A stretch of 64,000 nucleotides of DNA from Sinohyriopsis cumingii (Eukaryota > Mollusca > Bivalvia > Unionida > Unionidae), in assembly GCA_028554795.2 (NCBI GenBank), contig CM068831.1, forward strand, positions 31,856,644 to 31,920,643, in the 5' to 3' direction. Shown here in pieces: positions 1 through 64,000 of this stretch (the stretch's first letter is position 1; each line of letters begins with the position of its first letter). Below the pieces are notes generated by a model. That model was not told the DNA's origin. It worked only from the letters and a program-made list of their open reading frames with translations, and did no database searches. A program made the position numbers and the translations under genes.

Positions 1-2194
1 ACTTGTATTTTCAAAAGATGTGGACATATCAATATGCACTTGTATTTTCAAAAGACACACAATTACCCCCAAAGAACTATATAAACAGTATCAGTGGTTG
101 CAATCGCATTTGAAAAGGAATCGTGACCGAACTCCCTCAGTAAAATATGATTTTCTTCATATGCACAAGAATGTCTGTTTGAAGCAGATGCATAAAAACT
201 AAAGTTCATTAATTCGCACATAATGTACAATAAGTTTATGGCGCAAATGGGAGAGGGAGATAGTGTTATGAGCGGTCGCTGAAAATTGTGCTGAGTTGCA
301 TGTAAATGTGAATTTCATTGGAATTTTGAATTTTGATTTAAACTAGCTTGGAAAACAATTTAACAGAAACAAGGATTGAACAAATAGCGAAGATCCGGAT
401 TAAAGTGGGGAGTTAAAAAAGTACATGCGCTTGGTCTCAAGATCAAAAAAAAAGAACATAAGAAGTTATTGTTTTGTCATGAAGTAAGAGTCAAATGAAT
501 GAAAATTTGCCAAATCTTCACCTTTCTTGAAAGAGAGATAGAGCTAGGGGTGGGTATGCGAGGAATTGTCGAAGCAGCTGACTAATACAAGTCAACCTCG
601 AACTGGTGGACTGGTCTAGTAACACATCCACAGAAATCACTATTTTACATATTATTATTCATTTTCGTAATGAATTAACACATTTTTGTATGGATATTAA
701 TCAATTATCAAATTTTAATTCTTTGGTTATAATTATGGCTGTCAAATACGACATTAGCGTAAGATGACCTCGGGCAATTGTAAGTTTTCCTCTTCTCTCT
801 TTATCTCCTCAGCATCTTCGATTCATCAACCTGCGTACGTTGTCCCTCAGTTCTCTTTCATATCAATTCGAACAAATTCATATTAATGTTATAATACACT
901 TATTTCAAATGACCCAATCTCGTCTCTGCCTTGTCTCAGCTTTGTCATTTACCACTACTTAACTCTATCAGTTCCCTAGCTGGTCCTAATTAAACATCAG
1001 CCAATCCCTCAAACCAAAGCATATTCTATCCTTAACAGGTAGAGATTTATTGCGAGCCTAGCCCATACGTCAAAGTTAATTTTTATTTTTCACACTGACC
1101 ACTATAAAATATGATGTTAGAACATGTACAATTTTTACGCCGTTACATTGAACAAACTTATTCCTCGTCGGCAGATAAAAATACAGGGAAAACGAAACTT
1201 CATAAATGTTGGGACTGGACAGATAAACTTTCTTTGCAAATACACTGTGAAATCTTTTGAACAAAGCCTGTCTTATTGAATGTTGATCCATTGATCCTCC
1301 TTGTATGATCTCGCATTAACGTCCAAAACTTTATCATATAAAAGAGTGCTCAAACGTACTGCCCGTTGCTTTACCTGGACTTCTTGTCCGTCAAATATAG
1401 ACCGAAAGTTCAGTTGATTCAGAACAGTACCTTAGCGGTCATCTTGGCGAATTTGTTACAAGGAGTATCCTTTGTCTTTTACAAATAGTTTGATTTTGGA
1501 TGTATCTTAATATATTCAAAATTTGTGTCTTTCTCTCTTCATCTCTGCTTTTGTGAACTTCTGTTTCTATTCTCTTTTTCACGTGTACAGCTCAAAGTTG
1601 TTTCCAGTTTGATACTAATGTCCCAGCATGAGACTTCGTTAGCCGGGTTTAATTATGTGTGTTTTTGTTTTCTCCAACTGACCATTGTTATTGGCCTCAT
1701 ACAATATCGACTGACGTACATGACCACTTAGCTGTCTTTTCTAAATCAGGAAAGTTGTACTGCTTCATCTAGCATTGTCATTCAACTCAACATACTCATA
1801 AACTATTAATAAAAGCTATAGCAAATTTCAGCTCAGAGGTGTCGGTGTAGATGTTTCAATTTACAACAGAAAATGAATTAAGATTTTGAATTATTTACAA
1901 CAGAAAAACAGTTATAGTTACAGGTCGTAAATTTAATTATCAACCTTATGAAAAGTAAATTCAGTGAAACTATGTACACTTAATCAAATGTCAATTGATA
2001 TTTAAGTGATGTTTTCAATCGCCCGACGGCAAGGGTCACCTGGAGGACGATGTATAGTTCAGTCTAGTATTTTCTAAATCGAACCCCATACTTACACGAT
2101 GTGCAAATGCATTTGGCACAAAGGGAGTGATTAAATGTCATTATTCTTTATACACCTTGACTGTAAAGAAACCAGAAGAGTTCAGTTAACAGGA

Positions 2195-2271
<77 letters not shown>

Positions 2272-2292
2272 TTGTGTTTGTGTCCATGTGTT

Positions 2293-2331
<39 letters not shown>

Positions 2332-4670
2332 TTCTCAAGAAACCGTCATTATTCCAACAAAGCTCTTCCGCTGTATCGTCTACAGTAATTAGGTATACCG
2401 CCTTTGTCACGATATTCTTGGTTCGTGTTCACTGCAGGAGTATTTAAATTTGTTTCCACAAAGTCGAATGCAAATCAATGTTTTTATTTCTTCTTTATGA
2501 GCTTGGATAACATATGGTGTGATTAAACTGTCAATAAAATTAAGATTGAGTTTGGTCTATTTTAAGATGCAGTACTCACGTATTTAAATAGTTTGAAATC
2601 AGGGAAAGTGATTTATGTGACTATATCCCATCCCTTCGAAAATTTGAAACAACACTTGTTACTAAAATAATGATATTTCCCCCAATATAGAACCATGGCT
2701 ATATACATTTTCCTTTGTCTTAGGTTTCCATTTCAGGTCAACCACAAATAAAATGATGCGCTATCGTTGCATTATAATGAATTAGAGACCTGTACTGTTA
2801 AAACTACAAATAATTTCAACATAGGAGTTTCCTTTTTGACACCCGAGGGTTGCATGATGTCGAAAATATTATTATTTGTAACATTAAATATATTCACTTT
2901 TCAAGAAATCCTCGCAATTTCTGTTCCTATTCTTATCAGATAAATAGGGAAAGCAATTAAATACATTTTGAAACAGCAAAGCAGATACATATTTACCCCT
3001 TTTACTCATCAATATCATCGTGACACGCGCCAAATTGTAAGCCAATATTAGGACAACTTAGCTAAATTAAACTAGTCTTCGGAAACTGGTGAAAGAAAAT
3101 TTCCATGACTTACTCTTCGGTGTGTTTGAAATTAAATATCCTGCCACTATTATACGCATTAGTGTTTAACGATTACACGTACAATAAGTAGAAGTCCCCC
3201 ATTGAACTCCACACAAAAGTTACAAAGGATGAAATCTATCTAAGACATAAAATACTCTTGTCAATGAAGTGAAAGCCTAATTTTCATTTTTCAATGGACC
3301 GCAAATGCTCAACAACAGTACGTAGCCTCCTGTTCTATCTTCTTTCCCTCTGGTTGTAAATTATAGGAACTACGATGATAGTAAGGGTTTGGTAGTTTTG
3401 TTCACAAAAAGAGGGTAGGGAATGGTAAAGAAATGATAGAAGGGATAGATGTATTCCTTTATTTGTAAACGGATGATATCGTGATAGAAGGATACGAAAA
3501 GTAGTGTTATATATCAGGACATTAAATTCATGTTTAACTCCTATTTTTAGATCGTATCCTTTGTAGTCAGAAAAAGAATGACGGCCAGTAATTCCAACGG
3601 TCAAGTTAAATAGTTTGTGTATTTTTGGCTAGAGAATCCAACCATGTTAAACCCACAGTAGAATAATCATTACAGTTACTGGTAAAAAAAGAAACAGGCA
3701 TAGCCATTGTGTTACCTGCCAAATAAATACAAATCAACACGTCAACATTTGAATGCATGTTTAATATTAAATCTTGATGCCATTTATTTCAACATGGCTG
3801 CCTAATGTTAAATAAAACTCGAATTTCCTAAAGTGAATCACTGTACTACTTCCAAAACATCCTGGTTTAAAAGGTGAACATGTTATCCACCACAGAGTAA
3901 AGCTGCCAATATTTTAAAATATCGTTGTAAAATCTTGCAGTAGATATATCTATCACATATTACATGTAAATAACGCAAATCTTGAAGCGCTCTTTGCTAA
4001 TTTCTCTAAATTTTGACCTGTGGGTCATTGGGTTTATTAAGGAATATAGATAAATGACGCTAAACTAAAACAAAAATTAGAAACTTAGGATACTAGAGAC
4101 CAAAACACAATAAAATAAACTGAACAAGGATGGATAACATTTATAATTTTGATTAATGCAATATATATTAGTGAGTTTATTTTCCTCGACAAACCGCTGC
4201 AAAATAATACTTGCATCGTGGTGCTATATTGATGGCAGCATATAGATTCCTCTTGCTTTCGCGTGTGCATTTGAGAAAATAGTATATAGAACTATAGCGA
4301 TCAAACTCAATTAAAAAAACTTAGTTGAAAGTGATTGCAGCATCTTCAGCATGGCATGTAGTAGAGACCGAGTCAGTGGGAAACAAGTTATTCTGGGAAA
4401 TAAGTTAGTTGTGGCTGGTGTCCTAGAAACGATTAACTTTTTGTTAGTCCAAAATTGTGAGTTTTTTCCGTTCAACGCTGACTGAAACTTGCTCTCAGCA
4501 ATCGATGCTGGTCAATCATCAATGTATTGCAATGAATGTGTCGTTCTTAATACTTTAAATATGAATATCGATTTTGTCATTTAAACAAATGCACATAACT
4601 AAAATAAATGTTTGATTGTAGAATGTATAGATAAAGGATTCATTCTTTATCCTTACCATTATATAAATAC
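1..4670. other. Non-coding flank, no supported gene
   Basis: No open frame in this stretch looks like a protein. The longest frames are short, AT-driven and without recognisable domains. It contains a compound microsatellite (listed separately). Further 3' exons of the minus-strand Ig gene that starts at 9390 may lie here, but I could not identify one with matching phase. Confidence 0.5.
2201..2327. repeat. Compound microsatellite (AT)n-(GT)n-(CT)n
   Basis: A run of TA dinucleotides passes directly into TG and then, after a short interruption, into TC repeats. The two open frames of about 70 codons over it on opposite strands are repeat translations, not genes. Confidence 0.95.
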
Positions 4671-4790
4671 CAGGCTGGTTTAGCCAACCCACAGATGCAT
4701 TTGGTCTGCCACACTCATTGATGTCCAGGGAGGCAGTCAAAAGGCGGCCCACTTTCGTTATATTCGGTTTGCATTGCTTGGTTGGTGCAA
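4671..4790 (-). CDS. Exon 3 of an Ig-superfamily gene (partial gene)
   Basis: This 120-nt exon is preceded by a TTGACAG acceptor and followed by a GTATTT donor, both in phase 1, the same phase as the two upstream exons. It encodes about 40 residues with two cysteines (QCKPNITK and NECGRPNASVGWLNQPG), the look of the first half of a second Ig-like domain. No in-frame stop lies between the splice sites. The remaining 3' exons (rest of the domain, possible transmembrane segment) were not found. Splice sites are predicted by eye only. Confidence 0.45.
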
Positions 4791-5743
4791 CTGTCAATTT
4801 GTGAAATAAACTATTTTAGACGCCTTAATGTTGATGTGGACTAGGTTTTCATAAACAAATGTCTGCTTTAACTGTAGTTTTACTGTTCAACGCTCTGTTT
4901 CATAACGAAAACTCTTTACATTAGCATATTTTAGGTATTATTTTGGACACATTTACAAAATCTTACTGGCATGTTTGGAATATGTATTGCTGTGTCATTT
5001 TTTTCAAAACTGAATAGATCTGTTTCAAACTTAAATACACATTGAACGATTATCCCAAAACTTGGAGAAAAAACATTTCCAAATACAATTCGTAGGTCGA
5101 ATGTTAGAACTATTTCATGTCTCGATAATAGTATTTCTCAACTAATCTAATAAGAAATAGCACAAGCACACGGTAAATTAAAACAAATCAGAATGATATA
5201 TTATCATCGTGTCTTTGGCAATATGTAAACTACTTTATCACTCTGCTGATAAATTAATTTGTGAAACTTAATTTACTCATATACGATCATGTAATTCATA
5301 TATATTGGGCACAATCTGAGAGAACATAAAAGATTTAATCAGACTGTAAATAATGGCCTACACGAATATTATGTTCAACTCAATAGATTTTAGAGGCGTG
5401 ATAGTAATGTTTCCTGTTTTTAACACCAGATCATAAATGGCAGCATCAAGAGATAGTGCACATTTAGTAACAACATTTGAAACATTAATATTAAGACAGT
5501 CACGTTGCTTAGAGATATATAACTCACATGGATGAAGCCATGGTGTGTGGTCAAATAAAAAATGAAAAGCATATTGAAGAGTAAAACTGGCAAACCGAAC
5601 ACTATTGGTAGCTTTGTCTAGTAGAATTTCTTTTAATACATGTATGCAAAGGATTGAATGATGGAAATACCAACTTACGTTTAGCATCATACCACGGAAA
5701 GTAGCTATATGCCAAGATTTAAAAAATATGATTCAATACACAC

Positions 5744-6046
5744 CCATTACGTATACGTTCACTTCGGATTTCACGTTCGAGTTATTTGTTTTATAACTAA
5801 GGATATATTTTCCTTCGTGCGAAACAGTTATGTTTCGTATCCATAGAGTTCCATATTCGTCTTGAAACAACGTTTCCTGGTATCCTGGTAGAACTATAGG
5901 ATTTTGGGTAGAGGCCCAAGTGGCGATCAGCGTTTGTCGTATACCATTTAAGTAAAGGTTCACTGGTCCGCTATTGTTGAATATAATGTTTTTAAAGAGC
6001 TGAATAGAATCCCCTTGACATGTTGATATAGGTAAACTTTCTGAAC
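5744..6046 (-). CDS. Exon 2 of an Ig-superfamily gene, V-like domain
   Basis: A 303-nt phase 1-1 exon encoding 101 residues. It starts after a doubled TTTCAG acceptor (both positions keep frame) and ends at a GG|GTGTGT donor. The product opens [18 protein letters not shown] and closes with [18 protein letters not shown] and [12 protein letters not shown]. The last part is the E-F-G strand pattern of an Ig fold (…I.N.T..H.G.Y.L.Y). The F-strand cysteine is absent, so the canonical disulfide is missing. Joined in frame to the signal-peptide exon at 9327-9390. Likely a cell-surface or secreted recognition protein; identity unknown. Confidence 0.6.
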
Positions 6047-6139
6047 CTGAAACTGAAATTAATAATCCTATATCATATATTTAAATTTAGCCTGTTAAAC
6101 ACCATCACTATGTATACTACATCTAGTACTACTGAAAAT

Positions 6140-6348
<209 letters not shown>

Positions 6349-7844
6349 GACAGTAAGGTACAGCTTGAAAAAATAAAAAGTTTATGACCAGTACATGGAC
6401 CCTTTCTTGAAAATATTTGTCTACATAAAGGGAAGATTATGTAAGTGATTAGTATTGCTTAATCTCTTCGTAAAATTATATAACCTAACTTAGTTGACGT
6501 TACAATAAATATTCGAAGTCAAGTAAGCATTTATCGAATTATTATATATGCGATATGTGACACTAAAGAAGAAAGTGAAAACTGGTTTCTGTATCTACAG
6601 AAATGGTCACAACTTATCAAGATAGGAGTATTTCGAAGTCTGCTTACGTTGGCCATTACAAGGAACTGTCCGATTTTGAACATACACATTGAACGAACTA
6701 TACATATGAAGAATGTGAATAATCCATACTGACAACTAAAGTTTTTTGTGGTCATGCCATGTATCCACCGAGTTTAAGTGTCCATTTAGTTACTGTCGAA
6801 AAGTATTGAAATATATGTTTAAATCATTGTTAGCATTTAATTATTACTTTACCCAATTTCCCCCATTTCGTCTTTAAACCTGAAATTTTTAAAATACGTC
6901 CACAGTGCTCTCCCCAGATCAACAAAAGATTGTGACTTTGTTTTGAGATATCTATCGTTAGTCATCTTTAGTAATTTCAACCGTATGTATGTATTATATT
7001 ATATCTTGCGAATTGTATTGCCATTCTGCCAATTCGTTGCAGATAGAAACATTTGGTCTGTATTTTTAATGTCCTAACATATTGCCAAATAACACATCAT
7101 TTGCTTTGTTAAGACGTTCAAATGTCTGTCTCTTAATACAAAACTGGTAGTATAATATTGTCATATAGTTGAAATAAACAGTTGGCAGACAGTTTGCAAA
7201 AATGGTTTTCATTCGAACCTTCAGTCCACAAGTAAATATTTGATTATTGTGTTGAGAAAGGTTTTAGGCACATATACTGTAATACATTTTATTTTACAAA
7301 GAAGTACAAAGAGTACTTATAATACGATGTCACCTCTATCAGGTTAACATCAAACGTCGAATTTTTATGTCCTGTGTATATTAACCATTCCAAAACCTAC
7401 GATATTAGTCATCTCGATACTTTTCTTTTATTTTCAGTTTTTTAATTTTTTTTTAAATTTACTTAGCATTCTCTGACTGTTGAAGAGCAGTTTCGGAAGA
7501 AAAAAACGAAGTTATCTACATACAAGAGTGCAAACAGGTGAGGAAATTCTAATATTATTCCGGTTAGAAATCTTCGACCGTAAGATGTGATTTGGATACA
7601 TAACTCTATAATGTGCCGGTTTCTTTTCAATGATGGTAAGCAAGTCTTCTTATGCATACATCAACCAATATTCTTGTGACAAACATGCAACACCGAAAAT
7701 CAGTTTATCAGAGAAACATTATATTTGTGTTCACGTGCCAGTTGACAAATTAAGTTACACATAATTTGTTATTTCCAAAACACACAATGCTAACGTCTGT
7801 CTTAGATTATTTATATCCTGCACATTAAGGAAACGTGCAATGCT

Positions 7845-8290
7845 ATTTTTATCAATTTTATCATAATCCTAAATCGTAAACTGGGAAAACTGTCATAGTA
7901 ACATAAAACCAAAGAAACCAGTGCAATCCTCATTAGACTGTTCGTCAAATATGAAACATTCCCTATTAGGAACTCAATTTCAATAATAATCTGTACATCA
8001 TGTATCAAGTACAAGAACTGGCCACCACCATATTCCGCCTTATTGTCTACATAAATAATACCCTGCAGTGCTTCGTTGATCACATATTCAGTTTTTTATA
8101 TAAAGAGTCTGTCATATTTCGAGATTGCTACGTTACCATCCATACACACATCGATGAAGAAAGGACACGAATATTGTATGTTATGATGTTCAGTTAGTTC
8201 TCGAACTTCATTATCTTCTTTGTCAGTTCCAGCTAATTCTCCTTTTCTCTCCTCCTCCTTTGCCTTTCATGCCGTTTTGGGAATTTAACG
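7845..8290 (-). repeat. Unknown interspersed repeat, copy A
   Basis: The reverse complement of this stretch aligns by eye over about 420 bp with 10826-11245. Shared blocks include GGAGGAGGAGAG, CATAACATACAATATT, AACTGAATATGT, TAGGGAATGTTTCAT and GGATTGCACTGGTTT. Both copies keep some open frame, but the shared frames have no recognisable domain. It could be an internal piece of an unclassified transposon. Confidence 0.7.
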
Positions 8291-9326
8291 GTACTTTAAC
8301 AAAATTGGTGCCTTTATCATTGAAATGAGAAAATTTAACAATTACAAGTCACAGACTCCGCCTTGAACGTTTAATTGCTCTCGTTTAATTCAAATTTCGA
8401 TTCAACTAAACCAAAGTCGGTCGTATATATGTCTTAGAGCATTTTGCATAGTTACTTCACTCTTCACCCTTAATTGCTGGCATAAAAATGATAAGAATGC
8501 AGATATCGTTACAAGCTAGTATCATTCCCGCATTCTTGCTACGAAGTTGCCAACGTAGCCCAGTGGGGTGCGAATTTGGGAAGAGGCAGTACCCGATTAA
8601 CATTCCGTTTCTGAAAGGAGCCAGAAAAAGGATATACATGATTGGACAAAAATAAGTAATTAATGGAGTAGATATGAAAAGATAATATACTGGGCAGCGT
8701 AACTAAGTACAAATGGTTGTCGGAATTTACGGTCGCTGAAACAAAATCAATCTTTAGGGTAAAATACAAAGACTGGCTTATAGCATGAAGTCTCCATATT
8801 GACGAATCTGGGAAAAAACTAACGTTTATTTATTCAAAATCCAGTAAGATGAAGACAAAGAACATCATACAATAGCCATAATATTTAAACTCGTTGTACT
8901 AAACTACCAAGGCAAAGATATTGACGGTATACCGGCCCAGCCAGTAATCCATACAGACACCATCGATGAAACTAAAGGCTTAAAATATACGGATCGTGTG
9001 ATATAGGCTCGGGCCTATACAATTTTCCATACCAGAGTAAAGAAGAAATATGTCCAAGAGTGGAAAGATATGCTCAAGACATAAATCTTGGAAATGGGAA
9101 GATATGCAAGTAGTCTGAAAGTCCTCAGGAAATTTGGGTGGCGGGTGAATATTATGATTGCAAACGTCCATTAAATATATTATCTAATTTCAAAGCATTA
9201 GACAGTATTTCATAGACATAACGAATGAATACTATATCATTGCCGTCTCTCCTATTCAATAATAGATCATAACCATTTGTTTTTAAAAAATAAATATCAA
9301 GAAGTACATATAGTTACATTACCTAC

Positions 9327-9390
9327 CTGAAGACGGTCCGGAAAGTAAAGCTATCAGTAATATCAAGCCATAATGTAGCGAGTCATGCAT
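9327..9390 (-). CDS. Exon 1 of the Ig-superfamily gene: signal peptide
   Basis: ATG at 9390 opens a 21-residue hydrophobic leader (MHDSLHYGLILLIALLSGPSS) followed by a phase-1 GTAGGT donor. Phase and reading match exon 2 at 6046, so the mature protein would begin near GSESLP. Secretory-pathway targeting is inferred from the hydrophobic core LILLIALL. No promoter could be recognised upstream. Confidence 0.55.
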
Positions 9391-10825
9391 CTTTGTATCT
9401 ATAATGTAAGAAAATATTGTAAGTTGCAAGGATATCCATGGACCTAGCCATTGCCATAACAGAATGAGTATTAACAAATAAAATTTACTTAAGTAAACTT
9501 AAAGTTATTAAATAAGCTATGAATGTGTGATCGATATTTTGACACAATATTATTGTCTTTTTTAATCTAGTTGCATTATCATTTAAATGAGATAATCAAG
9601 TATGTAACTTATATTTTGACAGAGTACGCATCACCAGACATGTAAGCATTCGAGCACATACAATATCTCATTTAAAACTATACATTTATATTATCAAATT
9701 TCACACGTGTTAAAGAGAAACCATTGATATTCGAAATATTATATAAAACATACGGTAAACAATAACATTAATTTCGATACATCAAGCAAGACTTGTTTCC
9801 TTTCGATGAATGGGATAATCAGTGATTCTTAATTACAACCACAATAGTATTACGCAAATACTGCCAATTCAAGAATACATATAGCTCTCATTCCTTCGAT
9901 CCAACTTCAATTATATGAACAAGAAGAAGCATATTTTGCATATTCGGCTAAATCCTGATCTTTGGTGAAGAGATTTTCTCACTTTTTGTTTTTCTATCTA
10001 CACATAGTGAATGTATGCATTGCACAGATAATACAAGCTCAGTAATTTTGAACTTTTTGTTCCTCCATTCCACATGTTAACGGCGCTACTTTGCAGTACC
10101 TTTCCCCCTGGATTCTCACACTCATGGTTTTCCGAATGAAATCAATACAAATCATAAGAGAAATAGTAATAAATGTATTATGTCACCAGCTCCTTATTTC
10201 ATATTTTCAATTATTTATGTCAGAATCTTTTCTTATCGTAGAAAGGTTATCTATCCTATTTAATGTTTAAGGATGAGCTACTCATCCCATAATACTATAT
10301 ATGAATGTTATGACTAAACGACTACACAAACAGTGCACTGTTTTTAATTATTTTTTGCAAATTAGGAATATCAAGATGCGCTATGTATCATAGCAATAAA
10401 TGATATATGTGCACAAATCTTGTCAGCTATATATTGGATTATAGATTTCTTATTATTCAAAGCTTTCTTCAACAACACAAATATTTACTTTACTCTGCTT
10501 CAAGAATCTATCTGTCTATGGATATGTGTATAAATAAATTGCATGATGATGATTTTGTAACTTTAAATAATTATTAATTTCAATTTACCTCCTTTGAATG
10601 GAATCACTGGCATACAAATCAAACTATACATTTTTGGTATCAGTATCCCTTCGGAACTTTTCTTGCATCAAACATTCATTATCAGTACTAGGGTGTGTTC
10701 CTGTTTGTTTTCTTGTTACTGTTATTGCTGTAACAGGCTTACGGAGTGCGTGACTTGTAATTATTAATTATTCTCGTTTCAATGATAAAGATAACGATTT
10801 TGAAACAGTATCGATAAATACCCAA
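9391..10825. other. Non-coding interval
   Basis: AT-rich DNA with no frame worth reporting and no recognised repeat. It should contain the promoter of the Ig gene whose first exon ends at 9390, but I see no clear core promoter. Confidence 0.4.
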
Positions 10826-11245
10826 AAATGCACGAAACAGTAAAGGAGGAGGAGGAGAGAGAAGTAAAATTAGATGAAACTGGCAAAGAATATCATGTCG
10901 CTCGGAAACTAGCTGGACAGCATATCAGTGTTTCTGAAGACTTTCCATAACATACAATATTTGTATCCTTTCTCCATTGAGGCGTTCTCGAAATATGGCA
11001 TATTCTTTAGACATAAAACTGAATATGTAGTCATCGATGCACTGTGGGTATTATTCATATAAACGATAAGGAGGGATATGGCAGTAGCCAGTTTTCGCAC
11101 TTGATATATGATGTACAAAACAATATTGAAATTAAGCTCCTTATAGGGAATGTTTCATGGGTGAATGTCCCAATGGGGATTGCACTGGTTTGTTTGGCTT
11201 TATGTGCCTATGAGATTTTTCTCAGTTTGCGAATAGAATACAGAG
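10826..11245 (+). repeat. Unknown interspersed repeat, copy B
   Basis: Plus-strand counterpart of 7845-8290, in inverted orientation, roughly 75% alike by eye. The similarity may extend upstream: GACTTGTAA at about 10755 resembles the reverse complement of about 8345. It lies just before the first pPolB remnant. Confidence 0.7.
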
Positions 11246-11544
11246 GTGATGCACGCAACTCATGCAATCTGTAGTTGTGCATTTATTTCAACTAGACCAA
11301 AATCCCTGTGATATTTCATAACCTGACTCAGTACGATGGCCACTTGATAATGCAAACAGTAGTCAAGGCAACAGGCTGACCAATAAACCTGATGTCCATC
11401 AACATGAAGATATACATGACGTTTCGGCTTTGTTCGTTGCAATTCATTGATTCATTAAAGTTTACGAAATCGTCCTTGGTCAAGTTAGTGAATAATCTGA
11501 TGGAGGAGAACTTTAAAATTAGTCCTGCTATGTCCAACCAATAC

Positions 11545-13140
11545 AGACCTGACAGAGAGAACATATATTTATCCGTACGAATATATGAATGACTGAGTGA
11601 AGCCTTTCATTCATCGCTGTCAGCTGAATGTGTTTCCGCCAACGACTATGAACAAGCAAAGAATGTTCGGCCTGCATTCGCGTGCAAATTCCTCGATGAC
11701 TCTCACGTTCTGTATTTTTACACTCAAATGTTGTTGCTTCCTGAAGTTTTTAAGACACTTCGTGGCAGTGCTATGCAGTCGCGATGCCGTGCATTACTCC
11801 TCGTCAACAGGCATGTGCTGGAATACATTGTTGTTTGAAGACCAAAAGACGAGCTGGAATTGCTGGATCACTGACATTGATCAGCATCTGTTATCCGAAA
11901 TATTCATTCGTGGAGGATTATCCATAGTCAGTGACAGGCTCGTGCCAAGAACCCACACGTAAACGGATATAACTCCGCTTACCTCAACAGTTACATCTTG
12001 AATTAAATACAGATAATTTTTACGAATTGGCCATACTGCGGAAACTTCTGGTTGGTGGATTTCAGTAGATCAATCCTGCGTATATGGTTCTAGGTTACCA
12101 TGGATACTTCTTTGAGTTGAACTGGAACATCAACAATATTTTACACACAGCAATTATATGATGGCCTCCGAAGCGCTGACAGTGACTGGTATGTAGTTGT
12201 GCCAGTATCAGTATTATATCATTGGTGAGTCCATACGCTAATACACCGAATGCACCTAACTGTCAGAGAGTCTAATGACCAAATAAAAGTATGTACTGCA
12301 TGAGAAATATATGCAGTTGTACTTGTGCTTGAATATGCGTATAACACATATCCAACAAGTGTTTGGATTTCGTCAGCAAACTTGGATGGCTCCTTTTGTT
12401 CCGATAAATACAGACCGACGCACTAAGGTCACCAATGAGTGTGGAAATGACTTTCTGAAGCTCATGGTCAATGCCTTGTTTAAAAAACCATGAGGAATCT
12501 GCGCAAAAGAATTCGAGCTGATCTTGTCAATGATAATTACGAGCAAGACAGACATCGAGGGCTTATTTTGATGATGGACGTGTTGCCGTTCACAGTAATA
12601 AAATCAAACCTCAATCTGACAAAAATAAGTTTTATTGTTACGTCTGTACTGGAATTGTCTAATCTGTCCATGTACGAAACTTTACTATGACAGGCTCAAA
12701 CCGCTTTCTCCGAATCGAGTCAAGATGCTGTACACCGACATTGATTGTCTGCTGGTGCATGTCACAACCGATAATGTGTCCAAGGATGTAGCACAACCAG
12801 GTTTGGAAAATGAGTTTGACATCAGCGATTATCCAAAAGAACATCCGTTGTTTAGTGACACCAATAAAATGGTGATTGGCAAATATAAAGACGACTGATC
12901 TGGTAAACCAATCAAATAATATGAGGGACTCCGAAATAAATGTACCCGATTGGGGTTGAAATGTAGAGCTCTAGCAAAAAGATAAAAAAGCAAAGTTGTT
13001 CCCAAGGTCATTGTACAGAATAATCTCAAACACGAACTATACTTAGAATGTCTTCGAGACCTTCGCGAATTTGGATACACCACAAATATGATCCAATCCA
13101 ATAACCAACACATGAATGGAAGCCGATGAACTACGGTGAC
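11545..13140 (+). pseudogene. Decayed protein-primed-type DNA polymerase B (pPolB), copy 1
   Basis: Scattered over three frames are the landmarks of the DNA_pol_B_2 polymerases of Polintons. In order: YEQAKNVRPAFACKF and DDSHVLYFYTQMLLL (exonuclease-palm linker); DAVHYSSSTGMCWNTLL and IRGGLSIVSDR; GNDFLKLMVNALFKKP (motif B region, near 12450); MLYTDIDCLLVH (motif C, with the usual final Ser as Cys, near 12735); and a C-terminal block near 12900-13060 resembling GKPI..YEGLR and KVVPKVIVQNNLKHELYLEC. Several stops and frameshifts make it non-functional. The complete element at 37.9-52.7 kb has no such gene, so this comes from a different Polinton lineage. Confidence 0.8.
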
Positions 13141-13399
13141 TTTGTTCCCACTGACTAACAAATGATGGATACTCCTGATGTATTTAACACTTTTCATCAT
13201 CTCCTTATTGCTAGCCAACTTACAACTGATACTTGCTAACGTGTCAAAATAAATCCTGGTGGACGTTCTGTATTTGCTTGAATGAATTGCATTTCGTCTA
13301 GCACAAATGCACAGCTGGGAGATGTTGGTAACGGTCTGGTTGTTTTGGAGTATCAAATCGTTCCGATATAGTAAACACATCCACGAACAATACTGTGTC

Positions 13400-14250
13400 A
13401 GTTGAACGACGTTGTTACGCACCTTCCACTTCTACAGGTGCATACAAATGCTCAACGAACTTGATTCCGATTGGTTATGATGGTGCTGGCTACGAAATTA
13501 TTTTTGGAGTAACCGTAACGGCCTTTTGTCGAATCGCATTGGCTGGTTTCAATCCAGTCGTGGGTGTGACCTCAGTGGTCAAGGCTGTTATGATGAATCG
13601 ACGTGGGGTTGCCCAATACAGAGACCGTTCTGGCCTCATCAACAATTTCTTTGCGTACTGATGACTCCAAAAAGCATTCTGCAAAAGTGCTATTAAATCG
13701 TTCCAGAATAGATTTTGTCACGACGTACACTGACATGTCCGACACATTTTGGCCGGCATTACAACCTCAGATCCAATAAATATTTGCAGGATTCAATTGT
13801 AACAATCATGGCCATGTGAGTGGGTCGTTTACTTGATTGCGCTCAAATGCATCTGCGACACTGGCATAATCTTTTCATGTCAGCGGATCCGCTGAACACA
13901 TCGACAATGGTGTTTGATTGGCCTTGATTATCATAGACAAGATGGTGTGGAATAAAAAGCAAATTTGCTGATCGCCCTCATTTTTATTTGGACCTCAAAC
14001 CAAACCCCAGAAATCGTTCTTGATACTGATAATGAAATTGGCACAGTGCATATTTGGCCATCCTTGTTCGAGCATTCCCATGAGTGACCTTGGCTGAACT
14101 GGCTAACTGCTCCACTTTGGTTTCTAGTATGCACGCGGAATGTAGTATATGTTGGATACATATCTAGCATCATGGGTCCGACGTTTATACTGGAATAATG
14201 TTTACTTTTAGTGAGTGCCACCGAGTGAACTCTTGGCTCTCATACCGCCT
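13400..14250 (-). pseudogene. Decayed Polinton integrase (rve), pPolB lineage
   Basis: Minus-strand frames contain, in order from 14250 downward: a block matching the first catalytic region (GDQQICFLFHTILSM); SVADAFERNQVNDPLTWP followed by LLQLNPANIYWI (second Asp region, Asp now Asn); SILERFNSTFAEC (third catalytic Glu retained); and EVTPTTGLKPANAI (C-terminal helix). These align with the intact integrase at 50238-51182. Multiple frameshifts. It is convergent with pPolB copy 1, an arrangement also seen between polymerase and integrase in the complete element. Confidence 0.75.
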
Positions 14251-14930
14251 TTGATGACTCATCGTGTGATTCGTTCTCCCGGTGATGGGTTTATTACATT
14301 CAAGACATGGATTATATAGACATCGGCACTGTGACGTCCACGGATATCATAAGATGCTCTGTAAGCAAGGTCATGTCGGTAACACGCAGCCTCAACGCGG
14401 TTGATAGGTCCTTCGACGGGCTTTGTTTGATTGTGAGAATCGAGTTGTGGATCTTTTCGTGCACCAGGCTCATAGTAATTTTACCCAGGGATATGCCTTT
14501 CACCTGCATATTTACTCTAAGTTGTCCATGGTAGCGTAATGAAGCAGCGATATAACCACCACATGTGACTATTTTAAAACGTTCGCAGGTTTAGTTATAA
14601 ATGTAATTTGCTCCACATATAGCACATGTTCCAGTACCCGCCGCTTGTCCATTATGTTGGAACTCGACTTAAATATCGAATGGGTTTGGATACGTCAATT
14701 CGACAATCAAACACGCAACCACATAAATATGTCAGGCAGTGATATAACAGAACAATATGAAAAGCGACGCCGTAAAACTGCTTGGCAAGATATATGTGTG
14801 ATTCTAAATGTGATATAGGCCGCAAAAATGTCCAAAATATGTTGCAGACGCTACACACTGCACAATTTAGATTTACATTTACAACAACATACAAACATAT
14901 TTAACTTCCTGGAAGAATACAGTACTTGGT
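14251..14930. other. Unassigned stretch within the decayed Polinton
   Basis: Short frames on both strands. A minus frame at 14312-14509 (65 codons) and a plus stretch near 14650 that weakly recalls a PLA2-type GTRL motif are too degraded to assign. It is probably Polinton-derived because Polinton fragments lie on both sides. Confidence 0.4.
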
Positions 14931-15165
14931 AAAACGAGCAAATGGATAGATGGGACCAGCTACATGCAAAGAAAGCAGAAAGCCGTCGTGGAATGTGTGA
15001 CCCTGATGATCTTGCGGGTCAATTGGAAATACTCATGGGATCAGTTCCGGCAATGCACCCGAAGTTGTTAATGAAGCCACAACGCTTTGTCAGCGATTGC
15101 TCACCAATAATTTCGATGGTGACTGGCAATGACTCTAAATTTGTTTTTTCGTGCAGATGAACCCA
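14930..15165 (+). pseudogene. Fragment of conserved Polinton structural protein (C-terminal part)
   Basis: The frame contains CDPDDLAGQLEILMGSVPA followed by a degraded tail. It corresponds to the C-terminal block of the intact gene at 44331-45305 (SDISRLEVLIGGKRAG). The shared pattern is D.SRLE.L.G...A. Only this end is recognisable. It precedes a penton-like fragment in the same orientation. Confidence 0.55.
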
Positions 15166-15169
15166 AACG

Positions 15170-15615
15170 TATTTGTTTCATTACCACTGAATCTCGAACG
15201 TATGCGGTTGATATTGCACTGTAATCTATAAGATTGGTTTTAGGTTGGCCTGGCCACATTCCAGATGATAAACGATTTATGCATGTGGGATATCACATCG
15301 AACATGACATTGTGAGTTAATATCAACATCGCAAGTCAATATAACCTGTGACGCCATTAGTGTTATCTATGAAAACAGGTCTGAAACTACTGGAGAAGTT
15401 CTACAGAGCTATAATCTGACTGGGTTTTCACCAACCGCAGAACCAGGTGATTTGATATCGATTAATCCCGCAGCACCCGTAGTATTCCATACCATAATAA
15501 TTGGTTGACATATATTCGTTTTTACCTTCTTAATCGAGGCGGGTGTTGTGGATTTGCGCGGAGAGACATCGACGATACGACTGTACGTTATAGATTTAGC
15601 TGACATTGACTAATA
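15170..15615 (+). pseudogene. Decayed penton-like minor capsid protein, pPolB lineage
   Basis: Frames carry SIRLVLGWPGHIPD (compare SIRTILGWPENPPHE in the intact gene at 38159-39481). Further on come VNITCDAISVIYENRSE, then GDLISINPAAPVVFHTIIIG, then VDLRGETSTIRLYV. The order matches the C-terminal half of the intact protein (CDVIEGSY, SPINPVYMR, LIDLQEEELVITLFV). Stops and frameshifts throughout. Confidence 0.65.
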
Positions 15616-15619
15616 ACAA

Positions 15620-16214
15620 CATTGAAGGCCGTGCGTGGTAAGCCTGTGTAGATGACATAATACTGTACTGGGTCTTTGATGTCGTTTGTGGATTTTTGCG
15701 AGATCACCGAAAGCAATCAACATATTTATATACGCGCGCTACACCCATTGCTAAGCAAGTTTCAATGCGAGTTGTGGATAGTGTTAAAAGTGCCGCTTTG
15801 GTTCGAATACAATAATTGGGCTCATAGGCAGCTCAAACGTTTCGAGATCGAATACGACGCTTAATAACACAACCACCATCAATAAAAATCCGAGTTGCAC
15901 TCCCACCGACAGAATCAATGCCGCACGCAGTTAGAAAAGTCATTAGTGATGCCGCTAAAAAAAATACTTTTAGATTTCATGATTGCAAACCTGACAATGG
16001 GGAGTAGATGTGGACGGTACGCTGTCACGCAGTGCTAAACAAAACAAAATGTGTCAGTGGGAACTAAACTTTATTGCAATGGCTGATTCCAGAGAGGTAT
16101 TTGATACAACATCTGACACGGGAGCGTCTGTGATACTGGATCGAAGCAAGCGATAATTTCAGTATTACTCATACCCAGCCATGGATCTCAATCAGTTAAA
16201 ATCCCCGCCAGTAA
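15620..16214. other. Unassigned, probably Polinton-derived
   Basis: A 62-codon plus frame at 15676-15864 and other short frames have capsid-protein-like composition but no clear match. This interval includes the junction between the pPolB-lineage remnants on the left and the lineage matching the complete element on the right. Confidence 0.3.
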
Positions 16215-16590
16215 CAAAATTAGTGGTGGTGGTGATATCGCTGCTTCATTATGATAATTACCAGGAAATCCATGGGCTAAGTGTCCATTAGAAATGCATC
16301 TTTCTGGATATAATTATTGTGGTCCTGGGACCCGACTTAATATCCGACTTGATGAACGAAACCATACTAGACCAAGAGAGTAACCATTAAATCCGATTGA
16401 TCAAGCATGTCAGGTTCACGATGTAGCATATAAAAATAATGATTTACAGCAACGACATATTGCATATGTGAAGTTGATTCACTCCTTAAAATCCATAAAA
16501 CAATAAATCTATAAGACAATCATTAGCTAATTGGTTGGTAAAATCTGCGATGAAATGTAAACTATTATTAGGAGCCGGTAATTAATCAAC
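16215..16590 (+). pseudogene. Decayed phospholipase A2-like gene, copy 2
   Basis: Translates in part as GGDIAASL, NYCGPGTRLNIRLDERN, IDQACQVHDVAYKNN and LQQRHIAYVKLIHSL. This aligns almost residue by residue with the intact PLA2-like protein at 51208-51748, including the calcium-loop YCGPGT and the HD catalytic pair. In-frame stops break it. The N-terminal zinc-ribbon half is not recognisable upstream. As in the complete element, it lies immediately upstream of the integrase on the same strand. Confidence 0.75.
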
Positions 16591-16604
16591 CGAATATTAT
16601 TATA

Positions 16605-17700
16605 ATGGAATCTATTTATTATATCGAAATAGGGTATCGAAGGGGTAGAGCAGCGATTAATAAACTCGCAGATGCAACAAATGTCACGAGTTCTGTTGCT
16701 GCAAATTGGTTAGCACGACAGACTAAATGGCATATTTATCTACCACCACCTAAAAAATTCAGTACGCACATTTTGATATCAGCATCAGCGCTCCTAAAGA
16801 AGTTCATCAAGCAGATATTTTGTTTTTTACCACACGATACTATTAAAATTCGTAGACGTCAATTATATATTTATTTATTTATTTATTTATGTATTTATTT
16901 ATTTATTTATATATATACATACATACATATATACATACATACATACATACATACATACATACATACATACATACAAACATAGATACATACATATATATAT
17001 ATATACGCGTTAACTTTCGTTGACGTAGCAGGTAGATATTAAGAAGCAAATCCAGTGTCAACTAAGACTTCTGCTGACGCTGCATTGGCCTTTAAGCAAA
17101 TTTATTGACGTGGTGGTCTACGATGGCTACAATTGCTGCATATTGATCCTGACAGAGAATGTATTGGTGCAGTATCATCTCTGATGAAAAAACATAACGT
17201 CAAAATCAGAGGAAGACATACTGCAATTCATCTCGATCAGACAATAGTTGAACGATTTTATCGCACATTTGTTGAGCGGTTATTGGATATTAATATGCAA
17301 ACGGAATACCCATCAATAAAGTTTGAAAAGATAAGAGATCTCGTGAATGGGTTGTAAGACTACCAAGTGTGACAGCTGCGTTAAATAATGAAATTACTCG
17401 TGCAATTTATATGAAACCTAACAACACAATCACAAAAAACATATACCAATACAACGACATGACCTTTCAAAACAACCAGCACTAGGTAATATGACCGCAA
17501 GACATTTATATGAACCTGTTGAACTAGAAGGTGGTAAAAAAAGAGCGACTGGTCCTAATTGGTGTGTGTAATATTTCCAGCGGGGTAAGATCTACGGATA
17601 GACCTGCAATCTACAAATTAGATTCTACTGCTCCTCAGCGTGGATTTTTACGTAAACAGTTACAAGTAAATCCCGAAGACATACAATTATTACCGTCTTC
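16605..17700 (+). pseudogene. Decayed Polinton integrase, copy 2
   Basis: Starts MESIYYIEIGYRRGRAAINK, clearly the same protein as the intact integrase (MESIYYSPRGYWKGKAAIGK). It continues VAANWLARQTKWHIYLPPPK. After a microsatellite insertion it resumes with LLHIDPDRECIGAVSSLMKK, IRGRHTAIHLDQTIVERF and later YLYEP.ELEGGKKRAT. The catalytic Asp and Glu of the second half survive, but frameshifts and the 140-bp repeat destroy the frame. Confidence 0.85.
16860..17005. repeat. Microsatellite (ATTT)n-(ATAC)n inside integrase copy 2
   Basis: ATTT units (16870-16910) pass into about 15 ATAC units and end in a short AT run. It interrupts the integrase reading frame between the PHD block and the first catalytic region. 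Confidence 0.95.
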
Positions 17701-19600
17701 ACTTTTGTGAACTGGCGCCTCGATGTCGATTACACTCAAAACAGGTCAGCATCTCATTTTCGCGCGTGTGACCAAGACTACTATTGATTCTATATACCGT
17801 ATATTTTCTTGGATTATTCTTCGAATATTGCCATAACATTACTGTATTACAGCTTACACAATGATCAGGATGTTGTTGCTTTAATGTCATGATAAATTCA
17901 GCGTCGAGATCAAAGTCACGCTTATTTTTGTCACATTGTTTATAACTAACCAAATTTTTCTTACTACATCTTCGACATCAACTTCGTTGTTGTCACCAGT
18001 AGTTTGATTATTATTTTCCGTAAAGTCTGAATCGAGACACTGCTCGATAATCTATGATTGACAATTCAATGTGATCATCAACAATCAAACTAACTGTATC
18101 AGAAATTATCTTTGAGATGAATGAATTTTCATTGCGCATTCTAGAGTCTATGGAGTTTTGTCTTTGACTCCGTCAGGCGTTAACGATCTCTCAACAACAC
18201 TGACAGGAACTAAAATAATGTCATTTAACACAAAATTTTGTTTCTCTGACGATCCTGGAATTTCAACATCATTCCTTTGCCGTTGAGAGCATGCTGGGCG
18301 ATAATACAATGGCACAGGTAGATTTGGAAATTTCTTTCATGAAATGGCAGTATTTTTACGATTGGTACCATTTTCGTTTTAAAAAAGTGTTTACCAAACC
18401 AGACATAACAAATTGTATGAAGACCTTTAACAAATTAACAAATTCAAATGGCTCAACACAAGGAAATCCACTTAAGTTAAAATCTGGTAGAGGTCCATTT
18501 ATTGCAAATCTGGTCATTTCGTGTGTTGGATGTCTTAAAACATTCACCCATTCCAAGAAAACTTCAGGGATAACACGCTGCCATATTAACTGAAATAATA
18601 TTCTCTTGATCGTATATATTATTCCACATTCCACCCTGTTCATGTTCTACACAACTGCGTTGTATATCTTCAAGAAATTCCATTGGTTTTGGTGCCATGT
18701 TTCGTCTGAGCAAAACGAGCGGAAACTGACGGAACGGTAAAACAACTACTCAGCAATTGTTCAACATCGTCCTGAGGGTCCAAGAGTGACCGAGTGGTCT
18801 AAAGCGCTCTCCGTTACGGATCACTGCCATCTCACCTGTGCCTGCGTGGGTTCGAGTCTCGGATTCGGCTAATGTGGGTGCGTGAGAAAGCTTGTCAGTA
18901 GCTTCTCGTGGGTCTCTGGCTCTTTCCGGGGTTCCCCTTGGTTCTTCCTCCACCATTTATACTGACCGCCACGTATAGCCTATCGTGTGCTGGAAAATGG
19001 CGTTAAACCCAAGAACAACAACATCAACATAGTCCTGGTTATTTTTCAACGCAAAATCTTTCATTCTTTCGTGGAGATATTATGTGCGATAAATATCTCC
19101 ACTAGGCCGTACAAATTGATCATACGGATATAGGATCGCTTCTACATATATCTCTGATAATCTCGAACATGCTAATATCATCGTCAGACAATTTAACACT
19201 TCGATTTCGCAGAAATATTGTTACTGCATTAATTCACGCATGCTCATTGTGATCATAACTTTCACCCGAAGCTCCTTTTGATTTACATTTTGTTTCGTAC
19301 AAAGAATCTCCGGTTATGGGTTTCTTAAAATTTTTGGAAATTATAGTTTCTTTCCCAGTTCAGCGACGTCTTTGACAGACGCTCCTGTGACTTTAACAGT
19401 TTTTGCCCACTTTGTTCCAGTCTTAGATCTGTTAAATCATTTCCTCATACCGTGTTTGTAAAATGTTCCATTTGTCGTTGAGCTACACATTTTTTTTTCT
19501 AAAAATTAATCGGGTTTAGATAATGAATGCAGAGTCTGTCATCTATTGAATATATTGCTAAAATAACTGAGTTACAGGATACGCTCACTCATAAAACAGT
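17701..19600 (-). pseudogene. Decayed polymerase-helicase-HNH gene, copy 2
   Basis: The minus strand at 17699-17953 encodes RDFDLDAEFIMTLKQQ, CVSCNTVMLWQ and RINSSLGHTRENEMLTCFEC, matching the C-terminal HNH domain of the intact protein (DRIDNSLGHVKNNVRLTCLEC). At 18356-18643 it encodes RHPTHEMTRFAINGPLPDFN, matching the region after polymerase motif A. Helicase motifs are mostly gone. Total length implies roughly 1 kb deleted. A SINE is inserted at 18775-19023. Confidence 0.8.
18775..19023 (+). mobile_element. tRNA-headed SINE (family 1), full length
   Basis: The head has pol III A-box-like (GACCGAGTGGTCTAA) and B-box-like (GGTTCGAGTCTC) motifs of a Leu/Ser-type tRNA. The body carries CTTCCTCCACCATTTATACT and ends GCGTTAAACCCAAGAACAACAAC. 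A 14-bp target duplication with one mismatch flanks it (18761-18774 and 19024-19037). It interrupts the decayed polymerase-helicase gene. The 68-codon minus frame over it is not a gene. Confidence 0.85.
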
Positions 19601-19603
19601 TTG

Positions 19604-20014
19604 TCAATACCAGTCAATTCCTGGTTTGGAATTTTTATTCAGAATAGCAGTTTTTCCAGTGTAATTAAGGACAGGATCACGTTTGTCACGAAAAATCCAA
19701 GTATCGCCTACTTCCGGAATAGATTTTACTCTAGGAAGATTTCTTTGATCGTATAGATAATTGATAATCGTCGCAGCTCGTTGGTCATTCATTGTATCAT
19801 CGATAACACCATTGGTGTAGTGCATGATTTTGAACGTTGACGACACATGAGTTGCACCATCGTCGCGAAATTCTTTCTTGGCGCCATGAATACTTTTAAC
19901 CAGAGTTTCCGTCCGATCAATCAGAGCTCGCCTCGGCAAGTCATGGGTTCTTCTGTCAAGATCGAATCTAGCTTTAGAAAGCTCGATTGCAGATAATCTC
20001 TCAAAATCCTCCAT
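19604..20014 (-). pseudogene. Truncated N-terminal replication protein, copy 2
   Basis: Opens MEDFERLSAIELSKARFDLD and aligns with the 46776-47591 protein (MEEFERLAAIKPWKNIKFNLD). Further matches are GVIDDTMNDQRAATIINYL, WIFRDKRDPVL and NSKPG. The frame stops at about residue 136, roughly half of the intact protein. The shared MED/MEE start supports ATG 46776 as the start in the complete element. It is transcribed toward the polymerase-helicase remnant, as in the complete element. Confidence 0.8.
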
Positions 20015-20068
20015 ATTATAATTTAGACAAATATATATTTAAATTGAAATATAATTATACACATATAA

Positions 20069-20345
20069 TGAGTCAAACAAAGAATAAGTGTAAATGACGA
20101 AATATAGATTATACAACTCCTTGTAACAAAGCCTGTGCAAATGAATTCTGCGGACTTCACCTACAAAGCGTGCGTCGCGGAAGTCTAGGACCAAAATCGT
20201 GTTTGAAGTGTGGTGCTGGGGTTAGATTATAAACACAGTTCTGTGTGCAATATGGTGGTAAAACACACAGAGAGCAGAAAAGATGTTATGATAAAAAATA
20301 ATGCCGATAATAATGACAAGGTGATAAAAGCGCTGAATACTATCT
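20069..20345 (+). pseudogene. Decayed small zinc-binding protein, copy 2
   Basis: Encodes TTPCNKACANEFCGLHLQSV then RRGSLGPKSCLKCGAGVR, a near copy of the intact protein at 46401-46736 (TTPCNKSCRGEFCGYHLQSV). It is divergent from 19604-20014, exactly as in the complete element. A frameshift near the start and stops after GVR inactivate it. Confidence 0.75.
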
Positions 20346-21689
20346 CGCAAGATTTATAAAAAGGCAACCAGACTTTTTCTCTCAGTCAGTCTGGAAGTGT
20401 ATTTGTTGGAGTGAACACGTAAGTAAAACATTTAATTCAGTAATTATGGGGTTGTGTTTGCGATATGCTACACAATTGTATATCGTCTTGGTTGAGGAAT
20501 ACAATTTAAATATATATGTATTATTATAATGAATTATGAAAGTATTAATGCATTACAAAATTAAAACATGACGGTATAAAAATATCTGATAAAACTCAAT
20601 TCTGAAAAAAATATTCGTAATTTTGAATCATTACAACAAAGAAATTCGAGCATAGATATACACTACGGGCAAAGTATGGATTCATTAAGCTGATTTAAAA
20701 ATCCTTGGCTACAGTAAAAGATACAGAAGTTGAAAAATTCGTTTCTCTCTCACGCGCGATTGAAAAAATTAGATCAGAATTATCTCAATAATATGAACTA
20801 AAAAGATGATCAATACACGCGTAAGACAATTCAGAAAGATAATGTCAGATCGTGAAAACGAAAAAACATTGACAAAGTCATTAATGTTAGTGAAAGTGAA
20901 AGTGACGTCACTAGTGAAAGTGAATATAAATACGTGTAATACTAATTCTGATTCAGATTTATTTTATTCTGATAGTATTTTCTCAGATTATATTTATTCC
21001 GATTTATATTTTTTATTCTGCCTGATTATTATTATTATGTAATTTTCTATTTCAGCAGGATTTTCATTATTTCAGTTTATTTACCTATCAAATTATAAAA
21101 TCTGACTGATTTTCATTGTTAGAGTACCATTTATCCAAACAAATTAGGAAATCTGACTCTTTTATCATCGTTAGCAAGATTTACCCTACCAAATTATAAA
21201 ATCTGACTGACTTTTACAATTATGTGTATAATTTTACCCAAACGAACTATACAATCTTAATGATTGTTTTAGTTTAGTACTATTTATCCCATAAAATTAT
21301 GAAACCAGTGAAGATAATAATATTTATTCTCATTATAATATTTATTCTGAATATAATATATATTCTAATAATAACATTTATTATGTAATTTTCTGTTTTT
21401 CAGTAGGATTTTAGTTATTTTAGTAACATTTACCTCCATTAAAATATAAAAGTAGTCCTATCAGTATTATTGTTGGCATCATTTACATGAAATCTGGACG
21501 AGAATCAGTGAAAAATAACTTCTGTTATAATATAATTATTTGTTATCTTTTCTGACTTTGTCGACGATTATTATTATGTAAATTTTTATTTTTTATGTTG
21601 AGATTTTTATAATTTCGAGTACCATTCATCGATAAATTTGAAGACTTTGCTTGATAATCTGATTTATTTGAGGTAATATACCATCAATT
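20346..21689. other. Very AT-rich interval with ~50-bp tandem repeats
   Basis: Short frames only. One plus frame contains NVSESESDVTSESEYKYV, low-complexity. From about 21079 to 21310 a unit of about 50 bp (core CAAATTATAAAATCTGACTG) recurs imperfectly about four times. It separates the copy-2 Polinton remnant from the second pPolB fragment. Confidence 0.5.
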
Positions 21690-21970
21690 TCATGAAATTA
21701 GATAATACTTTTTAAACTGATCAATGCAATACTGTGAATAATTCAAAATATTATCTCTATCACACGTAATAGTAATAATATGTTCTCGCTGCATCCCATT
21801 TAACTGTTCCTCCGTTAACAAACATTTTTCGTCGCCGTATTCATCAATAATTATATTAACACTAAATTGTTCTGCCTTGACTTTATCGATTACGAATTCA
21901 TCTGGGTAAAGTGTCAATATTGTTCTGACGGCATTTTCAAGTAGATCTTTGTTGTGTATAAAAACTCTCA
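21690..21970 (-). CDS. Unassigned ORF fused to a pPolB fragment
   Basis: An open frame of 105 codons starts inside the pPolB remnant (MRNLRKRLRADQV, shared with copy 1 at 12490) and then switches to unrelated sequence. That part includes DLLENAVRTILTLYPDEF and KCLLTEEQLNGMQREHIITI. The second part is hydrophilic and has protein-like composition. I do not recognise it. It could be a gene of an unknown element joined by rearrangement, or a chance frame. Confidence 0.25.
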
Positions 21971-22945
21971 CCTGATCGGCTCGAAGTCGTTTGCGCAGAT
22001 TCCTCATGGTTTGTTAAACAGGCCATTGACCATGAGCTTCAAAATGTCATTTCCAAAATCATTAGTGACCTCAGTCTGAAGCTCTGTATTTATCTGAACA
22101 TACAGAACCATCAAAGCTTGCTGACGAAATCCAAACCCTTGATGGATTTTGGTAATACCCATACTCAGGCACAAGTACAATTGCAGATTTTTCTCATGCA
22201 GTACATAATTTTATTTGGTCCTTCGACTGTGTGCCAGTTAGGATCATTCGGTGTATTTGCGTATGGACTCATCAATGATATAATAATGATACGGGGACAA
22301 CCGCGTACCAGTCACTGACAGCGCTTCGGAGGTCAGCAGAAAATTGCTGTGTGCCTCGTGTAAAATATTTGGATGTTCCAGTTCAACTTCAAAGAAGTAT
22401 CCATGGTAAGCTAGAACAATATGCGCAAGATTGATCTACTGAAATCCACCAACCAGAAGTTTCCGCAGTATGACCAATTCGCAAAAAGTATTGGCATTTA
22501 ATTCAAGATGTAACTGTTGGGGTAAGCAGGGTCACACCCGTTCACATGTGGGTTCCTGGCACGAGCATGTAACTGACTATGGATAATCCTCCACGAATGA
22601 ATAATTCGGTAAACATATCCTGATCAATGTCAGTGATCCAACAATTCCAGCTCGACTTTTGGTCTTGGACAACAATGTATCCCAGCACATACCTGCTGAC
22701 GAGGAGTAATGCACTGCATCGAGACTGCATAGCACGGCACTGCCACGAAATGTCTCAAAAACGTCAGCAAGCAGCATCACATGAGTGTAAAAATACAGAA
22801 CGTGACAGTTATCGAAGAATTTGCACTCTAATGCAGGCCAAACATTCTTTGCGTGTTCACAGTCCAAGTCGGAAACTTATTCAGGTGACAGCGATAAATG
22901 AAAGGCTTCACTCAGTCATTCATGTATTCGTATTTGGACAAAAGT
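21962..22945 (-). pseudogene. Decayed pPolB, copy 2
   Basis: Minus-strand frames contain CEHAKNVWPALECKF, LYFYTHVMLLADVFETFRG, DAVHYSSSAGMCWDTLL and, near 22060, TNDFGNDILKLMVNGLF. It is a near copy in inverted orientation of 11560-12520; the nucleotide sequences match along their length. The C-terminal third, including motif C, is missing because the similarity stops abruptly near 21970. Confidence 0.8.
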
Positions 22946-23479
22946 AATGGCCATGGCCACATTTTTTACTGTTTACTGGTATTCCAAGATGTGCTTGACC
23001 CCAGAGCTGAGAGGTCATTGTTCAAAATAACACGTCTTTGAATGCAGAGTATTTGGATTCCTAGTAGATGATACTGTCTTTATTTTACATAACCATTAAT
23101 CATTGTGTCTGACTATGAAGCGTGTATTTAAATCAAAGGGACTTTGTTTAATATTTAATTGGCTTTAGTAAAGCATGTATAATTATGAGTGGCAGACAAT
23201 TAAGATACTGATCTTTTCTTTGTAACGGAACCGGTTGAATCTGGTGTAAGATCGGATAGATTACATGTCTGCTTATGGGCATTGACGGGTAAAGATCAAG
23301 TAATGTGAGAGTCAAACATATGTGTTACGATACTAATAACAACTTAGCTGTTGTGAATATAATATATTGACATCGTTTGCTGAATATAAAATTACTAAAA
23401 CTGGTGCCATTATATATCCGTAATTTCTGAATACATTTGGAAATTGAATTCACCTGGATTTATTATACTTTAAGATGAC
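22946..23479. other. Non-coding interval
   Basis: No coding or repeat signal recognised between the pPolB fragment and the SINE at 23480. Confidence 0.4.
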
Positions 23480-23770
23480 CGCTCCGGTGTCCTCGGATGC
23501 GGGAGGTCCCGGGTTATATCCCCAGCCGAGTCATACCAAAGACTTATAAAAATGGTACTAGCAGCAGCCTCACGTGGTGCTTAGCATTAAGGGGTTAATG
23601 ATAGGACTGTTCAGCCTGGTGTTAGGATAATCTGACAGGGTGGGACATGATGCCACATGTCTGCGGCATGACGTCCCAGTGCTAGACATCACTATAAAGT
23701 GCTACGCTGCAGACATCGTAGTGATATAACTCAAACTGGTAAAATATTTGTAAAATACACACACAGACTC
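23480..23770 (+). mobile_element. Degraded SINE, family 2
   Basis: Shares with 36600-36927 the blocks CTCGGATGCGGGAGGTC, GAGTCATACCAAAGACT, GCATTAAGGGGTTA and TGGGACATGATGCCACATGT. It also shares ACATCACTATAAA and GACATCGTAG. The tRNA head is cut short and altered. No clear target duplication. Confidence 0.75.
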
Positions 23771-23852
23771 ACTTTAAGACATCTTGCATATCTCAGAGAC
23801 TGTAAGCTTAATTTTTACATTGAAATAAAACAGAAATTTTACTTTGTTGTCA

Positions 23853-24012
23853 TTTAAGGGTTTAACGCCATATTTCAGCACACGATAGGCTATATATGGC
23901 GGCCAGTATTAATGGTGGAGGAAGAACCCGGGAAAACCCTGGAAAGAACCACCGAACCACGAGAACCTACTGGCAAACTTTCTCACATACCCACATTGGC
24001 TGATTCCGAGAG
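23853..24012 (-). mobile_element. SINE family 1, 5'-truncated
   Basis: Reverse complement of the body and tail of the SINE at 18775-19023: GGGTTTAACGCCATATTTCA, TATTAATGGTGGAGGAAGAA and CTTTCTCACATACCCACATT. It ends at GATTCCGAGAG, so the tRNA-derived head is absent. Confidence 0.75.
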
Positions 24013-24107
24013 AGTTGGTTGACTTTGATTGTAGTCTTTTAATCTGACCAGGGGTCAGACTGACACAAACATGATGATATGATATTATAATATCATGAGC
24101 GATTTCA

Positions 24108-25391
24108 TTACATGTTTTCTACTGGGGCATCAATGACTCTAATTCGTCCATAAACACCTTCAAGTAACATTGTTTTGTCTGTAAGTATAACAGCGATTGT
24201 TCTGTAATTAGCAACAAGATCATCTATATTTACTGGAGCTCAAAAATGTATATCAATGACAGCTTGTCTAAGTAAATTTAAATGTTTCAGTGAAGAATAA
24301 TAGATCGGATAATACGTTGTAAACTCTGGTCGTGATAATTGCCAACCAGTATCTATATTTTGTTTACTTCCCATGAATGTAATCAAACGATGATATGGAA
24401 GTGCTACATGATTTTGATCAAAATTCAATAATATGTCATCAATTGGTTTTTGATGTCCATTTATTCTTAATGAAACTTCACTGACTCCAAGTTTGTTAAA
24501 TATCCTTATATTTTATATTTGGTCGTTTATTCGTTCAGTATCTTGAAATGCGATGAATATATACCGTGGTGCAGAAACACCTTGTTGTGATGCTATATGC
24601 CATTTAAATAAATCATTAACATCACTTTGAGCACTATATGTGGTCACTGTTAACCACGATGATGTTGATTTACCACCTTAAACCATAAAAGAGAGTATTT
24701 TGTTTGTTCTTCAACAATCGAGGGAGTCATAACCGTCATCCACAAGGAAGGTTTTGTTAGTATTACTTTACCGGCATCAGGAACATCAGCAGGCCGCCAA
24801 ATTGCATCATTATCATCGCCCTTTCTTACAAGTACAACTGTATATATGGTTCAAAAGATTACTTTTGTAACATTTCTGCAAAATCTGAAAATGAGAGATA
24901 GTGGAATTGAACATGAAAATCTTATATTATCATCTTTTAATATTCATTTACGTGTTGTGAATCCTACGTTGAAATTTGTATTGACTCCCTTAACATTAAA
25001 AATTTGCGTCAGTTCTGGATATTCATGCTGGTTGCGGATAACCGTAGTATTTTATGATACTTGTATCTCAATATATTGTCTGCTGTCATGAAAGCCAGAA
25101 GTGTATTTTTAACGGACCTATTTTTCTTGTGTAATCATCGGGATATATTGCTAGACCATTAGCTCCATATGGTGTATTAGCAGCAACGTCCGTTACAAGT
25201 TCTTCTTCTCCTTCAATAAACGCTACAGCGAGTAAGAAATATTTGCTTGTATCCTGAACTTACAGCTCAATTCGACCACGCTGATTTGTCTGTCGTGCTT
25301 CATAAGAATAATACTGATAATAACGCAGCGATTCATCCTTAAGAATTGGCGCATCCATGTCGAATACAGCTTCAGATATACATTTGAACAT
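24108..25391 (-). pseudogene. Decayed major capsid protein gene, copy 3
   Basis: Clear copy of the intact MCP at 42350-43774. Starts MFKC (ATG 25391) preceded by TATAATAAAG, contains FDMDAPI and NHVALPYHRLITFMGSKQN, and ends RIRVIDAPVENM. Frameshifts and stops are spread along it. The shared MF start supports choosing the second ATG (43774) in the intact gene. Confidence 0.85.
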
Positions 25392-25459
25392 CTTTATTAT
25401 AATTGGTTTCGTCTAACACGAAGACCAATTCCTGATTTCAGACTACCAACTATATCTTT

Positions 25460-25807
25460 TCTGCTTCACGAGCCAACTCTGCTAGATTTTGATTTGTAGT
25501 TTAATTTACTAACATCTGCAGGCATAACTTCAGTGCTGGGTAATTTTACTGGCTGTGGTTTTGTCTTATTGACCGTGCTAGTCTGTCTTTGATTGCTGAG
25601 AACCAACAGCTCCAATACCTTTAAAACGAACAACGTCAATAGCTGTCATTGATAATTGTTTTGCAATCGGTATTACTTTTGGGGCTATCCTTCTAAAAAC
25701 ACCCTGATTAACATCACCGAATCCATCACCGCCTTATAGGTTGGAATTCGTGAATGTTTATCACCCTGACAATGATCGGTCCACGTTGAACATTATGTAT
25801 GATCACC
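25460..25807 (-). pseudogene. Decayed pVI-like small virion protein, copy 3
   Basis: Frames include VIIHNVQRGPIIVRVINIHE, matching the N-terminus of the intact gene at 43806-44273 (MIIHYNHDKPVSVYVVNSRL). Later blocks are shifted, and the initiator ATG is replaced by GTG. Position and strand match the complete element. Confidence 0.65.
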
Positions 25808-25837
25808 TTATTTTAGTCATTGTATATAATTGCATAC

Positions 25838-27100
25838 TTCAATCACTGTAGTAATCATCAACGATTTCATCAATGAAGGACCGATAAACATCAATATCCA
25901 TGATACCGCCTGTAAATAATCGTTGACAAATATCAGCTGCTTCATTAATAATTTCTGGAAAATTATTACCGGCTGGTTTTCCGCCAATCAGAATTTATAA
26001 CCGTTCATCATCGGCAATGACGTTACTGGAACATGGGGTAAGAAGACCACTTCCTTGAGTAGCAATGCCACTTCCAGTGATACTGGGGCTGGACGATATT
26101 TCTCTTCTTTCACCCATAACTCTCATCGTATCTTCCATTGCTTCAACTTCTTCCTCACTTATTATTTTGTCTCCTTTTTCTTACCTATTTTTGAAGCTTT
26201 CTTTTCTGCTCTTGCTGTTTCAAGATGCTTCTTTATTTCTTCTTCTTTTTGTCTCCTTCCTAGCTTTACTTGCTCAATATGCTCATATAATTTCTGGTTA
26301 AAGAGGCCAAAATTAAAAATATCTGTCTCAGATCTGATTTGCGAAATACCATAAGCTATGAAATATACGTCCCTAATCCAATCGACAGCTTTTAGAGTTT
26401 AACATATTCAGGTTTTACATACTTATCTCTATCACGATATCTATATGCGGCAATGTCAACTATTTTGTTTGGGTCTTTGATATCGGCGATACCTTCAAGC
26501 GTAACTTTTTCCATGATGTTAGTTTTAATTCTGGCAGAGATTGTGGCTGAACTTCAGGTCGTGGTTGAGGATGATGCTGGGGTGGTGACTGAACTGCTAG
26601 ACGACTGCCAGCAATATCAACAAGCAATGTCTCAAGAGGTTCTTGTGTTGCCTTAGTCTTTGTAACAATTTTCTATGTTGTTTCGACAATTAGTTTAAAT
26701 AATTGTTCTGAACCTTCTGCAAAGTCTACCAAAGACTCCTGACGCGCTTGTAATTTTTGTTTGACAGTAGCACAGACGGGGAGATATTTTTTAGTTGCCT
26801 CTATTCGCTCTCGAGCTAATCTAGCTGTGTTGTTGTTGTTGTGGGGTTTAACGCCATTTTTCAGCACACGATAGGTTATGCATGGCGGTCAGTATTAATG
26901 GTGGATGAAGAACCAGGGAAAACCCCGGGAAGAACCACCGACCCACGAGAAGCGACTGGCAAGCTTTCTCACATACCCACATTAGCCAAATCCTAGACTC
27001 GAACCCACGCAGACAGAGGTGAGATGGCAGTGATCCGTAACGCAGAGTGCTTTAGACCACTCGACCACTCGGGGCCCCTACTAGCTGTGTAAGATTCCAT
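25838..27100 (-). pseudogene. Decayed conserved structural protein, copy 3, with SINE insertion
   Basis: Minus frame at 26673-26867 reads TARLARERIEATKKYLPVCA then ARQESLVDFAEGSEQLF, the N-terminus of the intact gene at 44331-45305. The initiator ATG is at 27098-27100 (MESYTA), separated from the rest by a SINE. The C-terminal end near 25850-26040 matches the block around EIINEA and the region after it. Broken by frameshifts as well as the insertion. Confidence 0.75.
26831..27080 (-). mobile_element. SINE family 1, full length with 10-bp target duplication
   Basis: Complete SINE in reverse orientation: tail (TTGTTGTTGTTG plus GGGGTTTAACGCC) at the left, tRNA-like head (reverse complement of CCCCGAGTGGTCGAGTGGTC) at the right. 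The exact duplication CTAGCTGTGT flanks it at 26821-26830 and 27081-27090. It sits about seven codons after the start of the decayed Polinton gene. Confidence 0.9.
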
Positions 27101-28420
27101 TATTGATATAATAATTATTTAATTTCTCACATACTACATGAGCAGAGAGGGTGCGACCAACAGTTAGTGTCTGAAAGGTAAACGAACACACATACAAATT
27201 TTGAAAAACACGAATGAGACAGATAAAGTAATAAAATGAGCTAACCCAATTAGATAAACTCTCGGATTTTGGTTAGAGGCTTCGGTTTGGCTTTATTGTC
27301 CTTGTATTTTTCATTTTCGTAGGAAGCTTTCTTCGCGAACGGACTTGTCTAAAAGGTGGTATGTTCACCCTTTCAGCGGCTGACTGTCTTACTTAAAATC
27401 AGCTTAAGAAAGTAAACCACGTAATCAAAAATAATTATGAGGTCATATAAAATTTTCTCTAGCAAAATTTACGGGAATTGCTAAACTTAACGAGGCAAAC
27501 ACAAAAACACTTCAGTAACATTAAATTATTAAAATATATTACAAATAAGAATTATGACGGACCCTCAGTCTTACCGATGTAAAAGTACAAATCAAAGTTC
27601 AACAACAGCTGCCAATTGCAATGAACAATAGAAATGCGCTGGTTGTGAAATATAACGCTTTTTTTGGCCTTTGATGCTATTTGCCAGCTTCCTACGGCAC
27701 CAACTGTGACTAATATCATGACAATATCAACCATTATAGGTGCACCATTCGATATTATTGTCGGGGCCGTATCGATAGTAATCGTTGTCTGTTTTGTGGT
27801 GCTAGTAACTTAGTTTCAATTTCTCTGCATTCACAAATGCGCACCTGCTCCAAATTACATGCGACCACACAAAGCAGTCTCAATACGATCATTAAATTGC
27901 ACTTGACGCCAATCAAGCATAAAATAATTGATTAGTCCGAGTTTGAGACTGTAGTGGCCAAAATCGAAAATCATAGAAAGTTACGAGCACAAATTAAAGA
28001 CAGCGCGGAATTACAGACAGAAAAGTCAAATACAGTACGTATGTTGATAGCTACCATAGGCTTGCCTAGCTGAGTACATCCCTCTGAAGTATCTTTTGTC
28101 ATTTCCACAATTACTGCAGACTAATACAGTTGTATGAATGGCATGTGTTTGTCCCTATTGGCACTCTTTTCGACCATTTCCCTCCGGAGGAGACTCTACC
28201 ATCCATGACTGAATCAAGTTTATGCTTGCGCGCGTACGATCAAAATTAAAAGTTAACAACAGACAACGCTCACGTACGAGCTAAATTGTCATGGAATGTA
28301 GAGACGAGGACGGGTGGAAAGATTGCAAAGTGGGCCAGTGGTGCAAAACCTGTAGTTCCATACTGCTATATCATATTCATTGAGGACTATCAGAATATAG
28401 AATCAATCAAACCCGGCCTT

Positions 28421-28590
28421 ATTTCGTACGATTTAAATTATGAACCAAATGTTAGAACTTTTTCAAATAATTGAGATATATTTGCTAATGATACAAGTAA
28501 AATACGCTTGAAATGAATAAATAATCATCGTCTGCTTTCATATATTGATGTGAAGACATAACGATACAGTGCGAAAGTCATCAGCGTGTT
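28421..28590 (+). repeat. Direct repeat, unit 1 of 2
   Basis: Aligns by eye with 28811-28975. Shared blocks: AATTATGAAC, AAATGAATAAATAA, CATCGTCT and TTGATGTGAA.. Spacing between units is about 390 bp. Confidence 0.6.
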
Positions 28591-28810
28591 TATGTAATGT
28601 ATGATATGAAATCCGTATACCGTTACAATCTGGAAATGTTATACTTGTTATGTAGAATAAAATAAAAGGTAAGATAAAAAGCGATAAGAAAACAATGAGC
28701 TTCAAAGATTAATCAAACCCACGATTGTCACGTTAGTATCAAACGCCTTTACCAAAAGAGACATGGAGTCATTTAAAAGATTATGTGTCATATATTTATA
28801 CAAGACTATA

Positions 28811-28975
28811 TAGTATTCTTACGCTAGATTTCAATTATGAACTAAATGCTCTACACTTTTTCAAACAGAGGAATATATGTGTTAATGCCACAAATAAAAT
28901 GTACCTTAAATGAATAAATAAACATCGTCTACTCATAACTTGATGTGAAACATCGACGGTACCATGCGAAATGTC
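28811..28975 (+). repeat. Direct repeat, unit 2 of 2
   Basis: Second copy of the 28421-28590 sequence, diverged. Function unknown; could be a remnant of a duplicated or repeated non-coding segment. Confidence 0.6.
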
Positions 28976-31355
28976 ATTTCGTACTGTGATCTGTAGACAG
29001 TCCTAAAGGTGACTTTTATACAGTTCAAAACATTTTGATGAAAATGAAAACATCGTGATTTGCATGAAAAGATCAAAACATTATTTCTGGACGACGATTT
29101 ATACCCCGGCAAGTATTGATTTTGATATTATTTTAAGTAACGTTGTGGTCTCATCTTGAATAAAACATTTCTTTGATTGGCTATAATAGAGTTTTTCCTT
29201 TGCTGAAATCTACCTTGACGGTATCGATAAGGGTTGTGGACTTTTTGCAGCATTGCTAGCTAAAACGCATGCGATTAAATGGTATGTATGAGTGTGTACT
29301 TTCAAATTTTCAAAATGCTCTCCTGCAATGAAGAGCACGGTTTATATTGCAGTATCATCATAGTGAGCATCTGTGATGAATGGGTTATAATTATTGATTC
29401 ATTTTGTAAGCGGGCGCACTTCAGCCCTAATTTCGGATGTTTTGATCGCGCGCTTATTCATCAGAGGCTTGATGAAGAACATCTGTTAGTTCCTGAAGCT
29501 CGCTAAGTACCGCAAGGGAGTATATCCGTGCATCACAGCTCATATTGGATGTATTCAGCAGCTGCTTTTACACACGTGTAACATTGTTAACATGCACGCC
29601 TGTGCTTAAGTGGTATGTCTCATTATCTCTCTTATGTCTGTCTCGGCTTTATCTTTATCGATATGCTGCGTTTATCATTGTTTCAGGTGCGTAATTGCCA
29701 ATAATGGCGTTGGTTCCCGCTCAAGAAGATTTTTCGTTATCGTGTCTCTGAAATATAATTTGATTATCGCGGCCGCACCCATAAGAGCAAGAACATTCAT
29801 GAAATCCATGCAGACCATTGTTTCAGGTTTCACAGACATTTTACTGAAGCTTATGGGCAGATTCGCGTATGTCACAAAATACCCTCCAACAATAAGTGTC
29901 TGGTAAATTATTTTTAAATTAGCTTTGTATATGTCATTGTTTATTTCAAAGCTAATGTAGGCTTAACTGGAATTATCGTTTGTGCATGTTGAATGGGAGA
30001 GTCTTTGAGCATAAATGTGGCGATGACAGGTAAACATGGCGATGATTATACCCAATGTGGCCATGGCAATATGACTGCAGGGATGATGATGACTTTTTTC
30101 AAAATGTTTCATTTGTCTTCCTCGGTTCATCGGTTTTATTGCCTTTGCTATGCAGCTACTCTTAGCCGTACATAGCTGCGCCAAGAAGGACCTACATCTA
30201 GCTACAAGAACATCAAATATATTTCCCAGCGCAGCATTTACTACCGGATCGGCACCAAATTACTGGCGAGTTTGTCTTCATTATCAAAGGCGGCCAAGCG
30301 CGATAATATCTTTGAATAACATGGGGGTAATGTGTGCCAACATGATATAGTGGTTGTGGCACCTTTGGCGGTATATGCGCTTGCTGGCTAGAACGTTTTA
30401 TTTTCTGTCAATTTGTGTGACCAGGTGAGATTATTTTCAGTGTATTTTCATGATTTCCCTGATACGAGATATTCAATTTCGTCACGGTTGTACGTATCTG
30501 TCACATACTTACGTTCATCCAAAAAGTTAGTGATGATTTTGTAAAACCGGTTAAGTATAAAATACTGACAGATAAAATTCAAGTTGGGTACCAAATCGAG
30601 TACGGTCGCGACAAGATGCACATGAAAGTAATAAACTTGTTTACTAAAATGGATGATCAATTGGAAGCATAACCGGCGAGTGGTCCGTCGCAGACATGTA
30701 TTTACGGGCATAATTCGTTGTTCCTCAATGAGGATGTTAGTTTCACCTAGTTATTTGTTGAATGTATCTGCCTTTTTACAATGATACTTAACTAAGAATT
30801 ATGTCTATTCTTGACAATCCTTAGAAACAGCATTGTATGTCTGAGCAAATCTCGCATATGCATATATTTTGCAGATCCATGAAGTAAATTATCTTTTGTG
30901 GTTCTTAAGTCGAGCAAGAGCGCGTACTTGTTAAAACGGATATCCCCGATCTACATCGAAGACATCTGAATTTGTTTCATCTTATGGGATATATGCACAT
31001 ATTGACTTCGTCAAACTGAATCTATATGGTCTGACCTGCAGAATACGCCTCATTAGAAACTCCATCCACGATCGAGATGACGTTTTTATCTTCGTATTGT
31101 AAAATGTCCCTACTTAACGAAAGGTTGGCCATGGCGGTAATGTCTTCGAAAAGCAGCCGTTTGGTTCCTGATTTGTTTCTTTGAATTCTTCCAAAAATTA
31201 TATGGATGTAATGACTGTGAGTCGATTCTAACATGTCTGATATCACTGACGTAACCTCGGGAGAATTAACTGCCTAGAATTTTTGATTGATATCATTGAA
31301 GGTATATTTGACATTGTTGTTCGTGAACAGAAGTGATAGGCCGCTTGTATTAAAG

Positions 31356-31694
31356 TCAATCTCTGAGAGAAAGTCGGTCATTCATTTCAGGCGGCATGTG
31401 ACCAATGAGGACATGTGGCATTTTTCTTAGCCGTATCGGTTTCAGCGCCCTTGGTCGCGGCAGACATACGGGAGTGATTAATTCCGTCATTCGTCCCGTT
31501 AGCCATCCCTTGATAAACTGCATTTGTTCAATCGGGGCCATCCACAGGTCAATCGATAAAATGAGATCGCCTTCAAAGTTCACTGCGTGTTTCTGCATAA
31601 TCTCGCGGCCATTGTAATTTATCATACATCGATATTCAGCTGAGGCTTGTCCACCCGTGGTCGCTGTGGCATCAATGGTGATTTTGAATGCCAA
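31356..31694 (-). CDS. Unassigned ORF, possibly part of a decayed gene
   Basis: 112 codons from ATG 31694. Composition is protein-like, with no transmembrane segment and no recognisable motif. Other frames downstream on the same strand (31022-31246: HIIFGRIQRNKSGTKRLLFE) look like continuation after frameshifts. A short upstream frame (MLSQYGTLLDDRIKISPLDE at about 31857) may belong to the same old gene. No function proposed. Confidence 0.3.
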   Translation of the reverse strand: MAFKITIDATATTGGQASAEYRCMINYNGREIMQKHAVNFEGDLILSIDLWMAPIEQMQFIKGWLTGRMTELITPVCLPRPRALKPIRLRKMPHVLIGHMPPEMNDRLSLRD

Positions 31695-34600
31695 CTTGAT
31701 CTATCCCTGCATAATTAAGTCATGGTAAATAAATCGGACAGTCAGAAGCTCATTCTAGTGTATCGTCGAGGAGGTATTGGAGATAGACACACTCGTTTTC
31801 GTCCAGTGGTGAGATTTTGATTCGGTCGTCTAGTAACGTTCCATATTGGGATAACATAGTATTACCTCTGAGACACATAAGTAGAGTGTTATACTGAATA
31901 AATGAGAGAAATAGCTAAAACTTACCCACTCATTCCTGAAGTCGAAACAACTACCCCGCGAAGACAGTGAAGCTGAAGATCAAATTTAAATGCAGAATAT
32001 GCCCGTGACATCAGCCCAAAATGACCCCGTCTTTCACAGATTCAACTATAGAACCAGGCACAATTATTGTCAATGACCCGTTCCTAGAAGCACAAACACG
32101 TAGCAGATTATTACAAGTGCTATTGCATATGAAAACATCTGCTGCCTTCTGATGTACTACGGGAGCGTGCAAGGTATACAGATCACTTATGCGGACAATA
32201 CAAAAGCAGTCAAATATATCATCGATGAATTCAAAACTAATGATCACGTGCGGATGACCGAAATGACTGAGCACCAACTTGAGCGATTTAGTGTAAAAGA
32301 AGGAACGAGAAATTTGTTTTAACAGGATAATATTACCTTGAAAGAACACATATAACTAACGGATAGGGATATACGCTTGGATTTGTCCTTGATCAAAGAC
32401 AACAAAAATGGAAAGGCACTAAGTCAGTCTTTGGAGATATTTGACATCGGCTACGATAAAAAACAATATGGCTGTAGAACATAAATCGTTAACGAGAAAT
32501 CAGCGTAGACACAGTCTCAAGAGCATCAATCGCATATGATGAAATTCAACCTATGATGGAATTAACATTGACGGAATACAGAAAAAAAAACGTACTGAAC
32601 GTAAGATAAGAGGCATGCACGACAGAAAAACACACGCACGACTATTATATTACATAATAAAGAATCCAGCGAAGAAATGCAGAACGAAAACTGGATAGAC
32701 TGATTGCGATGAGGGATGAAAATACTCACGACCATATTGCCCGTCAAAGGCATGATCGATCAGCGAATATAAACTCAGCGGACATCATAAGGGTCATCTC
32801 CATTGCACTAAAATCGTTTAATAAGATACTTGTCGAGGAAAACAATTCCGTGCTCATGGAAGTTGCGGAAGAAAAAGACGCTTCATTGGGTCAGCGCATC
32901 TTGATTAGCGGTAAGATCTAACGGAATTATGATACTCGGAGTGATTTCCGCAAATCAACTTATCACAGAAGCAGGTGTACCTGGAGCTCAAATTGCAATC
33001 ATCTAATGCGCTGTAGATGCCATCTTTAGATAAAACTAAGTCCATCGCATAGCCTGTCATTACCAGTACCATCTCCTGGACTATCACAGTTTGAAAAGTT
33101 AAATGACTACCTCAAGGGTATTCTCGAGAAACTCAAAGCCTGCTTGCTTAGCGTCGTTATCTAAACTGCGGCTGCATTTCTAATAATAATTGGAATTATT
33201 ATTTCAGAAACCCTGCTGCGGTTTGTGGCAACTGGAGTGGTATTTGTCCTGGGAAATATAACCACCGCGCGAAAAACTGCAATGATGACCGGGATTACTT
33301 CAGGAATATCCGCAAGGAAGTCACACTATGATACAACAAAAAACAACCACATGCTACAAATCACCATCGTGAGGATATTAGAGCGAGTATAACGTTGTCG
33401 GCTTAACCATGCCTTGGAAGTAAATCCAGAGGTCAGTGTTGTTATAAAATGAACAAAATACACCTTGGCTTCTTCATACTTCTATTCAATATATTCAATG
33501 TACTTTTATCCGGTCATCTAACATAACATGTTGGGGAATGTCCAATGGCTTATTCTGCACTCTTTCTGTATCTCAATCCGAGGTCGTCATCTTTCCTTTC
33601 AATTCAAACTCAACTGTCCATGTCGACTATTCATGACTGTGTAATACATGTGATGCTCAATAGAAGCGCGATGGTGCAATTCCATCGACGAATCTGCAAA
33701 GTCCTTTAAACTGATCGGTGTCAGGTTCAGGTATTACCACGCAGAGTCATGGTATCGGTTTCAAGGTCAGATATTGCCACGCAGAGACATGTCCATGGAA
33801 AATCTGGAAAGACATCGATAACAAGTCTTTTTAATAGGGAATGAGATCTGTCGAAGCCACCAAACAAGCACCTCATCGATTTAAGATATGGCATGAGCAT
33901 GTCGCAACTTCTTATGCTGGGAAACCTGTAACGGTTAGTGTCCGATGCACACATATTGGTAGTTCTATACAGATTGCCAACATCTGCTGCAATAGATTTG
34001 ATCGGTCTCGATCAAAGAGAATAATTCCAAGATGTTTTCTTGCCACAGACTGATAAGCACAATGATATGTACCGGATATGTGGTTGATTATATTTCTGCT
34101 CGCTTTGAAAGAAAAGATAAATCTTGTCAGAATTGTGAATTCCATATGGACAGAGAAAAAACCAGGCCGACCATGCACCGTGGAAAGCAAAGATGACCCG
34201 TTGAAAATATATTACACCTATAACCATGCGTTGTCAGATTAATATGTGTACCTGTTTGACATTGCCACGTTCACTTGGATACTTGCTGAAAATACATGAC
34301 TATGATTGTTCATTCGGGTGCATCTGCATCAGAACACAAGAAAATTGTTACAACAAGAAAATATTTGACTGTGATTTCCTTTTTAGCGCCAACGACCCAA
34401 TCGAGAGTGAAACTCGATTGTCGAGCAAATGTTGCTCAGACACTACGAGCGAAAAGGCTGATGCCAAGGAATCATTTACTTCATTGACGTCACTGTGCTT
34501 TGTTTATTCCCGATTACCATGTACAAGATATAAGCAAAATGAACACGCAGTGTCTCTTGACAACAAACACTTTATGGTCCTTATGGTAATGAATATATTT

Positions 34601-35340
34601 TAACCAAAATGATCCCTCACGCGGAGATTTGTAACTCCTGAGACCATCATGACAACAGCCCGCGTTAATGGACGAATCTGATCTAGAGATCAACACTGGC
34701 TGACATGTGCCCACACTTATAAGTTCGCGTATCGAGTATTTCTGACATCATCGTTTCGTTATAAACCGTCGTTGCAACAAGCGAGGGACAGCAAAACTGT
34801 GGAATATTTTGAAACCACAATGTCGAATTGAACCCATCGAATGATTTAAAATGGCGGAGTGCGCTGGGTCAAAACTAAGTGTTGGTGACGATTACGAATA
34901 TGACATGTATCAAATGCCGACGCTATTATCAGACCTGTGTAGATTGTTACCACCCACACATCGATGAGGCGTGAAAGTATATCAAAACTGATCGTGATAC
35001 TGGACCTATCGATGTTGAAACTGTATAGCTTATCTATCTACATATTTGCCTTGATGAAAATCACGATGAGGACGATATTCTTCTGATTCAAGCAATGAAA
35101 TACAAGGCAGGTCTCTGCCGGTTCTAGAATCGGAAATAAGCCACGATAACATCCCTTACGCTGACCAGTAAGTCTTACCAGTCTGAAGTGAGCAATAGAT
35201 GACCACCACACGCCTCGCAGGACCAATCGAATCACGGAATTTAGTCAGTTCTATGTTTAGGTATAAAATTATTGCTGATTTGATAAAATACAGTCTCATT
35301 GAATCCGCATCACACGAAGGTCTACCCAGGTTTGTATCAT

Positions 35341-35746
<406 letters not shown>

Positions 35747-35774
35747 CTGTCTTAAGAAAATGTGATGTACTAAA

Positions 35775-36110
35775 CTTTTATATATGTCATGTTATCCATA
35801 TAATGTGTAACATCTTGAAACTGCGCTATTTTCCACATATGATGTGCGGACGTCTTCATATGCGGCGTTTTTGTCATTATATAATGTGCAGACATATATG
35901 GTTTCGTCATATGATGTTGACACATCTTTACATTATATACTTTGTTCCTTATATTATGTGCAGACTTCTTAATATGATGTACTTTTCTCGTTATATTATG
36001 TACAAATTTATCTTTTCTTTGTTGTGTTAGTATCCTTATATGATGTTGTACAACGGAAACCTTTATATTCGTGAAACTTACTTATATTCGGTGCAAACTT
36101 CTTTATGATG
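35775..36110. repeat. Degenerate minisatellite
   Basis: Variants of ATATGATGT, ATATTATGTGCAGAC and CTTCTTAATATGATG recur at short intervals, giving repeated IMC / MMC patterns in translation. Unit length is not constant by eye (roughly 28-42 bp). The 101-codon plus frame here is an artefact of the repeat. Confidence 0.6.
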
Positions 36111-36599
36111 ATAAGTAAAGAATGAACTTTCGCAGGCGCGAAGGGGCCTAAAGGGCTATATTGTCTCACCGTACCGATACATCGCACGCTGAAGCAAGAC
36201 ATGGTTTCTAAAAATTTTAAACAAACGCTGGACGATCTTTTACTAAGTCCTTTATTCCAATATTTTTTAAATAAAATTGTCAATATAATATAATATTGTA
36301 AGAATTTGACTGTCAGAGCGTACAAGACGCGAAATTAGTAATTTGGAGATGGAATACGCTTTAGGCAGAAAATAAAACATGCAGATACGTTCAGGTAAAA
36401 TGGCTACCTAAAACGCTATGTATTACGTCATAGAAAAAAGCCTGAACAACAAACTTTATAGCATTCAACAAATAATATTTTTCCCAAGAACACAATGAAA
36501 ATTTAAAAATCACTTTCGGTAGTGTTAACTAAATCCCAAATAATTCACAATGTTCTATTAAAAGTCATAATTAATAATGCTCTGATTAAATTGTAGTGG

Positions 36600-36927
36600 G
36601 CACCCCTCCGATGGCCTAGTGGTTACAGCGTCCGCCTCGGATGCGGGAGGTCGTGGGTTCGATCCCCGGCCGAGCCATACCAAAGACTAACAAAATTGGT
36701 ACTAACAGCTGCCTCGCTTGGCGCTCAGCATTAAGAGGTTAGTGTTAGGACTGGTGGGCCTGGTGTCAGGATAATGTGACTGGGTGGGACATCATGCTAC
36801 ATGTCTGCGGCATGATGCCCAAGTGCTAACATCACTATAAACTGCCACATTTCAGACATCGTAGCGATATGACTGAAATTTTTTTTTTAAAGGTGCGTTA
36901 AAAATCCAAATTACATCACATCACATC
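36600..36927 (+). mobile_element. tRNA-headed SINE, family 2, full length
   Basis: The head CTCCGATGGCCTAGTGGTTA plus GTGGGTTCGATCCCCGG shows pol III A and B boxes, with an anticodon-loop position reading CGG (Pro-like). The body shares blocks with 23480-23770. The tail is a T run, then short ATCAC repeats. An exact 12-bp duplication AAATTGTAGTGG flanks it (36588-36599 and 36928-36939). Confidence 0.9.
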
Positions 36928-36939
36928 AAATTGTAGTGG

Positions 36940-37904
36940 TATTCAAAAAAGACCCTACAATGTTGATTTGCCTGTATTCTCAAGTTTCCAAGTAAACAAC
37001 ATTGATATAAAAAGTTAAGACACAATATTAGAGCCAGGATGTAGGTCAGATGCTTTCTTAAACACTGAAGGCTGTCAACAAGTTTAGGAACTTCCAAATG
37101 AAAAGCCAATATCCTAAATACAGACGAAGTTAAACATGTTTATCTCCATTGATCATGATCATAATATTTAATTTATACGCAAAGAGAAATATCAGGCATG
37201 TATTATGATTTATTTTTGTTGTATTTTTTCTCAAAATAATATGTCCCTAGTGATAAACACCAAGAACTTGATAATGGACTAAGGTGAAGTACAATTTACA
37301 TTTCATATATTCATCCTGAAAATCCAACAAATAATACAAATTAAATATACGTAACATGTAATAGAGCAATAGAGCTGCAGGTCAGTGATCATGATGGCGT
37401 TGCATGAAAATTTTCAGAGGTTTGTACGTGTATTACTAAATGTATTACTATTAGTCACTTATATGAGTACTTACATCTAATGAAATGTATGGCACAATTG
37501 ATATAAAAGTCAATCAACGATGCGTGTGCTTTATGATTTGCACGTCAATTTTTTTAATATTTAAAATCAATTTATAAATCATATATGGCACTGCATCCAA
37601 TTACATATCACGCCTATTACAGCGCCACCGCTGTCATCATACGACACATCTAAATGACCCGTATGTAAAAATGTACTCGAGAAGTTCACATTGTCGAACC
37701 GTAAAGTTTGATAGTTGAAAGAAGTAGTTTATTCATGGCAAACATATTATTTTTTTCCTTTCCCTTATATGTAAACATTTAAATAAGTGACAAAACCCCA
37801 TTAAACAATATCTAGATCCGATCCCTGTTTTTGTTCTTTTAATTTAGAAAGTCGTGTCAAGTACACTATCAATAAATCGTCTGCTTAACATTTTAAACAA
37901 CACA
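36940..37904. other. Non-coding left flank of the complete Polinton
   Basis: AT-rich, no coding or repeat signal recognised. The Polinton target duplication starts at 37905. Confidence 0.5.
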
Positions 37905-37910
37905 AGCAGA
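37905..37910. repeat. Target-site duplication, left
   Basis: AGCAG(A), matching 52710-52715. The last A may be the first base of the element, so the duplication is 5 or 6 bp. Polintons are known for 6-bp duplications. Confidence 0.75.
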
Positions 37911-38167
37911 GCAGCAGGGGGGCGAATCCGACATTTTGTCCAATCGTTATTTTGCTTAATTAATACTTTCTGCACTCAGCGGATCCGGTGTCGTCAGCGC
38001 CCGGTAAAAAAAATACGACGACGGTCCATCCTACACGACGGTGACGTCATCTGGTTTAATACACTTTCTGCGCGTCGATCCCAGCGTCGTCAGCGTCCGG
38101 TAAACACAGCGACGACCGCGTCGATGTCATCCCCCCCCCCCCGCTGCTAAGAAGTTATTTACAATGA
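37910..38167 (+). repeat. Left terminal inverted repeat
   Basis: Matches the reverse complement of 52441-52709. It contains a G6 run near the outer end and a C12 run near the inner end, each next to AGCAGC or its complement. Inside are two related units of about 65 bp, each with TTTCTGC then CGTCGTCAGCG and CCGGTAAA. The stop codon of the penton-like gene (38159) lies inside the inner end. Confidence 0.95.
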
Positions 38168-39481
38168 TCTTACAAACAGAGTGATTACTAACTCCTCCTC
38201 TTGTAGATCAATTAGGTTATTTGACTGATCGGTAAGTCTGAAATTAATTCTCGTTAAAAACCGATTATGGCATCGCATATAGACCGGATTAATTGGGCTC
38301 TCAACGATTAAGAATCCGGGAGGGGCTGTTGGTGAAAATGAATAAAGGATATACCCCTGTTGAGCTTGATTTGATTGCTTGGTATCTACCTGGTAACTCC
38401 CTTCGATAACATCACACACTAGATTGATTGCTATCACCGATGCGATATTTACGTTGTATGGAGCAATATGCCTACCACCATCTCCGTTATCGTGTTTGAG
38501 GATAGTTGATGGACTGAAAAAATCATTAAGAGACTTTCTTAGTTCTGGCGCGTTGTATCCTGGAAACTTGAAATCGGGTAAATCGGCTTCTGTGATATTA
38601 TACTCGGTTAGGAATTTTTGTTTATTATCATCTCTGCTATCGGATATCATTTTGACGAATCGTTCATTGATATATTCCATGTCTGATATAAGTTGATTTA
38701 ACACCTCAACTTGTTTTTGTTCTTTTGTTTTCCGTAGTTGTTCTAGTTGCAGTCGGTAATTACGATTAATCTCGATAAAAAAACTATCGATATCATTTAA
38801 ATTAACTGCTAATATGACGAGCGATTCAGGAGTTTCCTTATACCGAAAATAACACTGCATGGCATTCCTGTCTTGAAATATAAACCAACTGGGTAATAAC
38901 GTGTTTTTCATAATAGACAAATTATCTCGATAACTGGGATTAATTTCATGATACGATTGCGCATTCGTGTGCAAATCCGCGGGGATTTCATGAGGTGGAT
39001 TCTCAGGCCAACCTAGTATGGTTCTTATTGAACTGTTATAAATATCAACTATATACCCCGGTGTGCTTATTTCAATCGTCGACGATAACGTCGGTTCATG
39101 AACCGTAAGAGCGATTTTTGATTCTTTTCCTGTGATCGATTTTATCCTGCGTTGAAATTCTTTATTGATTTGTTCTACTTGGTATGACCCAGTTGGTATT
39201 GTAACCTCCTTCCAGTCTGGGGTCCCATCGGGTTTATTTGTCCATGCAAAAACCAGCGAGTTATTAGGTTGTTGTCCGTTAAATGCTTCCGCTCGGATAT
39301 TAGGCCAACTGTGATATACTCGCAATTTTGCCAGCGCTATTTCCTTCACTGGAATCGGAGAAGGGAAGTTTACACTGAATTCTGGCTTCGTTGATGTTAT
39401 CGATATCATATTTGTTTGTACCGGAGTGGTGTTCTCCGCGATCCGTTGAAGTAATTGAAACCCTTCGGGGTTCAGCGACAT
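38159..39481 (-). CDS. Penton-like minor capsid protein
   Basis: 440-residue protein, the last gene of the left gene block, with its stop inside the TIR. By position, size and C-terminal pattern it is the minor capsid (penton-like, single jelly-roll) protein of Polintons, expected at capsid vertices. Visible blocks: an N-terminal TNMISITSTKPEFSVNFPSP; SIRTILGWPENPPHE mid-protein; and NLVCDVIEGSYQVD, then GYILYSFSPTAPPGF, SPINPVYMRC and DLQEEELVITLFVR at the end. A decayed homologue lies at 15170-15615 with the same block order. Start ATG 39481 follows the junction motif AATTAAACACTAG…AATAATAATG. Family assignment is by pattern, not search. Confidence 0.75.
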   Translation of the reverse strand: MSLNPEGFQLLQRIAENTTPVQTNMISITSTKPEFSVNFPSPIPVKEIALAKLRVYHSWPNIRAEAFNGQQPNNSLVFAWTNKPDGTPDWKEVTIPTGSYQVEQINKEFQRRIKSITGKESKIALTVHEPTLSSTIEISTPGYIVDIYNSSIRTILGWPENPPHEIPADLHTNAQSYHEINPSYRDNLSIMKNTLLPSWFIFQDRNAMQCYFRYKETPESLVILAVNLNDIDSFFIEINRNYRLQLEQLRKTKEQKQVEVLNQLISDMEYINERFVKMISDSRDDNKQKFLTEYNITEADLPDFKFPGYNAPELRKSLNDFFSPSTILKHDNGDGGRHIAPYNVNIASVIAINLVCDVIEGSYQVDTKQSNQAQQGYILYSFSPTAPPGFLIVESPINPVYMRCHNRFLTRINFRLTDQSNNLIDLQEEELVITLFVRSL

Positions 39482-39512
39482 TATTATTATTTGTCGTTTC
39501 TAGTGTTTAATT

Positions 39513-40053
39513 TCAACACCGAATATTAACAACCTGCTTGTTTTCAGGAGAATGTTTTAAGCCCATTGAAGTGGTTTCAGCGACGTGGTTTCCAGCTTCC
39601 AGTTGAAAATCCTCGATTTTTGACATCGCGGAGTCATACAACTGGACCATCGTGGAGAATTCAACATCGGATATAAACGAATTATCTATCGCCAACGAGA
39701 TCAACCCGGATAATTTCGAGTACGCGTCGGATACTATTTGATGTTTTACTGTATACTCGTTGAGTTTTTTCTGAGAACACGATGATATCTTTCTAGTGAT
39801 TGCGTTGGCGACTCTAGCAATTGTTGTCGCCGCGGAGATAGCGATTGGAACAGCGATCGGGGCCATCATGGTCACCGTGGATAAAATAACACCGGTACCG
39901 GCTACTATACCTGACACCGAGTACACGACCGCGTCGATGGTGGTTATTTTTCGGCGGTATTTTTTTATTTTTACACGGTATTGTTCGGAAAGCGTTTTCA
40001 AATTCGCGGAGAATTCTTTTACGGTATTGAATCGATATTGATGTGGTGGTCAT
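39513..40053 (-). CDS. Small membrane-like virion protein, 5' end frameshifted
   Basis: Open frame of 162 codons from 40001, beginning with TTG, so the true start lies upstream. A well-placed ATG at 40053, directly after the junction motif, is in another frame, and a stop closes the main frame just downstream of it. A one-base difference within the first 20 codons is therefore likely. The protein has a basic N-terminal segment (YRVKIKKYRRKI) and a long hydrophobic Ala/Ile/Val stretch (VVYSVSGIVAGTGVILSTVT… PIAVPIAISAATTIARVA). A C-terminal helical region follows. Function unknown; such hydrophobic proteins are usual in Polinton virion modules. Confidence 0.6.
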
Positions 40054-40078
40054 TTTTATTTTAAAAGAGCTAGTGTTT

Positions 40079-40957
40079 TTAATTACTTAGATCCGCTACA
40101 AATTCCACATACCATGTAATGTTTGCCCTGGTTAAAGTTCTATCAACGGCTTCAATTGTAAACGGTTCATTTGCGTCCTTGTCTATAATTGTTGATATTG
40201 TATTGTTAAACCCGGATGAACTCGACGATAATATATTAAACTGCATCATTGAAACCAGTGTCAATCGATAAATGCCCTTAACAGTTGTGGTGATATTTAT
40301 TATATCCTGTGTAGGAGTCCAGATAAATGATCCATGCCGAATTGTGTATACCGAGTTGATGGTGTTTTCATGAGGGATTTTTATTTTTGTCACCTCCGGT
40401 AGTCTGTCTTTAATCGCTGCAACATCAGTTTTGATTGTTCCTATTTCCTGTATATGCACGTATAACCCCGCTTTGATCGTTTCAACATCAGTTTTGATTT
40501 TTTTTGTTTCCTGTCCATATGTGTATACATTCCCTTTGATCGATTCAACGTTAATTTTGATTGTTCCTATTTCCTGTGTATGCGCGTCTATACCCCTTTT
40601 GTTCGCTGCAACATTAGTTTTGATTGTTTTTATTTCCTGTGTCGCGTCTACACCCCTTTTGTTCGCTTCAACATCAGTTTTGATTATTTCTATTTCCCGT
40701 TTATGCGCGTCTACACTCCTTTTGTTCGCTTCAACATCATTTTTGATTGTTTCTATTTCCTGTCCATACGCAGTGATATCATTTATAGTTATTGTAATTT
40801 CATCCGGTTTGGTATTTTTTTTACCAAAGAATTTATCAATGGTGTTATCAGCCCTGTTAAAATTTTTTCGTAACGTGTAAAATTGGCCCGACAGCGTTGT
40901 AAACTCCGAAATAGTACTTTTTATCCCTACAAGATTCGGTTCGGTTACCGTCGGGGT
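40079..40957 (-). CDS. Fibre-like protein, stalk and head part (after in-frame TGA)
   Basis: The frame is open from the TGA at 40958-40960 to the stop at 40079, about 292 codons, in the same frame as the upstream part. It starts with LVGIKSTISEFTTLSGQF-type helical sequence. Then come about six register-locked coiled-coil repeats of 21 residues (QEIGTIKTDVAAIK, QETKKIKTDVETIK and similar). It ends with a roughly 105-residue, beta-rich, Ser/Thr-rich domain (IKIPHENTINSVYTIRHGSF … NITWYVEFVADLSN). The architecture (trimeric or dimeric stalk plus C-terminal head) resembles viral fibres or spikes. No homology to a named fibre is claimed. The first start codon after the TGA is a GTG at 40459. Confidence 0.55.
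   Translation of the reverse strand, partial: TPTVTEPNLVGIKSTISEFTTLSGQFYTLRKNFNRADNTIDKFFGKKNTKPDEITITINDITAYGQEIETIKNDVEANKRSVDAHKREIEIIKTDVEANKRGVDATQEIKTIKTNVAANKRGIDAHTQEIGTIKINVESIKGNVYTYGQETKKIKTDVETIKAGLYVHIQEIGTIKTDVAAIKDRLPEVTKIKIPHENTINSVYTIRHGSFIWTPTQDIINITTTVKGIYRLTLVSMMQFNILSSSSSGFNNTISTIIDKDANEPFTIEAVDRTLTRANITWYVEFVADLSN
40398..40765 (-). repeat. 63-bp tandem repeats coding coiled-coil stalk
   Basis: The motif TTCCTG (reverse complement of the QE codons) recurs at 40445, 40508, 40571, 40634, 40694 (as TTCCCG) and 40757. Spacing is 63, 63, 63, 60 and 63 bp. 63 bp is 21 residues, or three heptads, which keeps the coiled-coil register. The 149-codon plus frame at 40431-40880 is the antisense shadow. 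Confidence 0.9.
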
Positions 40958-41398
40958 TCAAAAAAAACTAGCAGTAGTGAGTTGTATATCGGTGACAGAC
41001 TTTTGTATCCCCTCGAACTGATTTGCTTGCGCGTTAAATCTATCATATAAATTTTTTAACGAATTCGACATGGTTATATAATTGTCGCCAAGTGTACTTA
41101 TTTTTCCATTTATCGTCAAGATGGATTCACCTGATTTAAGTCGTCCGTCATCGGTATACAACACGATAGTGTTCTCGGCGGCATCACGCTGTCGTATTAA
41201 AACGTCATTCAGCGACACATTACTGGATTTCAATTTACCCTGGCGGTCTTGAAATACAACTATTTCGCCCGGGTCAACACTGGTTAGATTTAACGTATCA
41301 GCGATTTCATCCTCGATTAGTTTTTTTATGTCATCGGTGGCGAGCGTTTCCGTGGATTCTTTCAGCGCCGAAACCGGTCGTCCCCAGATATCAATCAT
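40958..41398 (-). CDS. Fibre-like protein, N-terminal part
   Basis: 146 residues from ATG 41398 (MIDIWGRPVSALKEST), preceded by the junction motif TTAATTAAAAACTG…AATAATAATG. Short beta-type repeats follow (GEIVVFQDRQGKLKSS, NTIVLYTDDGRLKSGES), then a helical segment ending DIQLTTASFF and a TGA. The sequence after the TGA continues in the same frame with related helical sequence, so both parts probably form one 438-residue protein interrupted by a single stop. The N-terminus would anchor to the capsid; this is inference. Confidence 0.6.
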   Translation of the reverse strand: MIDIWGRPVSALKESTETLATDDIKKLIEDEIADTLNLTSVDPGEIVVFQDRQGKLKSSNVSLNDVLIRQRDAAENTIVLYTDDGRLKSGESILTINGKISTLGDNYITMSNSLKNLYDRFNAQANQFEGIQKSVTDIQLTTASFF

Positions 41399-41422
41399 TA
41401 TTATTGTAAAAAAATACAGTTT

Positions 41423-41890
41423 TTAATTAACCCGCCGGGCCTCTACGATCCCACTAGTGTATTCGTTTACAACCACATGAGGTGGTTTCCGCGATGATGA
41501 AATCGCCACGAGTACGTTCAATACCTCACGGCCGCATATCGGTGGGTCACTTAATTGTTGTGTTGGCAGCGTGGAATAAAAAACCGGGGCTGAACACGCC
41601 CGGATATACCGCATGAACTCGTTTGGCGGGACTAACCCGTATGAATCAAAATAGACGATCGCACGCGGATCAATTACGTATGCAACCCAATGAGTCCTCG
41701 CTCCGGAGGATTTATCGAGGTTAATTATACCGGTTTCAATATTCCTTGGTTTTGTCGGTAATTGATCCCTCATAAAAACACCTCTGAAGTTTTTTATCGC
41801 TAACGCGTTTGCGGCATCTATTAAATCAAAATTAGACATAGGAGTCATTAAACGGTTCCCGGTAGTCTTAGACCCTTCCCCGAGTACCAT
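41423..41890 (-). CDS. Adenain-like cysteine protease
   Basis: 155 codons. The conserved core begins MSNFDLIDAANALAIKNFRG, then VFMRDQLPTKPR, a feature of Polinton proteases. The catalytic set is visible: His67 (ARTHWVAYV), Asp82 (YFDSYGL) and Cys119 (PPICGREVLN), with Gln112 nearby. It would cleave capsid precursor proteins during maturation. Adenoviral protease is the distant relative. The true start is probably Met15 or Met18 (41848 or 41839), because the first 14 codons lie in a duplicated 24-bp stretch. No copy of this gene was recognised among the decayed remnants. Confidence 0.85.
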   Translation of the reverse strand: MVLGEGSKTTGNRLMTPMSNFDLIDAANALAIKNFRGVFMRDQLPTKPRNIETGIINLDKSSGARTHWVAYVIDPRAIVYFDSYGLVPPNEFMRYIRACSAPVFYSTLPTQQLSDPPICGREVLNVLVAISSSRKPPHVVVNEYTSGIVEARRVN

Positions 41891-41922
41891 GAATACGGGG
41901 TTCCCGGTAGTCTTAGACCCTT
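41854..41922. repeat. 24-bp exact direct repeat at the protease 5' end
   Basis: An identical 24-bp sequence (starting GGTTCCCGGTAGTCTTAGAC) occurs at 41854-41877 and 41899-41922, 45 bp apart. It replaces the usual intergenic junction motif between this gene and the one at 41928. Confidence 0.9.
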
Positions 41923-41927
41923 TCCGG

Positions 41928-42320
41928 CTACGGGTCGTTTTTTTTATAGCCTTTCCCGGTTGCCTTCTTCAATGCCATTCCCGCCGCGGTACCAACGGCT
42001 CCTAACGCCGCCGCCTTCGCCACTGCTGGGGCCGCCGCGGCAATCAACGCTGGAATCGCAGCTAACAGCGGAAATATCCCACCGGTCCTTTCCATGTTTT
42101 TAATCGCTGCCGCCGAAAAATCTATTTGAACACCCTTTTTATTCTTCATCGCATCATTGAAATGTTTTATTTGACGCGCCGTCAACGATATCTTATGATT
42201 ACCACCTGCCATCTGTGACGGCTTCAGCGTTATTGTGGTTCCACATTGTTTAGCCGACTTTGATCGTAATTTCTTGACTTGACCATCGGTCAACTCTACA
42301 CCGACAACACTATACGACAT
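41928..42320 (-). CDS. Small conserved Polinton virion protein
   Basis: 130 residues. The N-terminal half is MSYSVVGVELTDGQVKKL, SAKQCGTTITLKPSQMAGGN and KISLTARQIKHFNDAMKNKK. This is a repeated 'K…(20)…S.SQ..GG' pattern that I associate with a small protein near the capsid gene in Polintons and adintoviruses. The C-terminal half is a hydrophobic Ala-rich helix (IFPLLAAIPALIAAAAPAVA) and a basic tail (KKATGKGYKKNDP). QMAGGN fits the adenain consensus (M/I/L)XGG|X. Probably a membrane-active or core virion protein; role inferred. The ATG at 42320 follows the junction motif ending ACAATAAAA. Confidence 0.65.
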   Translation of the reverse strand: MSYSVVGVELTDGQVKKLRSKSAKQCGTTITLKPSQMAGGNHKISLTARQIKHFNDAMKNKKGVQIDFSAAAIKNMERTGGIFPLLAAIPALIAAAAPAVAKAAALGAVGTAAGMALKKATGKGYKKNDP

Positions 42321-42349
42321 TTTTATTGTAAACGCGTTTATGTTTTCAA

Positions 42350-43774
42350 TTACATGTTTTCCACTGGTGCATCAACGATTCTCATTCGTCCACCAACACC
42401 TTCCAACAGCATTGATTTATCGCTGAGAATGACAGCAACCGCTCTATAATTAACACCACCCGGGGCTATACGAGCTCGGAAGTGTATATCAACGACGGAC
42501 TGTCTCGTTAAATCAAGATGTTCCAACGAAAAGTAATAAATCGGATACAGGATTTTAAAATCAAGTTGTGATATTTGCAAACCGGTGTCGACGTTTTGAT
42601 CACGCGCCATAAATGACAGCAATCGATGGTACACACGTGCGACATGGTTGTTGTCGTAATTAAGCTGTATATCCTCTGATGGTTCCTGTTGTCCGTTTAT
42701 TCTCAGCGAAACCTCCCTGACTCCTAATCGATCAAATATCATATGACTGTGTTCTTGATTATTCAATCGATCCCTATTCTGTAACGCAACAAATATATTA
42801 CGCGGGGCTGAAACGCCTTGTTTTGATGCTAGGTGCCATGTAAATGTATCGGCTACATTATCCTCTTTAGCATCAGTTGTTACCGCTAGCCAACTTAACA
42901 ACGATTTTCCCCCCTGTTCCATAAATGATAACAATCGTGCTTCCGTGGTAACTGATGGAGTTAACACCGGCATCCACAATGCTATTTTAGTTAAAACGAC
43001 TTTACCGGCAGCGACACCAGCAGCACGCCATATTGCATTGTTATCATCGCCCCTTCGCGATAGCGCAATTGTATGCTTAGCCCCATAGATAACTTTTCTG
43101 ACATTTCTACAAAATCCGAATATGTGATGGAGTGGAATCGCGCATGAAAACTGTCGGCGTTGTCCTTGCAACATCCCTAATCGTGTTGCAAACCCTAGAT
43201 TAAAATTATCGTTAGTACTTTTTATAATAGTAAATTCATCGCTTGGTCTTGCCCTGCGGTCTGGGTTGGCTGCTTCAACCTGGTTAACTGCGGTATCTCC
43301 CCCCGTCAGCACGTTAATGTACTGAATATGATCAGCGTTATTAGTGGTGTCCTTTGCGAACATCATAGATGGGCCCGCCGATCTTGTATAATCATCTGAG
43401 TATCTTGCTAGCCCGATTATCGTTGTTGCAACATCAACATCGTTTTCTATTGATTCAATTTCTCGTCCGTCAATAAGATATCTGGCACTCTCAAATAACG
43501 CCATGATACCGTTGTTGACAAAACCAACTCGAACACGGCCGTCATTTGCGTATGGTGCATTATCGGCAACATTTGTTACAAGTTCTCCCTCAATTTCGAT
43601 AAACGCTTCACACGGCAAAAAGTATTTACTGGTATCTTGGACTTGAAGTTCAATTCGCGATCGTAGGTTGGCTTGTGGTGGTTGATAGGAATAAAATTGA
43701 TAATCACGGACAGAATCATCCCTGCGCACTGGGGCGTCCATATCAAACGCGGGATCAGCGGTTTGCGCAAACAT
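42350..43774 (-). CDS. Major capsid protein (double jelly-roll)
   Basis: About 474 residues from ATG 43774 (MFAQTADPAFDMDAPVRRDD). This start is chosen over ATG 43789 because the copy at 24108-25391 also begins MF after a TATAATAAAG-type leader. Order: DYQFYSYQPPQANLRSRIEL, then the first barrel (SKYFLPCEAFIEIEGELV), an NDNFNLGFATRLGML loop and IPLHHIFGFCRNVRKVIYGA. Then come the second barrel (GVREVSLRINGQQEPSEDIQ) and a C-terminus with RIAPGGVNYRAVAVILSDKS. Length and pattern fit Polinton MCPs that build pseudo-hexameric capsomers. Assigned by pattern and position next to the protease and penton-like genes. Confidence 0.85.
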   Translation of the reverse strand: MFAQTADPAFDMDAPVRRDDSVRDYQFYSYQPPQANLRSRIELQVQDTSKYFLPCEAFIEIEGELVTNVADNAPYANDGRVRVGFVNNGIMALFESARYLIDGREIESIENDVDVATTIIGLARYSDDYTRSAGPSMMFAKDTTNNADHIQYINVLTGGDTAVNQVEAANPDRRARPSDEFTIIKSTNDNFNLGFATRLGMLQGQRRQFSCAIPLHHIFGFCRNVRKVIYGAKHTIALSRRGDDNNAIWRAAGVAAGKVVLTKIALWMPVLTPSVTTEARLLSFMEQGGKSLLSWLAVTTDAKEDNVADTFTWHLASKQGVSAPRNIFVALQNRDRLNNQEHSHMIFDRLGVREVSLRINGQQEPSEDIQLNYDNNHVARVYHRLLSFMARDQNVDTGLQISQLDFKILYPIYYFSLEHLDLTRQSVVDIHFRARIAPGGVNYRAVAVILSDKSMLLEGVGGRMRIVDAPVENM

Positions 43775-43805
43775 TTTATTATTTATCATGTTGATGTTTA
43801 ATTCA

Positions 43806-44273
43806 TCAACGTCGTTTTCGTCGTAAGTTCTTTAAGCCACTTCCCGCTATCGCGTTCATGAGCGCCTTGGTTGTTGCATCGGTGGATGGCTTTGCCAGAG
43901 CCGCCAACGACTCTAGTTTTTCTTCCACGGCGTTATTTATTACTTTACTGACATTTGCAGGCATCACTGTCGTTGATGGCATCACCGGTGGTTTCTGTTT
44001 TCTTTTTCTCACCAACGACATTAGTTTATCTCGTGCTGCAGAAAACGCCCTTCCGGCAACATCTCCAATAGCACTAATTCCCTTATCACGAATAACATCA
44101 ATGGCCTTCATTCCTAATTGTTTGGCTAACGGCGCCACTTTTGGAGCCATTCTTGTAAATAACCCCGCAATGGTGCTACCGAGACCGTCTCCGTACCACT
44201 CGCGGTATACGGGCAATCGCGAGTTTACCACGTAGACGCTGACTGGTTTATCATGGTTGTAGTGTATAATCAT
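43806..44273 (-). CDS. pVI-like small basic virion protein
   Basis: 155 residues starting MIIHYNHDKPVSVYVVNSRL, with EWYGDGLGSTIAGLFTRMAP (Gly-rich amphipathic segment) and AARDKLMSLVRKRKQKPP (basic). The end is NAIAGSGLKNLRRKRR. Gly-rich amphipathic helix plus basic tail is typical of adenovirus pVI/pX-type cement or core proteins, which Polintons encode next to the MCP. IAGS|G matches the other adenain consensus (M/I/L)XGX|G. The ATG follows the palindromic junction AAAACACTGGTGTTTT. A decayed copy is at 25460-25807. Confidence 0.65.
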   Translation of the reverse strand: MIIHYNHDKPVSVYVVNSRLPVYREWYGDGLGSTIAGLFTRMAPKVAPLAKQLGMKAIDVIRDKGISAIGDVAGRAFSAARDKLMSLVRKRKQKPPVMPSTTVMPANVSKVINNAVEEKLESLAALAKPSTDATTKALMNAIAGSGLKNLRRKRR

Positions 44274-44330
44274 CTTTATTATAAAAAAACACCAGTGTTT
44301 TCCAATTAGTGATTGATCACCAGTGATTGA

Positions 44331-45305
44331 TCAATCGCTGTAATGACCGTGGTCCACGAGTTCGTCTATGAGCGTTCGATATACATTAATGTCCATGATA
44401 CCACCGGCAAATAACCGCCTGCAAATATCAGCGGCCTCATTGATTATTTCCGGAGAGTTATTTCCGGCTCGTTTTCCTCCGATTAGTACTTCCAGCCGTG
44501 ATATATCACTGAGAACACTACCAGGACAAGTAACGTCTTTACCAACAGAGTATCCTTTTCCGTGCTTTGGTCCTTCATTTTTTACTTTATTGTGGAATAT
44601 TATATAATTATTATCACGCAATGGTAATACATTTTTATGTTTACTTGCCAAATACACTATTCTTGTCCAGTCCTTTAACGACCTTATATTTTTCTCGTAG
44701 CTGCTATTGATATGCTCATCTCGTGTGCCCTTAGCAAAATTTGTAACAGTAAAATTGACTAATTCTTCGTAGCCGAGATTTCTAATTGTGTCTATTGTGC
44801 TCTTTTTAAGTACATTACGGGGTATATTCTCCTTTATCTCTATTTCTTCCGGTATTTCTTCCGGTATTTCTTCTTCTGGTTCTCTTGCGGTGGCGCCTAG
44901 TTCTTCTTCGTCGGCGATTGTAACATAAGGTTCTTGTGGATCGGGGGGCGGTGCAATAGGTCGTGGTTGGCGCTGTTGTAGTTCTTTTAATACTCGTTCT
45001 TTTCGTTGTTGTTGCCGTGAGGTGGTTACTATATCCACGGGAAGTGTTTCTAAAGACTTTTTTGTTTGTTCGGTCTGAGCCGCTATCTTTTCAAGCGCAC
45101 CGATGACGGGCACAGTTGCCGCCGTAACATCTTTGGTCGCTTTAGTTACCGGAGCAAAGAGTTGTTCACTTCCAACAGCAAAATCAGTTTGTAGTTGTTG
45201 CCGCGTTTGAAGTTGTTTTCGGACCCTGTCTCGTAACGGTATGAACTTTTTAAGCGCTACTAGCCGCTCTCTGGCTAGCCGAGTAGTAAGTGATTCGCCT
45301 ACCAT
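44331..45305 (-). CDS. Conserved Polinton structural protein, function unknown
   Basis: 324 residues. N-terminal helical region (TTRLARERLVALKKFIPLRD), central Pro/Glu-rich linker (PRPIAPPPDPQEPY; EEEIPEEIPEEIEIKENIP) and a folded C-terminal domain. That domain has ELVNFTVTNFAKGTR, KHGKGYSVGKDVTCPGSVLS and SRLEVLIGGKRAGNNSPEII. Then comes ADICRRLFAGGIMD. The C-terminal domain is shared with a fragment of the other lineage (14930-15165), so it is an ancient Polinton component, probably virion-associated. Start ATG 45305 follows TATAATAA. Confidence 0.6.
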   Translation of the reverse strand: MVGESLTTRLARERLVALKKFIPLRDRVRKQLQTRQQLQTDFAVGSEQLFAPVTKATKDVTAATVPVIGALEKIAAQTEQTKKSLETLPVDIVTTSRQQQRKERVLKELQQRQPRPIAPPPDPQEPYVTIADEEELGATAREPEEEIPEEIPEEIEIKENIPRNVLKKSTIDTIRNLGYEELVNFTVTNFAKGTRDEHINSSYEKNIRSLKDWTRIVYLASKHKNVLPLRDNNYIIFHNKVKNEGPKHGKGYSVGKDVTCPGSVLSDISRLEVLIGGKRAGNNSPEIINEAADICRRLFAGGIMDINVYRTLIDELVDHGHYSD

Positions 45306-45360
45306 TTATTATAAATTGCTCCGTAGTTTCTAATTTCCCTGTGGCAGCCGTTACCACGAC

Positions 45361-45376
45361 CTATGGGGGGGGGGGG
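45361..45376. repeat. G-run
   Basis: CTATG followed by a run of 12 G at 45365-45376, between the structural-protein gene and a small ORF. Possibly variable in length between copies. Confidence 0.8.
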
Positions 45377-45485
45377 AAATGTATACAACGTCCGTACGCT
45401 ACATGCCAGGCTCCACGGAGTTTTCGTCTATAATCCTTCTAATGTTTTTAATTTTATTAGAGATTTCTCGACGTCGTTCAAAAGC

Positions 45486-45776
45486 CTATCCGAGTTTTTT
45501 TCGTACTGTCTCAACGGCAGTAAATAGTCCAATAAATGCATTTACGTCATTGCCATACAGGTTTTCATTGATCGTATATTGTAATAGCTTTATAAAAGAA
45601 TACTCGCGTGGCAAGGTATATCGACCTTTCTTTGATTGCTCATTAATAATTTCATAATCGGACAATATTTTTTGGTTATCAAGCTTATCAGATAATACAA
45701 TTCCTTGATTTTTTAATTTTAAAATCTCGGTTAATATATTATTGATGTCTTCGATATTCATATTCTTATAAAACAT
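45486..45776 (-). CDS. Small ORF of unknown function
   Basis: 96 residues from ATG 45776: MFYKNMNIEDINNILTEILK, then NQKILSDYEIINEQSKKGRY and FIGLFTAVETVRKKLG. Helical, soluble. After the TAG at 45486 the same frame continues open for 28 more codons (AFERRREISNKIKNIRRIID…), which looks like a coil extension. The stop may therefore be recent or readable. No family recognised, and no copy found among the decayed remnants. Confidence 0.45.
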   Translation of the reverse strand: MFYKNMNIEDINNILTEILKLKNQGIVLSDKLDNQKILSDYEIINEQSKKGRYTLPREYSFIKLLQYTINENLYGNDVNAFIGLFTAVETVRKKLG

Positions 45777-45877
45777 CTTATTTCTAAATAAAAAAAAAAT
45801 TATTTTACAAAATGAACCCTGCGTATCAATCCCGAGGTGTGTTATCTAGTATGAAGTATTTCGTCATGGCGACTTCG

Positions 45878-46387
45878 TCACGGTGACAAGGATTTATTTA
45901 TATACGAAAATCGAATTCTGTGACCCGTCTTTTTTGAGATCGCTGTTTTAGTTATATTCTCTGCAACAAATCGAACTGATTTACTACAAATATCGAAGTA
46001 CCTACCAGCCGCATTCATATAGTGAAATATTTTTTCTTCGTGCGTTATTGTATCAAACGATTTGACACCCCTTGCTTTTTTTGCGTGTTTACCAGTTCCG
46101 CCTTTTTTACTATTTTCACTCTGAGAGATAGCTTGTAGGTTTATAACAGAATTATTTAGACAATCAGAATCAATGTGATCAATAACAAGACCGTCCTCGA
46201 TTGGTCCGTTAAACGCTTCATATACCACCCTGTGAACAAGATACTTCTTCTTTCCGGCACTAAACATCAAATACCCCTGATTATTTACGGTACCAACCGG
46301 CTTCTTCAGTCTACAATTTCTAACAACGCCGTCGCAAGATGCCTCGTAATTAACGAGCACAGGATGCGGCTGAAATTCTTGGTTCAT
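45878..46387 (-). CDS. Free-standing HNH endonuclease
   Basis: 169 residues. VHRVVYEAFNGPIEDGLVID followed by HIDSDCLNNSVINLQAISQS is the HNH core seen in phage and algal-virus homing endonucleases: 'H.xYxxFxG', then 'VDHIDxxxxNN', then 'NL'. Here the aspartate-histidine pair DH and the N-N are present. The N-terminal part (CDGVVRNCRLKKPVG.. GYLMFSAG) fits a NUMOD4-like DNA-contact module. It would nick or cut DNA, and may be a selfish passenger or aid in element mobility. A second, separate HNH is fused to the polymerase-helicase protein. The ATG is preceded by TATTATTATACAA. Confidence 0.75.
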   Translation of the reverse strand: MNQEFQPHPVLVNYEASCDGVVRNCRLKKPVGTVNNQGYLMFSAGKKKYLVHRVVYEAFNGPIEDGLVIDHIDSDCLNNSVINLQAISQSENSKKGGTGKHAKKARGVKSFDTITHEEKIFHYMNAAGRYFDICSKSVRFVAENITKTAISKKTGHRIRFSYINKSLSP

Positions 46388-46400
46388 TTGTATAATAATA

Positions 46401-46736
46401 CTACTTGTCTAATTCATTATTTGGTTTAATTATAAACCTTTCAATGTAGTCCTGAGGAGTTTTAATGATTTTGTCCTTGACTGAGTCAGCGGTGGGGTCA
46501 ATGACGGCGTTTTTTATTCGCTTGTCGTAATAACGTTTTAACTCTCTGTATCGCTTTCCGCCACAATTGATACATAATTGTGATTTTCCTCTTACACCAA
46601 CGTGGCAAACCAAGCACGGTAGGGGGCCAAGAGAACCATTACGAACGCTTTGTAAATGATACCCGCAGAATTCACCTCTACATGATTTATTGCACGGGGT
46701 TGTCGACCCAATCATCAACCATTTGCAGTGATTCAT
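46401..46736 (-). CDS. Small Cys-rich (zinc-binding) protein
   Basis: 111 residues: CKWLMIGSTTPCNKSCRGEF, CGYHLQSV and LPCLVCHVGVRGKSQLCINC. Cys/His spacing suggests two zinc-binding sites (C..C…C..H and C..C…C..C), followed by a helical basic tail (RYRELKRYYDKRIKNAVID). Probably nucleic-acid binding or a regulator. The same protein is recognisable in the copy at 20069-20345. It is divergent from the replication ORF at 46776, sharing a 39-bp gap that should hold both promoters. Confidence 0.6.
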   Translation of the reverse strand: MNHCKWLMIGSTTPCNKSCRGEFCGYHLQSVRNGSLGPLPCLVCHVGVRGKSQLCINCGGKRYRELKRYYDKRIKNAVIDPTADSVKDKIIKTPQDYIERFIIKPNNELDK

Positions 46737-46775
46737 TATACTATATTATTTCATTTAAATACTTGTTTTAATTAT
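46737..46775. promoter_or_regulatory. Divergent promoter gap
   Basis: A 39-bp, almost pure AT gap between the divergent zinc-protein and replication ORFs (contains TATACTATATTATTTCATTT and TTTTAATTAT). The equivalent gap in the old copy (about 20015-20068) is also very AT-rich with TATATATTT. Two TATA-like tracts could serve opposite strands; inferred. Confidence 0.45.
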
Positions 46776-47591
46776 ATGGAGGAGTTCGAGAGATTAGCAG
46801 CAATTAAGCCCTGGAAAAATATTAAGTTTAATCTCGATAGAGTCCTCAAGGACGCACCAAAAGCGTTAGTAAACGATAGAACCCTGTTGAATAAAATACG
46901 CGACTGTATCAATGAATTCAAGCGTGATGGTGCATCTCATAGTTGGTCAACATTTCGAATTGATGGTGTTGTTGATGCTACCATGAACGACAACCGCGCA
47001 GCAACGATAATATCACAACTTGACGGTAAAAAGTATTTCTTCAGAGTAAAATTCATTGTCCGGGTGGAATCAGGTAATTGGATCATACGTGATAAATTTG
47101 AACCGGTTCTCAGCGACAAGAAAACAGTTATTGTTAGCCGCGACTCCAAGCCAGGGCTGTTAACCGGAGTTGACAGACCATACTATGAACGAGCGTATCC
47201 TGAAACAGCAGTTGTCTATGGAATATACCCGTTAAATAAGAAACCTGATATCGGAAAACTAGCGCCGATGAAACAGTCAACGGGGATAAATTGTGTAGCA
47301 GAACGAGTAATAGAGCATTTTGCAAATGCGTGTCGAGGAAATAAACTGACCGATTTACGACGTAGTAAAATAAACCAATGGGAGGAGACAGTGCGCGAGC
47401 GAGGAGCAACCATCAGCGACATAGCGAGATTAGAAACGTCGCTGAGATTTCCAATAACCGTTACAACAATAACCGGTGAAGTATTATATGAATCAAAGTA
47501 TAAATCAAATGGAGCCCCAATCAAAATTATTGATCATAACGAACACGCGTGGACGCCCGCGGTCACAATATTTCCAGGGATAGAACAGTAA
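46776..47591 (+). CDS. N-terminal part of the replication protein
   Basis: 272 residues from ATG 46776 (MEEFERLAAIKPWKNIKFNL; start supported by the copy at 20014). Features: HSWSTFRIDGVVDATMNDNR, a conserved block LAPMKQSTGINCVAERVIEH with a Cys, RRSKINQWEETVRERGATIS, and near the end IKIIDHNEHAW with a His. It ends in the −1 frame relative to the following 898-codon ORF and overlaps it by 43 bp. The junction region lies in the overlap near 47575. I recall fused versions of these two parts in large polymerase-helicase proteins of some eukaryotes, so both ORFs probably act as one protein, either by frameshifting or because one base is wrong here. Confidence 0.7.
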   Translation: MEEFERLAAIKPWKNIKFNLDRVLKDAPKALVNDRTLLNKIRDCINEFKRDGASHSWSTFRIDGVVDATMNDNRAATIISQLDGKKYFFRVKFIVRVESGNWIIRDKFEPVLSDKKTVIVSRDSKPGLLTGVDRPYYERAYPETAVVYGIYPLNKKPDIGKLAPMKQSTGINCVAERVIEHFANACRGNKLTDLRRSKINQWEETVRERGATISDIARLETSLRFPITVTTITGEVLYESKYKSNGAPIKIIDHNEHAWTPAVTIFPGIEQ

Positions 47592-50245
47592 AGTATATCC
47601 CGGGGGAATTCCTGGGAGAGGATGGTTTTCTCGCAGAGAGGAAACTATTTGATGCTATTGCTTGTTTGTGTAAAAACGACCCTGTGTCAGTGTGGTTACT
47701 TCGCAGCGCTGAAAACGACATGGATACCTTTGATCAGTTTGTAAGACCAAACGGTGAATTATATCGCACTGAAGCGTTTCACAACAAGATGAAAAAAACC
47801 GCCATGGAATTTGAAGAGCATGATGAACAACTGCTAACAAATTGTTTTACGATTCCATCGGTTGCGGCTCATGTTGCAGCAAGGAAAAATGCGTGGAGAC
47901 CAACGCGCAAGGAATTTCTACCAGATGTACAATCCAGTTGTTTGGAATACTATCACGGTGGACTATGGAACACTGAATACAACCGCGACGCTATGATTTC
48001 CGTTGATATGGTTGCCTGTTATCCAGCGAGTTTTCTCGGGTATGGATCCGCCGCTGAGTACTTTAAACGATTTGGACACCCCAGACATGAAATGACTCGT
48101 GTTGCTATTAATGGACCACTGCCTGATTTTGATTTAACCGGATTCGCTCGCATAGTATCATTTGAATTCGCGGCAGGACTTCATCGCTGTTGTTATATTT
48201 GGATCGGTAGACACATGGCTGAAAAGAAGTGGCTGCCAATAGCGCTGCTACGGTATATGATTGATTGTAGCATGCTTGTATCGTTGATTGTCAGCGACGC
48301 AATAATATCATACCGGGCGCAGACTGAAGTCTGGTTACCAGAACCAGAGCGTCTAGATAGCATAATTGACGAATCCAGAAAACACATTGATGCCGACGAG
48401 GAATATATCATCGAATGGTCCAAAAAGATATTCAACCAACGAAACCGCGAGGCAAAAGATCTCGGTAGAAGAATAATTGGTAAGTTCACACAAGGTGGAA
48501 AAAACTGCGACTACAAACGATATTGCTCACGGCTGATTATAGATGACGCAGAATATGATTTCGTAATCAAGGACGCAGTGGCAAAAAATAGATACGTGAA
48601 CTGCAAAACAGCTTTCTTGTCCAATGGAACAAAGTTGGGTACAGTTGTTACCTACAGCGATGGAGACAGCCCGGCATATCCACATTTGAGGGCGTCTATG
48701 CTGGGTTACGCCGCTATCAATTTATTCTCGATGATAAATAGATTTCCCGACACCGCGGTTAGAGTCGCGATTGATTCATTTTACACAGACGTAAAGTACA
48801 AGGGAAACATAGCCGAGTTTACTAGTCCGGACGAGAGTTGGGGTATATGGAGAATTAAAAATGAAATACGACGCGATTATTCCCCGTCAGCAGATGTCAC
48901 CGTTGAAAATAATTACTTACGCGGTGATAATCTATCAGAATGGTCTAATGCACCACCGTGTTCTGATCCAATTTGTAGATATAAAACAGTTTATTTGAGC
49001 GGCTGTGGCGGGTCAGGAAAGACGACTCAGGCAATTGAATTATTTCGAACGCGGGCAAGTATAATCGAGCTTACACCGACCCATAGACTAGCGCGAGAGA
49101 TAAAACAACGAAATGTTGACGCCGTTACTTATCACAGCTTTTTTCGATACAGCGGCGGTGAGTGGACTCCTGATCGAATGGGGGAAAAATTTATTCCTGA
49201 GGTTATCATCTGGGATGAGATATGTACTGTTTCGTTAGATACTTTACAAATGTTTCTTGAGTGGTTGCTGCGCGCGAATACAGCGGTAATCATGTGCGGA
49301 GATCATGGCCAACCACCACCATTTGTCGGCGAGGGTCCACATGATTGGTTAAAGGGTTTTGTGGACTATTATGAAGAAACCGATACTGATTACCGAGCAC
49401 TTGATGAACAACTGCGCGAGGTTAAAAAATTAATCAAATTACAGCCGGATAGAGTTCAATGTGAAATAATCCGCGAGGTGATTCCGGAAACGCCGTTAAA
49501 TGAATTCTGGGAAACATGGAGACCAAACGATTTGATTGTAGCGAGTAGAAAGATAGTCAGAGACACACTTCAGCGGAAGTTGTTTACGTTGCATAAGGAA
49601 AAGTTTCCAACGCGTCCAGTGCCGTTATGTTATAGACCCGCGGACACACGGCGGCAGAACATTGAAGTTGAAATCCCGGGCCCGACAGCGTCAGGGACAA
49701 AAAAACAAATTCTCGTGCTGAATGATATTGTGCTCGTTGATATCAGCGTCGTCGAGGACGCGCTACGTGCTGAAAAATCCCCGTGGACGCTAGGATACGC
49801 AACGACAATACATTCCTCGCAGGGATTAACCATCACGGACACAATTGTTTGGATGGTTGATAATCGCATCGAATGGTCAAATCTAGTCTATCTTGCAGTG
49901 TCCAGAGTACGGAGAATGAATCAGCTTCGAAGAATTGTTATTGACGAAGCCAGTGACAACGATGACATTATTGATGCTAGCGTCATTGATAGAAAACTCT
50001 CGGGTTACCGCCAACAGGATAAAAAAAAACAGCGGCGTTTTGATATTGATGCCGAATTAATAATTGCGTTACGACAACAACAGAATAATCACTGCGCGAG
50101 TTGCAATTGTGTAATGCGCTGGCGTTGTTCGGATAAAGACGCTCGCCAATTTACCGTGGACAGGATCGATAACAGTCTCGGTCATGTCAAAAACAATGTG
50201 AGGTTGACCTGTCTTGAGTGCAATAGACGCAACGGCGCTAGTTAA
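47549..50245 (+). CDS. PolB-like polymerase / SF1 helicase / HNH fusion
   Basis: 898 codons. Polymerase palm-like motifs: motif A SVDMVACYPASFLG (Asp153, Tyr158-Pro159); a GKFTQGG segment; motif C-like VRVAIDSFYTD (Asp409). Helicase: Walker A SGCGGSGKTTQ (485-493); TPTHRLARE; Walker B VIIWDE (Asp556-Glu557); MCGDHGQPPP (from about 583, Asp585); motif V TIHSSQGLTI (His755); motif VI LVYLAVSRV. This set is that of SF1, Pif1/Dda-like helicases. The C-terminal HNH-type nuclease has CASC (849-852), DRID (871) and LTCLEC near the end. It would copy the element DNA and replaces the pPolB of classical Polintons. Its stop overlaps the convergent integrase stop by a few bases. A decayed copy is at 17701-19600. 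Confidence 0.8.
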   Translation: MDARGHNISRDRTVKYIPGEFLGEDGFLAERKLFDAIACLCKNDPVSVWLLRSAENDMDTFDQFVRPNGELYRTEAFHNKMKKTAMEFEEHDEQLLTNCFTIPSVAAHVAARKNAWRPTRKEFLPDVQSSCLEYYHGGLWNTEYNRDAMISVDMVACYPASFLGYGSAAEYFKRFGHPRHEMTRVAINGPLPDFDLTGFARIVSFEFAAGLHRCCYIWIGRHMAEKKWLPIALLRYMIDCSMLVSLIVSDAIISYRAQTEVWLPEPERLDSIIDESRKHIDADEEYIIEWSKKIFNQRNREAKDLGRRIIGKFTQGGKNCDYKRYCSRLIIDDAEYDFVIKDAVAKNRYVNCKTAFLSNGTKLGTVVTYSDGDSPAYPHLRASMLGYAAINLFSMINRFPDTAVRVAIDSFYTDVKYKGNIAEFTSPDESWGIWRIKNEIRRDYSPSADVTVENNYLRGDNLSEWSNAPPCSDPICRYKTVYLSGCGGSGKTTQAIELFRTRASIIELTPTHRLAREIKQRNVDAVTYHSFFRYSGGEWTPDRMGEKFIPEVIIWDEICTVSLDTLQMFLEWLLRANTAVIMCGDHGQPPPFVGEGPHDWLKGFVDYYEETDTDYRALDEQLREVKKLIKLQPDRVQCEIIREVIPETPLNEFWETWRPNDLIVASRKIVRDTLQRKLFTLHKEKFPTRPVPLCYRPADTRRQNIEVEIPGPTASGTKKQILVLNDIVLVDISVVEDALRAEKSPWTLGYATTIHSSQGLTITDTIVWMVDNRIEWSNLVYLAVSRVRRMNQLRRIVIDEASDNDDIIDASVIDRKLSGYRQQDKKKQRRFDIDAELIIALRQQQNNHCASCNCVMRWRCSDKDARQFTVDRIDNSLGHVKNNVRLTCLECNRRNGAS

Positions 50246-51182
50246 GACCACGCGGGGGCAATTGAGTATCGTCAGGTATCACTTGTAGTTGCTCGCGTGT
50301 AAACCCCCGCTGTGGGGCAGTTGAATCCAGTCTATAGATCGGTGGTCTACCAGTTGATCGTGTTATCGTTGATATGTTATGTGTGGTAACACTCCAAATA
50401 GGATCAGTAGCTCTTTTTTTACCGCCTTCAAGTTCTCCTGGTTCATACAGATATCTAACAGTGACATCGCCGAGAATCGGCTTGGAAACGCTATCTATTT
50501 TTGATCTTCCGGGTATATACTTTTTCTTAATCGCGTCGCTGGGCTTCATGTTGATTGCTCGGGTAATCTCGTTATTTAACGCTGCAATTACGCCTGGCAA
50601 CCTTTTGACCCATTCACGAGATCGTTTTTCTTGGATGAATTCCTTCGCGTATTGATACCCAAATAACCGTTCAGCAAGAGTCCGATTGAATCGTTCAACA
50701 ATTGCCTGATCACGATGTAGCGCAGTATGACCTCGTCGTATCGCGACGCTATGATGTTTCAGCGTTGATAAAACAGCGCCGCGAAATTCATTGCCAGGAT
50801 CAACTTGTAATATATTTGGCCAGCGCAGAGGACCCCTTCGGTAAATCCGCTCAAACGCATCGGCTACTTCAGTTGCTGACTTTGTTTTTAACGGCTCCGC
50901 TTGTTTGTATCGACTCGCAACATCAACTACGGTTAGCGCGTATTTGTAACCGTTGTCATGCGGCAGAAATAGTATATCAGCCTGATGAACTTCATTAGGT
51001 ACGCTGACATCAAAGCGCGAAAAGTTGATTTGTTTAGGCGGTGGTAGATAAATTTGCCATATAGCCTGTTTGGATAACCAATTAGCCGCAACGGCTTTTG
51101 TTACCTTTGCAGCGCTTGCGAGTTTACCAATTGCGGCCTTCCCCTTCCAGTATCCTCTCGGAGAATAATAGATGGATTCCAT
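50238..51182 (-). CDS. Polinton integrase (rve, DDE)
   Basis: 314 residues from ATG 51182 (MESIYYSPRGYWKGKAAIGK). This start follows the junction motif with the 14-bp perfect palindrome AAACGCTAGCGTTT; the upstream in-frame ATG at 51239 lies inside the PLA2 gene. The catalytic triad is Asp69 (VHQADILFLPHD), Asp128 (ILQVDPGNEF) and Glu163 (QAIVERFN), with 34 residues between the last two, as in retroviral integrases. No HHCC zinc finger is apparent. The C-terminus (RYLYEPGELEGGKK … IYRLDSTAPQRGFTREQLQV) looks like an SH3-like DNA-binding tail. It inserts the element and creates the target duplication. Decayed copies at 13400-14250 and 16605-17700. Confidence 0.93.
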   Translation of the reverse strand: MESIYYSPRGYWKGKAAIGKLASAAKVTKAVAANWLSKQAIWQIYLPPPKQINFSRFDVSVPNEVHQADILFLPHDNGYKYALTVVDVASRYKQAEPLKTKSATEVADAFERIYRRGPLRWPNILQVDPGNEFRGAVLSTLKHHSVAIRRGHTALHRDQAIVERFNRTLAERLFGYQYAKEFIQEKRSREWVKRLPGVIAALNNEITRAINMKPSDAIKKKYIPGRSKIDSVSKPILGDVTVRYLYEPGELEGGKKRATDPIWSVTTHNISTITRSTGRPPIYRLDSTAPQRGFTREQLQVIPDDTQLPPRGLN

Positions 51183-51207
51183 GTTGTTATTATAAACGCT
51201 AGCGTTT
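51183..51207 (-). promoter_or_regulatory. Gene-junction motif upstream of integrase
   Basis: The short gap between the PLA2 stop and the integrase ATG carries the clearest form of the motif: TAATTGAAAACGCTAGCGTT then TATAATAAC before ATG. AAACGCTAGCGTTT is a perfect palindrome, so RNA could form a hairpin. Similar motifs occur before 39481, 40053, 41398, 42320, 43774, 44273 and 45305. Likely a combined 3'-end and promoter signal. Confidence 0.65.
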
Positions 51208-51748
51208 TCAATTACCAGCGCGAGAAGCTCCGCTTCCAATCATTAATTTACCTTTCATAGCCGATTTTACCAACCATGAAGCCAATTTTTCTTTGAATGA
51301 TTTATCAGGAATAGCATTTAACGCGTGAATTAATTTTACATCCGCGATATGACGCTGTTGCAGATCGCTACTTTTGTAGTAAGCAACATCATGAGCATGA
51401 CATGCCTTATCGATAGCGTTTATTGGATACTCACCGGGTTTGGGCTGATTTTGATCATCGAGTCTGATATCTAATCGTGTTCCGGGGCCACAGTAGCTAT
51501 ATCCTGGGAGGTGCTTTTCTCCTGGATACTTTGCCCACGGTGTTCCGGGGAGTTTTGATAACTTGGCTGCAATATCACCTCCTCGCTTTTTTTAAAGCAT
51601 CCCCGGGTCTAGCAGAAATAAATCTAAATTTCTTTGTACCGCATTGTACACACTTACCAGTAAGTGCCGATCTGTTATTTCTTGTTGTAACGGTTGTCAT
51701 ATCATTTGTGCCAGTACGCACTCTACACTTCACACAATATAGATCCAT
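51208..51748 (-). CDS. PLA2-like protein with N-terminal zinc ribbon, one frameshift
   Basis: From ATG 51748 the first frame encodes a zinc ribbon: MDLYCVKCRVRTGTND … KCVQCGTKKF (two CxxC pairs, DUF5679-like). It runs into a stop just after an A7 run (51587-51593, T on the plus strand). The next frame continues without a gap: GDIAAKLSKLPGTPWAKYP, then SYCGPGTRLDIRL, DKACHAHDVAYYKSSDLQQR and a basic C-terminus. YCGPGT is the PLA2 calcium loop and HDVAY holds the catalytic His-Asp pair. Parvoviral VP1 uses a related domain to cross membranes. Encoded protein about 180 residues. The break is a one-base difference in a homopolymer. It is not listed as a long ORF because of this break. Confidence 0.8.
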
Positions 51749-51765
51749 AATTTATGTATAGAGAT
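51749..51765. promoter_or_regulatory. Short divergent gap between PLA2-like gene and packaging ATPase
   Basis: Only 5 bp separate the PLA2-like ATG (51748) from the first ATPase ATG (51754), or 17 bp if the ATPase starts at 51766 (MNIIDF). Sequence here is AT-rich (AATTTATGTATAGAG). Any promoters must overlap the coding ends. Confidence 0.4.
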
Positions 51766-52427
51766 ATGAATATAATTGATTTTTCGGCGACTAAAACAAG
51801 AGAACCAGTTAAGCATGTTGCAGCGTTACCAAACTCGATCCGGATGATTATCATCGGACCATCTGGATCCGGCAAGACGCAATTGTTACTCAATTTAATA
51901 ATGAGATGGATGAAGTGGGATAAGTTGTATTTAATCGCCCCTAGCGTGGATGATCAACGATGCTACGAGGTGTTGAAAGATTTTAACGAGAATGCATCAG
52001 CGATCGCTGAAAAAAATGTTATTGAGTTTATTACAGATATCAATGATGCACCAGGTATTGATGATATTGATGGCGACGTTAACAATCTAGTCGTGTACGA
52101 TGATGTTATGTTAGACAATCAAAAAACCCAGCTAGGATATTTTCCAGAGGCAGGCATAAAAACACCGACGTGATATATGTCACTCAACGATACACTCAGA
52201 TTCCAAAAGTAATCAGAGACAACTGTAATATTCTTGCTGTATTCAACGGCGTTGATACACACACGCTACGAAATATTTGGCAGACATGGTGCGGCGGTGA
52301 CATGGACTTTAATGGTTTTCGAAACTTTTTTAGTCATGCTCAGTCAACCCCACATGGATTTGTAACGATAAATTTACATGATCCTCGGACACGATATCGT
52401 ATCGGACTTGACCAAATATTCGGTTAG
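51754..52427 (+). CDS. Packaging ATPase (FtsK/HerA, A32-like), one frameshift
   Basis: The first frame (from 51754 or, more likely, ATG 51766) holds Walker A IIIGPSGSGKTQLLL (Gly35-Thr42 counted from 51754) and Walker B NNLVVYDDVML. It runs off-frame near 52138-52150. The second frame, open from that point to 52427, contains DVIYVTQRYTQIPKVIRDNC, the sensor/'RDNCN' region of Polinton ATPases, and ends RTRYRIGLDQIFG. The frames differ by one base near a T4 run. It pumps element DNA into capsids in viruses with this family. It is the rightmost gene, ending 14 bp before the right TIR. Confidence 0.85.
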
Positions 52428-52440
52428 TTGTAACTAATTT

Positions 52441-52709
52441 TCATTGTAAATAACTTCTTAGCAGCGGGGGGGGGGGGGGGGAAATGACATCGACGCGGTC
52501 GTCGCTGTGTTTACCGGACGCTGACGACGCTGGGATCGACGCGCAGAAAGTGTATTAAACCAGATGACGTCACCGTCGTGTAGGATGGACCGTCGTCGTT
52601 TTTTTTTACCGGGCGCTGACGACACCGGATCCGCTGAGTGCAGAAAGTATTAATTAAGCAAAATAACGATTGGACAAAATGTCGGATTCGCCCCCCCCCC
52701 CCTGCTGCT
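52441..52709 (-). repeat. Right terminal inverted repeat
   Basis: Reverse complement of 37910-38167, differing in the lengths of G/C and A runs and one base beside the A run. Includes the G16-type run at 52466-52481 and the C12 run at 52691-52702. Confidence 0.95.
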
Positions 52710-52715
52710 AGCAGA
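52710..52715. repeat. Target-site duplication, right
   Basis: AGCAG(A), matching 37905-37910. Confidence 0.75.
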
Positions 52716-55700
52716 ATAAGGGATGGAATCGAGTAATTTTCTCAACAGGTGGAACACCCGAAACACCCGGTCCCGATATGTGGTAACCCCTCGGATTTTA
52801 TATTCTCACTAGGAATCAAATAATTAGCTTAAACCCATTGTAGTGTAATCTGACAGGATATTACATTCACTAGTAGCGACGAATATAAATTTACCACAAC
52901 GCGTCTATGACAACTAAAGACCGTGGAAGACTGCAACTGAATATTTAAATTCATTGTTCTTTTCGTTTTATGAAATGAGACGCGATAAGTAACCAGTGGA
53001 ATACTTAATACTGTTTCATCTGCTTCACGAATTGAACGAGAATTATGGTACAAAATGTGAGGCCAAAAAATGCCCCACTCTAAAAGTAATTCACACATAT
53101 AATAACATCTGATGTTTAGATATCATTTAATGCAATAAAATGCTTCCTATATGATCTTTAACTAATGTAAACAGACAGGGAAATGCAGTGTTACAGGTAA
53201 ATGCAGTGCAAATAAATAAATCCACTATTCAGTATGAAAAGCAAAAATACTTCCAACGATATTGTACACAGTACACACAGCATTATTTTTAAATCAGTTG
53301 TGTCTCTTTCATATGTACTTTCAGAAAGACACAGGGAAGTTCTGTGGTATTCTTAAAATTAATTACCAAGACTGAACCACTGTATTACTAGAAACACCAC
53401 TAGGCATTCATGGCTATCAAAGTGAACATTTTATGAAAAGAATAAAATCAACCTGTCCCCAATTACTACCGCTAAGAGTAGTAGACAAATATTATACCTA
53501 CAACATTCTGAAATATGATACATGAATGCTGGTAACAATTCAGATAATAATTTCATCAAATAATCAACAACAGTCTCTACAAAACTCTTCAATAGTAAAT
53601 ACATAAATGCATGACTAATCAACTTTAATGGCCATACCTTCACTGAATGTCGACTGACAGGTAGTAGTAGTAATAAAAGTTGTAATGCTAGTGGTTGTTA
53701 TTGACTTAGTATACTCACTATTCTTGAAGTTGGTCGCGATCTGTAGTCCTAGTAGTAGTTGTTGTTGTATTTATTGCATTTACATGTTGATATTGTCGTT
53801 TTTGTAGTAGTTTAATAAAATTTGATGTATAATTGTTTTTGAAGCTACCATTCAATGTAAACTTGTAGCTTGGAATAGATATGGAACCAAGAATATATTA
53901 TTTATCTGCCTTATCGGACAGCTGTAAAGATATTTACCTGAATGAAAATGTATCTGCATTTTTTTTCTTAATTATTTCATCATATTATTGAAACGTAATC
54001 ACACAAAACATCCCATCCTCCCTCTCCATCCCGCAAGTAGCCACGATATCGAAATAGAATTGTACATCTTTACATGTATTTTCCCTTTTTCTACAGGGCA
54101 TGCATTTTTGTTTTTGCTTACTTTTTAAATTCCATGGCAAATGTATCACCTAAGAATAGCAACAGTAAGTTTCAATCTTATATCTTGTTTAAAATTCACC
54201 ATAAAGATACTTCCAGACATATAAAAAAATCTGCTAATTACGTCAATCGAGAATACAATTTTAGTATATTCCTCATAGATAACGTCACCACCAACATTCT
54301 AGGAAATTTTAGTTTTTTGCTACTAGTCATTTATATTTTCTTGCCCTAAGAATAAATTATGTTCGAAAATATGTTCTGCGGTCCCGATACACAATGGGAA
54401 AGCTAACAGGTTTTCACTTGTAAAGGTCTAAAAACGTATTTTGCACTTGTGAAAGAACGTATTATTCACCTGTAAAAGATGCATCAGAAGAAAATATGGG
54501 GATTTTTGTGACATATATACAATACAATTTAATTGCATGTGAAATTAAACATCAAACAACCTCATGGCGTGAAACCATATCACAGATTTACATCAGTAAA
54601 GTTCTGACTGTAAGCATTCGAAAGATAGTTAACAATCGAAGTGCCATTTACTTGAAGGCAATAATGTCCTCGATAATATATCTTTGTAAGTCATGTCTTG
54701 AAAACAAATAACGGAAATGACAACACATATGCCTTTGAGACTATGATGACAAATCTTTGGCGTAACATATATTATTAGTTTTGCTAGAATTATATAATAG
54801 TTGTTTTCTTTAGGCGTCCAGTGCAAGCAAAATTCAATAACATGAATGAAAAAAATTGTTGCAACTTGTATCAACTGTCTGCATCCAATTATGAAGTTTC
54901 ATATACTTAAAAGAGTGGGTAAAGCAATGCGAATCATATCGTACAAAACACAACTCAATATATGCAGGTGTTTCAATATCATTCATTTGGTCTTTTTGTC
55001 ACTAGATGCTAATATAAACAATATGATAACTACTCTTTGCACAAACTGTGAGTCCATCGCTGTTCATACGGAGTTTCGTGGTCGGTCTTTGAGAATACCC
55101 TTATATTTATATAATATTATGATGGTCTTATAAAACACCTATTATTGAATAATATCATTCTTTCCATATTTAAAAATAAATACTAAGAACAGACTCATTT
55201 CGTACGGGATGATTTGCTATGAATGATTGTCTTCCATACGACAAGGGCACCTCTTTCAGAATAGTATATTAATGCATTATCATATTTAATGTATGTTGTT
55301 TCGACATAACTATATCCTGTTTCATGCAGAGTACTTGACACAGTTTCAAAAGAATTGTTACTTATACATGTTCTTCATTTAGCATCATACGGGTATCGAA
55401 TCCAATAATAACAATAATAATAACAACAACAATATCCTCAAGAAAATGTACTCAAATTATAGTGCGCATTACTGTACAGAAGCAGACTGACAGATAATGT
55501 ATTATAAACAGTTCGTGAAGATTAATGACCATATCAGACACACCTGTTATCAACTTTGATGCGACTTTAACTTTCGCCCAAAGCTCTAAACTTCAGCAGT
55601 CGATTCTTATTTTCAGTGGTAATTATAAGGCAATATTATCATGAAGGTGTATGGATCTGTGTACATACATCCATCCATCCATACATACATACATACATAC

Positions 55701-55858
55701 ATACATTATAAAGTACTTATTACTTGGTATCAACGAATGAGAATAATTTCGCTATTGTAATTTAGTAAGCTTACGCTCCATGGGGGGGGGGGGGGGGCGG
55801 GGCGGGTAGGGAGATCGTCAGTAAAGAAACTAGGGCATCATCTCTACCAAATATTTTG

Positions 55859-55892
<34 letters not shown>

Positions 55893-56548
55893 ATTTTTAA
55901 TATTTGGAGTGCATAAACATGTTGCGATGAAATCTCATTCCAGTGTACTCTTAACGGATTCTTCAGTATTACCATCAAGTACAAGTGCAAATAATCAAAT
56001 AATGTATACCTGTCTACGTACGTGTAATAGTTAAGAACCTGAATGGGAAACCTACATATGCAAATACAGCTAATTTTGTATTACAAACCCCCCACTTCAA
56101 TAGGTAATACAACTATGTAGATATAGGGATGCAATGTAAAGATAATTCTGGCTGTCCTCAACACGTTTGTTATGATCGTGTTTCCTTGCGATAACTGGCC
56201 AGATCAAACCTAGCTCCTACTGATAAATATATTAGTAAACAAAATCAAATGTAACCCACTCTCCAGCTATAAATAACACAGTATAATTATCACAAAGTAG
56301 TACAATTATCACAAAACAGTAACATATATATCAAGAAATAATTGTACTGAAACTCTAAAGGGGGGTTATCGGTAGCTGTGGATTAAATATTAAAATCTTA
56401 GTTTCTTTTCCCCATGTGACCAAATAATCTCATGAATTTATCGTGCATTGGTCTTCTTATTGTTTTTCTTTATGTCCGATATGCTTATTCGTGTCATTTG
56501 TCTCGCTCTCCTCGTAATACGTACTTCCTAACAAATTAAAGAAAATCG

Positions 56549-56554
<6 letters not shown>

Positions 56555-56608
<54 letters not shown>
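56555..56608. repeat. (AT)n microsatellite
   Basis: Pure AT dinucleotides, about 27 units. Confidence 0.95.
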
Positions 56609-56610
<2 letters not shown>

Positions 56611-57789
56611 GCAGAACACAATTTAGCAGCTTGATAATTTCAATTTTAAGGAACAAAGGAACAATATTGCGTTCTAACAACTAATAGCACTAATTAAAAT
56701 CAATTCTCATTCGTGAATAACCACAAATTGGTCAAAAAATATTATATACGTCCTGCAGTAGCATATACATAAATTTAATCAACCCCGCACGTAATATTTA
56801 ATTATGCCAACCCCACCCCACCCCAATGGAAATAAGTAGCTTGAACCGAATGATGGTTCTCCACTGAGAATTACCATCCCATTGCAGTTATAGGAGGTTT
56901 CATGAGCGGTTGCTACATCTACTGATGTCATGGTTGGCGCCCATATAAGAAAATCGAAATCCGTTATTAATCTTTAGCACGTAACTCTGAGACTGTGATT
57001 TCCTTGTATTACCCATATGACAAGACCATCACCTATTAAAGCACTAAGAGACTGACCAGTTACCTTGGGGGTGGGGGAGTGTGATTTAACAGCTTTTTGC
57101 GAAAAGCTTCAGCAAAACCTTCTTTCTCAGATTTATACAAAATAACAACTTAAGTGTTATAAATATCCATTATATCATTTGAATAAACAATATATTACCT
57201 TGACGAAAGCAAACAATACAAATAGTTCTGGTTGAGAAAAAATCCCAATCCATTCTTTATCGACGTTTAAATAGTAGTTGGTTTCTAGCAAGAGAAATAA
57301 AATCTATTCATATGACTCCTTCATACAATAAAAAATGAAACAGATAATAGAGTAGGTTACAAATTTAAACAATGTGCAAGCGCTGTCACCATCACATGTG
57401 ATTCGTATTCTTAGCGGTACATTATGTATATTGCTAAGCAGAGCAGATCGAAAGACAAATAATGAAACCATTCGATTGAAGTTTTCTTGTCTCAGCGCCA
57501 GAACTAACGCAGATTATACCAGTTTATTGTCCTTTGTTCATTCCTTGTAACAATATGTACTGCGGGTATATATTGTATTAAAATATTTTGCTAATAATAT
57601 AAATTGTGCATATTGATTTATCGTTTGAAGGAGATTTAAAAGTCAAAACTGGAACAAATTTCCGTATCCTCTCTATCCTAATGAAATCTCTATCGTTATT
57701 TTGTCTCTGCCTGTATCAGCATTTAATCTTTGAAGTACATATCGAAGTTTCAGGATTGTATCAATTGGTGTTTTGTTTATTAAGTACTT

Positions 57790-57791
57790 GT

Positions 57792-57827
<36 letters not shown>

Positions 57828-57828
57828 C
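57790..57828. repeat. Poly-T tract
   Basis: Uninterrupted run of about 38 T. Could be the tail of a minus-strand retroposed sequence, but no retroposon body is recognisable to its right. Confidence 0.9.
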
Positions 57829-58321
57829 TAAGTACAAGTGCACGGAATCAAACATTGTAGCAGCTACGCAGTATATACAAGCCATCACATTTGCCATCAC
57901 TGTTAAACGTGTATCGTAACCTTTCTGCAACTATTCACGGATATACTTGACAACAACTATGTGGTTATTTCAGATGAAGAGTTTACATAATATTTGTTAA
58001 GATAAATTTGTTATGCTGTTTTATATATGCCTGCTTGAACATTTAGGATGAGTAGAAATTATACTCATTAGTCCCAATATGCAAACTTACGTCATTATTA
58101 AAACACAATGTTTTGCATACCTCTTCTTTCTTACACATTTTCACGTCATGTACAGATAGCATGATTTTAATTTATATTGTTTAAATAAGAATAAAACATA
58201 AAGGTAATTGTGGAGGTTTGTTATTAACGTGTTATCCCTATTCACTTTCCAATTAATTTGTTTCATTAGGGCATCATACCTGGGGAATTCATGGAGCATA
58301 ACGTTTTCCCAATTGCGTTCA

Positions 58322-58325
<4 letters not shown>

Positions 58326-58382
<57 letters not shown>
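58326..58382. repeat. (AT)n microsatellite
   Basis: Pure AT dinucleotides, about 28 units. Confidence 0.95.
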
Positions 58383-58384
<2 letters not shown>

Positions 58385-59824
58385 TTTACATTTTTTGTTT
58401 TATAACAATACTTAAAAATTATCAGAAACGAAACTCAGTTGGATGTTTACATTAATATGTTGCCAGGTAACTGTTGAAAATATTACTGAAGTATACGAAA
58501 ATACGAAGCCGATATGCAACATTTTACCTAGGCTGTCATTTCTTTCTAAAAATCAAAAGATTATATCGGACCGATTTAATCAAGGGCAAAGAAATAATAT
58601 ACGCATTTCTAATATAGATTTAGTTCAGCGTTTGCCGATGAAGAAGAAAACTGTAATATAGTATAAATGTATCTTTATTATTAGCAGTTGATTCAGACAG
58701 TGTATCTTGTACCATTTCATATACATGTATTCCACTAATACACTATAATACAATATAGTGGAATTAATTATCGCAAATGTTTAGTGTGGTAACATCAGCA
58801 GCAAAGATAATGGTTATGTAATACATACCGTGCAGCACCATCGCTCAAACCATAAGCCCTTCACTTGAATATGTACACTCAGGCTGATATCCTAATAGTT
58901 TACTTTCTGACTGCCAACTAATATAGTCTATACCGTCGCCACTAAGGTATAACTGCCATAATATATACACTAAAATCTTTTCAAGGTAAGAATAAGAACA
59001 CCTGTATCCAATGTACGCACATTACGTCATTGGAAAAACCAGTAGAGATCCATATCTATTCAAAATGTCAAAGCACTTTTGGCAACTATTCAGACGAGAA
59101 ACGAATAAGACTTCAATATCATGGCGAAACATATACATTTATGTACATATGTTACGCAAGGCTTTATTAATGTCATTTGAGGAACCATTTGGGGGTTTAT
59201 TTCGTTAGTGCAATCGAACTTGGACAATATGTACATTTGAATGACGGGAACTGAGGTTAGAATCTAACGAAAATGTAACTGTTATAATGACTTTACAATT
59301 TGGCACATTTCCAAACTAGAAAAAGGACATAATGTTGTGTAGAACTATTTCGTTCTTATAAGGTTCGCTTCACAAGTGTTATTGAACGACTGTATGGAGA
59401 AATACATAACTGAGCCTAATAAATTTATCATAAGAGGGACTATTTCGTATTTTCCAATCATTATATATTTTAGAATATTGCAATAATGTTCATATTATGC
59501 AAAATGGAGAAACTATAATCCACATTATTTGAACTTAGAAGCATATTTTTCTGCTTTTATGAGTGATATCATTCTTTATTATCTATATTTTAAAAGTGGC
59601 CTTAATCCAGCTTGAACAAAATATACATATAAGCTTGTGTATTGATTTTTTATCAGAAAAGATAACATTTTATCTTGGTTTGTGGAACGATGATGAAGTA
59701 AATGAGAGAGGTACGAAACCCAATTTTGAGATTGTTTTCCATCTGGTATACTAGTCAGCAAATGGTAAAGCCGTTGTGGAGGGTTCCGTTTTAAATTTAT
59801 TCAAAGTAATATTTCCCCAGCATA

Positions 59825-60000
59825 TTTTGTTGTTGTTGTTGTTGTAGGGTTTAATGCCATTTTCAGCACAAGATAGGCTATACATGGCGGCCAGTATTAA
59901 TGGTGGATGAAGAACCCAGGAAATCCCGGGAAAGAACCACCAACCCTCGAGAAGCTACTGGCAAGCTTTCTCACATACCCGTATTGGCTGAATCTGAGAC
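59825..60000 (-). mobile_element. SINE family 1, 5'-truncated, with 13-bp target duplication
   Basis: Reverse orientation: (TTG)n tail, AGGGTTTAATGCCATTTTCA, TATTAATGGTGGATGAAGAA, ending at CTGAATCTGAGAC. The tRNA head is missing. Flanked by exact duplications TTTCCCCAGCATA at 59812-59824 and 60001-60013. The duplication shows that the truncated form inserted as such. Confidence 0.9.
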
Positions 60001-60118
60001 TTTCCCCAGCATAATATCAATCTCTATGACTGATATGATATATCTCAATGAGTTGTTTCGCAGAGGGCAGATAACTCAAGGCAAAAATGGGGATCGGCTG
60101 GACGCATCATTGGTGGGA

Positions 60119-60134
60119 AGGGTTAGGGTTAGGG
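60119..60134 (+). repeat. Short telomere-like tract
   Basis: GGGTTAGGGTTAGGG, two and a half TTAGGG units, just before the 37-bp tandem repeat. Confidence 0.7.
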
Positions 60135-60173
60135 AAAGGTGAGCTCCCATTACGGTTTCAAATCCAGTTCTTG

Positions 60174-60284
60174 CTCCTATGCACTGGAGTTGACCTTCTA
60201 TTCCTGCATGCTCCTATGCACTGGGGTTGACCTTCTATTCCTACATGATCCTATGCACCGAGGTTGACCTTCAATTCCTGCACC
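60174..60284 (+). repeat. 37-bp tandem repeat, three units
   Basis: Units at 60174-60210, 60211-60247 and 60248-60284, each CTCCTATGCACTGGGGTTGA-like followed by CCTTCTATTCCTGCATG. The third is the most diverged. Confidence 0.9.
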
Positions 60285-61150
60285 ACTGCCAATTCCTTCT
60301 CCTATGCAAGAGAGATGGCGGGTTGATCATTGTGTTCCGGTATTGTCCGACTTTGTAGATCGTCAGAGCAGAGTCGAAATGGCTGTGAAAGTGTATCGCT
60401 CCACCGTGGGGTTTCCTACATTTTCTCTTCTTATCAGGCAAACATATTAATTCGGTAGGCAACTAGCCAATAAATTATCCCCACTCCTGTATTGATACCA
60501 ACTGGCAGTTTAGGGGATGATATCGCCTACAGATTAAAACCTTCCATAAACTGAAGACATTCTTGTCTGCACACGTCGGGATACTTTGTATACACTTACC
60601 AGTCGATCTAGAGGATGTTGGACTATTCGTCGGCTGTGTGGTTCTTTTGACGATATGGACATAATATTTCCGAACCAAATCCTACGTTTATCGACTTGTT
60701 AATCCATGTGGATAGCACAATCCTCTGTTTGTTTGCCATTTGAAATTTCTCACTTGATATGGCTATTAACAAATAACAGTAGTGCTTGAACTGTGAGCAG
60801 TTATGTTCCGGAAAAAATCTGAATGCAGCTGAAGTGCACACTTTAATAAACAGTTGACATCATACCCATACAGCGTCTATTAGTATAAACACAGATTAGG
60901 GGAGCATTCATTTATCAGACTAATTTAGCACCTGGGCGACCATCTCTTTACAGGCATTGGTTTTTCTTTCAGTGTTATAGGTAATAGCAAATTTGCTAAC
61001 CGTATCGAATCTATTGTGACTGATACATTTGGTTGGAAAATAGCCTCTACCAGCCGAGTATTAGCTAGGAAGCCAGGCCACACACTGTTGACCTTTTGCT
61101 GGTGCAGCAAGACGCCCGCTGATACAAAGTCTTCAAAGAGCTAGTGTTAT
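60285..61150. other. Non-coding interval
   Basis: Short frames only (60 to 72 codons on the minus strand) with no domain. No repeat recognised. Confidence 0.4.
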
Positions 61151-63470
61151 AAATGAAAATGAATATATATAATTAATAAAAAAAGAAATCGAAATTTTCC
61201 AAAATTAAAAAACTATAAACATAATAAACGAGTGGGATATTTTAAAAAATAGAATAAAAAGAATTTCGATCCAATACTCGAACAGACGAGCAGAGAAACA
61301 AAAAAAGACAAATATGAACTTAAATCAACCTTAAAAATACGACAAACGAGGACGGAAAAAAGCAACTAACAGACAAAATAAAAAAAATTGAAGAAGACGA
61401 GAATCAAGGGAGAATAATAAGGTCGGCAAAATTTACAGAAATATACAACAAAGCAAATAATCTATACACTACACAGAACATAGATTCCATCACAATCGAC
61501 AGCTATTTAAACAATGTTGATTGTATGACGATATCATCAGAACATAGGGACATGTCTTATGATATCATCTCAGATGAAGAAATACATAAGAATATAGTTA
61601 CACTAAGAAAAAATCGCCAGGGAAAGATGAACTCACCGTGGAATTCTATCAAACATTTCACGGTGAACTAACGCCGATCCTCAATGCCTTATTCAACGAT
61701 ATATTTTTAAGCAAAAAACACATGTCTAAATCAATGAAGGAGGGGATTATTACAATCATATAAAAAGGAAAGGAGAAGGAGTCGAAATAAAGAACTGGAG
61801 ACCTATATCGCTTTTAAATACAGATTACAAAATTTTAAGTAAAATACTAACAAACAAGGTAAAGGGAGGGTTAAGCAAAATAATTAATGTAAACCAAACC
61901 TGTGGGGGAAAAGGGAGGGATATACAAAATAACATTTTAAATATCAAAACCGTAATAGACTATATAAATGAAACAGGCACGAAGGGTGCCATGGTACTCT
62001 TCGACCAAGAAAAAGTTTTTGACAGATTAGAACATAACTATATACAGAAGGTTCCAGAAAAATTTGATTTCGGACCGAATTTTCGAAAATGGACCGAAAT
62101 CCTATACACAGGGATAACTTCATGTGTACAGGTAAATGGAAAATGTACGAAAGAATTTGAAATACAACGATCAGTGAGACAAGGATGTCCACTATCGATG
62201 CTATTATACGTAAGGGCAATATAAATCCTAAGCCACAAGATAAGAACTAACCCAGATATACAAGTGTACAGATACCAAACCTTAAAATAAAATTAAAAAT
62301 GCTCCAACATGCACACGATTGCACTACCTTTATAAGGGAAGGAAGATGTTACAAATACTTAAAAGAAGAATTTGAAAAATTCGGTAAAGCGTCGGGCTCA
62401 CAAATTAATCACGACAAGACGGAAATCTTACAAATAGGAAACTGGAGGGGCAACCATCCAGGGTTACATCCACCTACTGAGAGATACGGTAAAAGCTCTA
62501 GTGGTGCACTTTGGCAAAAAAGAAACAACAGAAAACTACAAACAAATTATCAAGAAAATACAGGGAAATGTGGATATCTGGGCCATGGCGCCAATATGCA
62601 TTATGGAGCGAGCCCAAGTGGCAAAGACATATTTATATTCAAATATAAACTATATAATTAAATCCATAGACATAGATAGCAAAATTTTAAACAGGATAGA
62701 CAAAGAGATAATAGTCTATGTCTGGAATTTTAATGCATTGCATAAAAAAGAAATGTTATATAGAGATAAAAGTAGAGGAGGCTTGGGTTTGCCAATCCCT
62801 CTACTACTAAAACTAACAAATATAATTAATAGGTTTAAAAAAAAAAATACAACCAGACCCAGCTACAGCATTTGAAGCACTATACATATACTGGTTCGGC
62901 TTCACTCTGAGAAACCGACAGAAATATATAAAAATAATAAATTAACCAAAAAGTTTGAAGTACCACGAAAATTCAAATATATTAAAGAAATACTTTTAAA
63001 GTACAGGGATAAAACGGAACTATGGAAATTAGAAGTAAGCGAAAGTTATACATGGATTAGAGAAGAAGTAACGAAATATATAAAATGTAGAGTAGAACAG
63101 GAAAACTGGGGGATAAACTGGACTAAAACTTGGAAAAACTGGGAAAAAATAAGATCTTTAAAAACACAAAGTATTATTTTTAAGTATCTACACATCGACT
63201 GGCTTACAGGCGAAGAATCAATCAAACGTCGTATGACTAGGGAAATGCCAAAATGTCCGCTATGTAAAAAGCCAATTTCGCCAAACTAAATACGATGGCC
63301 CAATGCGACAAAAGCAAAAATAATATAATCATGGTAATAATGGAAATTTGTAAGAAATACAAGTATCATAGAAATAATATTTTATATTTAGATGTGGATC
63401 ATGATATAAAAAAAAACTGTTTTAAAAATAATAGACTACATAATAACAACTATGATATCCTGCTGACAAG
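61150..63470 (+). mobile_element. Decayed LINE (non-LTR retrotransposon)
   Basis: The plus strand carries reverse-transcriptase remains in several frames: GAMVLFDQEKVFDRLEHNYI (near 61990), VNGKCTKEF, QRSVRQGCPLSMLLYV (near 62170) and LQHAHDCTTFI (degraded YADD box, near 62300). Then GSQINHDKTEIL appears. Downstream come GGLGLPIPLLLKLTNIINRF, a Trp-rich segment (LKTQSIIFKYLHIDWLTGEE) and CPLCKKPIS, the typical C-terminal zinc-like region. Many stops and shifts. The endonuclease half is absent or lost. Family not determined (L1/Tx1-like by motif feel). Confidence 0.8.
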
Positions 63471-64000
63471 TGATTAAGATTTCTAAATAAGAAAACCAAA
63501 TAGAAAATAAACACCATATCTACGATCTCGAGGAGGAGGCGGGGGAGGGTTTCGGAAGTACCGATAGCAGTAACGCTGATGCGAGCCGAACCCTGCCCCA
63601 CCGCGCGACTAATATTTCCCTGCAGATAAAATATACTTTCAACTCCAACTTAATAATACCTTCAACCCAAACTTATAAGAGAATTTTTTTCTCTTTTTTT
63701 GACTTATTTTTTTGTTAGTAAGGGATACAGGGAACCTCTGCGTAGGAGAAGTATGTTGCATAGACGCCGCAGGGCTAAGTCACAAGGCGCTACGCGAAGT
63801 GGACAGGCCTGCGAAATAGTGACAGAAAAACCCACACAGAGGATATGGACAAACATAACAGAAACATGGGGAAATAGTAACATTTAAAGAAGAACAAGTC
63901 TAACAATACTAACATAACTAACACATAAATACAAGTTATAACTTTTGTAACTTTCAATTACACTTTCAATGAAGAAGAGGGCTACACTCCGCTAAAAGCG
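63471..64000. other. Unassigned tail of the window
   Basis: A GC-richer block (63530-63610, GAGGAGGAGGCGGGGGAGGG) and a 62-codon plus frame (63699-63887, basic: RRRSMLHRRRRAKSQG). It may be UTR of the LINE or the start of another element; not resolved. Confidence 0.3.

Follow-up and report, generated by a model that had tools for sequence, protein, structure and literature searches.

The 64,000-nucleotide stretch of Sinohyriopsis cumingii DNA analyzed here (the window) contains, at positions 37910-52709, a real, capsid-coding Polinton-like element in which a fused polymerase-helicase replaces the classical protein-primed polymerase (pPolB). We consider it likely that this is an endogenous virus whose gene set resembles that of Tlr1, working by the mechanism proposed below, and the fused protein probably copies the element. 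The host is a unionid mussel, and a Tlr1-like architecture is therefore found in an animal. The initial annotation knew of no polymerase-helicase described as the replicase of a capsid-coding Polinton, but the type is already published (PMC11071308, in the portion available), and its occurrence in an animal element is the less expected part.

The element is bounded by terminal inverted repeats (TIRs) of ca. 258 bp. The left one (37910..38167, plus strand) starts with AGCAGC and, in the host genome, matches 40 scored places, and the right one (52441..52709, minus strand) ends with GCTGCT; the arms are complementary in blocks of 97 nt (100%), 136 nt (98%) and 37 nt (100%). The target site duplication noted initially is present, with its length corrected to 5 bp, and reads AGCAG in the flanking sequence on both sides (37905..37909 and 52710..52714). 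Read by eye, a 5-bp duplication accompanies 11 of 11 insertions, i.e., the window copy and all ten sister copies chosen from the host genome. The genes found are those of the Polinton (Polintoviricetes) set: a double jelly roll major capsid protein (MCP; 42350..43789, minus strand; PF21738, E 1.5e-17; 24 homologues), although its profile gave no meaningful match against PDB sequences, an RVE-type integrase (50238..51239, minus strand; PF00665, E 5.4e-9) and a Pox_A32-type packaging ATPase (51754..52427, plus strand; PF04665, E 1.3e-5). The frame of the last is broken in the window copy; its pieces share one frame in 10/10 sister copies, one of which has an internal stop. The “full virion set” of the initial annotation, which also listed the integrase and TIRs correctly, stands for the MCP and the ATPase. 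Its protease is a candidate Ulp1/adenain-like cysteine protease (41423..41890, minus strand) with no Pfam match and a weak one to ASFV S273R (E 0.0012), and its penton-like protein is not established as such: for the 440-aa candidate minor capsid or penton protein (38159..39481, minus strand), 19 homologues were found, among them several from Sinanodonta and one from Potamilus, but it belongs to no Pfam family and gave a structure model (pLDDT 60) too poor for structure search.

The remaining genes on the minus strand include open reading frames for proteins of 162 aa (39513..40001), 146 aa (40958..41398, also scanned with Pfam), 155 aa upstream of the MCP (43806..44273) and 324 aa (44331..45305, Pfam scanned), together with a 292-codon frame (40079..40957) containing ca. 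63-nt repeats, coiled-coil-like by weak Pfam matches. A 130-aa protein (41928..42320) adjoins the MCP in 8 of 10 sister pieces, the remaining two pieces stopping within the MCP. A 96-aa protein (45486..45776) and a 111-aa cysteine-rich protein with weak Pfam matches only (46401..46736) both have homologues, degraded in the first case and 61% identical in the second, next to a degraded polymerase-helicase copy. Between them lies a separate HNH_3 endonuclease (45878..46387; PF13392, E 1.5e-15). Near the right end are a phospholipase A2 (PLA2)-like domain (51208..51591; PF08398, E 5e-14) and a DUF5679 zinc ribbon (51575..51748; PF18930, E 1.1e-12), in different frames in the window copy and in 10/10 sister copies. 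In line with the initial description, no gene for a classical pPolB was found: none of the 18 distinct frames of the element that were scanned, a set without the 162-aa frame and smaller ORFs, matched PF03175.

The polymerase-helicase was initially described as a 272 + 898 residue protein, and in the window copy it does occupy two frames of the plus strand (46770..47591 and 47549..50245). Two relatives, P0001 with 1168 aa and P0003 with 1176 aa, cross the 272/898 junction in one continuous frame. Of 29 sister loci, 24 have an open N-terminal frame; among the other five, L017 shares the short upstream open frame of the window copy. On this comparison of sequences, the two frames are a single gene with a frame break in the window copy; the helicase and HNH domains of the original description hold, its division in two does not. 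The predicted product of ca. 1170 residues comprises a predicted N-terminal alpha/beta domain and a vOTU-like NC...HxxHAW stretch (both assigned by alignment with relatives), followed by the PolB palm, the SF1B helicase and finally HNH (assigned by Pfam, PHROG, alignment and structure search). The helicase domains lie in the 898-aa frame (AAA_19, E 9.8e-12), the C terminus is HNH/endonuclease-VII-like (PHROG 1035, E 7.6e-10), and the palm with its motifs A and C precedes the helicase, as a pPolB-S1H (Tlr1-like helicase) replicase requires. PDB comparison of the structure model matched phi29 polymerase over residues 270-716, with the alignment starting at chain residue 52-54, and no exonuclease family was matched in Pfam scans. 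The N-terminal alpha/beta domain is modeled less well than the rest of the protein, and none of the PDB rows listed starts before residue 268, leaving ca. 267 residues uncovered, which is an absence of rows and not a sign of a new fold. All 22 sister copies compared keep the vOTU-like Cys and His (pN/pS of this part, 0.167); the putative assignment is based on these residues and their position, with no fold match. Purifying selection acts on the polymerase-helicase gene, with a pN/pS of 0.19, or 0.15 for shared changes alone.

Motif C (DTD) has lost its first Asp, which the alignment with relatives places at position 407: of the 28 loci compared, 27 have Ala there and one has Thr. Earlier authors have read the loss of this residue as inactivation, and a catalytically dead palm would leave a helicase or initiator, with synthesis left to host polymerases or supplied in trans by classical pPolB elements. 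Such elements do coexist in the same genome as a separate family (75 scored places, frames of up to 1363 codons, motif DTDS in 11 of the 12 loci read). We nevertheless think this unlikely: motif A and the second motif C Asp are invariant among the aligned relatives and loci, the pN/pS of the palm part (0.183) is close to that of the helicase (0.175), and the polymerases of mavirus, pipolin, a mitochondrial plasmid and certain archaea are active without the same Asp, according to the available part of PMC11071308. In the preferred reading, that of a fused replicase copying its own element, the N-terminal domain would prime synthesis at the TIR ends, the vOTU-like domain would release the priming part, and the palm would replicate the linear genome by strand displacement, the helicase standing in for the presumably lost exonuclease domain. 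The integrase would then insert the linear copy with a 5-bp stagger, and the ATPase may, judging from gene content, package the DNA into double jelly roll capsids. Weighing against this scheme are the replaced Asp, an N-terminal domain for which no terminal-protein match was listed, a vOTU-like assignment made from residues and position, and the damage seen in many copies. The initial annotation expected a different mode of end replication, for which we found no evidence; none is required, because the palm of the published replicase type is described as the protein-primed variety.

The element belongs to a multicopy family, in which an MCP, integrase, ATPase and TIRs surround the polymerase-helicase in 10/10 chosen sister copies. 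MCP matches fall in more than one piece in three of them (L055, L057 and L073) and integrase matches in two (L058 and L066), which suggests frame breaks in those copies. Together with the two core genes that are frame-broken in the window copy, a stop inside the polymerase-helicase match in 9 of 51 scored copies, and within-copy TIR arm identity that drops to 88.6%, this could be taken to mean that the elements are dead remnants of a transposon and lead no virus-like life. That is very improbable, since 36 of the 51 copies have a stop-free polymerase-helicase frame of at least 1175 codons, the TIR arms are >92% identical, and up to 99.2%, in 7 of 10 sister copies, and the shared changes bear the mark of purifying selection. 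The proposal that the polymerase-helicase is an unrelated insertion into an otherwise classical Polinton could draw on the finding that, among the matches listed, only 16 of 51 scored polymerase-helicase places lie 9 kb or less from a scored MCP, and on L090, one of four MCP places lacking a scored polymerase-helicase nearby, with no match in the 1 kb examined, but its probability is close to nil, given that the gene is at the expected spot in the other three, is flanked by the same genes and by TIRs in all ten sister copies and keeps its neighbors in a degraded copy within the window, that the TIR pairs are of similar length, and that, among the matches listed, none of the 51 polymerase-helicase copies and none of 89 MCP places come closer than 20 kb to any of the 75 places scored for pPolB. 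In three of the ten sister copies, the MCP is only 73-74% identical to that of the window copy and the integrase 98-99%.

Fusions of an N-terminal domain, vOTU, palm and SF1 helicase, some with an HNH or GIY-YIG domain, are described in the available part of PMC11071308 for Polinton-like viruses (PLVs), Tlr1 and transpovirons. The mussel protein has the same domain order. The PLVs mostly lack an RVE integrase and the transpovirons a structural module, whereas the mussel element has both. Tlr1 of Tetrahymena thermophila is likewise described as having an RVE integrase, a packaging ATPase and capsid proteins, with pPolB-S1H where pPolB would otherwise be (PMC4642659 and PMC11071308, in part); it differs in its ciliate host and C-terminal GIY-YIG (PMC12721341, in part) instead of HNH, and the mussel element adds the PLA2-like and DUF5679 domains. 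Animal Polintons/Mavericks share the RVE integrase, capsid protein, packaging ATPase and TIRs, as well as an Ulp1-type protease, a candidate in the mussel element (PMC11071308 and PMC8097293, as far as available), but use pPolB; in vertebrate Mavericks the duplications are of 6 bp and the ends are (AGT)2 or (AG)3 (PMC8097293), in contrast to 5 bp and AGCAGC...GCTGCT here. OmPLV of Oxyrrhis marina also fuses PolB and SF1 helicase in one PLV protein, but, in the accessible text of PMC12721341, its helicase is N-terminal, the exonuclease is kept and no RVE integrase was detected. The literature searched held no report of a polymerase-helicase Polinton in a mollusc, and the available part of a paper on bivalve transposable elements (PMC10294476) mentions Mavericks only in general.

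It is quite possible, though a little short of even odds, that these elements form a separate lineage of animal endogenous viruses, in which capsid, protease, PLA2-like and integrase genes of Polinton type are combined with a Tlr1-type polymerase-helicase, with a 5-bp rather than 6-bp stagger, recently active, trading capsid modules between copies and living beside an independent pPolB family. The sources available describe the fused replicase from elements of protists, from PLVs in metagenomes and from satellites of giant viruses. The mussel family, multicopy and largely open, shares a nucleus with a pPolB family, so that two replication modules can be compared side by side, and with its many copies one can test for selection on the palm, the helicase and the vOTU-like domain.

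The polymerase-helicase tree comprises 43 relatives only. Scans of IMG/VR viral contigs with the polymerase-helicase, MCP and integrase confirmed no relative. Twelve bacterial loci found with the polymerase-helicase in GTDB cover 39-91 query residues (helicase and tail) and are not whole-protein relatives, and five records from a tblastn search of a phage collection are confined to residues 477-595. Within the window, a suspected pPolB-like fragment (12629-12895) was discarded, having no Pfam polymerase match, only a weak one to WHD_ROQ1 (E 0.01); the pPolB frames of 12 host loci matched nowhere in the window. The zinc ribbon, the PLA2-like domain and the degraded related copies elsewhere in the window were absent from the initial annotation. 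The degraded second copy (16605..20785), traced by tblastn, retains the integrase (plus strand), polymerase-helicase (minus), cysteine-rich protein (plus) and 96-aa protein (plus), in a relative gene order identical to that of the element studied.

Inverted arms of ca. 258 bp delimit the Polinton-like element at 37910-52709, and AGCAG is present on each flank. Leftward genes code for a 440-aa protein, small proteins, a protease candidate, a double-jelly-roll major capsid protein (MCP), more small proteins, an HNH_3 endonuclease and a Cys-rich protein. Between the latter and the RVE integrase (INT), which is also leftward and has PLA2-like and DUF5679 frames upstream, lies the rightward polymerase-helicase, whose frame is broken in this copy; the packaging ATPase, rightward, is located beyond the INT/PLA2-like/DUF5679 group. 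The initial annotation had credited the element with a full virion set, of which the MCP and the ATPase held up; the protease candidate is based on a single weak PDB match (E 0.0012), and the 440-aa protein is an unproven candidate penton. A coiled-coil-like, repeat-rich frame (40079-40957, units of ca. 63 nt) possibly codes for a fibre or cement protein.

The host genome (2.9 Gb, 1138 contigs) contains at least 51 scored polymerase-helicase places, 97-100% identical; the match lacked stops in 42 of the 51, and in 36 of the 51 there was also an uninterrupted frame of 1175 codons or more, counts that are lower bounds biased to good copies because only the best candidates were scored. The N-terminal part was open in 24 of the 29 sister loci fetched. 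Ten of these were chosen for a stop-free polymerase-helicase match; upstream of it all ten had the MCP, and on its downstream side INT, ATPase and TIR. The left TIR was also located. The MCP match was in more than one piece in three of these copies and the INT match in two, a sign of frame breaks. Their within-copy TIR arm identity ranges from 88.6 to 99.2%, so the insertions differ in age over a range. At least 40 scored TIR places hold 11 facing pairs, including that of the window, ten spanning 14.5-15.1 kb and one 18.2 kb. Among the places scored, an MCP was found within 9 kb of 16 of the 51 polymerase-helicases. Four MCP places with no scored polymerase-helicase nearby were probed at the expected spot; it was there in three (one with a frame change), and none was found in the 1 kb probed at the fourth. 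At 51208-51748, the frames of the DUF5679 zinc ribbon and the PLA2-like domain overlap without sharing a reading frame, both in the window copy and in 10/10 sister copies, and this conserved offset makes frameshifting, splicing or separate translation more likely than decay.

The polymerase-helicase was compared in 28 loci (30 including the window copy, minus L036 and L039, excluded for their longer match), with a nucleotide identity of 96.7-99.0% (median, 97.8%). Pooled pN/pS was 0.190 (0.148 for changes common to at least two copies and 0.442 for singletons), and in the N-terminal part, using the 22 of 29 sister loci with gap-free, open frames, it was 0.335 over codons 1-160 and 0.167 over the vOTU-like stretch; these ratios may lean low because the loci are the best-scoring copies. 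Asp153, Asp409 and the tested HNH Cys and His positions were invariant in all 28 loci, and the Walker A Lys was kept in 27. The pN/pS pattern fits replication via a functional protein, with drift of the copies once inserted.

The genome also contains classical protein-primed polymerases (pPolB, PF03175), at no fewer than 75 scored places and with frames up to 1363 codons; 11 of the 12 loci read have the DTDS motif, which is absent from the remaining one (L043). None of these 75 places was within 20 kb of the 51 scored polymerase-helicase places or of the 89 scored MCP places, the proteins of the element were not clearly matched in two 3-kb pieces close to one pPolB copy, and the ATPase found in 4 of the 12 loci is only ca. 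30% identical to that of the element. The element with the polymerase-helicase is thus no broken copy from this pPolB family of the host.

The replicase had been held to be undescribed in a capsid-coding Polinton, a central claim that fails since the fusion type is already published. Passages of PMC11071308 describe it in the order TP-vOTU-palm-S1H, with a C-terminal HNH or GIY-YIG, and predict polymerase activity despite the lost Asp; Tlr1, in the part of PMC4642659 consulted, has an RVE integrase, ATPase and capsid proteins. HelPol appears in an excerpt of PMC11071296 as a polymerase remotely similar to cellular PolB proteins. In the literature searched, we found no animal family combining a polymerase-helicase replicase, an RVE integrase and capsid genes. 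Target duplications, read by eye, were of 5 bp in 11/11 insertions (the window copy and ten sister copies), with ends AGCAGC...GCTGCT, whereas PMC8097293 gives 6-bp duplications and (AGT)2 or (AG)3 ends for vertebrate Mavericks.

In three of the ten sister copies (L059, L067 and L071), the MCP is 73-74% identical to that of the window copy versus 98-99% for INT, a gap that suggests either that capsid modules were exchanged or that the capsid changes faster. Across the sister loci L055-L074, capsid genes are far more divergent between copies than INT or ATPase. The 440-aa protein and the MCP match proteins of Sinanodonta woodiana (Sinanodonta belongs to Unionidae) and Potamilus streckersoni; the relative P0117 is 86% identical over 39% of the 440-aa query, and P0095 is 69% identical over 62% of the MCP. 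These matches point to a mussel of the unionid group as the probable host. A relative, P0059, comes from a metagenome bin that bears the name of the clam symbiont Candidatus Thiodiazotropha, and is possibly host DNA within that bin. Elsewhere in the window, inverted arms of ca. 950 bp (86% identical) surround degraded INT, capsid and polymerase-helicase pieces at 11576-22932; this region is probably a related element, either old or nested. A more distant INT fragment (13257-14115) is 27-34% identical to the element's INT. Degraded genes at 23999-26828, coding for the 130-aa protein found next to the MCP, the MCP, and 155-aa and 324-aa proteins, keep the order of the element, with pieces 44-69% identical.
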